A DNA stretch of 64,000 nt, taken from the NCBI GenBank assembly GCA_023053545.1, contig JAKZAN010000005.1:1178001-1242000 (forward strand), in the 5' to 3' direction. Below, piece after piece: positions 1 through 64,000 of this stretch. The first letter of the stretch is position 1, and every line of letters starts with the position of its first letter. This DNA is from Lepidurus packardi (lineage: Eukaryota > Arthropoda > Branchiopoda > Notostraca > Triopsidae). The notes below the pieces were generated by a model. That model worked only from the letters and a program-made list of their open reading frames with translations, was not told the origin of the DNA and made no database searches. The position numbers and the translations under genes are program-made.

Positions 1-305
1 TAATGTTTCTTCAAGTTGGAACTCTGGGAAAACGCTTTGCCACACAATTTACAGCAATAATTTTTTTCGCCGGTATGGATCACTTTATGCTTCTTCAAGT
101 TGCCCACGGAAGCAAATTTCTTTTGACAAATATCGCAAGAAAAGGGTTTTTCTCCTGTATGGACCAAATGGTGACGCAACAAATTATTATTCTTCCGGAA
201 TCCCGCGCCACAGATTTCACAAATGAAGGGTTTCTCATCCGTATGGGTAATCATGTGCTGCTTTAATGATAGGATGTTCCTAAAGTCCTTTAAACACACC
301 AAGAC
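1..305 (-). pseudogene. C2H2 zinc-finger gene fragment, left-arm copy
   Basis: This is the minus-strand copy of the fragment at 17744-18279, cut by the window edge. It encodes a partial finger and three full C2H2 fingers of about 28 residues joined by TGEKPF-type linkers. Proteins of this kind bind DNA as nuclear transcription factors. The C-terminal tail lies outside the window. It sits head to head with the coiled-coil exons at 359. Neither arm contains the 5' exons of the gene, so it is a piece carried by the duplication and not a whole gene. Confidence 0.7.
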
Positions 306-358
306 TTATAGCACTTTCAGCTTTTTGTTATTTTTTTATAATAATTATTGTTTCTTAG

Positions 359-922
359 TTAAGCTCTTCTGAAGCGTCCCAAACCAAGCAGCAAGTGAAG
401 GTTTCCCGTGAATTAGAACTCAAACAGCAAGTGTCTGCTCTGAACAAGGAGTTAGGTGATGTCATGGTTAAACTTCAAGAACTAGAAAAGGAGCGAGCAG
501 CCGTTCTTTGTGAAAAGAACGACCTACAAATACACTTGGACTTGCACCGTGAAGAAGATGAACAGTTAAAGCGCGAGTCCCAGGAACTTAAGGAGAAGTA
601 GCGTTTTTTCATTCCAGTACAACGCAAATCTAACAATATTTGTCTATTAGGATCAGTGCGGCTGCGGAACATGCGTTAGCGTTCAAGAGAGGATTGTCGG
701 AGAAGCACGAGTGGCGCATCAATACGCTCAACATGGATTTCCAAAACGAAAAGACCGCATTAATTAGCAAATTCGAAGAAGAGAAGATTTTCATCGACCA
801 AGCTTGGCAGTCAAAGCTACAAGCGATTGAACTGCAATTTCGAGAGGAAAAGCTGAAAGCTGACAGTGATTTCCAGCAAGAACGGGAGAATCTCCATCGC
901 CAATTCGACTCCTATGAACTAA
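359..922 (+). pseudogene. Coiled-coil protein gene fragment, left arm, cut by an LTR
   Basis: Two exons are visible: 359-597 (acceptor TTCTTAG, donor GTAGCG) and 651-922 (acceptor CTATTAG). They join in phase. The product is almost entirely heptad-like helix rich in Glu, Lys, Gln and Leu, with no catalytic motif, consistent with a structural or centrosomal/cytoskeletal coiled-coil protein. The family cannot be named from this much. The second exon runs straight into the gypsy LTR at 923, where a stop follows within two codons. The reading frame is therefore ended by the retrotransposon. Upstream exons are not present in the arm. Confidence 0.6.
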
Positions 923-1231
923 TGTAGTGTTACTATTAAAACGATGTACTTACGTTTTAGGTTTCTGAATGAGCAGTAGTAACTACGACAACGCAAGAGA
1001 CTTTGAAGCTTATTCCTGAACTGTATTCGCACGGACTCAGCTCGTTACACTCTAGAATCACACTGGCTACCCGAATCACTTCCCTGCTGTCCTTTATACC
1101 TTCCGGTAACTGGACAACAGGGTTGTAAAAAGTGATGTCTCTGTTGTCACTAGAAGAAAGGTCTTCTTCTTCCGTCACAACAAAAGCCATAAACACTAAA
1201 GTGTTTCTAGGTCGCATAAAGTATCATTACA
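923..1231 (-). repeat. 3' LTR of the gypsy element, left arm
   Basis: On the minus strand the LTR reads TGTAATG...CACTACA. It is 309 bp long and follows the polypurine tract at about 1235-1244. A TATA-like TATAAAGGA is seen inside. It differs from the right-arm copy at one base that I noticed. It borders coiled-coil coding sequence directly. Confidence 0.65.
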
Positions 1232-3521
1232 TTACTCCCCCTCTTCCGAAAAGTGACGCGTCCTCGCGTAAACCGGCGTCTAGTCCACGCGGTTAAGGAG
1301 GTTCGCCAATTGTGATCTTTTTCTTTTTTTTTTAATATGGTTGAAATCGGGAGGGTTTTTTTATCGTTCGTCTATCTCGTAGAGAATAGGTTGGAGCGGG
1401 TCTTGTTTCTTGGCTAGGCGACGCTGTTGGGGTGACAAAATGCGGGTTAGGGTCGTTATCAACTGGTATTGGGGTGTGGTGATTTGAAGGACTGCGAAGT
1501 ATGTCCGCATATGTGGTGCTGTCGGAGGAATTTGATGGTGTGTAATGATGTATAGTAGTGCTAGAGGGCCTTTTGGGGGAGGTTGGTGGGGGCGGTATGG
1601 GGCTTATTGTCCGGGGTTCTTCCCGTGTTCCTGCTTTCGGGTCCCTACACCCGTCGTATTCCCAACACTGTTTCAATCGGTTTAAGTGTACTGTATGCTT
1701 TTTGCAGGAAATGGGGTCGATTAGTGTCGCTGTAACCGGGGAGGGTCTATCAATAATTCGGTAAGGACCAGACCATCTATAGTCCAATTTCCTGGAAAGA
1801 CCTGGTTTCGTTGCGGGCTTCGTCATGTATACTTTGTCTCCCACGCGAAAATGACGTTCGGTCGCGGTCCTGTCATAATACTGTTTTTGCTTTTCTTGCG
1901 CTGTTTTCAAATGCGACTGTGCGATTGTCCATGCAGTATGGAGGTGAGATGTCAGCTTTTCTTTGTAGTCAGGGTATGAGAGTACCTGTGCTGATTTAGG
2001 TGACAGTATGGAATCTATCGGGAGGGCCGGGTCCCTACCATAAAGCAGGTAGAATGGTGATTCTAATGTGGAGGACTGCATTGAGGTTCGGTACGCGAGG
2101 AGAAGGTACGGTAGGTGTTCGTCCCAGTCCGTATGGGTATCATTTACATAATGTGAGATCATGTCAGCTAAAGTTTTATTGAACCGTTCTGTGAGGCCGT
2201 CGCATTGAGGATGGTATGGTGTGGTCCTTTGCTTGGTGGTATTTAGGAAGGCGCAGATATTTTTTATTAATTCGGCCATAAAATTAGGGCCTTGATCAGA
2301 TAGGAGGTGTCGAGGTGCTCCGTGTCTCGTAATTCATTCTTCGCAATATAACTTCGCAACGGTTTCGTCTTTTTGGTCGGGTATGGCGTAAGCTTCTGGC
2401 CATTTAGTTAAATAGTGTGTGAAAACTATAATGTATTTGTTTCCCCGAGGTGTACCCGGAAGCGGGCCGAGGACGTCGACGGTGATTCTATCGAAGGGGC
2501 GCTCTGCTATAGGCATGGGCATTAATGGAGTCCTAAGGGTTTTTGTAGGCGATTTGCGTTTATTGCAAGATGGGCAGGACCATATGTACTTCTTTACGTC
2601 CCTATAGAGGCCTACCCAATAGTACCGGGCTAGGATTTTGTTATATGTTTTTTGTATGGCCAGATGTCCTGCGGTTTTGTGGTCGTGTAGACTGGATAGG
2701 ATGATCGTTCGTAAAGTGTCGGGGACAATTGGGAGTGGAACTAGGATTCTACTATCGTGAATGCTGGGCCGTAGGCGACAGAGAATGCCGTCAGAGTTTA
2801 GCAGATATTCGTGTGATTTTTGTTTCCAGTGTGAGCTCATTTTATGCAATATTGGGGACGAATTGCCTGATAAGAGTTGCAACAATTTGGAACAAGCTGG
2901 GTCCTTCTGCTGTTCTAGGACAAAAGTTGCTTTCGTAAAGTAATTTTCGTCTGTAATTATGGCGACCGGGGTACGGGAAAAGCCGTCAGCATTTCCGTGT
3001 TTCTTACCAGGTCGGTGATTGATCGTGAAATCGTATTCTTGTAGCCGCAAAGCCCAGAGTGAAAGTTTAGAAGTATGATCTTTATTTGCCATTAACCATT
3101 TTAACGGGTTGTGGTCTGTCACGACTTCGAACTTCCGTCCGTACAGATATGCATGAAAGTGTTTTACGGCGAACACGACCGCTAAAGCTTCCCTTTCAAC
3201 TGTAGCGTAGCGTGATTCCGCCGGGTTGAGCTTACGGCTGGCGTAGGCGATTACTACCTCCCGATTATTCTGGAATTGTGCAAGAACCACTCCGAGTGCT
3301 GTATTAGAAGCATCGGTGAAAAGGGTAAAAGGTTTCGTGAAGTCCGGGTAAGCTAGTACGGGATGTTTTGTTAGGGCCAGTTTGAGTGTGGAAAAAGCAT
3401 TGTGAGTTTGTTCATCCCATCGAAATGTATTATTTTTGCTCCTCAGTTTAGTAAGGGGGTTTGCTATAATAGCGTAATTTTTTATAAACCGCCTGCAATA
3501 GTTTGAGAGTCCTAGAAAAGA

Positions 3522-3533
3522 TCGGACGTCTTT
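3522..3533. repeat. Target-site duplication, 3' side of the non-LTR element
   Basis: The sequence TCGGACGTCTTT occurs here and again at 8404-8415. It occurs only once at the empty site in the right arm (14515-14526, reverse complement). The T run that follows is the element's poly-A tail seen on the opposite strand. Confidence 0.9.
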
Positions 3534-3755
3534 TTTTTTTTTTTTTACCGTGTATTTTAAGCGTGAGCTAAGCTCGTTGCTTACCTCGATATTTACAAAG
3601 GTCATAAAACTGTTTACAGGGGATCATAACCTCTGTTCACTCATTCTATGTACATGGTTTGTGTTATTACTAACAACAAACCCACACACACACACACATA
3701 CTTTTATTCTTCACAATATTATTATTAAGGAAGATGGGGCAATATAAAGTAGTTT

Positions 3756-6700
3756 TTAACCTGAGTTTTCCTTCAGAATAGTCAACGCGTCAGTCGCAAA
3801 AACGTGAGTCGCGTGAAAAACTGATGTGTTCGTAAGAATAGTTTCGGGGTTGAAATGTAGTCTTTTTGTTGACAGGTTTCTCAGAAGCACTGCTCGCTGT
3901 TTGTTAAGTATTCTGCAGGGAAAGAAAACGTGCATGAGGTCTTGTTTCGAGTGTCTGTTGCAAGTGCATGTCGTGTCGTCAGTTTTTTTAATTCTGTGGA
4001 GGTAAGTCTTTGTTGGGAAGTGAGCTGTTCTTAGTTTTATCAGTGTCGATATTGTCTTCCTGTCTAGTCTGAGCTTGCAAATGGGTTTTAGAGTCGGTAC
4101 AACGTGTAAGTCTCGAAGTGTTGATGGCGTATCCGACCACTTTTGCAGCCATTTTTTAGTGATCATGAGATCAATTGCTGCCGATTTTTTCGTAGATTTG
4201 ACCGATATGGGGTAAGTATTTCTGTAGGCTAGTATTCTTTGGGAGCAGGTCATATAACTTTTGTGTTTAGGTTTCGTAATTGGTTGGTCTTGTAGTTTCT
4301 GGGAGAATCGCAGAAGGGTTTTCAGTGTGAGTAGGTCTAGGGGGGGAATACCAGTCTCTACTTCAAGTGAGGCCGTTGGAGTTGTCTTTAGAGCGCCCGT
4401 GATAAGTAGGAGAGCTCGTCTATGTAGTGCTCGCACAGGGGGTAAGTTTGTTAGGTTCGCATTCGCCCAGGCTGGTAGCCCGTATAGTATTTTTGAGTAC
4501 AACGTACTCTTAACTAGGGTTATCAGTTTGTCTACTCTTATTGAGGGGATAAAATGCACTAGTTTTCTTAGATTGTTGAGGGTGTGGTTGCACTGGGAAG
4601 CGAGGTGGCTTGCATGGGATGACCAATTGAGTCTAGAGTCGTAGTGTAGGCCAAGGTACCTTACATTGGTTTTCGGGTGGATGATTTCGTCTCCCCATGT
4701 GAGTGGGACGGGATCCCGGGTATGTTTCCGAGAAAAATGGATGAGCTCAGTTTTCGATTTTGCGAAGTTTAGGCTTAGTCTTGCTCCCCATTTTTCTAGC
4801 GTTTTGACAGCCTTCTCAAGTCTGCCGACATTTATGTCTTCGGTCGAGCTGGTGGTTGCAAGAAGGATATCATCCGCGAAACCCTCCGATAAAGAGTTTT
4901 TGCCTTTAACAAGGGTAAGAGCTCCATTAACGTATATTGTAAAAAGTACAGGTGAGAGGGGTGACCCTTGGGGCACACCCTTTTCTAAACCAAAAACTTC
5001 GCTCATATTCTGCCCACTAGCGATGAAACCACTTCTGTTTTCCAGGAAACTTCTGATCCAGTCGACTAGGTACGATGGTATATTCTTCTTTTCAACCTCT
5101 CGGCATAGCTTTGCGTGATTCACATTATTAAAGGCTCCCTCAATGTCCAGTAATAGAACTGAAGTTACTTTGCGTTTGTCGAAGCCAGACAGAATTTTGT
5201 CCGTCAGCTGTAGCATAGCGTTTGTCGTTGAGCGGTTTGGCCGGAATCCCCATTGGTTAGTAGATAGGGAATTTTGGCTCTCTAGCATTTCCGACAGTTT
5301 GGTTGCCACGGCTTTTTCGAGGACTTTGCCCAAGCATGGTAGAAGAGCTATTGGACGGAAATTCTTGCAGATAGTGTAATCAGCCTTATTCGGTTTTGGT
5401 AGTGCTAGAATTTTAGCTGTTTTCCAAGCTATTGGGAAATAGGATAGCCTAAGGCTGGCGTTAAGTATATCAATTGTAGTTTGTTTGATGGTTTGCCAGG
5501 TTTTTTTGATGAGAATTGGTTGAATACCATCCACTCCAGGTGCTTTCATATTAGGTAAGGCACGTACCAATTGATCCAATTCTTCCATCGTCACTTTTGG
5601 TAAGTCTTTTTGTCTGGTCTTTTGTGTGTGCGTGTGTCTCGTTGTTCTAGCTGTGTTTACAGTCGATGGAGAGGAGCTTTTACAATCCAAAAGTTTCACC
5701 GCTAGGTGGTTAAGTTTCAATATTTCATTTACGAATGGTTTGCGGTTATCATCTAATAACTGGTCTAGTGAAAGGGTATTTCTGGATTCCCGAAACTTCC
5801 TTTCCAAGTTCCATAATACTCGTGTGTCTCCCGCGTCCACTTTTCGCTTCCAGTAGTCTTCTTTAGTAAGTCGCACTGTTGTTGTATAATTGTTTCGTGC
5901 ATCTTTCCAGTTGCGTTCGTTGAGCGTACTTGGGAAGGCGCGGTAGGTCCTAAGTGATTTTGCAACCTCCTTCCTAAGAAGATCCAGTTCTATGTTCCAC
6001 CACGGGTTTTTCCGATTTGTTGATTTTCTTTTAGGGATGTGCACCTGAGCAGAGTTACAAAGGGCTCCCGTTAAAAGGTCGACTGCGGCGTCAAGCTTTT
6101 CCGTTGTGTCGAGATCAGACAGTGAGTCTTTTTCGTTCTGTAGTGTTAGCTTGAGGTCTTCATTTAGTTTCGCCCAGTTTGCCTTGTTGTAGCACCAGAA
6201 AGCATGTTTTGATTTTTCTGTTCTTATATCGATGTTGACGCATATAGCCTCGTGATCAGATTCGTTTGGGAAATAGGTTTTATCGATGAGGTGTAAGTTT
6301 GTTATACTCGAAATATTTGGTGAGGCGAAGGCAAGATCGAGAGTTGAAGAGCTGCCCCTTTCGTTGTTGAAAGTCGGGACATTCCAGCTATTAAGTAGTT
6401 TTAGCTTCTTTTCGGTGATAAAGTCGAACAGCTGTCTGCCTGGTTTGTCTGCTGGTTTGTCTTCCCAATGCCAGTGGTGGGCATTGAAATCACCGCAGAG
6501 TATCACGTCTTGGAAGGGTGGCGGTAGATCTTTCCAGGTTTTAGTAATTAGTTCGCGGAGGTCAGTTGTGTGTCTTCTGTAGACCGTAATCAAGTAAATG
6601 GGTGTAAGAGCTTTTGGGACTATTTTTGTTATTGAATATAGTTCTGTTATTGTGACTAGCGAGATATAAGGTGCTGCATTTCTTTTGAAGCATAATACAC

Positions 6701-6884
6701 CTTTATAAAGGCTTTGGGGTTGGAACACTGTAAAGTTCTGGAAATGGGAGATGTACAGATTGGAAGGAGGTTCGAGTATCACGACGATGTCAGCGTTAAT
6801 GTTGCTGGCTTCTCTTAACGTCTCTGTGAGCTGAGCGTTGCTCTTTCTTATATTGTGGAAGACGATTTTTGAACCGTTTGTCAT
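3756..6884 (-). CDS. Non-LTR retrotransposon ORF2, endonuclease and reverse transcriptase
   Basis: The frame is 1042 residues. The N-terminal 230 residues form an apurinic-type endonuclease (GDFNAHHWHWED, then SDHEA). The central reverse transcriptase contains the QGSPLSP and FADD motifs, where FADD carries the catalytic aspartates. The C-terminal thumb region includes LYGLPAW and ends in a Cys/His cluster (CTCNRHSKQDLMHVFFPC). No RNase H domain is seen, which fits Jockey-type better than I-type elements. The product nicks target DNA and copies the element RNA at the nick. Translation probably depends on ORF1 through the overlapping TAATG. The frame is undamaged. Confidence 0.95.
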   Translation of the reverse strand: MTNGSKIVFHNIRKSNAQLTETLREASNINADIVVILEPPSNLYISHFQNFTVFQPQSLYKGVLCFKRNAAPYISLVTITELYSITKIVPKALTPIYLITVYRRHTTDLRELITKTWKDLPPPFQDVILCGDFNAHHWHWEDKPADKPGRQLFDFITEKKLKLLNSWNVPTFNNERGSSSTLDLAFASPNISSITNLHLIDKTYFPNESDHEAICVNIDIRTEKSKHAFWCYNKANWAKLNEDLKLTLQNEKDSLSDLDTTEKLDAAVDLLTGALCNSAQVHIPKRKSTNRKNPWWNIELDLLRKEVAKSLRTYRAFPSTLNERNWKDARNNYTTTVRLTKEDYWKRKVDAGDTRVLWNLERKFRESRNTLSLDQLLDDNRKPFVNEILKLNHLAVKLLDCKSSSPSTVNTARTTRHTHTQKTRQKDLPKVTMEELDQLVRALPNMKAPGVDGIQPILIKKTWQTIKQTTIDILNASLRLSYFPIAWKTAKILALPKPNKADYTICKNFRPIALLPCLGKVLEKAVATKLSEMLESQNSLSTNQWGFRPNRSTTNAMLQLTDKILSGFDKRKVTSVLLLDIEGAFNNVNHAKLCREVEKKNIPSYLVDWIRSFLENRSGFIASGQNMSEVFGLEKGVPQGSPLSPVLFTIYVNGALTLVKGKNSLSEGFADDILLATTSSTEDINVGRLEKAVKTLEKWGARLSLNFAKSKTELIHFSRKHTRDPVPLTWGDEIIHPKTNVRYLGLHYDSRLNWSSHASHLASQCNHTLNNLRKLVHFIPSIRVDKLITLVKSTLYSKILYGLPAWANANLTNLPPVRALHRRALLLITGALKTTPTASLEVETGIPPLDLLTLKTLLRFSQKLQDQPITKPKHKSYMTCSQRILAYRNTYPISVKSTKKSAAIDLMITKKWLQKWSDTPSTLRDLHVVPTLKPICKLRLDRKTISTLIKLRTAHFPTKTYLHRIKKTDDTTCTCNRHSKQDLMHVFFPCRILNKQRAVLLRNLSTKRLHFNPETILTNTSVFHATHVFATDALTILKENSG

Positions 6885-8212
6885 TAGATAGGGTTTCGGG
6901 ATTGAGGACCAGAGGGATTGCGTTTTTGCCTTTCGGTGATACGCGTCGGGCAGCCACTGTCAAAAGAGAAGTGTCCACCGCCGCAGTTCCGGCATTTCTT
7001 TGTGTTGTTCGAGCAGTCTTTCGTATTGTGTGGTTCAGAGCATTTTCCACACGTTGGGATAGATTCTTTGCAGTAAAGAGCAGTATGGCCGTATTTCTGG
7101 CAGTTAAAGCACTGAGTGATTTGTTCTTGGCGGCGATCTTCCAGTTGTACCGATCTGCTAAAAGCGTATACGTAGCCCCGGTTGAGCAATCTTGTTTTAG
7201 CTTCGGCTGACGGGCATGTAAACACTAGTGAGCCAAAAGATTTGGTGCTATCCTTGTTGAGCCAGCGTATTGACTCTGCCGTGAACTCTATTTGTGTGGA
7301 TGCGTTCTTTCTGGTAAGATGTGAAGCGATTTCTTCTTCAGTAAACTGCTTTGGGATTTGGTGGATAACCAGATCATTCAGCTTTTTCGGGCGGGTTGCT
7401 CGAACGGGACCAAGTGAGTCCAGGGTGATGTCTTGAAGGAGAGATTCTGTTTCGTTCTTTTCTTTTTCGGTGCCGAGTGTGAGCTCGATTAGAAACTTTG
7501 TCTTCCGGGCTACCACCACGTTGGGAGCGTTCCTGCCAAACTTTTTGAGCAGATCCCTGTCCAAATTTCTGAGTAAGTCTTCTCTTTTGACCACTTCCTT
7601 TTTCTTTTCTTCGTTCAGTTGCTCTAAGTAGACAATTAGCTCGTCTTGCTGTCGTCTTTGGTAGTTAATCGGGCTGGGTTGGCTTGGTTGGGAGGGGGAA
7701 GCAGTGGGTTTGTTTGACTTGGGTAAAGGACGTTTTCGAACCACCGAGGTCCAAGGTGCTTCCATTGACGATGGGGTGACAGGATTTTGTTGGTTGATCT
7801 GTTTGCTAATGACATCTCGCAGGTACTTGATTTCAGCCTGAAGCTGGGGAATACTGTTCACTGTAGGGATAAGGGTCTCAACTTTCGAGGTGAGCATTGC
7901 CACCTTGTTTGACAGCTCTTCATTCTGATTCCATAGGAACTCCAGCAACTCAGACGGGTTGTTAAGGTTGGGAAGGGCGTTAATCTTTTTCCTAGGTGGT
8001 TCGAGTGAGCTCACTTTAGTTTTACAGGCAGTTGCCTTCTGTGCGCACTTATTACAGAGTTTGCTGTCTTGCGAGTCTTGTTCACATGGGTTTGGGCAAA
8101 GTTCGCACTGGGGCACTGTTTGTTCTTCCATGATTTCAGTGTTATTGTTTTGGACCGTGTCCCTCCCCCTTCTGGAGGAGGGCCCAGGTGAGCGTAACAT
8201 GTCACCATACAA
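6884..8212 (-). CDS. Non-LTR retrotransposon ORF1, gag-like nucleic-acid-binding protein
   Basis: The frame is 442 residues. An N-terminal CxxC/CxxC cluster (around residues 36-57) is followed by a helical, probably coiled-coil stretch and a low-complexity Ser/Pro/Gln linker. The centre resembles the RRM-like part of Jockey-group ORF1 proteins. Near the C-terminus are three zinc knuckles: CFNCQKYGHTALYC, CGKCSEPHNTKDC and CRNCGGGHFSFDSGC. ORF1 proteins of this group coat the element RNA. The stop codon TAA at 6886-6884 shares its last base with the ATG of ORF2, giving TAATG. The frame has no internal stop. Confidence 0.93.
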   Translation of the reverse strand: MYGDMLRSPGPSSRRGRDTVQNNNTEIMEEQTVPQCELCPNPCEQDSQDSKLCNKCAQKATACKTKVSSLEPPRKKINALPNLNNPSELLEFLWNQNEELSNKVAMLTSKVETLIPTVNSIPQLQAEIKYLRDVISKQINQQNPVTPSSMEAPWTSVVRKRPLPKSNKPTASPSQPSQPSPINYQRRQQDELIVYLEQLNEEKKKEVVKREDLLRNLDRDLLKKFGRNAPNVVVARKTKFLIELTLGTEKEKNETESLLQDITLDSLGPVRATRPKKLNDLVIHQIPKQFTEEEIASHLTRKNASTQIEFTAESIRWLNKDSTKSFGSLVFTCPSAEAKTRLLNRGYVYAFSRSVQLEDRRQEQITQCFNCQKYGHTALYCKESIPTCGKCSEPHNTKDCSNNTKKCRNCGGGHFSFDSGCPTRITERQKRNPSGPQSRNPI

Positions 8213-9129
8213 AAGGTTCGAATAAATTGGAACACTTGAGACAGAAACGTGTCAGAGCTGTTTCTAATTGTCTGTTGGGCACTTAACCAAAAAGTACAAC
8301 TATTCACAGGTGTTAACAAACTTTATTTCACACCAGAGAAAGCTTTAAACTAGGAGCGTTGTGTAAACACGTCTGCCATTGGGCGATGTTCAACGCGTTC
8401 TTCTCGGACGTCTTTGGTGCACCTGGGTTTAGGGAAATTTTGGACGGCTATAATTTTTTCGGGATCTGGGGCTACTCCGTGTACCGATACTAGGTGACCC
8501 AAGTACTTGACCGATTGTTGCCCGAAATGGCATTTCTTTTGCTTGAGTTTTAAACCAGCTTTCGAAAATAATCCCAATACAGTACGAAGGTGGCTGATAT
8601 GGTCTTGGAAGGATTTGGAGAATATTATGACGTCATCCAAATAGACCATGGCGAAATTTGTGCAGATTGGAAGCAATAGGCGTTGCATTAAACGTTGGAA
8701 CGTTGCTGGGGCGTTAGTTAGTCCGAATGGTAGGCATTGGAATTCGTAATGCCCATTGAATGTGGAAAAAGCCGTTTTTTCCCTATCTTCCGGGGCCACT
8801 TCTACCTGCCAATAGCCGCTGGCTAAATCTAATGTTGAGAAGAGTTTCGCATTTCCAAGTAGGTCTAGCGTGTCGTCGATGCGAGGTAAAGGGTAGACGT
8901 CTTTTTTAGTTCCGTTGTTTAACTTCCTGAAGTCTACGCAGAACCGTTCCGAACCATCTTTCTTTTTCACTAGGATAACGGGTGCACTCCAGGGAGAGTT
9001 CGACGGTTGAATGACATTCTTTTTTTTAACATTTCTTGGACGTGCTGATCTATTACGCCATGTTGAGATATTGGGACGCGGTATGGCCTTTGGTGAATGG
9101 GTGGAGCGTTGCCTATGTCGATTGTATGC

Positions 9130-9226
9130 TGAACCAATTGGAACATTTGGAACATTTGAAACATTTGGAACATTTGGACACCATTTGGAACACCATTTGG
9201 AACCATTTGGAACACCATTTGGAACA
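9130..9226. repeat. Minisatellite of TTCCAAATG-type units, left arm
   Basis: About ten imperfect 9- to 12-bp units related to CATTTGGAA lie just upstream of the gypsy RT region. Because units are mostly multiples of three, the run stays open in several frames and creates long low-complexity ORFs that should not be taken for genes. It is the same as 13703-13800. Confidence 0.85.
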
Positions 9227-9254
9227 TTCGGACCTCCCGCCATCTAGCGGCAGT

Positions 9255-10562
9255 AAGCTGGGGCATGATGTTCGCGGTCACCGGGGGTAAGAGAAGGAAA
9301 AAAGGGGGAAGACTATGCAAACAAATAAAGAAATATGTCGCGGCCATACGAATTAGCCGCCGCGCGACTCCAGACATCTTTTAAGAAGAAGACAGCACCC
9401 GTCGGGGAGTCGTCCCTGTCTCGTACGCTGCCTGCATGAGTGCCACCCGACGTTGCCCGGCCTCACCGTAATAGTGGGCCATTTAAAAAGTCTACCCGAC
9501 TCGAAACCTGTGCATTGAACTGACGCCGTTTAGAGCTGGCTTCCCCTTCCCCCACCCCACAACTACGGTCAGCTCGTGCAGAATAGCTGACGAGTTCTGT
9601 TAATGAAGCGAACATAGAAAGTTTCCTACCTGTAAAAAACCCGGCGTGGAAGTTTACACAATCCAATGACGAGAAAACACGGAGAAAATAAAAAAGGAAA
9701 GTGAAAGGAAAGGAGAAGCTACCGTTCAAAGCTCCCAATCAACTGCAAGAGAACCAAAAATATTGCGACTCTTAAAAAATATCCAATACTATAGTCAAGG
9801 TCCCGTAGTAGATGCCACTTATTGCGATCCCTGGTTGCTAGAATCAGCCGTTGCAAAATAAAGAATATGGTCATTTGGTATAGACAAGAAAATGTAATTT
9901 CGTTCTTAATATCACTATTTTCGTGTTTCTTCTTTACATCATAAAACAACCTACGCACATGTACTGTACACATTTCCGATTTTCGGTTATTAGAATCTCC
10001 GCTTAATCAAAGTAATATTCAGTTGACAAACGTGATCACAAAAGGGACATCTACTCTGATGAAAATGGTATCAAAAACACCTGCACTAAAATGGATAAAC
10101 TATATTTTTACTCTTATTTTTAAGCTTACGAATGTTGTTGACAAAGGAGACTTGGCTTCATTAAACCATGCAGGAAACAAAGTCTTTCAAGTCCAGAAAA
10201 ATGGCACCCTATTTAGAAAAATTATGAGTTGTGCTCTTACCATGAAAAAATAGAAATGAAAAAACTCACGTTGATAAAATCAAATCCTTGGTCACTTGAT
10301 CAATCGGTACCAGCATCCAGAATTCCGAAATGGGAAAGAGACTAGTATTGCATTTCCTGAATTTAAAATTAGTATTTTTTTTTACTCGATATTGAGCTTA
10401 TTTTTAACTGACGTGTGTCGTTTAATGAAGCCGGCCACATGGGAAAAAAGGTAGCTGTTGTGTTTTATGCCAAAACAAAATCTTGAGTGCAAACCCGCCA
10501 GATTTGACAAGGAACTCTGCCAGCCCTAAAAATATTTTAATTACAACATGTGTGGATCATAC
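9255..10562. other. Spacer sequence without a recognisable gene
   Basis: From 9255 to about 9700 the sequence is of mixed composition and carries no convincing ORF. From 9700 to 10560 it is AT-rich. A 76-codon ORF at 10023-10253 has no recognisable motif. No LTR or terminal repeat was seen that would explain the missing 5' end of the gypsy copies. Confidence 0.5.
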
Positions 10563-13210
10563 CTACTGATTTTCTGCTGCCGCTGCACGTTTCCAGGCGT
10601 ACTCTTCGCGTTGTCTTTCCAGCCATTCTGCTGGGGATAACTCTGCCCCCACCGGGCAATAGCGTGCACCGTAAAACTGCGAATGTCCTCCGGTACTAAC
10701 GGGCTGCCCACATTTGCGACATTTGTACGTCCGAGGAAGGTTGCCAGCATCGGCAGCCGCCTTTTTTCGGTGCCTCCAATCCGTCGTCCTTGACATCGGT
10801 GGCGGGGTGGCGGACACCGAAGGTGGTGGAGGCAGCGCAGATACTGGCCTGGAGGGGCCTTCACCAGGGTCTTCCACTGCGGGTGCAGCTTCTGTCCCCA
10901 ATGGAGGCAACGTCACACGGCGACGTTTAACTTTTGCCTGACCGACCGTGTCTACTACTTCCTCAAAAACAAGCGGCTCGTGAGCTGGTCGAGGTGCTGT
11001 TTGAGGAAGCTGGCGCGAGGGCAAAAGCGGCGTCGCACTCGTTAGTGCGGGTTGAGGCAGGTTAATACCCTGCAGTAGCATACTGATGTCGCTAAAGCGG
11101 GACTTATCCTGGTACCTAAGAGTTTAAAAGACATGTGTTATTATTAACCTCAACATGTGCCGGGCGTTAATAAAGCTGAAAACTTACCACAGGCTCAAGG
11201 TAGTCTCGTTAATGGGATACAAAACCAGGCCGGTACCTTCTAAGAGGGTGCCACTTAGAAGGACACGACTTCGTATCTCGTTGTACTTGCCCAGAATGAG
11301 CTTCCAGCGAGACACGTAAGGAGGACCTCGGACTGGTGCCGTGTATGTGTTGCAAAGGCGAATGCAAATGGCCTCCACTACACGACTCTTCGAAGGAGAG
11401 AGGGCAGGCAAACCAGCGCTTATAAAGCACCTAAAAATCCGAAGCAAGGGTTTTAGATTCCAAAGCATGCTTAAAGAACCAGACGACATAACAGCGCTTA
11501 CCTCTGCATGGCTTCCACTCCGACGTATCCAGTCCTATACTGGGACCGAGCAAAACGGCTCCGAGGGTCGTGGCGCAGGATGCGCCCGGTACTTCAGAGG
11601 CCGCTTGTCGTACTCCTCCAACGCCTCGTAGAGGCGAATGACTTTGTCAGCCTGGCTTTTGGTGACAGTAAGGCCTTCTGTCTTGATCAACGCCGCTGCC
11701 AACTGATCCACCTTGTCCCAGCCACCGATAAATCGGTAATCCAAGGCTTCTTCAGTTGGTTCTGGCATTGCCTCGACGGTCAGCTCGCTGTCCCTGTCGT
11801 CTTCCGGTTCTTCGGTTTCCACCGGGTTCCCCGGGATGGTGTTGTCCAGCTCTTCCGGCTCCTGTAGCACGGTGAGGAAATCGGGTTGCCAAATCCGTTT
11901 GCCAAAGTCAACGAAAGAATCAGGGCTTCGATCTGATCCCAAGTCTCTTGGGTACCACGAGTACGCCGACGACAATGGCGTGCCATCTCGGATTTGCTGA
12001 TGGCCTTGTTGACCGCCGCGACAGAAGGATTGGAAAGCCCCTCCATCTCCATTTCCCTCGTCTTGGCAGCTCGCAAGGCATCGAGATCCGTGGCATCCCA
12101 TTCGAATATGCAGGATGACAATCTGGTCATGAAGGTACCATACAGAGGGTGGGACTCGCCGGTACATCCCACGGCCAGACGCCGCATAAAATGCCAGATG
12201 TCAAGGCGAACTTGGAGACCCGTCCACTGGTCGAAAAGAAGCTGGTATTTCGACCGTGAGCCCTCTGCTGTGCAGCAGTCGTTGTCAGTGTAGAGAAGGA
12301 TCGGGGCTGCGTCTCCTGCTCGACCGTATCTGGAGGAGATTTTTTTTTTTAAAGTCATGTTAAAATAGAATTACTTTTAAACCTAAGACCTCGCAATACA
12401 TTACCTCTCCATCAAGCCAGTAGCCATGGGCTGCAATGACATGGTGATCTCCGACGTGGTCAAAACAGAGAGGAGAACCTCTCCCCGCTCATTGCCGACG
12501 TTGGTGCACCAAGCGGCAGTATTGGCTGCAGTTCCGGTGAGCTTCCGGGTCACTTTCTTGGTAGAATCGATCTTCAGAATCGAACCGTAGACCGAGGTGA
12601 TGGCGGCCTTAAGGGTGGACAATCGGGACCAGACGTCGCGGACGTACGTCGCCAAGAACCACTTCGCAGCGGGCAGGGCGCTGAAAGGAGGGGGTTGCTG
12701 GAAGCACTCCTTTGGCTGCAATAAGCCGATTACGCTATTTGAGTGACGCCGGCAGTCACTCAAATAGGCCGTCGTCTTGCGCAGCCACATCTCGGAATGT
12801 AGTTCCTGAAGATCATTCTGCAGGGCGGCAGGGCTATTCCCCAGCGTGCGAGACCTGGCCATCGCAATGATGCCAATGTCGCATGCGTACCTGTAGGTCA
12901 GGATGACGGGGAAGCGAGCTGCAAGTCCGTCAGGTAGCTGCGCGAGTATGCGTTGATCGTACGCAATGAAGGTACCTTTGCAATTGGGGCATTCCATGTA
13001 CTCGCAAGCTAGGTAGTAGCTGTCCTTGAAATCAAGGACAGCACGTACCCGGGGGTACAGCCCCTTGGACGTGAGCTTCCTGCCGACTCCGCAGTTGGTA
13101 CACGAAAAGTTCACAGCCCACATTCTTCTGGGCATCCACAGGAAAAGCCGACGAAGAAAATACGCGTCAGGCTTGGGCGGCGCTGTGCTGGGCCCTGGAA
13201 CAGGTGTCGG
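10563..13210 (-). pseudogene. DUF6729-like, probably transposase-derived gene, decayed
   Basis: The largest exon (donor at 12405) encodes a zinc-binding N-terminal region with CTNCG and later CPNC pairs, the LTSKGLYPRVR and YLACEYMEC stretches, LGNSPAALQ, and then ILKIDSTKKVTRKLTG. The next exon starts at 12329 in phase (acceptor CTCCAG) with LLYTDNDCC and RLDIWHFMRR. I recognise this pattern from a widespread metazoan family usually annotated DUF6729. The two conserved aspartate motifs suggest an RNase H-type transposase (inference). The frame shifts near 11880-11910 and the middle of the usual protein is missing. Downstream pieces encode an acidic linker and, at 10563-11081, a tail with a CRKCGQ...YCP cluster like those in this family. 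It is probably non-functional. Confidence 0.7.
12735..12767. repeat. Perfect 13-bp inverted repeat inside the DUF6729-like exon
   Basis: CTATTTGAGTGAC and its exact complement flank a 7-base loop that itself contains GCCGGC. It lies within coding sequence. Confidence 0.8.
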
Positions 13211-13686
13211 GGGTGGATTCCTCCAATTCGTGATAAAGATTCGACCGACAGAATTTAACAGCCAAGATGAAAAAAGAGTGTGAATCAATTAATTCCCAAG
13301 GACGCCTCGGAAACGGGAGCCTACTGCTCCAGAGAAAGTTGACAAAGGCGTGCTTTCTCACAAGTTTGCGTTTATTTCAAACGAACGGGCATGCATTCTC
13401 CCACAGTCCAACATGTTTGCATACCTGGCATGAAAAGGGGGTGCTCATTGCACGTTTTCCCAACTCTGGAGCTGATTGCCGCGATTGGGCCAAAAATCCG
13501 CTCTCCCGCGCTTCATTTCGTCGCTTTCGGACGTCCCGCATCGGAAAGCCGGGCAAGTGCGTAAGAAGCCCGCGTGGGAGCGCCAGCTCGGCAAGGTCGG
13601 TTGAGCGGGTTGAAGGCGTCCGGAGTCAAGTAGAGGGTAGAGGCACCAATGTTAAATGAGGACGCGGTTCAGTCCACTGCCGCTAG

Positions 13687-16600
13687 ATGGCGGGAGGTCC
13701 GAATGTTCCAAATGGTGTTCCAAATGGTTCCAAATGGTGTTCCAAATGGTGTCCAAATGTTCCAAATGTTTCAAATGTTCCAAATGTTCCAATTGGTTCA
13801 GCATACAATCGACATAGGCAACGCTCCACCCATTCACCAAAGGCCATACCGCGTCCCAATATCTCAACATGGCGTAATAGATCAGCACGTCCAAGAAATG
13901 TTAAAAAAAAGAATGTCATTCAACCGTCGAACTCTCCCTGGAGTGCACCCGTTATCCTAGTGAAAAAGAAAGATGGTTCGGAACGGTTCTGCGTAGACTT
14001 CAGGAAGTTAAACAACGGAACTAAAAAAGACGTCTACCCTTTACTTCGCATCGACGACACGCTAGACCTACTTGGAAATGCGAAACTCTTCTCAACATTA
14101 GATTTAGCCAGCGGCTATTGGCAGGTAGAAGTGGCCCCGGAAGATAGGGAAAAAACGGCTTTTTCCACATTCAATGGGCATTACGAATTCCAATGCCTAC
14201 CATTCGGACTAACTAACGCCCCAGCAACGTTCCAACGTTTAATGCAACGCCTATTGCTTCCAATCTGCACAAATTTCGCCATGGTCTATTTGGATGACGT
14301 CATAATATTCTCCAAATCCTTCCAAGACCATATCAGCCACCTTCGTACTGTATTGGGATTATTTTCGAAAGCTGGTTTAAAACTCAAGCAAAAGAAATGC
14401 CATTTCGGGCAACAATCGGTCAAGTACTTGGGTCACCTAGTATCGGTACACGGAGTAGCCCCAGATCCCGAAAAAATTATAGCCGTCCAAAATTTCCCTA
14501 AACCCAGGTGCACCAAAGACGTCCGATCTTTTCTAGGACTCTCAAACTATTGCAGGCGGTTTATAAAAAATTACGCTATTATAGCAAACCCCCTTACTAA
14601 ACTGACGAGCAAAAATAATACATTTCGATGGGATGAACAAACTCACAATGCTTTTTCCACACTCAAACTGGCCCTAACAAAACATCCCGTACTAGCTTAC
14701 CCGGACTTCACGAAACCTTTTACCCTTTTCACCGATGCTTCTAATACAGCACTCGGAGTGGTTCTTGCACAATTCCAGAATAATCGGGAGGTAGTAATCG
14801 CCTACGCCAGCCGTAAGCTCAACCCGGCGGAATCACGCTACGCTACAGTTGAAAGGGAAGCTTTAGCGGTCGTGTTCGCCGTAAAACACTTTCATGCATA
14901 TCTGTACGGACGGAAGTTCGAAGTCGTGACAGACCACAACCCGTTAAAATGGTTAATGGCAAATAAAGATCATACTTCTAAACTTTCACTCTGGGCTTTG
15001 CGGCTACAAGAATACGATTTCACGATCAATCACCGACCTGGTAAGAAACACGGAAATGCTGACGGCTTTTCCCGTACCCCGGTCGCCATAATTACAGACG
15101 AAAATTACTTTACGAAAGCAACTTTTGTCCTAGAACAGCAGAAGGACCCAGCTTGTTCCAAATTGTTGCAACTCTTATCAGGCAATTCGTCCCCAATATT
15201 GCATAAAATGAGCTCACACTGGAAACAAAAATCACACGAATATCTGCTAAACTCTGACGGCATTCTCTGTCGCCTACGGCCCAGCATTCACGATAGTAGA
15301 ATCCTAGTTCCACTCCCAATTGTCCCCGACACTTTACGAACGATCATCCTATCCAGTCTACACGACCACAAAACCGCAGGACATCTGGCCATACAAAAAA
15401 CATATAACAAAATCCTAGCCCGGTACTATTGGGTAGGCCTCTATAGGGACGTAAAGAAGTACATATGGTCCTGCCCATCTTGCAATAAACGCAAATCGCC
15501 TACAAAAACCCTTAGGACTCCATTAATGCCCATGCCTATAGCAGAGCGCCCCTTCGATAGAATCACCGTCGACGTCCTCGGCCCGCTTCCGGGTACACCT
15601 CGGGGAAACAAATACATTATAGTTTTCACACACTATTTAACTAAATGGCCAGAAGCTTACGCCATACCCGACCAAAAAGACGAAACCGTTGCGAAGTTAT
15701 ATTGCGAAGAATGAATTACGAGACACGGAGCACCTCGACACCTCCTATCTGATCAAGGCCCTAATTTTATGGCCGAATTAATAAAAAATATCTGCGCCTT
15801 CCTAAATACCACCAAGCAAAGGACCACACCATACCATCCTCAATGCGACGGCCTCACAGAACGGTTCAATAAAACTTTAGCTGACATGATCTCACATTAT
15901 GTAAATGATACCCATACGGACTGGGACGAACACCTACCGTACCTTCTCCTCGCGTACCGAACCTCAATGCAGTCCTCCACATTAGAATCACCATTCTACC
16001 TGCTTTATGGTAGGGACCCGGCCCTCCCGATAGATTCCATACTGTCACCTAAATCAGCACAGGTACTCTCATACCCTGACTACAAAGAAAAGCTGACATC
16101 TCACCTCCATACTGCATGGACAATCGCACAGTCGCATTTGAAAACAGCGCAAGAAAAGCAAAAACAGTATTATGACAGGACCGCGACCGAACGTCATTTT
16201 CGCGTGGGAGACAAAGTATACATGACGAAGCCCGCAACGAAACCAGGTCTTTCCAGGAAATTGGACTATAGATGGTCTGGTCCTTACCGAATTATTGATA
16301 GACCCTCCCCGGTTACAGCGACACTAATCGACCCCATTTCCTGCAAAAAGCATACAGTACACTTAAACCGATTGAAACAGTGTTGGGAATACGACGGGTG
16401 TAGGGACCCGAAAGCAGGAACACGGGAAGAACCCCGGACAATAAGCCCCATACCGCCCCCACCAACCTCCCCCAAAAGGCCCTCTAGCACTACTATACAT
16501 CATTACACACCATCAAATTCCTCCGACAGCGCCACATATGCGGACATACTTCGCAGTCCTTCAAATCACCACACCCCAATACCAGTTGATAACGACCCTA

Positions 16601-16716
16601 ACCCGCATTTTGTCACCCCAACAGCGTCGCCTAGCCAAGAAACAAGACCCGCTCCAACCTATTCTCTACGAGATAGACGAACGATAAAAAAACCCTCCCG
16701 ATTTCAACCATATTAA
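13687..16716 (+). pseudogene. Ty3/gypsy pol (RT, RNase H, integrase), right arm, broken frame
   Basis: In order: the RT with its YLDD active site (near 14287), RNase H (TDAS, then DHNPLKWL), the integrase zinc finger (HH pair, then CPSC), the integrase core (VDVLGP, SDQGPNF, CDGLTERFN) and a GPY-type C-terminal module. The upstream RT boundary is in another frame, joined at an A8 run near 13900. An in-frame TGA (15712-15714) splits the integrase core; the second part is open from 15769. No gag or protease remains. In an intact element these enzymes copy the RNA and integrate the DNA. Here the breaks make that impossible from this copy alone. Confidence 0.92.
13703..13800. repeat. Minisatellite of TTCCAAATG-type units, right arm
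   Basis: Same array as 9130-9226, in opposite orientation. It sits exactly where the protease-RT junction of a gypsy polyprotein would be, in frame with the RT upstream region. Confidence 0.85.
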
Positions 16717-16803
16717 AAAAAAAAGAAAAAGATCACAATTGGCGAACCTCCTTAACCGCGTGGACTAGACGCCGGTTTACGCGAGGACGCGTCACTTTTC
16801 GGA

Positions 16804-16813
16804 AGAGGGGGAG
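16804..16813 (+). promoter_or_regulatory. Polypurine tract of the gypsy element
   Basis: AGAGGGGGAG immediately precedes the 3' LTR. Polypurine tracts prime plus-strand DNA synthesis in LTR retrotransposons. Confidence 0.75.
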
Positions 16814-16816
16814 TAA

Positions 16817-17125
16817 TGTAATGATACTTTATGCGACCTAGAAACACTTTAGTGTTTATGGCTTTTGTTGTGACGGAAGAAGAAGACCTTTCTTCTAGTG
16901 ACAACAGAGACATCACTTTTTACAACCCTGTTGTCCAGTTACCGGAAGGTATAAAGGACAGCAGGGAAGTGATTCGGGTAGCCAGTGTGATTCTAGAGTG
17001 TAACGAGCTGAGTCCGTGCGAATACAGTTCAGGAATAAGCTTCAAAGTCTCTTGCGTTGTCGTAGTTACTACTGCTCATTCAGAAACCTAAAACGTAAGT
17101 ACAGCGTTTTAATAGTAACACTACA
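16817..17125 (+). repeat. 3' LTR of the gypsy element, right arm
   Basis: 309 bp with TGTAATG...CACTACA ends and an internal TATA-like box. It abuts coiled-coil coding sequence at 17126. Its 5' partner is absent, so the insertion cannot be dated by LTR comparison. Confidence 0.65.
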
Positions 17126-17689
17126 TTAGTTCATAGGAGTCGAATTGGCGATGGAGATTCTCCCGTTCTTGCTGGAAATCACTGTCAGCTTTCAGCTTTT
17201 CCTCTCGAAATTGCAGTTCAATCGCTTGTAGCTTTGACTGCCAAGCTTGGTCGATGAAAATCTTCTCTTCTTCGAATTTGCTAATTAATGCGGTCTTTTC
17301 GTTTTGGAAATCCATGTTGAGCGTATTGATGCGCCACTCGTGCTTCTCCGACAATCCTCTCTTGAACGCTAACGCATGTTCCGCAGCCGCACTGATCCTA
17401 ATAGACAAATATTGTTAGATTTGCGTTGTACTGGAATGAAAAAACGCTACTTCTCCTTAAGTTCCTGGGACTCGCGCTTTAACTGTTCATCTTCTTCACG
17501 GTGCAAGTCCAAGTGTATTTGTAGGTCGTTCTTTTCACAAAGAACGGCTGCTCGCTCCTTTTCTAGTTCTTGAAGTTTAACCATGACATCACCTAACTCC
17601 TTGTTCAGAGCAGACACTTGCTGTTTGAGTTCTAATTCACGGGAAACCTTCACTTGCTGCTTGGTTTGGGACGCTTCAGAAGAGCTTAA
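17126..17689 (-). pseudogene. Coiled-coil protein gene fragment, right arm, cut by an LTR
   Basis: Exons 17689-17451 and 17397-17126 correspond to 359-597 and 651-922. The splice sites and phases are intact, so the fragment was part of a spliced gene before the gypsy element landed in its second exon. The encoded region is a long charged coiled coil without recognisable domains. The 5' exons would lie where the zinc-finger fragment starts (17744), so the gene is truncated on both sides. It may still be transcribed, but a full protein cannot be made from this locus. Confidence 0.6.
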
Positions 17690-17743
17690 CTAAGAAACAA
17701 TAATTATTATAAAAAAATAACAAAAAGCTGAAAGTGCTATAAG

Positions 17744-18279
17744 TCTTGGTGTGTTTAAAGGACTTTAGGAACATCCTATCATTAAAGCAGCACATGATTA
17801 CCCATACGGATGAGAAACCCTTCATTTGTGAAATCTGTGGCGCGGGATTCCGGAAGAATAATAATTTGTTGCGTCACCATTTGGTCCATACAGGAGAAAA
17901 ACCCTTTTCTTGCGATATTTGTCAAAAGAAATTTGCTTCCGTGGGCAACTTGAAGAAGCATAAAGTGATCCATGCCGGCGAAAAAAATTATTGCTGTAAA
18001 TTGTGTGGCAAAGCGTTTTCCCAGAGTTCCAACTTGAAGAAACATTACGTAACCCATGACAGTGAGAAGAAGGCTAGGAAAGGCGAGAGAAATTATTCGG
18101 CCGAAGAAGAAGGGGAGGAATAGAGCAGTGAACGCGGAACGCTGACCATAATTGGACACGAAATTATTTTAACTGAACCGGAGCAGGAATTGGAAGAAAC
18201 TGAAGACGTCATTGGGAAATCGAACCCGCTTGGATGTGTTTTAACTATTGAAGGCACGGATATGGTAGTTGAAATTTGA
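17744..18279 (+). pseudogene. C2H2 zinc-finger gene fragment with an in-frame TAG
   Basis: After a probable splice acceptor (ATAAG) comes a half finger lacking its first cysteine, then three complete fingers beginning CEICGAGF, CDICQKKF and CKLCGKAF, with EKPF-type linkers. A lysine- and glutamate-rich tail follows. A TAG at 18121-18123 interrupts the frame. Downstream the same frame stays open for 51 more codons of acidic, protein-like sequence to a TGA at 18277-18279. The TAG therefore looks like a nonsense change in a longer tail. The family is DNA-binding, but the target is unknown. The first cysteine is probably encoded by a missing upstream exon. Confidence 0.65.
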
Positions 18280-18506
18280 TGGCGTTAAAATAAGTGGTCC
18301 TTCCTTTGCTGTCTTGTTGAGAAAAGCTAACGTTGGAGGAAATAATGCGGGGGAAAGAATTTCATGTATTTCATGACTGTATTTGCCGCGTGTCCTAAAT
18401 ATTGACATCGGAGTATTGATGTTATCGATATATGGCGTACATGCATGGTATCAGTGATCTCACTTTTCGATACGATATACGGGTAGGTTCGATTAAATCA
18501 ACAAAT
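18280..18506. other. Intergenic region upstream of NDUFB8
   Basis: No ORF or repeat was recognised. The inverted duplication's outer edge may lie close by but cannot be located from this window. The sequence just before 18507 should contain the NDUFB8 promoter. No TATA box stands out. Confidence 0.4.
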
Positions 18507-19126
18507 ATGGCTTCCTTAGCGAAGGTTTTTCAGCCAGCTTTGTGCAGAAAATGGCTCGTTTTGCAAAATAAGCCAATCGTGCGTTCGGTCGGACGTAAGT
18601 AGCTTGACCTACTTGGGAAACTGAAAACTAACGGAGCTTGTATTTCAGATTGGAATAAGGATTCCAAGCCTAGCCCAGACGGAAGCGGAAAAGGCTGCCG
18701 CTGCGCGAAAGTATGGACTTATTCCTACTGATTATCAAACATACCCAGACGATGGAACAGGTCTTGGAGACTATCCCAAGCTGCCTGTCATTAGTCCAGA
18801 TATGAGAGATCCTCACTATAATTACGATTACCCAGAATTGAAGAGGGACTTTGGTGAACCTGTACGTTGGGTTGTTTTAGTCTTTGAAAACGGCTATCAG
18901 CGCACAATCTTTTTATAAAAGAGACTTAGCGTAATTTTTCTAATTTAAGGTACATGCGGAATATGTGAAGTACACCGAAGAACGACTTAGCGCGGCAAGA
19001 ACCCGATATACGTACCCTCAGATGTTAACTGCGTTTGTGTCAGTCATGCCGTTAATTTTTGCTCTGCGAGAAGTAGGAGAAATTTTCCCATACTATCGCC
19101 CTGCGCTAAGACATTCTTTTCCTTAA
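18507..19126 (+). pseudogene. NDUFB8: NADH dehydrogenase 1 beta subunit 8, reading frame broken
   Basis: Three exons are visible: 18507-18594 (donor GTAAGT), 18649-18861 (acceptor TTTCAG, donor GTACGT) and 18950-19126. The product resembles NDUFB8, an accessory subunit of mitochondrial complex I. Visible hallmarks are WNKD, the AAAARKYGL stretch, PYPDDG-like YPDDGTGLGDYPKLP, the RDFGEP motif, and a single hydrophobic C-terminal segment for the inner membrane. Exon 2 is 213 nt, whereas phase continuity needs one base fewer or two more. Compared with the family, eight nucleotides seem missing after SKPSP (about 18672). The rest is well conserved, so a sequencing error or a recent lesion is more likely than an old pseudogene. 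AATAAA overlaps the stop region (19125-19130). Confidence 0.8.
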
Positions 19127-19177
19127 TAAAGATTCTCAAGTGTCATTCACAAACTTTCGTTTCTGCAGATGCCGAAG

Positions 19178-19782
19178 GGGTACGAGATGGTTCATCACAA
19201 TGACACTTTATCACACGCCACCTTTTAACATGCCCTGATACTTCATCACAAAGACACTTCATCACAATAACACTTCATCACATGCCATCTATAGACAGAC
19301 ATCCAGGCCATCATATTATGTGACTACATCATATCATATTATCGGACTACATTATCTGACTTGTTTTCGTTTACTAATATGAGCGCTTCCAGTTTCCTAG
19401 ATTTATGTGGAAGATTAGGTGGTGTTCTGTAATAAAAACTAACTGTTAATTAGTCAGTTAGGTAGATAATTGTCTATGGATGTGGTGTGAATTAATCTTT
19501 GAATATATACGTGTAATTGTTCTATTTTATTTAACCTTTCAAAAGTAAATACGCAAAGAATAATACAGAAATAAAACACACATAATCAAATGCATTACAA
19601 AAGAATTTTGTCTGTCTGGATTTTTGTCTGGATGTCTGGATTTTTGGCCTGGATGTCTGTCTATACTATAGATGGCATGTGATGAAGTGTTATTGTGATG
19701 AAGTGTCTTTGTGATGAAGTATCAGGGCATGTTAAAAGGTGGCGTGTGATGAAGTGTCATTGTGATGAACCATCTCGTACCC
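19178..19782. mobile_element. 605-bp MITE with long terminal inverted repeats
   Basis: The ends are inverted repeats of about 135 bp starting GGGTACGAGATGG, nearly identical between 19178-19312 and 19645-19782. Each arm is itself built from repeated TGATGAAGTGT-type 10- to 16-bp units. The AT-rich centre has no ORF. This is the form of a non-autonomous DNA transposon. I see no clear target-site duplication. It sits about 50 bp after the NDUFB8 stop and touches the end of the neighbouring KDZ gene. Confidence 0.8.
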
Positions 19783-19799
19783 TCTCAAACCTACCACAC

Positions 19800-22700
19800 G
19801 AGATAGCTGTGCTAGACTTTGGAGAACGTGTTGCATCAGTCACGTCAGCTTCTGCCAACTTGGGGAATTCCGAAGCGTCGGGGACGTAATTCCTCAGTTT
19901 ATTGTACCACTCCACGTGTTGCATCCATTTTTGTTTCTCGCTTGCGGCTTGCAGGCGTTTTGTCGCCTCAATTTGCTTGTGTCTTCAAAAGTTGAAAAGA
20001 TGCTTGAATATAAGCTGCGGTTCCCGTAGTTCATTTCAAAATAACGGTCTGTTGCAGAAGGGATACTTCAATCCCAAGAAGCTACTTATTTACAGCGATT
20101 CACGGGCGTCAGCAAGTGACTGTCTCTGAATATACCCCACCCTTGTAAGCCATGCATTCAACTACTATACTACCGATTTTTTTTAACGAAGAAGGATTTG
20201 TATTGACATTATTATACAACACCGATAATTGCGCAGAAGCTGTCACTTTCATTTAAGAAGTGAGATCCTTAAATGAATTTATTTTCACCCCAAGTAAGCC
20301 GTGAATTAACAAATTCACAATACTTTTAGCAATAAGAAAGATTCTGTATAACTATAAAAATACAACTTGTATAGTTGCCAAAACTGGACAACTTTACCGG
20401 GAAACAGTTGACATATCCTCTAATCGTTTCGCCTTTGGAGCACGGCACACTTACATAAAGCGGTTACATAAAGCAGAAGACGAGGAACACGAATGAACGA
20501 AGCATTTTTAATTCGTAAAAGCTCATGCACACCTGAAAAGCTACATACGTGCTCTGACTACGTTGCTACGACAAAATGCTTCTCCTTAGGCAAAGCGGAC
20601 AATCACATATTACAGATAAAGATATCAATTCATTCAGATAGACATTAAAAAAGCAAAAAAATATATCAGGGTCAGCATGACTTACCTTTTCTATGAGTGG
20701 ACGGAAGATATGTTCCGATTAAACCGAATGAAAAACTTACCAGCTGCAGCTGACACTTCAATTTTTAAACTCTTAATACGAGCCGCTGCAACACCATCCG
20801 TGATGTATCGATGGACGTACCGCAGGAATTTCCGGACAGGACAAACGCGCCTCGATTCGCTGCTTAACAGGTCAAACACTTCCGTAGGCTCGACTGACAA
20901 ACTAATAAGATTCAGATGTTACGTTTTTAATACATAACACAATGAAAAAAAAAACAGAAAAAAGGGAACTACTTGTCTAGAAATTCCTGAACGGTTTCCA
21001 TGTCCTTCTTTGTAGGCGCGGGAGCAGGGTCAGCCAAGTTAGCTGCAAAATATGATTAATTAGTTTTGCACTTAAAAATGTTTTCAGGCAATCACCGTCT
21101 GCTCTGTCTTTCATGCTCGTACGCTCCTCCCGCAACTGCTCTTCCGAATAGCCAAACTTGTCGAGTTCTTTTTGATGGTACGCCAATAAGCGAGGAACCT
21201 GTCGCGCAAACAGAGAAAAAGTTACCCCACTCAAGCCAGGAAGCCAAAATAAAATAGCAATGCATGAACACCTACCATTAGATACTTCTCTGTCAGAGCT
21301 TTCACCAACGCTTCTATTTTTTTGGTGTTCCAATAGATAACGTGATCGGTTAACATCTCATTTCGACCTGAGATTCATAAATATTAGTTCGAGAAAGTAA
21401 ATCCATCACCCCAAAATACTCACCTGCTTTGTCCATTCTTTTCGTAGTTTGCGCAGTCTTTGAAATGTAGGCGAAGCATAACTCGCAATGTTCCCCTGTG
21501 CACATGCCCAGCCCAAGCACATGACGAGCGCTCCAGCAAAGCTAGGCATGAAATATTTACAAAACTTGCTACATAATTGTGGAGTTTTACCTGGCAATTG
21601 AGGCAGTGTCCATGCGCATGCCAGACGGGAACAAAGTGCTCTGAGTTCTCCAGAATTTGCGGAAGGTCGTTTAGGGGATGGTCTTCACCAGCTCTTTTGA
21701 TCCGTTCAGCTGTGTCCCTCATGAACGGGTAGAGCTGGCACATAACATCACTGGCTACAAAGCATATTCGTCTTTGCTTTCCAAGCTCGTACTGGAGCAG
21801 CAGGGGGTACGAATAAATTTCCCCTCGGAACATGTTCAATCCTCCCAGTATGATTTCGTGCCGACACGCCACAATGCAGATGCCCGTTTCGTCCAATTTT
21901 GCAAACGACTGACATTCTGCACGCGCTGCTTTCCAGTCCGATGCTTTGCAGGTACTGGTCTGAGAGCCCTAATCGGAAGAGAAGACCACTCGTAAGGTTT
22001 CGTTTGTGAATACTGAAATAATTACTACCTTTGCTACACGCGTTTGTTTGAGCTGTCGTATGCTTGTATCAAAATCCGCTACGTGAGCGTCCGGTAAAAG
22101 GAATGCACTTTTCATATAAGATTCTCGAATAGAGCTGACAGTCTGTTTCAGAAAATTTGCTTGAGAAATATAGAAAACTTACTCGGAATTGTGCTTCCAT
22201 CTAAATACTTTCTTATTTCCATCAACGTGGACTACATGGCACGTCTCCCAGCATGAAGGGCACTGGAGTAAAGTCCAAGGAGCTTCACAGGCTTCATCAC
22301 TTGTCGGAGACGTTTCCATTTTGGCAATAAGGCTTAACAATCCGAACTTACAACGCCTCCACTCCTGATAGGCATCTCTAAACAATGTCGGGCAAATCTG
22401 CGTGACCTATGGTGTATTTGAATGAGCTTGTGACAAGCACAATCTTTTTAGAGCACAATAAAGGATACTTACAGATGCATTCAAGTCTTTCGACTTGCGT
22501 TCCAGAGTGGACAGAAGGGCTTTCGCTGAAAATCCCGGATTTTCCATTTTTGAATAGTGGAAGTCACGGAGCAATTCCACGCTGTAAACGGTGCACCCTA
22601 AGGAAAGCCCCACAATTAGGTTTCACTAATGGGTAGCGTCGTAGGATACCTTTGTAAAAATACGACGACGCTAAAAAATAATCTGAAAATATCAGACTGT

Positions 22701-23790
22701 CCCATTCCACTTTGGACATCGAACTGCAGCTCTTACATTTCAGTCCAGGAAGGAAGGTATCATGCCGACCTAAAAATAAACGGTTAGCGAAATAAAAGAG
22801 AAGCAGTACTAGTAGATATACCTCGATTACACACGTATACACAAAGGAGACCGATTGCATCTTCGACTTCCTCAGAGCCACAATGTTTACAAACTCGAGC
22901 CATGTCGATTGGAATTGCTCGACCTGGAAAAAGACAAGAAATGCAACAAATGTAAACGACTGAAAAAATATCGTAAGTTACAACATACTTTCAGTGGAAA
23001 TGCCATAAGAACCACCGCTTTCTGCTTTAAGCACTTGACAGGGCTGGAGGGCCATTAGATAGCCACACACCCAAGTATGGCGCAAATGTGTCGCCAAGAA
23101 AGTATGTTTCAGGGCGTCACATTCGATACATAAAGCGCCGCATCCGTCACTGCATCTAAAGTCAGAGTTTATTAAGTGATTTAGGGAGAAAGACATTACT
23201 TACCGGAGGACACTTGGAGACTTTTTACAGTTGAGGCAAATTTGCTTCGAGCGCAGGGCGGGCGACTCTTTTTTTATGATGCCGGTAAAAATTGTGGGTC
23301 GGACGGTGTCCCAACCAGCTGCTAGTCTATCGCGCCTTTCACGCCAACTATCGGCTGGGCGAGTTGACGTACGGTTCACATTGCTAGTAAATGTTTGCCT
23401 TGTGCACCTGTTGTCTCCGGAGTCGTTCTTCGGGTCTAAATTACAGAAAGAATTATAATTTTGATCAGTTTGCGTTACACAGTTCCAAGCTGAAATTACG
23501 TCTTACTTTCTTGAGAATCGATGAGCGTTTCCTGTACATCCGGAGCACGGCCATTCGTTCGCTTCGCACGAGAATGATTACCCACCTTTTGACGAGGTTT
23601 GGTGCGAGAATGTAACATTCCCGTAGTGGTAGTAAGGGACGCATGAAGAAACACTTGCTTTTTTCTATAGCGTTCGCGTTCTTTAATCTTCTTGGCCTCT
23701 TTTTTTTTGTCTTTCGAACTCTTCTTGCCGCTCCTTTGCTCTTAAAAGAACTGCCTTTACCGCTGCTTCGTTTTTCTTTGTTTTACCCAT
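19800..23790 (-). pseudogene. KDZ (Kyakuja-Dileera-Zisupton) transposase gene, copy A
   Basis: A many-exon transposase gene with introns of about 50-70 bp. Traceable exons include 23790-23507, 23435-23204, 23155-22989, 22923-22822, 22769-22650, 22597-22473, 22406-22183, 22142-22029, about 21950-21591, and further ones down to 19800. The N-terminal part has paired cysteine clusters (CLNC, CSDGCGALCIECD, CKHCG, CKSC, CPSC). The core has KLDETGICI, ACRHE, the MFRGEIYSYP stretch, DVMCQLYPF, VWHAHGH and TGEH, as in KDZ transposases. The first exon contains an A9 run near 23700 where one A too many breaks the frame. The last recognised exon (about 20000-19800) matches the C-terminus of copy B. The region 20130-20680 shows nothing recognisable. 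Confidence 0.8.
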
Positions 23791-24077
23791 GACAAAAAAT
23801 TTTACGTACGTAAACAAAACAAAGTCACGTGATCCCGCGCTGAAGCGAAACTTGTGGGTATATAATCCTGTGCGTACGAACAGGATGAGTGCAAGGCGAT
23901 CCTGTGGTTTCGCACAGGATCCCGTCTGATAATGTGTTGAGTCGGAGAGTGGGTAGCGAGTCGGGGTATGTAGCGGTAGTCAGGAGAAGTAGAGTTAAGG
24001 CGGTGATTTTGATTGTTGGAGTTTTGTGATTAAAAGTGATTTATGTTGACAATACAGTGGAATTAAACGAACCCAGC

Positions 24078-24425
24078 TCATTTCCAGGGGTTTTCCTTTC
24101 GGACATTTATAATTATCCAAATTACAACTTTCCCCTCACAATAGTAAGGGTGGTCGTCCATGCAGAAATCACCCGCTCCACTCTGCGTTATAGCCTTCAG
24201 ACTATCGCGGTAATCTCTCTTAAGGTTGCGCACTTTTTCCTTGATTTGCTCCCATGTTCGCGTGTAATTTGATTCCGACATCTTGGCCACCAACTCTTTG
24301 TACAGCGGTTCCTTTCGCTTCATCCCGTCAAACTTTTTTTGCATCTCGGCATCACCCCAGAGCTGAATTAGCAACTTTGTCTCTTCAGTTCCCCACATCA
24401 TCCTCTTCTTCTTGGGGTCACTCAT
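24078..24425 (-). CDS. Myb/SANT-like DNA-binding domain exon
   Basis: From ATG 24425 the frame encodes a basic start, then MWGTEETKLLIQLW, a KFDGMKRKEPLY helix and a TWEQIKEKVRNLKRDYR helix. This is the three-helix pattern of Myb/SANT-like (trihelix, Myb_DNA-bind_4) domains found in transcription factors and in many transposon-encoded accessory proteins. About 90 residues are recognisable. A GTAATT near 24100 could be a splice donor, but no following exon was found, since the next sequence downstream is the start of KDZ copy A on the same strand. It may be an orphan exon or a separate small gene belonging to the KDZ element. Confidence 0.6.
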   Translation of the reverse strand: MSDPKKKRMMWGTEETKLLIQLWGDAEMQKKFDGMKRKEPLYKELVAKMSESNYTRTWEQIKEKVRNLKRDYRDSLKAITQSGAGDFCMDDHPYYCEGKVVIWIIINVRKENPWK

Positions 24426-24887
24426 ACTTTCGCTAAAACAAACATAACAAAAATAAGTGCGGTTCCTTGTAGTGTGCGACACAACTTCACTTTTCTGATA
24501 TCAATGGGAATCACGATAAAAAGAGTAAAACAACGTGATGGCTAAAAGGCGATTTATGTGTGGCAAGTATTTATGACTGTTGTGTATTTAAAGTGATTCT
24601 TACTTGAAACGCAAAGTCTATCGATGAAAAGTTCAACACGCTGGTCACAAAACGTACAAATGCTTTATTTACATTACAAGTCACTCCCTCTCTAGTCTTG
24701 ACGCGAAACGATCCTCAACTCACCACTGCTGGCCCAGGCCCCTGATCCGAAAAGTGGTTTCGAAACCTCTCACCAAACCCCACTTTGAACTAGAGTTTGG
24801 CCAGTGGAAACATGTGAGTTCGGGAACTCGAGTTGAAATCCCACTTGAACTCGAGTTCAGCCGGCAGTGGAAACACACTCATAATCT

Positions 24888-25077
24888 AACCTAACTTAAT
24901 AACCTAACCTAAGCTAACCTAACTTAATAACCTAAGCTAACCTAACTTAATAACCTAACCTAAACTAACCTAACCTAATCAAACCTAAACTAACCTAATC
25001 AAACCCAAACTAACCTAACCTAAACCTATCCTAACTTAACCTAACCTAACCTATCCTAACTTAACCTAACCTAAACT
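24888..25077. repeat. Degenerate CCTAA (arthropod telomere-type) array
   Basis: About 190 bp of CCTAACCTAA, CTTAATAA and CTAAAC variants. TTAGG/CCTAA is the usual arthropod telomere repeat. Here it is interstitial and joined at 25078 to a sequence shared, inverted, with the OTU element's 3' region. Confidence 0.85.
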
Positions 25078-25079
25078 AA

Positions 25080-25350
25080 TGTATTTACAATCCAACTACC
25101 ATTTTTGAATTCGAGTGACACCCGTTTGTCATTCGTTTTTCGAGAACGTTTTGAAACCATAATACACACTAGTGTCACTTTTATCTCGGATTTCCGAAAC
25201 TGGAGAACCTGTTGAACAACAGTACAACACGTTCTCCGGATTTAGTTACGAATATATGTACAGTATACCCAGATAAAAGATGACACCGTCGTGTCTTAAG
25301 AATTTGCGTTTTACGCCCCTAGGAGTGCTGTTGTTCTTCCTTAGGGCTTT
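25080..25350 (-). repeat. Dispersed repeat shared with the OTU elements and the foldback arms
   Basis: 25080-25260 is the reverse complement, with divergence, of blocks at 40500-40640 and 40835-40870 in the OTU element. 25230-25350 matches the foldback arms (35885-35990, and inverted at 34125-34210), including a TCCTTAGGG/CCCCTAGGAGTG motif. It therefore combines pieces of both neighbouring element types and could be a remnant of their common ancestor. Confidence 0.7.
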
Positions 25351-28300
25351 TGTTTACAAACATTGGTTGTTGAAAATCGGAAAAAATAATGAATAAAAGG
25401 AATATTAGGGAGACCGAGCAGAAGTTGGCTTCGGCGATCGGTGAAATGTTGAAAGAACGTTATGAAGCTGTACAGAAAAGAAAAAAGGAAGCTGAAAAAG
25501 CAAAGAGTAGAAAAAATGGCGGAAAAAGTCCTGGTAAACTGTATATACACACAAGAGCCGGAACATTGCAATCCTCAAACCGACCATCGCGTATTTCCAA
25601 AACTAAGACCACTGGTATAGCGAAAACTCTTAATCTTAACGATGGTGCGTCGACCTCTGAACCTTTCGTGTCCGAAGCTCCAGAAATTCCCCAGGCCCAA
25701 GCGTGTAAGGAAGCTAAGTTAGAATATTTATTCTCGTTGGTTAAATGTTTTATTATTGTAGGTAATCGCGTTGAGCCAGTGAGGCTCAGGAAACTTTTGG
25801 ATGAAAATACGTTCACTGAAGGGCAACCAAATCCACCTCCTTCTCGGACTTGGACTGAAAGGAGAGAAAAGAGATCTTCAGGGTGGGAAGCAAGAAGGCC
25901 GGAAATATTCACTGCTTTTTTCAAGGAAAAATCTTCTCCTTTCACTAATAAGAATTGTGTTAAATGCAACCCAAATCCGGCGATTATTAGGTACTTTTTA
26001 AGTGCTTCTATTATTTAATTTGTGAAGCATTGCAGGTGCGAAGACGGCTGTGGGGCTTTGTGCGTCACATGTGACACATTAAAACACAAATTCTTAGCTA
26101 CGCACCTTCGTTATACTTGGGCTGTTGGTTTTAAGACGACCCTTAAACCTTGTCAGACTTTAGTTTTACAGCAGGGTGGATCATACTCTCTGGGCAACGA
26201 TGGTATATCTTCTTAATAAATCGATCAGGAAAAAACATTGAACTCTTTCATCTGCTTTAGATCGTGCAATCCCGGCAAGTCTTGAAAGCAATTGTAAAAA
26301 GTGCGGCTCTGGAGAAGTCGAGTGCATTATTAATATCCCCTGCAAATTCGTGTCCATGCGAGGTATTCTGTCAGAGAAGTAGTAATGTCCTATCACTTGC
26401 ATTTCTTTTTTATTTCCCATTAGGTCGACATGATGTATTCCTTCCGGCCGTGAAATGCCATTCGTGCACTTTCATTCATAAAGTCGATTGGGAAAATCTC
26501 GTTTCTTCTAACTATTTCGCTGGTTCGTCCAATATGTACGGAGGTATAAACGGGACCTTTAAAGACTGATTGCCTAACTCTTTTCTACTCTTACTTTAAA
26601 GGGTGCTATATATTCTCGACCGAAACACTATATATATAAACACTATATATACACTATATATTCTTCTTTTTAAGAATGGAAAGTCCTGGACTCGCAGTAA
26701 GAGCGTTTCTTGCTTCCCTTCAACGTCTCTCAAAAGACTTAGATGCACGTGTAAGTATTGTACTGGTTGAATGCATAGCAATCACGACTTATTCTATTTC
26801 TCTTGTACTGTACCTCTTTTCTGTAGGTAATGAACATCCCCCCAACCGCATTTAAGGACGCGTTTGAAGAATGGGTTCGATGCATGTCCGGACTGAACGG
26901 TTTTGTCGATGAGGTGGAATCTGGCCGTGATCGCTCACCAGGGAGAAAAGGTTTTCGTTTGCACTGCCCAGCGTGTCATAAAATGTGCCATGTCGTTCAT
27001 GTTGATGGCAACAAGAAGGTGTATAGATTCAAACTTAAATCCAGGTATCGAATGGTACACTCATAGCGAGGTAATTCACGAGTATGTATGTATATTCAGA
27101 TCCTTGCGCCGCTGTTATTCAGAGGGCGTGTTTTTGTTTCCTGACGAGGAAGTTTTAAGCTTTGATGCCGCAATAAATAACTTGAGGCAGAAACGTTTGT
27201 CAAGGGTTTGTACGCTTACGGCGTTAGTTATAGCAACTAATTATTTTATTACAATTTCAGGGGAAGAAAAACAATTGCAAGGCAAGGAAAGCGGCTAGGG
27301 CTGAGTGCCAGTCGTTCATTAAACTAGACGAGACTGGGGTTTACATTGCATTATGCCGACATGAGTTCATTCTGGGCGGCCTCAACATGTTTAGAGGCGA
27401 AATTTACTCTTATCCGCTCTTTCTACTACGTGAACTTTGCCGAGAAATTAACGTTCGGTTTATTTCTATGGATGTCATGTGCCAATTTTGGCCATTTTTG
27501 GAGGGCCTGACCAGTGACATTAGGGCCGTATTGGAGCAGGGTAACGATCACCCCCTTAGCGACGTTGTCGATATGCAGAAAAACGTGACTCGTTTCCTTT
27601 CTGTGTGGCATGCCAAGAATCATAATGCAGACTGCGAGGTGAGCTACCTAGATTTTCTATATAATTTTGCTGAATAATCATGTTTAGCTCGTTTGGAGCG
27701 GAACTTTCCAGGAGGGACTCGGCACAAGCACGGGTGAACACGTAGAACTCGTAAACGCCTATGCTTCAGGAATCGGCCAGACGACCAAGCGTATGGACAA
27801 AGCTGGTAAGTTTCAAGTAACTGGAGTTTTTCTGTAGCTGCTTTGATTTTCCTAGGTCGAAATGAAATGCTGACGCAACACGCGGTGTACTGGAATACCA
27901 AGAATGAGGAATCGCTGCCAGAAGCTCTTTCAGAAAGATACGAAGAGGTAATTGATTGAGTACTATATCTATTCTTTTTCGCTATGTTTTTCTGCTTTTT
28001 ATGCAAATACTGCTACTGCCAGAAAAAGAATAGTTATTTTGTTGATGTGCCTGCAGATTCCTAAACAGATCTGTTCCCTCGAAGAAGAGCTGCAAGGATA
28101 CGGCTTCAGTGGTGATCAGTTGCGTGCAGAGCGAGACTCCTGGAGGCAAAAGGCAGATGGTACAATTCTGTTTTGTTAATTATGTCTTGCAATATTCCGT
28201 GTTTATCTCGTAGCAAACTTGTCAGATCCAGCTCGTGCTCCGACACCGCGAGAGGTCGAAATAGTCGAAAAGTTTTTTCACAGGTAAAAATTTTCTGTTT

Positions 28301-28983
28301 CGTATATAACTTCTGAACTTAACGTGTTTCAATTAATTAAATAGTCTGCCAGCCGAAAGTGAAAGTATCGAAGACGACATCTACGACCCACCGGAACTGG
28401 ACCCAATAACATCGGGAGCAGTGAAAAAATGTTTGCAACACACATACCGTTTTGTTGCAGAAGGAAAACTCAAAGCCCAAATTAGGAGCTTAAAAAGAGA
28501 AATCTCAGCTGTAGCGGGTAACTATCTATTTTGTGAAGTTGAATTGCCAATGGTGCGTAAAAGATGAAAAGTAACATTAAAGGTAAGTTGCTGTAAGTTT
28601 TGTCTCTACATGGTTATATTATAGTGTCTATTAGTCTTCCGATTCTCTGGGTTAGTTCTTGTAGTCTAATTTAGATTCCGTGGATTGTAGTTGTGCATGC
28701 CAAATTGTTGCAGTAGGCATTAAGCATGACTTTTTGCTTTATCGGTTTCAAAGTGGGGCGCAGATAGGTGAAGATTGCGAGCATGGTTTTTATGTGTAAA
28801 TTTTATGTATTTTTATAAATACATGAATTTTGCTTAAGGGGACTGTATTTCCGTAAATGCGAAAATAAGTGCGAAAATTTCCTTTGGTGTAGAATGCGTA
28901 AGTATCAGGCCTCAAAATAATTGAGGCAGTTCGGAAACCAGAAAGACAAGAGCGTCTTCCTGCTCAGGGTGGGATATTTTATA

Positions 28984-29046
28984 TGGCCAAACACGTGGCC
29001 AAACACATGTGGCCAAACACGTGCCAGTCGCGTGATGTCACGTGAC
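28984..29046. promoter_or_regulatory. Cluster of E-boxes in a small tandem repeat
   Basis: Three copies of a TGGCCAAACAC unit place CACGTG, CACATG and CACGTG at 28992, 29004 and 29018. A further TCACGTGA follows at 29038. E-boxes of this type bind bHLH-family factors. Whether this cluster works as a regulatory site is not shown by sequence. Confidence 0.45.
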
Positions 29047-29214
29047 TCAGGAGGGCTGAGATCCGCTTCACATATTTTGTCAAAATCAAAGGCGAAAAAG
29101 GGCTGGATACCAATTTTTTCGTCTTTATCTTCCAAACGCCAGACTTACGAGATCCCTAATCGGTATCAGCTTAAAATGAATTAATTAAAATTGGGTAAAC
29201 TTGTGTCACTATAG

Positions 29215-30030
29215 ACCCTTTGTACTATACGCAAAAGCCCGCCAACCCTGTAAGTTTCCAAGGGCGTTTTTTGAGATCAATTACTATTATAAAAGAGTCA
29301 AACTTGTAACTTGCTGAAAACGATATAGTTTTGCGTATTGGAGGCCTTTTCGATACATATGAGCCTAAAAGAGTTAATTTCTTTGAGATCGGGGAATCTG
29401 TGTCACTGTTCCCTTTGTACTATACGCAAAAGCCCGCCAACCCTGTAAGGTTCCAAGGGCGTTTTTTGAGATCAACTACTATTATAAAAGAGTCAAACTT
29501 GCTGAAAACGATAAATTTATACGTATTGGAGACTTTTTCGATACATATGACCCTAAAAAAGTTAATTTCGTTGAGATCGGGGAATCTGTGTCACTGTTCC
29601 CTTTGTCCTATACGCAAAAGCCCGCCAACCCTGTAAGGTTCCAAGGGCGTTTTTTGAGATCAACTACTATTATAAAAGAGTCAAACTTGCTGAAAACGAT
29701 AAATTTATACGTATTGGAGACTTTTTCGATACATATGACCCTAAAAAAGTTAATTTCGTTGAGATCGGGGAATCTGTGTCACTGTTCCCTTTGTCCTATA
29801 CGCAAAAGCCCGCCAACCCTGTAAGGTTCCAAGGGCGTTTTTTGAGATCAACTACTATTATAAAAGAGTCAAACTTGCTAAAAACGATATAGTTATGCGT
29901 ATTGGAGGTCTTTCGGAGAACATGTGAGCTCAAAAGTGTTACATTCTTTCATATGGAGAAACCGTGTCAGTTGTCCCTTAATTTCTCCTACACGCAAAAG
30001 CCGGTAATTCTCTGGAAGGCGCACAGGGCA
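29215..30030. repeat. Five-unit tandem repeat of about 188 bp
   Basis: The motif GCAAAAGCCC starts at 29231, 29426, 29614, 29802 and 29994, giving spacings of 195, 188, 188 and 192 bp. Units 2-4 are nearly identical and the outer ones are diverged. Short ORFs recur in each unit, but the two open frames at 29331-29636 and 29588-29824 are simply products of the periodicity. It lies inside KDZ copy B. Confidence 0.9.
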
Positions 30031-31042
30031 TTTTTGGGATCTACTGTTACATATGCTACTTCTGTTAGGAAATTTATTGAGAATATCCCAGCTAAAGTGA
30101 TGTAGTTGCTTACTTTTAATTCAGACCAATTGTGTTGCTTTACTTATTCTAAGATGCAAATTATTTCATTATTCTAAGATCTGCAAATTATTTAGCTATT
30201 CTTAAGCTCTGCACTGTATTGTATATAATAAGCACGCAGATCACAAACACGACTCAACCTTGTAGGGCCCGCATTATATTTTTTGGTTACCCTTATTAAT
30301 GATGCCAGAGTGTAACTTTTAAACTAGAAAACTTACTGAATTTATAGAAGTATATAATTATGCTGAATGAGTTCTATGTTCTTTTTTGCTTCCGGCTGGA
30401 ATACGTGTAGGAAACCTCTGACTATTTAACGTCTGAGTATTTTCAGTGTCGTATGGAATTCGCGATTGGAGAGTAGTCTACAACCGAATGGTTTCGTGAT
30501 TATACGCGTATTGTTCGGCCAGTCCTGGTAAGTACTGTTTTTTTACCAAATAATATTGGCGAGTGATTACCTGGAAAGCTTTTGTGTCAGCCTTTATTCA
30601 AATAAGATTAATCAACCTTTTGTGTGTCGTCTTTTTGTGTATTTCTTACAATATATGCTATCTTCCTGTATTGCAATTTGGTAACACTTTTCAAGTAACC
30701 ATAGTATGCTTTGGTGAAGTGCTTCTTTATTGTTTCGCATGGCCAGTCGTAATTATGTTGCAGGGTTTATTTAAGCTTCTGTGTAATACGTAAATAATTT
30801 CCACTCCAGTAAATGTGTCATATAATATTTATTGCGTGCTATATAATAGCTGGGATTTGCAATTTTGGGTAAATATATATATACACTTCGGAATATTTGG
30901 GAATATTTCGGAATATTTTGTTTTATTTGTAGTTCAGGAAAGTTTCCCATTAAGCGCGTTCATTTTATCTCTGAGTACCAATCACATTTTAAAAACCTGT
31001 TTCCAGCCTTTATCTAATCTTATTCAACCCTAATTTTGTACA
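30031..31042. other. AT-rich sequence within KDZ copy B
   Basis: No domain, repeat or good exon was recognised between the 188-bp array and the next KDZ exon at 31043. Short ORFs here are hydrophobic and low in information. Confidence 0.4.
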
Positions 31043-31814
31043 GACACAAGCAAAAAGCGCGACCGTAAAAGAAAGGAAATACGCAACGTCAAGGACAAAT
31101 GGGACCACAAGATCTTTATGTATAATAAACTCCGAAACTATGTCGGGAATGCCACCGGGTTTCCTCCTTTGTGGCAAGACGAAGACGAAGAAGAATGCGT
31201 TTTCGCTGAAGGTAGGCTCTCATTCGTCTAGTCATTTTCGTTAAAAAATTACTTAAAAAAAAACTTAGGTGAGGGCCAGACGAAGAAAAAAGCTATTTTG
31301 CTTTTTACGAAAGTAGAACGCCTTCAAGAAGAACGTATCATAATTGAAAGAGAAATGGAGGATGTCGTTTCGTATTACAGCGAGAAGGAGAAGGCCCTGA
31401 CAAACACTGATGTTTATCAAGTTTGTCCGCCTTACAAATCAGGCAGGTACAGTTTGCCTCAGCCATGCGAGGAGACGGTAGTGAAAGGCATGCGGGCTTT
31501 GCTTGCAAGAAGGAAGCAATATGCGCTTTTATGCAAAGCTGAGGCCATCAGACTATTTCGAGGTGCAGTCTATGAGCACAACCTGCACGTAGAAAATAAT
31601 CCTGACTCGTCATCTGAGGAAGACGATTCTGACGAAGAATTGGAGGATGAATTCATAGGTAAGTATCATAAAAAGCTAACACTTATTTAATAAGGATCAC
31701 GAATGCTTTATGTATAACTGGTTCACACACTGGTTCACTTCGTAACTTCCAGACAGTAATCTTTCCGCTTCGAATTCTATCACCTATTGTACATTAAAAC
31801 GACAATCAAGACTA

Positions 31815-33101
31815 ACGTCTGCCTGTGATTCAACTGATCTTACCATGATCTCCGCTTGTGTGTCTTGGGCCCTTCCGAGATTCTCTCCGGCTGACGGGCT
31901 TATAACCTGCAAATTACTCTGCATCGAGGAACAATAAAATCAGAAGATACATAAACCTGGCCGATTTTACTCGTAAAATAAATCTCGTTTTACTCCCTTA
32001 ATAAGCTTTTCTTTTGGCATCTTGTTTGCTGCTTCGATTCTGGCTTTGTTGTTTACTAGCACGGATTCAGTTCCTGATGTTTTTGTCAGCTTCCACTTAT
32101 TCTAAAAGTGGACAAGAATAAATGAAAATGCAAAATAAATATTTCTTCATTTTTACTTGCTTGACTTGCTCTTCGGCTATTTTGATTTTTACCACTCCCT
32201 TCTCTAAAATGTATGCTGTAAAAATAAACACGCACGAATCAACTAAACGAAATATTACTTGAGTACGTTATTATTAGAGGCTTCTTCACAACCAAAGTTT
32301 CTTTGCTTTGCCTTTCTCTAGCACCAGGCACGAAAGAAGGAACACTGACTAAATCTTTTGACGGTGCGGGCTCGTTTTCCTAAAACAATTTGGGAATACT
32401 AGAAGACAAAACAACAAAATAATGGAAGCTTACTTCGGTCAGTAGGGCAACGGTGTGGATCTGCTCCAGCTGGTCATTCGTCCGTTGAATGTCAGGAAAT
32501 TCAAACATCTAATATTTTACGGAAAAAAATATACGTCCCATGTGTCAGAAATCCGATGACCCTTTATTACTCAATTTAGTATAAAGATATTCAACAGAGT
32601 ACTTACCACATCAAGCTCAGGTTCAAGTTCTTGGTTATCTTTAACCGAATGGGTTGCTTGCGAAATAGACAGCTGCCAGGTCTTCTGAAATGAATCAATA
32701 ATTAAAGAAATGCTGAGACTAATTTATGAGTAGCTATACTTGATTGCTATGTTCTTCCGCCGTTTTCGTTCTTTTGGCTTCTTTCTCTAATTAATATTAT
32801 AAGTAAGTAAATAGTTACTTATAAAAAGGCAATATTTACTTGAACATGTCTTTGTATCTTTAGCCTTCCTCGCTTTTGTGCGTTTTTTCTTCTCCCTTCC
32901 ATGAACACCAGATTTCTGAGTATACAAAATTTTTTCATGCGTTATATCAATTGGGAGTTCATCTACGTCTTCCTACATTTAAAACATTAAAACGCTCAAA
33001 TACGTTAATACAGAGTTACCTTGTCAGCCACATGACCGTCAGCCGAGACTTCCACTGCATCCATGGCTTCCGCTGAATCCGGGAGCGGTTGTGAATCCTC
33101 T
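31815..33101 (-). CDS. Unrecognised gene of many short exons
   Basis: Exons 33101-33020, 32972-32840, 32786-32740, 32684-32607, 32508-32434 and 32379-32267 are bounded by good AG/GT sites. Their lengths keep one frame across every junction (phases 0, 1, 0, 0, 0, 2), which is strong evidence that the gene is real. Probable further exons are 32215-32165, about 32095-31995 and about 31907-31850. The product is acidic at first, then has a Lys/Arg-rich patch, and later is Gln/Glu-rich; no known domain is visible. The 5' end should lie near 33260, close to the foldback arm. It converges with KDZ copy B. Either a host gene or an element-encoded one is possible. Confidence 0.5.
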
Positions 33102-33305
33102 CTGAAGGTAACAAAGATGTCAAAACTTAGAATATTATTATAAGGGCATACATGGCATGAAACAGAGTATCTTATGCGAATGCCTGTTAAATTTGTATGA
33201 CTAAACTTGAGAGTGTACTTGTCAACTGCAGAAATGTACTCGTCCTTCAGGAAGGTAAGGATACGGGTACGAGAAGATTCACCACAGCCAAAACCTGTTT
33301 TTACT

Positions 33306-36300
33306 AATCCTGTAAACTCACCACAACTTTTCTCTAGTGACAATTCCCCACAGGAAAATTCACCACAGATGGCTCCACAGCCAAATCCTGTTTGTACTAA
33401 TCCTGTAAACTCACCACAACTTTTCTCTAGTGACAATTCCCCACACGAAAATTCACCACAGTATGATCATTGAATACTGACATATACCCAAGTGACAATA
33501 CCCAAGTGAAGATGAAAACTTTAACCACTTAATCATAATTAATAATAAATTTGAATACAAACTACAACTCGTTTGAATTTGAACACAACTACAACTTTTA
33601 AAACTCGTTTTCAGGAATGCTCACGTTTAATAATAATACATTTGAATACAAACTACAACTCGTTTTGTGTTACAAACTACTACAACTCGTACAACTACCT
33701 CTACAATTTAACTACAAACTACAATTCGTTTAAATTCGTTTAAACACCCGTTAAGCGAAACTGATTTTCCCATTTAAATCAGTGTAAAACACGATAATGC
33801 GTTCCCTGCGAAATATTTTTTTTAAATGTTTATTCAAATAAAATTACAGGTACATGCTTATAAATCGTTAAAGATCGTAACAACCTGGAAAAAAACATTG
33901 ATTGGAAAAAACAGGATTGCTCTCGTTTTATAATATCGGGCAGGGCGGGGCTAGCGTGGGGAGTGGAGGAAGGCTTTAAGGTGGGTTTCCCACTATGTCA
34001 GTATTCAATGATCATACTGTGGTGAATTTTCGTGTGGGAAATTGTCACTAGAGAAAAGTTGTGGTGAGTTTACAGGATTAGTACAAACAGGATTTGGCTG
34101 TGGTGAATCTTCTAGTCCCCGTAAGGAAGAACAACAGCACTCCTAGGGGCGTAAAACCAAATTCTTAAGACACGATGGTGTCATATTTAATACGGGTATA
34201 CTGTACATATATTCGTAACTAAATCCCATAGAGTAATAATAAATAGAGAGAAAATTAAGGCCTTTCCTTACGGAAAGTTTGTTACCACTTTCGAGAGCCC
34301 CAGGCTAACCCCATGAGAGGAGGAGGTTGGCCAGAACTTCTTGAGACAGCGGGAACTAAGAAAAACGGAGTTGAGCTGTAAATCGATACCAAATGGACTT
34401 GATCGATTTCTTTGCCTTAGCGGAGACCAAGCGGGAAATTTTTAAACATTAATCCGAATTATAACCGGATCATAGCGACCATTTAGAAAATGCACATATT
34501 TATATAATATAACGAGTATGTATAGAATACAAACAAAAAGTCGATACATGAAAAAAAAAGGGGGAGGGGGGTTACAAAAAATGTGTTTTGACATTGCAAG
34601 CATAGGAATTTCCGACATAGGGATACGGAGGATTGATTTTACTCTTTATGTCAATTTTAACATTTCAAACATTTTGTAAACATTTCAAAATTATAAGTGA
34701 GGTAAATTTAAGGATTATACATGTCAGTTTCACTGAATATGGTGCATTTCTTGTTCACCTGCCTTAAAATTCCAGAGTGCGTTTGGCTATTACGGGCGCG
34801 TGCGTAATGGTACAGTCTGGTGTTTAAATATTTTCTTACAACAAGACTAATAAAAAGTCGCCCATGTTTGTCCTGTCCTGACAACTGATTATCATGCTCG
34901 ACAAGTGCTTTTAATATATCTCCCTTTTCTTGGTAATTCTCAAACACGTAACTAACGCTAGGCTCTTCCAGTCTTTCCACTGCTGGAATACTGGTGGGTG
35001 TTGAGGCTAAGATCGTTCGAAAAAAGCGTTCGCATAAACGACAAAGAAAGGGCACTAAGGTGCGTGCACTAAAACTGAAATTATAATATTTGATTAAGCG
35101 CAACGATAAGATCACATTAGTCACATTAGTCCTAAAAAAGTACGTGTTCAATACACCAAGTTCTCAAATTCGTATATACCGCTGCTGGTTGTAATTGATT
35201 CATGTTTATAATATTGTATTGCCATTTGAGAAGTTCTTAGTCAATAAGCTTAACCAACGATATCGATCTGTAATGTACAGCCAATCAGCGACAAGGACTT
35301 GCTTCGCAATCTTACAGCCAATCAGCAGCAAAGACCCCCCTATGCAGTCCTTCCTTTTCGCTGCATTTTGGTGTAACAGACTTCTGACAGGGACCTTAAC
35401 ATTACATACACATTAACATTGACCTTAACATTACATACCATTAAATAACATTGACATACCAAGGAGTAAAATCAATCCTCCGTATCCCTATGTCGGAAAT
35501 TCCTATGCTTGCAATGTCAAAACCCATTTTTTGTAACCCTCCCCCGCCTTTTTTCATGTATCGACTTTTTGTTTCTATTCTATACATACTCGTTATATTA
35601 TATAAATATGTGCATTTTCTAAAGGGTCGCTATGATCCGGATATAGTTCGGATTAATGTTTAAGAATTTCCCGCTTGGTCTCCGCTAAGGCAAAGAAATC
35701 GATAGAAGTCCATTTGGTATCGATTTACAGCTCAACTCCGTTTTCCTTAGTTCCCGCTGTCCCAAGAAGTTCTGGACAACCTCCTCCTCTCATGGGGTTA
35801 GCCTGGGGCTCTCGAAAGTGGTAACAAACTTTCCGTAAGGAAAGGCCTTAATGTTCTCTCTATTTATTATTACTCTATGGGATTTAGTTACGAATATATG
35901 TACAGTATACCCGTATTAAATATGACACCATCGTGTCTTAAGAATTTGGTTTTACGCCCCTAGGAGTGCTGTTGTTCTTCCTTAGGGGGACTAGAAGATT
36001 CACCACAGCCAAATCCTGTTTGTACTAATCCTGTAAACTCACCACAACTTTTCTCTAGTGACAATTTCCCACACGAAAATTCACCACAGTATGATCATTG
36101 AATACTGACATAGTGGGAAACCCACCTTAAAGCCTTCCTCCACTCCCCACGCTAGCCCCGCCCTGCCCGATATTATAAAACGAGAGCAATCCTGTTTTTT
36201 CCAATCAATGTTTTTTTCCAGGTTGTTACGATCTTTAACGATTTATAAGCATGTACCTGTAATTTTATTTGAATAAACATTTAAAAAAAATATTTCGCAG

Positions 36301-36800
36301 GGAACGCATTATCGTGTTTTACACTGATTTAAATGGGAAAATCAGTTTCGCTTAACGGGTGTTTAAACGAATTTAAACGAATTGTAGTTTGTAGTCAAAT
36401 TGTAGAGGTAGTTGTACGAGTTGTAGTAGTTTGTAACACAAAACGAGTTGTAGTTTGTATTCAAATGTATTATTATTAAACGTGAGCATTCCTGAAAACG
36501 AGTTTTAAAAGTTGTAGTTGTGTTCAAATTCAAACGAGTTGTAGTTTGTATTCAAATTTATTATTAATTATGATTAAGTGGTTAAAGTTTTCATCTTCAC
36601 TTGGGTATTGTCACTTGGGTATATGTCAGTATTCAATGATCATACTGTGGTGAATTTTCGTGTGGGGAATTGTCACTAGAGAAAAGTTGTGGTGAGTTTA
36701 CAGGATTAGTACAAACAGGATTTGGCTGTGGAGCCATCTGTGGTGAATTTTCCTGTGGGGAATTGTCACTAGAGAAAAGTTGTGGTGAGTTTACAGGATT
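33306..36800. mobile_element. Foldback-type element with 1.34-kb inverted arms
   Basis: The arms 33306-34644 and 35464-36800 are inverted copies (x pairs with 70106-x, with a 2-bp indel) around an 819-bp loop. Each arm contains an outer block of repeats with the CACCACAGCCAAA and AATCCTGTAAACTC motifs, and a second inverted copy of that block 550 bp further in. The outer end of the right arm coincides to the base with the start of OTU element copy 1 (36801). The left arm's homology continues a little further out, so the right end was cut off. Foldback elements are DNA transposons with long inverted repeats; no transposase is seen. Confidence 0.85.
34708..35151 (-). CDS. Hypothetical 147-codon ORF in the foldback loop
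   Basis: This is the only sizeable frame in the loop of the foldback element. The protein is basic and largely helical, with two cysteines close together (CRLC) and a Tyr/Arg-rich stretch (KYLNTRLYHYARAR). I do not recognise a family. It could be the last piece of a transposase, or an exon of a captured gene. A potential start is at 35151, but no upstream promoter is evident. The position between perfect arms is the main reason to list it. Confidence 0.35.
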   Translation of the reverse strand: MNTYFFRTNVTNVILSLRLIKYYNFSFSARTLVPFLCRLCERFFRTILASTPTSIPAVERLEEPSVSYVFENYQEKGDILKALVEHDNQLSGQDKHGRLFISLVVRKYLNTRLYHYARARNSQTHSGILRQVNKKCTIFSETDMYNP

Positions 36801-36822
36801 CAGTGTTACTATTGGTAGCACT

Positions 36823-37429
36823 ACTCCAAAAGGGTAAGGACTTTTGGTTATAATGTACGGGCGCATACATAAAAGTATGGAAGATAGTGGTGTAGTGGGC
36901 AGAGGCAACTACTGATGCTAGGGTGGAGAGGATTCGATTCTCTTCAAGGGCAGTTTTTTTTCTTGTACTATGGTACAAGAAACTCTTTTTTAACTATTTC
37001 GTTTTAAATTATTCTTTATCTTTAATTATTCTGTATTTCTAATTATTTTAAATTATTATGCATTTAAATTATTATATGTTTTACTGGTTCTGTTGTAAAT
37101 TATGTTCTGTTTAATTATGTGCAATGTTTTTCCTTGTACTATGGTACAAGCACTTCCTTTTCACTTATTATGTTCTACATTATTCTGTATTCTGTGTATT
37201 CTCTATAAATTACTCTTCTGTGCTTTACTGAGCTAATGTGTAAGTGGTACCACCGGAGTTGCGGTGTCGTTATGAGTTTACTCCAAAAGGGTAAGGATTT
37301 TTGGTTATAATGTACGGGCGCATACATAGAAGTATGGAAGATAGTGGTGTAGTGGGCAGAGGCAACTACTGATGCTAGGGTGGAGAGGGTTCTTTTCTCT
37401 TCAAGGGCAGTTTTTTTTCTTGTACCATT
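36823..37429. repeat. Duplicated left subterminal block of the OTU-PHD element, copy 1
   Basis: A block of about 145 bp beginning with the CTCCAAAAGGGTAAGGA motif and ending in T8 occurs at 36823-36967 and again at 37280-37429. It contains TAGTGGTGTAGTGG and GATTCGATTCTC, which resemble the A and B boxes of a tRNA-type Pol III promoter. The T8 could act as a Pol III terminator. The tRNA resemblance is weak and may be chance. The same pair is at 44990-45134 and 45447-45596. Confidence 0.55.
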
Positions 37430-37797
37430 TGACTTTCATGTTTGTCTACTCTCCAAATGTTAACTCCCTGAGGCGCGCTGGTGCTGGTCTCCAACTTGAG
37501 TGTCAAACCGTTCCCCATGACTCATTTTGCTTGCGACTTCCTAAGCTTGCGGTGCCCTTCGCCTTCTACGCTTGCCACGCTTGAATTTTTGCTTCAACCG
37601 CATTATTCCTGTGTTCCGCTTTCTTCCCTTGTTACGTCGGGTACGTTTTCTTATTATTTCTCCTTCATTATTTGCTCTTTTTCTGCATGTTTGCTTGGTT
37701 TTTCTTCCATTGTTTGTTTTGTTTTCACTCCTTTTCGCTTCTTTTTTTCCCGCTTTAGCTTGCTGTCTTGAGTCTAAGACATTAAAAGTAGACAAAA

Positions 37798-39705
37798 ATG
37801 GTTTCTGTTTTAGGCTTCAGAGGGATTGGGAGGCTTCAGAGATTTAGGGAATGTCTAGGAAATTTGCGAAAAACAGCAGATTTACCTGCTGCTGCGTTTT
37901 CTAATATTTCTCTCGAAAAAATCTTGATTAGTCAAGAAAAGTTGAGTAGTTTCGAGACATTGTGTTTGGAGTATAGGGAAGAGTTTAGAGGAATTGAACT
38001 GCCAACTATTTTGGCACTGCCAGAATCTCTGTGCTATGTTGGTAATGATGAATCTGCTTGTGAAATCATTCCAAGTCGCTTCCGTGATGGATTTACTGCT
38101 TTGAAAAGTCAAGGAAATGGGAATTGCTTTTATAATTCAGCTTCGCTGATATTGTTTGGTAATGAAGATCATGCCGATGAGATTCGTTGTCGAATTGTCG
38201 TTGAATTAATGACAAATAGTCAGCTTTATTCAGATCCAGGTCTTGGTTATGTCAGTGACAACCAAATTGCTAACATGGTGAATTTTACTGGCATTTATAT
38301 GACGCGCTTTCTGTTTCCTGGTCTGGAGTTCCCAAACACTGATATCGGGAACGCGCAAAAGACTATAGTTATTTATGCGATGGAGCAGGCAAAGTCAGGG
38401 CAATACGCGTCATTAGTGTCTTTCGCTGCCTTGGCCAATGTTTGTCATAGGACCGTAGAGTCAGTTTATCCAGTTGTTGATGTTCCCTCAAGTAGTACGC
38501 ATCACCCTGCCTTGCATTTCAATATGAATTTTGTCCCTATTGGTTGCAACAGCCCAGAAATTCTCCGAATTTTATGGTGTGGTGGAAACGTGGAAGCACA
38601 TTTGCAGAAGAAAGAAGGGCGGTCAGTTCTTGCGTGTAGTTGGCAGCCGAAACATTTTGTACCACTTTGCCCAAAGGTGGTCAGTTCTAGTCCGTATTCT
38701 GGTCAGTTTGCAGATCGCAGTTTCAAAATTGCAGCTAGTCGCAAAGGTGCTAAATTGTCGAGGACAAAAGGTAAAACAGCAAATAAGTCAGATGAAGTTA
38801 GCGTTATTGATCTGGTCGTTGCTAGACCTGTTGGAGAAATAAAGCAAGAGTCGGACAGTGATTTCGAGAATCCCAACAGTAAAGAAAGGAATACCGAAAC
38901 AAAACGTAAAGGAGATTCTAGTTTGCCTAAACGTAGGTCAGTCAGTGATATTGTCACATGTTCTGTTGATTCTCAAATTGAACAACAACAGAATCAAGCT
39001 GAGTTAAGGTGCAAAAATTGCGATTGCTACGATTTTTATGAAAACTGGTATGTGTGCAAACATATCCACAAAGTTGTACCCGATTTGCCTGACCATTTGC
39101 GGCACTCCCACGTTAAAAATGCAGCTATTGTAGATTGTAAGGAAAGTTATAATAGTCCAAACAAGAGACTAGCCAAGGGAAGAGAAACCCGTTCGGCATT
39201 AGAAAAACGAATCACGGACAACATGGCCTGTGTTGCAAGGTCGCTTCAACGAGGTCTTACTTATCAGCAGCTTTTAGAAATGGATTCTGCTCTGCACAGT
39301 GTAGCTATGATAGGCAAAAGGCCTGATGAAGCCATCATTCAAAAGACATTCCAGTCTGTTATAAAAGTTGGTCCTAATTCCAGGCTCATACCCCAAAGAG
39401 AATTTTATTCAACTCGGAAACCGTACAATAGCAAAGGAGCTGATGTTTATGAAAAGTATGGGTTTGCAGATCCTGGCTCTGTCCTGAGAAGTACGGTTGC
39501 TCAATTCTGTTATTTATGCTTGCAAAGAAATGCTCCTACTAGTGAGTTTGGTGTAGACAATTGGGTTGCTTGTAGTGAATGCGGGACGTGGCATCATGCT
39601 TACTGTGCCAATAAGGTGCAGCCTCATTTAAAGCTTTTAGATTTGTTGCCTGATGATCTAGAAGATTTACTATACCTGTGTCAACCTTGCCTAAAAAAGA
39701 TATAA
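37798..39705 (+). CDS. OTU-like cysteine protease with C-terminal PHD-type finger, copy 1
   Basis: An intronless frame of 635 residues. The OTU-like domain spans about residues 90-295. It has the signature GNGNCFYNSAS with nucleophile Cys110, and PKHFVPL with the probable catalytic His286; the usual Asp in the DGNC motif is Asn here. A basic Ser/Lys-rich linker (about 310-400), probably nuclear, follows. Then come a CKNC...CKH cluster and a C-terminal PHD-type finger (CLQ, CSECGTWHHAYC, CQPC; about residues 575-635). OTU proteases remove ubiquitin or similar proteins, and PHD fingers read histone tails. The combination suggests a chromatin-directed deubiquitinase (inference). OTU-like domains also occur in vertnin-type proteins. 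The start is ATG 37798 after AAAA. Confidence 0.88.
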   Translation: MVSVLGFRGIGRLQRFRECLGNLRKTADLPAAAFSNISLEKILISQEKLSSFETLCLEYREEFRGIELPTILALPESLCYVGNDESACEIIPSRFRDGFTALKSQGNGNCFYNSASLILFGNEDHADEIRCRIVVELMTNSQLYSDPGLGYVSDNQIANMVNFTGIYMTRFLFPGLEFPNTDIGNAQKTIVIYAMEQAKSGQYASLVSFAALANVCHRTVESVYPVVDVPSSSTHHPALHFNMNFVPIGCNSPEILRILWCGGNVEAHLQKKEGRSVLACSWQPKHFVPLCPKVVSSSPYSGQFADRSFKIAASRKGAKLSRTKGKTANKSDEVSVIDLVVARPVGEIKQESDSDFENPNSKERNTETKRKGDSSLPKRRSVSDIVTCSVDSQIEQQQNQAELRCKNCDCYDFYENWYVCKHIHKVVPDLPDHLRHSHVKNAAIVDCKESYNSPNKRLAKGRETRSALEKRITDNMACVARSLQRGLTYQQLLEMDSALHSVAMIGKRPDEAIIQKTFQSVIKVGPNSRLIPQREFYSTRKPYNSKGADVYEKYGFADPGSVLRSTVAQFCYLCLQRNAPTSEFGVDNWVACSECGTWHHAYCANKVQPHLKLLDLLPDDLEDLLYLCQPCLKKI

Positions 39706-40377
39706 GCACCTTTCACTTTTTGTTCTCTTCTTATGTTTTTCGCGTTATTATTATTTGACCTGTTCATATTGGATGTACGAAGAGATGATGTGAAGAAGTA
39801 AAGATGTCAAAGTGAACTTAACAAATTCGTAGCTACGGCCAAACGAAACGTTTTGTTCCAAGAGACATCGGGTTCCAGGGGGACTTCTACATAGGGTGAG
39901 TTTCGACAACTTTTACTCATCTCACGGTAACACTGAGGTCCTCGCCGAGCGTCCGAGTTGTTCCTCAAAGCTCATAAATCTGAAGCGCTTATGACAGGCG
40001 AGGAGCAAACTTGGTAGAAGACCCTTTGCGTTCTATGCCGGTGTTCGTATCTCTGGGAGCAAAAACGTTTTGACTTCCTTGACTCGTCATTTCCCATACT
40101 TTTCAGCAACGACAACTACCACTAGTTTTTCTTTATAAGTCATGCAAAAGTTCATTTAGTTATACTTCTTTATTTCGCTAATGTGAAAACTACGCACATA
40201 AAATTCTATGGGCTGATGCGAGCAAACGATCAAATAACTTTATTACGAAAAAATAAATAAATAAGACAATATAACACCCATGACTATATAGATGTATTGT
40301 ATATCATCGATAAATCAATTCAACTCATTGACAAACAAATACGTTAAACAAATGCAAAACAATCAATTATTTTCATA

Positions 40378-40438
40378 TGACGTCATGTACAGGTTTCTTC
40401 TGCTATGACGTCGCCCGGTTACTTTTCATATGACGTCA
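40378..40438. promoter_or_regulatory. Three CRE-like TGACGTC sites in OTU-PHD copy 1
   Basis: TGACGTCA at 40378 and 40431 and TGACGTCG at 40406, two of them within CATATGACGTCAT. CRE sites bind bZIP factors of the CREB/ATF group. Duplicate sites are at 48545, 48573 and 48598. Confidence 0.5.
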
Positions 40439-40629
40439 TAACGGCTTAAACAGTTGCCAAGGGGGCTCGGCCATGCCAGCTAGAGAAGGCCAACATGTTC
40501 TCCAGTTCCGGAACTATGAGATAGAAATGACACTAGTGTGTATTATTATTTCAAAACGTTCTCGGAGAACGAATGACAAACGGGTGTCACGCGAGTTCAA
40601 AAGTGGTAGTTGGATTGGAAATGCATTAG

Positions 40630-40712
40630 TTTAGGATAGGTTAGTTAGGTTAGGTTAGGTTAGCTTAAGTTTGATTAGGTTACCTTAGGTTAGGTTATAG
40701 GTTACATTAGGT
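40630..40712. repeat. TTAGG telomere-like repeats inside OTU-PHD copy 1
   Basis: About 80 bp of GGTTAGGTTAGG-type sequence with interruptions, also at 48797-48879 in copy 2. It is the opposite orientation to the CCTAA array at 24888-25077, and the adjoining sequence is shared with that locus. Confidence 0.8.
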
Positions 40713-40914
40713 TAACGATTCTCATGAGAGTCGTTAAAACTTGCTCTTTCTTTCACTCCATTAGCTGAAAAAAGACAAATTCATTGTTGGCCAGTGACAC
40801 ACTATAGTGTCATTTTTGACTCGGGGGTACATTACGTACGTATGTACTTAAATCCGGAGAACGTGTTCGAGAGGCAGGCATTTTTCGTATAACATTTGGA
40901 GTAAAACAACCCAT

Positions 40915-41063
40915 GCCGGCTCGAGAGCCATTTTTCGTTACCCTTTTGGAGTTAATTAATCCATGCCGGCTCGAGAGCCATTTTTTGTAATCCTTTTGGA
41001 GTAAAATAATCCATGCCGGCTCGAGAGCCATTTTTTGTTACCCTTTTGGAGTAAAATAATAAG
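40915..41063. repeat. 50-bp tandem repeats at the right end of OTU-PHD copy 1
   Basis: Three 50-bp units each begin GCCGGCTCGAGAGCC and end with the subterminal motif CCTTTTGGAGT. A fourth, degenerate unit precedes them. The same array is at 49082-49230 in copy 2. Confidence 0.9.
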
Positions 41064-41130
41064 CGCCGCCAAGCGGTGAGTGGTACCAATAGATTCATGT
41101 GACTAATGAGAATAAAAAAATACAATTTAC

Positions 41131-41200
41131 CTCCTGCCAACAATGACTTGAGGATAACATTTAAACCCGTTTCTTGACCAGATGTTACAACAGCAGCCAT
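41131..41200 (-). CDS. Orphan first exon, probably of a mitochondrial carrier (SLC25-like)
   Basis: From ATG 41200 the frame encodes 23 residues ending NVILKSLLAGG across a good donor (GTAAAT at 41130). The LKSLLAGG ending matches the start of the first transmembrane repeat of mitochondrial carriers of the SLC25A16/coenzyme-A type, where such an intron position would be plausible. Those carriers move nucleotides or cofactors across the inner membrane. The rest of the gene should lie to the left, but OTU-PHD copy 1 ends 31 bp away and no carrier exon is visible as far as 31.7 kb. The identification rests on few residues. It is probably a disrupted gene. Confidence 0.35.
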
Positions 41201-41617
41201 TACTAAACACTTTCTTTCACTAACCACCACCAAAATGTTCAAAAATCACACTATATTGAGGTCACACAATACACCGCCCCTCTTCTACTAACCAATTACG
41301 AAAGATGTGGGGTTTTGCTTCACCCTGACATCTGGTAGGTCAAAAATTCATTGTTAAAACGAGCGCGGAAGTGAAGCTCTCCTTGAATTAACTTCTTAAT
41401 CCACTGAGATCCATTTTAACCAACCTATTACTAGAATCTTAACTTACTTAACAAAACTCATTGCAGTTAAATACTTGCAATACAATACTTATAAATTTAG
41501 TTACTAACTTCCAACTAAACTAAAGTTCCCAAAATGCAAAAATCTCATTAAAATTCTCTTGTAATGAAGGCACGTAATTTACATAAAAGGACACGAAATG
41601 ACGAGAAAAGGCACTTA

Positions 41618-44600
41618 TTAATACAGGGTCCTTAGGCGATTTACTTCCTCCATTAAACGCTGCAACGTTTCCGCGAGGTTAAACCCATTTTCCAACCGCT
41701 CGTTAATGCCATTAAAATCTCGCTAAAAAAAAATACAAAATAAATACAAAACGAGTATCTCAGAGGTGTCAAATAAAACTTACCTCAGCTATATTGCGGA
41801 CCATTGAGATGTCGAAAGTAACCCTGTGAAGTAGATCCCTAATGTCGCTTCTGGTCACCCTCAAAGTTTCGCTGACTTCTTCATGCCTCTCTCGCATTTC
41901 TTGATTGAATTCCTGGAATTCCTTGTAAAACGCCGCGAAGTTTTCGGAAACTTTTGGGAAAGTGGTATCTGTCTTGGCGGGGGGCGCGGCTTGGGGTAGA
42001 TTGGCAGCTGAGCCACGAGATCTATTGAAACCGAAGGAAAGCTTGGCATTGGAGGTGGAAGGTACAATAGCAAAGGCGCTGGAATTAGAAGAGTTTAAGT
42101 TCGTGGCAGCATTCGGCTTGTTCCGTTCCAATCGATCGGGTGAAGGAGAACGTGAAATGCCTTTGGACTGACTGGCATTGAAGCTGTTCTTCAAGGAAGG
42201 TCGCGCTGAAGGAGCTGGAATGGATTTGACAGGTACTTTGGACACGCTGGACGTTTCTGAGGCGTTTTGGATTGGTAAAAAGGTGGAAGAAGTCGGTTCT
42301 GGCTCAACGAAAAGGGGCCGGTTACCTTGGCTAAGTGATCGGCGTGCAGATTTAGGTTCTTCTTGTGATTCATTCGTTGGAGTGGGCTTGCGGCTGGTAG
42401 GACGGGCTAAACGGGACGTAAATTTGAGAGGGACATTCAATAAAGATTCCGTTTGGATCGCAGGAGAAGGAGAACGAGAAGGAGCTTTTGGCGGGGGTTG
42501 AGGCACACGCGGCAAGGAAGATGTGGAATGATACGCCTTCAGCTTCGAAGTGGCCAGTGATCGAGGGATGACGTCATTGGGCTGGAAGTAGACCTTCAGA
42601 AGAGGGGAGCCTTGTGCTTGTTTGTATTCCGTTAGTTGTTTGGTCCTGAGATCCAAAGCGAAGACTTGACCTTGACAAGTGCCCACGATGACGATGTTGC
42701 CGTCTTCGCCAGTATCAATGCAGGTCAACGGTTGTGAGAAGGTTCGATTTAGTATAATCCTAGATTGATTTGAATACAAACAGAAACTCATTATCAATAA
42801 ATAATATTCAATATAAATGTCTATTTTTATTTAACTATAACAACGCCCTTTTGAAAAAAATAGATCAAAATAAATAAAATTCAAACAAATAAATAATAGT
42901 CAATTTAAATAGATACTTTTATTGAAATTAAACGTTACCTTTTCTCTGATATGTCGTAACCAATCAACTCCTTGTCCAATCCAACGCTGAACATCACTTT
43001 GGCGTTGACTCGTGAAAAGGCAATGCCGACACATGGTGCTTTGTGTCCTCCGTTCTTGTAATCGAAGGAAAACCGAGGCTGACGCGTGCCATTCAGATCC
43101 CATAAGGCGACGGTTCCGGTATCATACGCTGCGCCAAGTCGACTGGTTCTCAGATGTCCAAACCGAAGGTCTCCCAACAACTATTAGATGAAAAACATCC
43201 ATAAATAACTTGAAAATTCTATATGAATCAAAAACTTTTTTAAAAATGTAAGTTTTCATAAGTTAATATAAGTTTTATTAAGTAAATACTACACTAATGG
43301 AAGGAATGGTTGCTTACAGCAGAACTGCCAGCCGGACAAGGTAATTGGGTTAACTGTTGGCCGGTTTGGTGTCCAAAGATGTTGACGATGTTGCCGTCTT
43401 CGCCAGTATCAATGCAGGTCAACGGTTGTGAGAAGGTTCGATTTAGTATAATCCTAGATTGATTTGAATACAAACAGAAACTCATTATCAATAAATAATA
43501 TTCAATATAAATGTCTATTTTTATTTAACTATAACAACGCCCTTTTGAAAAAAATAGATCAAAATAAATAAAATTCAAACAAATAAATAATAGTCAATTT
43601 AAATAGATACTTTTATTGAAATTAAACGTTACCTTTTCTCTGATATGTCGTAACCAATCAACTCCTTGTCCAATCCAACGCTGAACATCACTTTGGCGTT
43701 GACTCGTGAAAAGGAAATGCCGACACATGGTGCTTTGTGTCCTCCGTTCTTGTAATCGAAGGAAAACCGAGGCTGACGCGTGCCATTCAGATCCCATAAG
43801 GCGACGGTTCCGGTATCATACGCTGCGCCAAGTCGACTGGTTCTCAGATGTCCAAACCGAAGGTCTCCCAACAACTATTAGATGAAAAACATCCATAAAT
43901 AACTTGAAAATTCTATATGAATCAAAAACTTTTTTAAAAATGTAAGTTTTCATAAGTTAATATAAGTTTTATTAAGTAAATACTACACTAATGGAAGGAA
44001 TGGTTGCTTACAGCAGAACTGCCAGCCGGACAAGGTAATTGGGTTAACTGTTGGCCGGTTTGGTGTCCAAAGATGGAGATCATGCCATTCGTCTGTCCAC
44101 TTGCTACCGATGTACCGTTGGAGTGGACTTTCCTCACACCTTCTCGGCGAGTCTGATAAGAATAATGTGAGAGTTTGGACGGAAGATAACAATGGTTTAA
44201 GCTTACAACGGCGAAGTTTTGTTGGATTTTGCTCTTCGCGCAATCCCAGACGTAAACGCTTCCGTTCGCCTGACCAAGGGCAACTCGATCTGTCTGTTTG
44301 GGCACAAAGGAGACGCAAGTCGCAGGAGTATAAAAGGAAACCTTGTTATATGCAAGCAGATATAAAGTTTAATTTGATAAGCACGTACTGGAAGAATGCT
44401 GGCTGGACGAACAGTCAAGTTCTCTACGTCGATTAACTGCAGATGCGACTCGTTCTCAAGCGTGGCTGCTATGAGCTTTCCATTGGAACTACATGACACG
44501 TCTGTGATTGAACCTATTGTACAAAAGAGAAGAAATGGTATTAGTATGAACTGTAACGTACGTCTAAGGATGCAATGCAATAGCTTACCATGTAAACCGA

Positions 44601-44685
44601 AATTCTTCAAGATGTTGTTGTTTTTGCGGTCCCATATTGAAACATTCTTCGCAGTGCAGGCAACAAAGATGTTTGAACTTGCCAT
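41618..44685 (-). CDS. NEDD1: NEDD1, gamma-tubulin ring targeting WD40 protein
   Basis: Exons: 44685-44589, 44513-44389, 44341-44207, 44152-44012, 43874-43633, 43453-43318, 43180-42939, 42759-41784 and 41722-41618. All have GT-AG sites and phases fit throughout. The N-terminal half is a WD40 propeller (VYVWDC, TVALWDLN, IGYDI). A Ser/Pro-rich linker follows, then a C-terminal helix ending in TLQRLMEEVNRLRTLY. NEDD1 recruits the gamma-tubulin ring complex to centrosomes and spindles through that C-terminal region. With all exons the protein is 732 residues. Without the duplicated part it would be 606, nearer the usual 600-680. The duplication adds 126 residues of propeller sequence. OTU-PHD copy 2 begins 282 bp upstream of the start codon. 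Confidence 0.92.
42689..44075. repeat. Tandem duplication of about 693 bp inside NEDD1
   Basis: 42689-43381 is repeated at 43383-44075, with one extra T (43382) at the junction. At least one substitution separates the copies (C at 43021, A at 43715; Ala versus Ser). The duplicated unit contains a complete exon (242 bp) and the two half-exons around it, which become fused into a new 136-bp exon at 43318-43453. Confidence 0.93.
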
Positions 44686-44967
44686 GGTCTCTATTGGGCA
44701 TGTGTACGTATAGAGAGAACGATTTCTTCTTTCCCCAACAATGAAACTCAAACTGGACACTGCAGAGTCTGGAACTGGTATTTATATTGTATATAGACAA
44801 AAGAAAAGCTCCTGAATCGAGTTTGAACACTATAAAAAAGTTTTGTACAAACCAGGAAAAGTTTTGCACAAACCAGGAAAGAAAGAAGTTTTCTTACACA
44901 AAACAATAAACCGTAAACGAAACTTTTTTCGTTTCTCGTGAGGTTCAAATTTTGACGCATGCTCAAA

Positions 44968-47900
44968 CAGTGTTACTATTGGTAGCACTACTCCAAAAGG
45001 GTAAGGACTTTTGGTTATAATGTACGGGCGCATACATAAAAGTATGGAAGATAGTGGTGTAGTGGGCAGAGGCAACTACTGATGCTAGGGTGGAGAGGAT
45101 TCGATTCTCTTCAAGGGCAGTTTTTTTTCTTGTACTATGGTACAAGAAACTCTTTTTTAACTATTTCGTTTTAAATTATTCTTTATCTTTAATTATTCTG
45201 TATTTCTAATTATTTTAAATTATTATGCATTTAAATTATTATATGTTTTACTGGTTCTGTTGTAAATTATGTTCTGTTTAATTATGTGCAATGTTTTTCC
45301 TTGTACTATGGTACAAGCACTTCCTTTTCACTTATTATGTTCTACATTATTCTGTATTCTGTGTATTCTCTATAAATTACTCTTCTGTGCTTTACTGAGC
45401 TAATGTGTAAGTGGTACCACCGGAGTTGCGGTGTCGTTATGAGTTTACTCCAAAAGGGTAAGGATTTTTGGTTATAATGTACGGGCGCATACATAGAAGT
45501 ATGGAAGATAGTGGTGTAGTGGGCAGAGGCAACTACTGATGCTAGGGTGGAGAGGGTTCTTTTCTCTTCAAGGGCAGTTTTTTTTCTTGTACCATTTGAC
45601 TTTCATGTTTGTCTACTCTCCAAATGTTAACTCCCTGAGGCGCGCTGGTGCTGGTCTCCAACTTGAGTGTCAAACCGTTCCCCATGACTCATTTTGCTTG
45701 CGACTTCCTAAGCTTGCGGTGCCCTTCGCCTTCTACGCTTGCCACGCTTGAATTTTTGCTTCAACCGCATTATTCCTGTGTTCCGCTTTCTTCCCTTGTT
45801 ACGTCGGGTACGTTTTCTTATTATTTCTCCTTCATTATTTGCTCTTTTTCTGCATGTTTGCTTGGTTTTTCTTCCATTGTTTGTTTTGTTTTCACTCCTT
45901 TTCGCTTCTTTTTTTCCCGCTTTAGCTTGCTGTCTTGAGTCTAAGACATTAAAAGTAGACAAAAATGGTTTCTGTTTTAGGCTTCAGAGGGATTGGGAGG
46001 CTTCAGAGATTTAGGGAATGTCTAGGAAATTTGCGAAAAACAGCAGATTTACCTGCTGCTGCGTTTTCTAATATTTCTCTCGAAAAAATCTTGATTAGTC
46101 AAGAAAAGTTGAGTAGTTTCGAGACATTGTGTTTGGAGTATAGGGAAGAGTTTAGAGGAATTGAACTGCCAACTATTTTGGCACTGCCAGAATCTCTGTG
46201 CTATGTTGGTAATGATGAATCTGCTTGTGAAATCATTCCAAGTCGCTTCCGTGATGGATTTACTGCTTTGAAAAGTCAAGGAAATGGGAATTGCTTTTAT
46301 AATTCAGCTTCGCTGATATTGTTTGGTAATGAAGATCATGCCGATGAGATTCGTTGTCGAATTGTCGTTGAATTAATGACAAATAGTCAGCTTTATTCAG
46401 ATCCAGGTCTTGGTTATGTCAGTGACAACCAAATTGCTAACATGGTGAATTTTACTGGCATTTATATGACGCGCTTTCTGTTTCCTGGTCTGGAGTTCCC
46501 AAACACTGATATCGGGAACGCGCAAAAGACTATAGTTATTTATGCGATGGAGCAGGCAAAGTCAGGGCAATACGCGTCATTAGTGTCTTTCGCTGCCTTG
46601 GCCAATGTTTGTCATAGGACCGTAGAGTCAGTTTATCCAGTTGTTGATGTTCCCTCAAGTAGTACGCATCACCCTGCCTTGCATTTCAATATGAATTTTG
46701 TCCCTATTGGTTGCAACAGCCCAGAAATTCTCCGAATTTTATGGTGTGGTGGAAACGTGGAAGCACATTTGCAGAAGAAAGAAGGGCGGTCAGTTCTTGC
46801 GTGTAGTTGGCAGCCGAAACATTTTGTACCACTTTGCCCAAAGGTGGTCAGTTCTAGTCCGTATTCTGGTCAGTTTGCAGATCGCAGTTTCAAAATTGCA
46901 GCTAGTCGCAAAGGTGCTAAATTGTCGAGGACAAAAGGTAAAACAGCAAATAAGTCAGATGAAGTTAGCGTTATTGATCTGGTCGTTGCTAGACCTGTTG
47001 GAGAAATAAAGCAAGAGTCGGACAGTGATTTCGAGAATCCCAACAGTAAAGAAAGGAATACCGAAACAAAACGTAAAGGAGATTCTAGTTTGCCTAAACG
47101 TAGGTCAGTCAGTGATATTGTCACATGTTCTGTTGATTCTCAAATTGAACAACAACAGAATCAAGCTGAGTTAAGGTGCAAAAATTGCGATTGCTACGAT
47201 TTTTATGAAAACTGGTATGTGTGCAAACATATCCACAAAGTTGTACCCGATTTGCCTGACCATTTGCGGCACTCCCACGTTAAAAATGCAGCTATTGTAG
47301 ATTGTAAGGAAAGTTATAATAGTCCAAACAAGAGACTAGCCAAGGGAAGAGAAACCCGTTCGGCATTAGAAAAACGAATCACGGACAACATGGCCTGTGT
47401 TGCAAGGTCGCTTCAACGAGGTCTTACTTATCAGCAGCTTTTAGAAATGGATTCTGCTCTGCACAGTGTAGCTATGATAGGCAAAAGGCCTGATGAAGCC
47501 ATCATTCAAAAGACATTCCAGTCTGTTATAAAAGTTGGTCCTAATTCCAGGCTCATACCCCAAAGAGAATTTTATTCAACTCGGAAACCGTACAATAGCA
47601 AAGGAGCTGATGTTTATGAAAAGTATGGGTTTGCAGATCCTGGCTCTGTCCTGAGAAGTACGGTTGCTCAATTCTGTTATTTATGCTTGCAAAGAAATGC
47701 TCCTACTAGTGAGTTTGGTGTAGACAATTGGGTTGCTTGTAGTGAATGCGGGACGTGGCATCATGCTTACTGTGCCAATAAGGTGCAGCCTCATTTAAAG
47801 CTTTTAGATTTGTTGCCTGATGATCTAGAAGATTTACTATACCTGTGTCAACCTTGCCTAAAAAAGATATAAGCACCTTTCACTTTTTGTTCTCTTCTTA

Positions 47901-49267
47901 TGTTTTTCGCGTTATTATTATTTGACCTGTTCATATTGGATGTACGAAGAGATGATGTGAAGAAGTAAAGATGTCAAAGTGAACTTAACAAATTCGTAGC
48001 TACGGCCAAACGAAACGTTTTGTTCCAAGAGACATCGGGTTCCAGGGGGACTTCTACATAGGGTGAGTTTCGACAACTTTTACTCATCTCACGGTAACAC
48101 TGAGGTCCTCGCCGAGCGTCCGAGTTGTTCCTCAAAGCTCATAAATCTGAAGCGCTTATGACAGGCGAGGAGCAAACTTGGTAGAAGACCCTTTGCGTTC
48201 TATGCCGGTGTTCGTATCTCTGGGAGCAAAAACGTTTTGACTTCCTTGACTCGTCATTTCCCATACTTTTCAGCAACGACAACTACCACTAGTTTTTCTT
48301 TATAAGTCATGCAAAAGTTCATTTAGTTATACTTCTTTATTTCGCTAATGTGAAAACTACGCACATAAAATTCTATGGGCTGATGCGAGCAAACGATCAA
48401 ATAACTTTATTACGAAAAAATAAATAAATAAGACAATATAACACCCATGACTATATAGATGTATTGTATATCATCGATAAATCAATTCAACTCATTGACA
48501 AACAAATACGTTAAACAAATGCAAAACAATCAATTATTTTCATATGACGTCATGTACAGGTTTCTTCTGCTATGACGTCGCCCGGTTACTTTTCATATGA
48601 CGTCATAACGGCTTAAACAGTTGCCAAGGGGGCTCGGCCATGCCAGCTAGAGAAGGCCAACATGTTCTCCAGTTCCGGAACTATGAGATAGAAATGACAC
48701 TAGTGTGTATTATTATTTCAAAACGTTCTCGGAGAACGAATGACAAACGGGTGTCACGCGAGTTCAAAAGTGGTAGTTGGATTGGAAATGCATTAGTTTA
48801 GGATAGGTTAGTTAGGTTAGGTTAGGTTAGCTTAAGTTTGATTAGGTTACCTTAGGTTAGGTTATAGGTTACATTAGGTTAACGATTCTCATGAGAGTCG
48901 TTAAAACTTGCTCTTTCTTTCACTCCATTAGCTGAAAAAAGACAAATTCATTGTTGGCCAGTGACACACTATAGTGTCATTTTTGACTCGGGGGTACATT
49001 ACGTACGTATGTACTTAAATCCGGAGAACGTGTTCGAGAGGCAGGCATTTTTCGTATAACATTTGGAGTAAAACAACCCATGCCGGCTCGAGAGCCATTT
49101 TTCGTTACCCTTTTGGAGTTAATTAATCCATGCCGGCTCGAGAGCCATTTTTTGTAATCCTTTTGGAGTAAAATAATCCATGCCGGCTCGAGAGCCATTT
49201 TTTGTTACCCTTTTGGAGTAAAATAATAAGCGCCGCCAAGCGGTGAGTGGTACCAATAGATTCATGT
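44968..49267 (+). mobile_element. OTU-PHD element, copy 2 (4300 bp)
   Basis: Same 4300-bp unit as 36801-41100, in the same orientation, with identical ends (CAGTGTTAC... and ...GATTCATGT). The flanks differ on both sides, so this is not a simple tandem duplication of a larger segment. It separates NEDD1 from whatever lay upstream. The left flank is NEDD1 5' sequence and the right flank (from 49268) is unrelated to that of copy 1. Confidence 0.85.
45965..47872 (+). CDS. OTU-like cysteine protease with C-terminal PHD-type finger, copy 2
   Basis: The 635-residue translation is identical to the one at 37798-39705, including Cys110, His286 and the C-terminal Cys/His finger. An undamaged frame in both copies implies very recent duplication. 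Mutation would be expected to break one copy quickly if neither were used. The surrounding host genes have introns; this one has none. The upstream 1 kb is the element's own left end, so both copies should carry the same promoter. Confidence 0.88.
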   Translation: MVSVLGFRGIGRLQRFRECLGNLRKTADLPAAAFSNISLEKILISQEKLSSFETLCLEYREEFRGIELPTILALPESLCYVGNDESACEIIPSRFRDGFTALKSQGNGNCFYNSASLILFGNEDHADEIRCRIVVELMTNSQLYSDPGLGYVSDNQIANMVNFTGIYMTRFLFPGLEFPNTDIGNAQKTIVIYAMEQAKSGQYASLVSFAALANVCHRTVESVYPVVDVPSSSTHHPALHFNMNFVPIGCNSPEILRILWCGGNVEAHLQKKEGRSVLACSWQPKHFVPLCPKVVSSSPYSGQFADRSFKIAASRKGAKLSRTKGKTANKSDEVSVIDLVVARPVGEIKQESDSDFENPNSKERNTETKRKGDSSLPKRRSVSDIVTCSVDSQIEQQQNQAELRCKNCDCYDFYENWYVCKHIHKVVPDLPDHLRHSHVKNAAIVDCKESYNSPNKRLAKGRETRSALEKRITDNMACVARSLQRGLTYQQLLEMDSALHSVAMIGKRPDEAIIQKTFQSVIKVGPNSRLIPQREFYSTRKPYNSKGADVYEKYGFADPGSVLRSTVAQFCYLCLQRNAPTSEFGVDNWVACSECGTWHHAYCANKVQPHLKLLDLLPDDLEDLLYLCQPCLKKI

Positions 49268-49685
49268 TACTGACCAAACTGGACGCTGTCTTTATCTGCA
49301 TGCAGACACCTTTATTAAAACCAAGATCTCCAAGCCAGCTTTTGTGTTTGATTGTCAGGTGCGTCCTGGACCTGGGTGTGAAAAAGATATTACGAATAAA
49401 TAAGTAAGTATATAAGATCAAATCTTGTGTGTATATCGATATTTTGTATGCTTACTCTTTCCTCAGAGTGAAGTTAAAATCAGATCTTATGCGACAAAGT
49501 TTCAACATGGGTTATTCTGCACTGTACAACACAGAAGCACTAATAACTAGTGTTCGTTTCGACATGAATTGTGAAAAGGATTTCTTTTAACCTCGTGTTT
49601 GTTGTTGTTGTACGCATAAGGCGACATCTATAAGTTGTGTGTATATGTGTGCGGCGCAACATTCAAATATAAGTCTCGAAATTAT
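49268..49685. other. Intergenic sequence right of OTU-PHD copy 2
   Basis: AT-rich, without a convincing gene. An open frame reading leftwards at 49265-49420 runs into the element end and is probably chance. Confidence 0.4.
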
Positions 49686-50129
49686 TTAACAACGTGTATT
49701 TACATTGATTCGTTCTACATCTCGGGTTAACCAATAAGCGAATTTGTAGGTTTGGAATAGCGTACAAAGAGTTGGGGTTGTTTGATGTTTAGGACAATAG
49801 GGTGGTTCAAATGGACAGAAAATTTCGTTGACTGTAGGACAATTGTATCCTGCCAAGTTCTCAATGGGTTGTTGAAGTCCTTGTGAGAGAATTTCAAACG
49901 AGGGATCGCCCCATGTTAAAACTCGATATTTTCGGATTGAGCGGGCTAGATGATTGAAGAAAACACCCATCGTGTCAAAGGACCAGTCTTGATCATGGTC
50001 ATTTCCCCATGTGAAATGTTGGTAGTAAAAATTGTTTCGAGATAATTTGGAATTAATAAAACATGTGGTTAACTCCACAGGGCTGTTGTCGACTAATCTC
50101 AAATAGACTACAGCCAAGTCTTCAGTCAT
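49686..50129 (-). CDS. Hypothetical 147-residue protein
   Basis: A single open frame whose composition is protein-like: aromatic-rich (FYYQHFTWGNDHDQDW), with several Cys and Pro near the C-terminus (CPFEPPYCPKH). It has no transmembrane segment or signal peptide and no family I recognise. It follows the ORF at 50149-50421 after 20 bp on the same strand. In a eukaryote that spacing suggests exons, a virus-like or transposon unit, or a single frameshifted gene. A small intronless ORF by chance is the alternative. Confidence 0.4.
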   Translation of the reverse strand: MTEDLAVVYLRLVDNSPVELTTCFINSKLSRNNFYYQHFTWGNDHDQDWSFDTMGVFFNHLARSIRKYRVLTWGDPSFEILSQGLQQPIENLAGYNCPTVNEIFCPFEPPYCPKHQTTPTLCTLFQTYKFAYWLTRDVERINVNTRC

Positions 50130-50148
50130 TCTTATGCTCTAGCAGAGT

Positions 50149-50421
50149 TTATTGAACCATCGTGTTGATCTGTGTTGGTTCCACTGGTTTCATAAATGGG
50201 AGACGTGCTGGTGATAGCCTTGAGTTTGTCAAACACCCTGGTTGGAATGTGTGTGTGGGTGTGTGGTTGCGAGAATTGGGGATTTTGAAACTGTTCAGTC
50301 TAAGGGTTGCACAGATGTCAAAGAGGGGGTTGTCAAGCGCGCTCATCTGAGGAATCATACCGATGGAAGAGTGAGGATTGGCCAACACAGGAGCTTGAGG
50401 GGAGTGTGAGCTGACAAGCAC
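50149..50421 (-). CDS. Hypothetical 90-residue Pro/Ser/Asn-rich protein
   Basis: An open frame rich in Pro, Ser, Asn and His, with no domain. It ends 20 bp before the frame at 50129. The low complexity makes it a weaker candidate than its neighbour. It may be the N-terminal part of the same gene. Confidence 0.25.
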   Translation of the reverse strand: MLVSSHSPQAPVLANPHSSIGMIPQMSALDNPLFDICATLRLNSFKIPNSRNHTPTHTFQPGCLTNSRLSPARLPFMKPVEPTQINTMVQ

Positions 50422-50607
50422 AATAGCCAGAGGGGCTGTGCAAACGCAAGAGTTGGTGAGTTGGTGTTATCAGTGTGTGTGCAACAGTTGATAGCCTGAT
50501 GAGCATGATGGCACACTCTCCAAAAAAAAATCTTACAGTGTAATGAAACCACCAACCATTATTTTGAATGAATTTGTAATTGTATTTGTTGAAAGAAAAT
50601 ACATTTC

Positions 50608-50975
50608 GAAGGTTAAACTTACAAAAAGTGTCTTTAACTTAAATGTCTATCTCCGAAAAAGTGTCATTAACTTTAATGTCTATTTTTGGAAAAGTGTCTT
50701 TACTTAAATGTGTGTGTATTTTGTGAAAAAAGTGTCTTTAACTTAAATGATGAATCTCGAAAAGTGTCTTTAACTTTAATGTCTATTCTCGAAAAAGTGT
50801 CCTTAACTTTAATGTTGATTCTGAAAAAGTGTCTTTAACTTTAATGTCTATTCTCGAAAAAGTGTCCTTAACTTTAATGTCGAATCTGAAAAAGTGTCTT
50901 TAACTTTAATGGTAATCCTGAAAAAGTGTCTTTAACTTTAATGTCGAGTCCGAAAAAGTGTCTTTAACTTTAATG
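50608..50975. repeat. Minisatellite of AAAGTGTCTTTAACTTTAATG units
   Basis: About eleven units of 30-36 bp, each with GTGTC(T/C)TTAACTT(A/T)AATG and a variable spacer such as TCTATTCTCGAA. Composition and periodicity rule out coding. Confidence 0.9.
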
Positions 50976-51228
50976 GTAATTAAGTTTGTTTGCGGAGGAC
51001 ACTGTTGTCGACACGAGAGCTGCTCAATTGTGAGGACAGCGCCAACGTGAAAGTGGCGGAAACGCTAGAAACTAGGTGTTGTCAAACCATACTGCGCAGG
51101 CGTCAGGGCGGGGACTAGGGGAGAAATGAAGGCATCCTATTGGTGCAGCCATAAAAGGGGCGGGGCTTGGGAGAAATGGAGGCTTCCTATTGATGCGGCA
51201 GTAATGGAGGTGGCAGTAATGGTGGTAC

Positions 51229-51887
51229 CTATACTACTCCCTTCTTGCAAGAGCGGCGCAATTTAAAATTTCTTGCCTTGCGGAATGGACGGATGGCATT
51301 GGCCCATTTTGGATTCAGCTTCTTTAAAAATGCATCAAAGTGAGGATTCTGTAGAATATGAAGTGGCTGCTGGTCGTCCACTACAAAGCGCAACAAACGG
51401 CGAGTATGTTGCATTTGAGACTTATCGGTAAACGGCTGCGCGTCTTTAACAGAAATTGCGAGGGCCTGACGAATGTCTTGATTTCTGCTAAGAGGGCGTT
51501 CAACTCCCGATATTTTTTCTTCATGTTTTTCTTTACTGAGATGATGCCGGTACTGGAGATGGTTCATTTGGTTGGTTGTATTTCCTAAACATGCGCACGT
51601 TAGCCACTGTATTTTAAACCTAATCGTTAAATGTTACACGCTACCTTTCTTCTCAAGAACAGTGTTGCAATTTTGGTAGGTGCAGATTAGTTTGTTTACC
51701 ATTGGGAGAGAAAGCTCTTTGCGCCGCTCTTTGCCCACGAGCGCTTAGCCGTTCGACTACGCTTTGTAGCTGGCTCCGGTGTTTTTGAAAGCTCACTTTC
51801 CATAGAGGATTCGCTCTCTGACTCAGAATCACTTTGTGCAACTACCTGCATAGGTGTTTTATCTTTGCAAGACGCCATAAGGAACAA
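51229..51887 (-). pseudogene. hAT-type transposase, N-terminal part with BED finger
   Basis: An acidic Ser-rich start (51887) is followed by a BED-type zinc finger split by an intron: CTYQNC before a donor at about 51645 and NQMNHLQYRHH after the acceptor. The second exon (to 51229) contains RLLRFVVDDQQPLHILQNPHF, a pattern found after the BED finger in hAT transposases. The upstream frame does not connect cleanly to the finger, and the catalytic DDE core and C-terminal dimerisation region are missing. It is therefore a truncated copy. In intact hAT elements the BED finger binds the element's ends. Confidence 0.6.
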
Positions 51888-52039
51888 TGGATTGCAACAA
51901 TCACCAAAAACCGTGTAAAAAATGAGGGAAAAGTTGGATAAAGCTCTGCAAGAAGATAGATTCGGTCAGTGTAAGAACTACTAATCGATTAGTCAACTTA
52001 GTAATCGATCATCGGTACTAATTGATTAATAATCGATGT

Positions 52040-52200
52040 CTGACCAATCGATTACGACCCCTAGTGCTGAGTTGGAGATATTACACCATGCTGGGTAGCC
52101 ATATCTAATTTTGGATAGGATCGTTGCTTGTAGTAGGTCTCGGAGTTGTTTACAAGTGACCGCTTTCGAAAATTTGCTCATAATGATCACGCGTTGGAGG
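52040..52200 (-). pseudogene. Fragment of a non-LTR reverse transcriptase
   Basis: A short minus-strand stretch encodes LLQATILSKIRYGYPAWC, the motif downstream of the RT core in non-LTR ORF2 proteins (compare LYSKILYGLPAW in the intact element at 3756-6884). It is distinct from that element in sequence. Nothing else of the protein is recognisable. Confidence 0.5.
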
Positions 52201-52284
52201 ATTTGATTGCCTTGAGCTGCTAAAAGACTTGCATTGTGGAGGATGAAGAGGATGTCAGCACAGTGGAGTGACTCGAGGCAAGGG

Positions 52285-52400
52285 CTACACGAAGAACTAC
52301 AAGCTTCGCCATCTACACGCCACAAGCTGCACTAAACACTAGAAACTACGCCATCTACGAGCTGAAATAAACATTACAAGTTGCGCCATCTAATATCAAC
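52285..52400. repeat. Three imperfect repeats with CGCCATCTA
   Basis: ACTACAAGCTTCGCCATCTA, ACTAGAAACTACGCCATCTA and ATTACAAGTTGCGCCATCTA are spaced about 35-45 bp apart. The CGCCATCTAG motif is also found at the inner ends of the large inverted duplication. Confidence 0.6.
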
Positions 52401-53245
52401 TAGTAGAGACTCAGTAAATACCCCAAGGCACAAACGAACCAGCAGAAGGGTGTTTTTCTCCTAATACTTTTGACATAATACTGATGCTTGTCTCTTTTGT
52501 TCTAGAATTCTCAGAGGGAAAACGAAGTGAAAAGCTTTCAACTGGATTCACTGCGTTACTACCCAAGATTAGCTTCCTTTGAAGCCTTTATGACGCTAAA
52601 CTCCTCCCACTTTCGAGGAAGCCGAGGATACTTGTGAGCCACAGTTACCAGATTCGTCTTTGGTGTTCATTACGCAAGGTACATTTTTTGATTTGAATGA
52701 ACTCGATCTTTTTGTATTAATATCTGCCTTGTCATTGTCTAATAGGCTTGAGGTAGAGCTCCGTTGTGCTAATATTCCGCATCGGGAAATACCACGAGCA
52801 GGCCCGCTCCTTTTCAGTGTGTTAAGTCTTAAATGGTAGCAACGGAGCTTCTCTGGGTTTTGGTGGGCGTGATTCGGGTGCACTGTGGGGCCGGTGGAGG
52901 ACCAGCATGCAAGGGACGCTATTTCATGTGTGGTGTTGAAGAGCTTTCAATTCTTTTTTTAAAATTGTATACTAATGTTGTTTTTATTCAAATAGGCTAT
53001 CCATTGGATTTCCTGCGTTATTACTTAACAACATCTTCATTCGCCGTTCTCCTAGTACTTCAGGATTTCAATTGAGTTTAATGACTGACTTTAACTGACT
53101 GAACTGGCTTTTAATTAATTTAATTGTTTCTTTAATTTTAACATTTAGTTCCAAGTGGTGAAGTGAAGTGCGTATTGAAAACATCGTTGGGGTTTTCAAT
53201 ATTGCGGTGGCTAACCTTAGGCAGCAGTGGCTGTCTTTGGCGGGC
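52401..53245. other. Sequence without a recognisable gene
   Basis: ORFs of 80-95 codons at 52596-52883 (minus) and 52833-53075 (plus) show no motif. I see no promoter or repeat structure of note. Confidence 0.35.
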
Positions 53246-53350
53246 AATTCACGGAATTCAAGGACGCAAGACTTTAAATCACGGAATTCAAGAACGCAAG
53301 ACTGAAGATCACGGAATTCAAGAACGTGAGATCCAAGATCACGGAATTTG
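53246..53350. repeat. 30-bp tandem repeat, CACGGAATTCAAG units
   Basis: Four units of about 30 bp with ATCACGGAATTCAAGAACG and variable ends. The matching repeated peptide in the ORF at 53163-53417 is a by-product. Confidence 0.85.
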
Positions 53351-53739
53351 TATCTTTTCCTTACGCGGCTGTCGGCTTGGGAGAACTACTCTGTATTGTG
53401 AAGCCTGTGGTAGGTAGTTCGCAGGATTCGTAATCCCTTTCAGGAGAGGCGCTGGAAGTCCTGCGATATCAGTGGTGTTCAGTGTTATGGCTACAACGCC
53501 TGGAACCCTGTCTGAAGGGATTGGCTGCCCGCCCTTCTAAATCTGTTGGAATGTTTATTCTGTGACTTTTCTTAGCTCTAAAAATTGGATTCTCATATTG
53601 TGCAAATGAGATGTTTTGCTTCAAACTGGAATTCCTTATTTGTTGTACCAAAACGTTTCCCGTAAAATCTCGTTTCCAGAAATGTCCTTTTTGTATTATT
53701 TGTAATTTTTGCAATAAAAATGAAACTTTTTAATATTTT

Positions 53740-54090
53740 TGTGTGATTTTTCAAAAAATCCGCTAGAAAAGGAGGCGCGGTTTCCGAAATGGACGTATGC
53801 TATTGGTGGAATGCGCTAAAAGAGGGGCGTGGCTCCTTTTCCAGCTGGGGAAAGCTTTCTCAGGGCTTTTCTCCATAAGGTATAATGCTGTATCAATGCA
53901 CTTCAAAAATCGTGAAAAAATTAGAGACCCGCCCCTGATCCCGACTCCCCTGCTCGGTTTCCTATCCTCGATATTCGAGCTCGTAATGCCGAAGCATCAC
54001 AATTTCAAATATGGGAATAGGAACCTTGCAGGGAAGGCATATGGTACAGGGAGAGGGAGCCATTTAATATTTCGTTTTTCATCGAAATAA
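53740..54090. other. Sequence without a recognisable gene
   Basis: Contains ORF-length open stretches but no motif. A GGAGGCGCGG...TATTGGTGG...GGGGCGTGGC combination at 53772-53832 resembles GC and CCAAT boxes, and a similar pattern is seen at 51120-51180. Confidence 0.3.
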
Positions 54091-54091
54091 A

Positions 54092-54161
54092 GTGCCTCGA
54101 CTGGGAATCGAAACGAGGACCTTTGGGTCCCCAGTCGTGCGTGTTATCCACGCAGTCTTGT
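54092..54161 (-). ncRNA. tRNA-like sequence, probably a decayed tRNA or SINE head
   Basis: On the minus strand a GCGTG/CACGC hairpin (like a D arm) is followed by GACTGGGGACCCAAAGGTCC, resembling the anticodon arm and variable loop of tRNAs, and by TTTCGATTCC, close to the B box. The anticodon and T stems do not pair properly. CGACTGGG and CCCAGTCG instead form an alternative stem. It is not a functional tRNA. Confidence 0.3.
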
Positions 54162-54689
54162 GCTTATACATAAATATCGTTGAAACATCTATAAATACAA
54201 CTATGAAATGAGCCAGTGTACACAGTGTGAGTCACAGGGTACAGTGTGACATGTATCACTGTATACAGTGTACAGTGTGAGACATCCATCTTGTGTTCGA
54301 TTTATATAAATTTGAGGGTTCGCCCATTGACGTGACTTGTATTCTCTAGAAGTTTGCATTCTATTCATTACTTTGTATTGTATTTAAAAGTATAATAAAA
54401 AAACCCTTCCTTAATTTTACATTATGAGTCAAAATCGTTCGAAATAATTACAAGGCCATGTGTTTGTTTTACAGTATTTTTATTAAAAGCTCGCAAATAC
54501 AAGTTCTCATTTATTACTGTTATCGTAGTTTGAAACATTAAAAAGAAAAAAAAAACTGGTCCTGACTTTTTTCCATTTCGAAGAAAATTAGATGAAGGAA
54601 ATACATTCGTTTCACATTGAAGAGTAACACCAGCGCCACGGAGTTCCGGCTCTGCTGATGTGGGACAGCACTCGCTCAGGTTCGGGTTA

Positions 54690-54776
54690 ATTTACACCTG
54701 ATTCTAGCGGTTATTGGATCCCGTCGTTTTGAACGACACTTGCAAAACCCGATGGCCTAGCGTGTACCCGTTTAGT
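54690..54776 (-). pseudogene. Detached fragment of the ELAV-family 3' coding end
   Basis: It matches 58741-58826, the last 80-odd bases of the ELAV gene including its stop codon, with about three substitutions. One change makes a stop (CTAG in place of CTTG). Homology ends abruptly on both sides. It is a partial duplication 4 kb from the source and in the same orientation. Confidence 0.9.
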
Positions 54777-55257
54777 ATGCATCGTTACGGAGTTTTACTT
54801 GTCTTTTTAGGGGGGAATCCATCTCCAGAATGTCTGCAACTATATAGATTGTACAACGATTAATGTTTGTGAAGCAGAATAATTAATTTACTTGAGTTAG
54901 TAAAAAGCCATTCAGAGCTGACAGTTTATTTACTGTTTATTAGTGCATTATCTGCCAAATAATAAGGAAGGCAAAGAAGGTATTTACTAAGAAGCGTTGT
55001 TTTAAAATTGGTAACTTGTTAGGAAAGGACAACAACATTATTATATTACAATAGTATTATTATACAACTATCTTTTTGGTTTGGGATCCCACTTTTTAAA
55101 TAGTTCTATGTTTATTTGAAGATCTGGTTTTACCACGTGATCCCATTAATGTAAAATTTGTAAGAGGAAATATAAGTCATAATAATAATAATAATAATTA
55201 TGACAGAAGCAACAAATAGGCGTGGTTTAGAAGCGCGCCTACTCTTTGCTTGGAGAA

Positions 55258-55573
55258 ATGACACTAAACCTGGAGGAGGAATTGAGCGTCGATGGATGCA
55301 CGTTTCCAATCGAATCGTGCAGTGGGTTGAACCTATCCATACCAAATCTGCGGACCCTCTCCATCGGCAAAATCCGTAAGAAGACATGTCAAGGAGTTCT
55401 ATGCCAATCAGTTGTTAGAGGCCTTAACCCAAAGTAGAGACACTATTGAAGAGCTGTCGTTAATGGAGGACTTTTGGGAAAGCAACGCAGTACTGATGTT
55501 GCATTCCATCCGAGAAGCACTTGAACGCTGTCCGAAGATGAAGAGAGTCAACATGGAAATCGGTGTGGAATAG
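55258..55573 (+). pseudogene. Leucine-rich-repeat-like gene fragment, frameshifted
   Basis: Two overlapping frames together resemble part of an F-box/LRR-type protein. The first, from 55258, has LNLSIPNLRTLSIGKI. After a shift near 55380-55400 the second has QLLEALTQSRDTIEELSL and LERCPKMKRVNM before TAG at 55571. LRRs mediate protein binding, for example substrate choice in ubiquitin ligases. No F-box or start region is seen. It is a piece only, located between the ELAV fragment and a remnant of the foldback family. Confidence 0.45.
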
Positions 55574-55776
55574 GATTTATCAAAGATCTCCGTAGGTCCT
55601 GATCCATAAGTCCATTATCCTCCACTGATGAGGAAGCTTTGAAAAGCAATAATATGTACTTGGCTTTGTTGAAAATAGTCTTAAGTGCTCCTAAACTTCA
55701 AACTTCTTGCAATCGATTTACGTTTGAACCTTTATATTTCTCGCCATGAGCAAGGCGTTGGTCAAACAGGTCTGAC

Positions 55777-55882
55777 CAATCTTGTCCTCTCACGGAACTA
55801 GCCAGAGAGCCTCGAAAAATGGTAACAGAAAGCCCGCTAGGAAGGGGCTGCATGTTCTATCTGCATGCCCCTCTCTATTTAT
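55777..55882 (+). repeat. Diverged remnant of the foldback element arm
   Basis: TCCTCTCACGG, TTAGCC, CTCGAAAA and GGTAACA, in this order and spacing, match the foldback arm at 35770-35870 (inverted at 34255-34330) with many differences. It shows the family is older than the pair at 33-37 kb. Confidence 0.55.
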
Positions 55883-58744
55883 CTTTACCAGGAACTCCAT
55901 ATTTACGTTTCCGACTCCGACTTCCGAAGGAACGAATGCCCTCTAGTAAGTGAAGTGGCAGCTTCTATATCACCGACACATTTTTATTGTACAATACTGT
56001 TTCAAGTGCCACATACATACCCACATACGATGTACAGTTCAGGTCGTTGTTACAGGTTATTAACCGAACAAACCCATTTTCCATGTCTTGTCTATGGAAC
56101 CCAAAAAACTGCAAGACAATCCAATTAGGGGAGAATAGTTATGTAAGGCAAAGCTCTGTATTGCAAATAGTCCAACATGCAAAAGGTGTTTACAACATCT
56201 TTTCTTTTTAAAACTTTGTTTTGGTTTGCCTCTTTCAAATCCTTGCGAAAAAATAGATTTTTAAAGTTTTGTTTTGCTCTATGGAATGATTGAGCAGCCC
56301 ACTGCCGCCCTTTATTCTCTTTTCCCGCCCCCACAACTGGGCTCCAGTTTCGATCAAAACTGGTCCTCTTTTTTAAAAGAAACTGCAAGGTTTTTGCAAG
56401 TTTTTACAAAAAAGCCGCTCCCAACTTTCCCGGTTTCATCTCTGTTAGCACCTTAATCCCTTCTTCTCTCCTTTTGCATAAAGATCTCGCCCTTCCAACA
56501 CCACTTTGAGGAAGAGGGTGTACAAACCTAGTGGTTGGAGAGAAAACCTAACGCATGTTTTGAAAAATGGCAGCTAAAACAAAGTTTTTTTTGTAGTATT
56601 ATTATTTCGTTTCAGGAAGGACTTTTGAAAGATCTTCGGAGAAAACCCTTGGGGTTTTTTTGGCGTGCTTGTTTCTAATCGGTTAGGCTGATACTAAAAG
56701 AACCGAATAGCGAACAGCCGAACCAAATTGTTCGTCTTTTTAAACCCCTGCTTGGATAAAATAATGTTCTTTAGGACCTGCTGATGATAACCTTACACCG
56801 AACCGAGGTGGGAGAGAAAAAAATGGGGTTTTCTAGATAATTCGCTAAGCTTTTGAGAAATAACACGTAAGTATACGTCCAAAAACTGGAGGAGAAAACG
56901 ACTAAAACCTTCGCTACCACTGAGGAAGAGAAATATCCATCCTAGCGCCTTATTTCTTTTTCGTATGATTCGCTTGAAGTAGACAAATTTAAGTAGCAAT
57001 GAAAAGCTCATGGTAAATTGTTTGTTTTTTGACAGAAACATCCTCCGTCTTTTTGTTACCGCCTCTAAAACTAGTTTCTGCTAGCCAGTAGGATATTTTG
57101 CAGCGAAAAACACATGTGTGTAAGGAAATATAAGGAAGAGGAAAAAAGCCACAAAACAAATAGAATGGAACAAACTACGCCAAAATCCATACAAGACCAA
57201 ACACCGACTTTCTAGTTGAAAAAGGATTTTCTTCTGAATTGAAACGACAAAAGTTTGCCAGGAGTAATACAACTCTTAAGAAATTCCTTCCTCCACCAAG
57301 GAAAAATATAAAATGAACTAAATAAACGACTAAAGCATCGTGGACTAGTTTAAACGCTACCTATGCGGAAAAGAACACCGAGTTGAAACAAGTAATCGAC
57401 GTTAAATCAACGCTCAAAAAGGAAAACCTATGCCGCGAGTTTAGAATGCGAAAAATGTTCCAAGACCGTAGGTAAAGAACGGGGTCACTCAAAAAGTGCA
57501 ATTAGAATAATGCGCTGGTGTCAATTCACCCTTTTGCCTGTCAATTACCCGCTACCCTTTCCGCTCTCACATTCTTTCCTTTCAGTTTAGCTGCACTAGA
57601 GGGCGTCACTTCTGCCTCGTCATCCATATTAAAATAAAAAAAATAATACTTGGCATGAAACTGCTCTCTGAAGGAATGTTGCTGTGAAATGGATATGAAA
57701 GACTGGCACACGCTTCCCATTTTGCTTTGTTCGTTGTGTGGCGAGGAGGACAGCTGGGTACTCTCTCTTCAGGTGGGGGGATGGGGGTAAAACGTAAAAA
57801 AAAGAAGCCAACTCATGGAAAACCAATCAGATAAGGAAAAATAAAAACCAAAAATGAACTGAAATGTAATGCCCATGAATCCCATCCACACAAAAATGAT
57901 AATAACGGGACCACCACCCTTCACTTGTGGAAGGAAAAAAAAAAAAATGAAATCTAGTACGAACATCGTTAAGTACATACTCCAAAGTACTGTCTCAATA
58001 TTGCAGGTACTGAACAAAAAACGCTTAGAAGTCCATTGGAAACTAAGCAGAGGGGAAACACATAATTTTTGGCCGAAGATGGCCCAAGAAAACTTGGCAA
58101 CTGAAATGAGCGAATGGGGGCGGGAGGGGGGAGTTGTACCACACAAAAAAAAACGTAAAAAAAAGTTAGGAAAGTTGAGTCAACCGCACATCGAACGAAA
58201 CTCGTGCTAATATCAGTTGTGTGACTTTTGTGTGTGTATGTGTGTGAAAAGCTCTTTCTTACTTCCCCCCAAATTAGTTTCAGCTGACTAGAGGATTTTC
58301 CCGCACTTTGGAGCCAAGTTCTAGCTTCAATACCTAGTCCCGTAATGTCAAGACAGAGGGAGTCACATAAATGGAGATCCGTCAATGGTTTCAGCTAAAT
58401 GACTAGCAGGGCTGATAGAGATAAATTGGTAATGGAACGATTCCACGTTGGGAGGGGGGGATTATGTGATGAAAAACGTTATGTGTAACTTTTGCCAGAT
58501 ATGCTTTTAAACCCTCTTCCAACCCCAAAATACTGTCCGTTCACGTGAAAATACCTCGCCCGCAGCAAAAAAAAGGTATCAGGCTTGTTTTTTTTTTTTT
58601 TTTTTTTACAAACTTTCCCCAGTCGTTGCACCCCAACGAATCCCTTTTTTGTCCTCCAACACAGCTTGATATAAACGTCCAAGTTCTGCTCCTCTTTCTT
58701 CCTCGCTCTCTCTTGCTGGCAAATGTTATGTCGTGAGAGTTAAT
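55883..58744. other. AT-rich region, probably including the ELAV 3' untranslated region
   Basis: No convincing coding sequence. ORFs on both strands are T-run or A-run driven. Because the ELAV stop is at 58745, the part nearest to it should be 3' untranslated sequence. A T19 run is at 58590-58608. Long AU-rich 3' regions are usual for ELAV-family mRNAs. Confidence 0.45.

Positions 58745-64000
<5,256 letters not shown>

Follow-up and report, generated by a model that had tools for sequence, protein, structure and literature searches.

An OTU-fold element repeated in the tadpole shrimp Lepidurus packardi is very probably an internally deleted Mutator-like transposon

Two copies of one element lie on the forward strand of a Lepidurus packardi contig, within the 64,000-nucleotide stretch analysed here (the window; JAKZAN010000005.1, positions 1,178,001 to 1,242,000). 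Comparison of the window with itself showed that W1 (36801-41100) and W2 (44968-49267) are 100% identical over exactly 4300 bp at an offset of 8167 bp and that their flanks differ, as a sequence-only reading of this DNA had claimed. The element runs from CAGTG to CATGT, and comparison of its ends confirmed the imperfect terminal inverted repeat, of about 14 nt, with CTATTGGTAGCACT at the left terminus (36801-36822, forward strand) and CTATTGGTACCACT, in reverse complement, at the right (41079-41100, reverse strand). A motif described as standing twice on the left and three times inverted on the right, ACTCCAAAAGGGTAA, occurs exactly in W1 at 36823 and 37280 on the forward strand and at 40938 and 41038 on the reverse strand; the third right-hand site, at 40988 (reverse strand), is degenerate with 2 mismatches. 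Both window copies together contain 10 matches, against 0.28 expected from shuffles. Each left motif falls within a repeated unit of ~150 nt, and a repeat and motif search placed the inverted ones in a right subterminal array of 50-bp repeats (40876-41060, reverse strand).

The single ORF of W1 (37798-39705, forward strand) is open over 635 codons and is repeated unchanged in W2 (45965-47872), which bears out its description as undamaged. Sequence and structure modelling support an OTU fold in its N-terminal part, at residues 84-300 (38047-38697, forward strand). The OTU structure model (pLDDT 73, pTM 0.77) was searched with Foldseek, leaving out an earlier model with a pLDDT of 43.5, and the 50 matches listed of 183 are OTU proteins (best E = 1.8e-6, query TM 0.37-0.48), which we take to be VCPIP1. 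Lower matches of one OTU search included the unrelated proteins Toxin B, Cas12i2 and a structural polyprotein, and these were taken as chance. Seven of 8 members gave a PF02338 match, with E values up to 1; the window sequence reached only E = 0.13. At the other end of the protein, a Cys/His cluster (39508-39699, forward strand) is a probable PHD-type finger: the Pfam PHD match is below cutoff (E = 4.2), and the best solved-structure matches are PHD fingers, with E = 0.0026-0.08 for the whole sequence and weaker values for single stretches.

Full-length relatives in the same 108.6-Mb genome, here called MULE-A or family A, have the same ends as the window copies and encode a 1354-aa ORF. Its middle, of about 719 residues, contains a pair of C2H2 fingers together with a MULE transposase in which the D/D/E and CxxH residues are present. 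PF10551, the MULE transposase, was found above cutoff in one of them (L041, E = 9.3e-11), and the residues D826, D888, E1010, C911 and H914 do not vary among two families from this genome and three outside relatives. The copy L043 measures 7718 bp, has both ends, a 9-bp target duplication and the 1354-aa ORF, and its protein reads, in order, N-terminal OTU-fold domain, two C2H2 fingers, Cys/His-rich region, MULE DDE core, SWIM-type motif and PHD-like finger. The SWIM-type CxC...CxH motif, read by eye and retained in the window ORF (39019-39069, forward strand), keeps C1127, C1139 and H1141 unchanged among 5 sequences, whereas its second Cys varies; Pfam gave no SWIM match. Used entire as a query against proteins, the 1354-aa sequence returned one weak match, and its transposase region returned three relatives, whose listed domains do not include OTU. 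A five-protein profile search recovered at least 8 proteins among the best 7999 candidates scored, of which P0007 and P0008 carry PF02338 and P0006 and P0012 are zinc-finger matches. P0007, which aligns to the MULE-A OTU, also carries PF14214, presumably a Helitron domain.

Set against this protein, the window ORF consists of codons 1 to about 408 joined in frame to codons 1126-1354. Its residues 1 to ~410 and 406-635 match separate parts of the 1354-codon open frames at three loci, and W1 and W2 are the sole pair among 70 protein matches to cover residues 1-635 without a break. The deletion junction, read by eye at 39013-39019 (forward strand), shows a 2-bp AA overlap; the deletion is 2157 bp, in frame, and removes about 719 codons, which encode the C2H2 fingers, the MULE core and the region that precedes it. 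In keeping with the loss of the core codons, the 635-aa ORF gave no Pfam match to PF10551. The fusion of an OTU protease to a PHD finger noted earlier is thus the product of this deletion, its OTU fold upheld and its PHD finger probable. Another derivative, L046, also carries an in-frame deletion, and the frame kept in both may weakly hint at a retained coding function, since each deletion would preserve it by chance one time in three.

We examined target duplications in the 11 both-ended copies, leaving out one-ended ones. Exact 9-bp duplications flank six (L043, L046, L048, L050, L051 and L049/L077), within the 8-11 bp range set for Mutator-like elements; none was found at W1, W2, L041, L047 or L053. 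L046, L050 and L051 are further deletion derivatives, each with its 9-bp duplication, and family-A copies differ by only a handful of substitutions; all-pairs sums from that comparison, which take in poorly aligned partial frames, were set aside. The full-length MULE relatives and the 9-bp duplications lead us to identify the element, with a probability of about 0.94, as a non-autonomous, in-frame internal-deletion derivative of the Mutator-like DNA transposon MULE-A. The sequence-only reading of a mobile-looking, non-autonomous element is sustained. Its other option, an unconventional element lacking a conventional transposase system, is ruled out by the 1354-aa relatives with PF10551: the ends belong to a known superfamily, and the transposase resides in full-length copies elsewhere, an outcome that the reading had itself named as speaking against it.

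When gap repair that follows an excision is interrupted, it can leave a deletion with a short overlap such as this one, and such an event would have stripped the fingers and catalytic core from a complete 7.7-kb form like L043, leaving the OTU joined in frame to SWIM-PHD. Because the ends and subterminal motif arrays are kept, the window copy could probably still be moved in trans by the transposase of intact copies, and the leftover OTU-SWIM-PHD protein would have no needed role in transposition. We also considered, by analogy, that the truncated protein represses its own family by competing for transposase subunits or end motifs, as internally deleted P elements do for theirs. The retained SWIM and PHD-like parts might allow mixed complexes, but the C2H2 fingers and Cys/His-rich region, the likely DNA-binding parts, are deleted, and we regard repression as highly improbable.

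The arrangement of the two window copies is a separate matter. The absence of a target duplication at either one leaves their own transposition putative and counts against the deletion-derivative reading. Between them lies a gene segment (41101-44967), which we take to be WD40-type. It has a 97-99% paralogue (C3:11532412-11536075), and the resemblance of that paralogue to the window breaks off within one base of both element junctions. The flanks of W1 and W2 may have been swapped by recombination or misassembly. The W1-gene-W2 pairing would be explained if assembly had gone wrong at the identical 4.3-kb repeats, the element itself being real, and we give such an artefact a little under an even chance. 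The 100% identity of the copies fits it, as does the absence of any matching pair among the four 9-bp flanks. Three paralogues of the intervening gene share sequence beyond the left junction of W2, where the window instead passes into W2 and then an unrelated repeat. A like split is seen at the copy L054: the partners of its left flank, AGGCTATAG, are right ends that lie on contig C5. Recombination between dispersed copies, for instance circle excision and re-integration, would however give a similar pattern.

What the OTU might do can be approached through its conservation. An N-terminal OTU is common to two MULE families in this genome, and one of them (family B) has an OTU-only form of 386 aa at 15 places on 3 contigs. 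Cys110 and His286 are conserved in 7 of 7 aligned sequences, and both residues are kept across four families at about 40-70% identity; adding three outside proteins left the Cys invariant in 8 of 8, with the His block absent from P0008. The Asp of the DGNC loop has a role in OTU cysteine proteases. It is present in families B and C and replaced by Asn in families A and D, P0008, P0009 and P0011, and any deubiquitinase activity is for that reason only putative; the window ORF possibly encodes a ubiquitin-removing enzyme. We think it rather unlikely that the OTU is a trans-supplied cargo whose putative deubiquitinase shields the transposase, or acts against silencing or repair by the host, favouring copies that retain it. 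Such a role is consistent with the conserved Cys and His, with the dN/dS of 0.49 measured for L056 against L057 across the 307 N-terminal codons, which take in the OTU, and with more than one origin of OTU-retaining derivatives, namely the window copies and L046 in family A and the 386-aa form in family B. Yet L050 and L051 of family A lost the OTU, so no retention bias is evident; the family-B places are near-identical, 11 of the 15 share a contig, and they may have arisen by segmental duplication; and dN/dS values within family B scatter from 0.14 to 2.0 on few substitutions.

The left end of MULE-A has a further peculiarity. Pol III type 2 promoters have an A box and a B box at tRNA-like spacing and a T-run terminator, and the left-end repeat fits this layout, although both window units are without an intact B box: unit 1 (36822-36971, forward strand) carries the ACTCCAAAAGGGTAA motif, an A box, a degenerate B box (GGATTCGATTC) and a T8 run, and unit 2 (37279-37428, forward strand) the same with a broken B box (GGTTCTTTTC). 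After matches under about 90 nt were dropped, 30 units were kept, some being the same DNA in overlapping loci; of the 24 distinct units, which share descent so that the counts are not independent, 20 have an A box, 22 a strict B box and all 24 a T-run, and the A-to-B distance is 43 nt in all 18 having both boxes. A true tRNA gene was rejected, as ARAGORN found no tRNA and Rfam gave matches below gathering score only (part of a tmRNA T-arm, covering one B box, at 11.1 bits, and a tRNA match beside the units on the opposite strand at 20.5 bits). Fold z-scores were 0.21, -0.47 and -0.39. A SINE inserted in the ends was rejected because 34 of 37 genome matches of the unit, assigned by coordinates in a search that skips very common words, sit within MULE-A copies already known. 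Of the remaining matches, one is on contig C16, where the nearest MULE-A copy noted is ~10 kb away, and two are at 5.84 Mb on C5. The literature searched yielded nothing relevant on a MULE with Pol III elements. On an improbable, speculative view, this would be an animal MULE lineage with an OTU inside its transposase, OTU-only derivatives serving as amplified trans helpers, and left-end Pol III modules recruiting TFIIIC/Pol III for end accessibility or a short RNA. If true, the transposon would itself encode a system for open chromatin at its end.

MULE-A shares with animal Mutator-like elements the MULE DDE core with D/D/E and CxxH, a candidate SWIM-type motif, 9-bp duplications and internal-deletion derivatives; it adds an N-terminal OTU, C2H2 fingers and a PHD-like end in one protein, and Pol III-type boxes in the repeated units of its left ends. 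The claim that no described family has this content is weakened, since an OTU in a MULE is already on record: Table 1 of PMC6446971 lists the Hydra element MuDR-6_HM (group 14) with 'Ovarian Tumour Gene', a likeness drawn from that entry. Rehavkus resembles MULE-A in its 9-bp duplication, in a PHD finger within the transposase, which is probable in MULE-A, and in a minisatellite before the 3' inverted repeat; its description there makes no mention of an OTU (PMC6446971). Ginger1 transposases are described as fusions with an OTU or an Ulp1 domain, in one case together with PHD, and a ubiquitin/SUMO role in transposition has been proposed; unlike MULE-A, Ginger1 has a Gypsy-integrase-type DDE, a C-terminal OTU and a CCGG/CCGT target duplication (PMC2836005). 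KI-MULEs and Vandal VANC-KIU pair a ubiquitin-like protease with a MULE, and VANC binds arrays of short motifs, but these accounts concern plants, the protease is Ulp1 rather than OTU and a separate gene, and anti-silencing by VANC is demonstrated (PMC13317346, PMC2528002, PMC5735166). Helitrons and Helentrons are animal transposons with OTU or VTD deubiquitinases, in contrast using a rolling-circle mechanism and another enzyme (PMC9741609, PMC6431247). An anti-silencing or protective role has been proposed for Ulp1-bearing Vandals and Helitron deubiquitinases. According to PMC9741609, the OTU domains of transposons had yet to be assayed for catalytic activity.

The element itself is ordinary, a deletion derivative, and it is the parent family that is unusual. 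Deubiquitinases recur in several unrelated transposon groups, and MULE-A offers a good opportunity to ask what they do. The same 108.6-Mb genome contains intact copies that are nearly identical, derivatives without the OTU or with nothing else, and a related family, which makes the role of the OTU testable by comparison.

The two element copies at 36801-41100 (W1) and 44968-49267 (W2) were found to be identical over 4300 bp with unlike flanks and to end in short imperfect inverted repeats, as the sequence-only reading had held, and each carries the 635-codon ORF. The array of the end motif ACTCCAAAAGGGTAA described for them stands at two left copies and three right copies per element, one of the right copies having two mismatches, and the motif count is far in excess of shuffled expectation. 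Near the right end, 40751-40870 shares 84-89% identity with many dispersed places outside the parent family (family A, MULE-A) and is probably an older nested short repeat.

Our six-frame search of the 108.6-Mb assembly (344 contigs, with the window at C4:1178001-1242000) revealed at least 70 matches to the 635-aa protein, scoring being limited to the best candidates: 33 at ≥82% identity and 37 at 41-43%. Among these 70, only W1 and W2 span the protein uninterrupted; at the other sites, residues 1 to ~410 and 406-635 have their matches in separate places. At three loci (L041, L042 and L043) both parts lie inside a single open frame of 1354 codons. In translation, the middle of this frame shows a pair of C2H2 fingers together with a MULE transposase domain (PF10551, above cutoff at E = 9.3e-11). 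An alignment of family A with a second family of the same genome and three outside relatives shows no variation at D826, D888, E1010 or the CxxH pair C911/H914. Compared with L041, the window ORF retains codons 1 to ~408 plus 1126 to the end, the middle ~719 codons having been lost in frame at a junction with a 2-bp AA overlap. The "OTU fused to PHD" gene of the sequence-only reading is therefore a deletion product joining codons ~408 and 1126.

Pfam alone did not call an OTU domain in the 635-aa or the 1354-aa protein. When four families and three outside proteins were combined in a profile, viral OTU, A20 and OTUD1 were its best solved-structure matches (best E = 8.5e-4), and PF02338 matched in 7 of 8 members, with the window sequence weak at E = 0.13. 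Profile comparison with two outside PF02338 proteins gave E = 8e-15 (P0008) and 1.5e-12 (P0007). When the predicted model of residues 84-300 (pLDDT 73, pTM 0.77) was searched with Foldseek, OTU proteins, VCPIP1 counted among them, held all of the best 50 of 183 ranks, at modest query TM-scores of 0.37-0.48. Cys110 and His286 do not vary among the 7 sequences aligned. The usual aspartate of DGNC is replaced by asparagine in the window OTU and several relatives, so the domain is described as a putative deubiquitinase. The PHD call is based on weak matches.

The second OTU-MULE family (family B) includes L056, whose 1418-aa ORF combines an OTU domain with fingers and a MULE core, and an OTU-only derivative of 386 aa (L055). 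Of the 40 places that match the junction region of this derivative, 15 do so over its full length (11 on C20, a 249-kb contig, two on C21 and two on C6), and 14 of these are identical. In family A, the OTU was kept in the window copies and L046 whereas it was lost in L050 and L051, so no retention bias toward the OTU is visible in these derivatives. In the N-terminal region, dN/dS between L056 and another locus, L057, was 0.49; values within family B ran from 0.14 to 2.0, from few changes, and comparisons with family A were saturated.

Family A copies have CAGTG...CATGT termini in common, apart from two observed exceptions: in L042 other sequence replaces the left end, and L054 starts with TAGTG. 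Exact 9-bp direct repeats flank 6 of the 11 both-ended copies, namely L043 (a complete copy with full ORF), L046, L048, L050, L051 and an 11-kb copy whose two ends are L049 and L077; no target duplication was found at the other both-ended copies checked, W1, W2, L041, L047 and L053. In L048, part of the coding region is inverted relative to the remainder. The 9-bp left flank of L054, on contig C2, is paired with right ends on C5 (L071, L072), so flank exchange has occurred, in family A or in its assembly. Two end subfamilies (L041, L043, L049, L050 and L051 versus the window, L047 and L048) lie ~17% apart upstream of the A box described below, while the coding parts of both are ~97-100% identical to L041, which suggests that ends may have been exchanged between them.

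Between W1 and W2 lies a 3.87-kb gene segment with a paralogue on C3 (97-99% identical); the match between this paralogue and the window ends within one base of both element junctions. Because three paralogues (L061, L067 and L068) continue alike for 27-48 bp beyond the left junction of W2, at which the window passes into W2 instead, this junction is a true insertion point. To the right of W2 lies a different repeat, matched almost in full at 17 places, the window's own included, and the W1 left flank is a repeat as well. This arrangement fits recombination among copies, and it fits misassembly. The segment itself (41101-44967) holds a WD40-type gene, which we take to be NEDD1-like, and sequence related to it occurs at four more places in the genome; a 694-bp tandem duplication inside the window copy is absent from the C3 copy. 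A large foldback at 33262-36800 (1095-nt arms, 99% complementary, with a 93-bp internal repeat) ends exactly at the W1 left boundary, and pieces related to it are dispersed in the genome and also adjoin further copies of the WD40-type gene. Farther left, 1332-16716 has Gypsy-type pol ORFs at both ends and, inside, an ORF for a non-LTR-type reverse transcriptase along with further mobile-looking ORFs, all labelled by eye.

A left-end unit of ~150 nt gave 30 hits, 24 of them distinct, in the window and at 16 loci. We found an A box in 20/24 units, a strict B box in 22/24 and a spacing of 43 nt in all 18 units with both; a T-run occurs in all 24, lying 11-15 nt past the B box in the 22 where this is strict. 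The combination was absent from randomised sequence (40 x 64 kb). Between the end subfamilies, the A box has 0/12 differences, the B box 1/11 and the stretch between them 3/31, versus 11/66 upstream. In the window copies the B box is broken in both units, which leaves the 64-kb window with no instance of the strict combination. No tRNA fold was found in these units, Rfam returned sub-threshold matches only (one of them a partial T-arm covering a B box), and the family B loci L055 and L056 showed no such unit. The units are candidate Pol III promoters and nothing beyond.

The Hydra element MuDR-6_HM is listed with an ovarian-tumour motif, and MULE target duplications measure 8-11 bp (PMC6446971). 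Ginger1 transposases carry OTU, Ulp1 and PHD, for which a repair role has been suggested (PMC2836005), Ulp1 occurs in plant MULEs, where VANC anti-silencing acts via tandem motifs (PMC13317346, PMC2528002, PMC5735166), and Helitrons with OTU are known, transposon OTUs being described as untested (PMC9741609). Given this context, we class the window element as a deletion derivative that belongs to a variant form of a transposon type already known.
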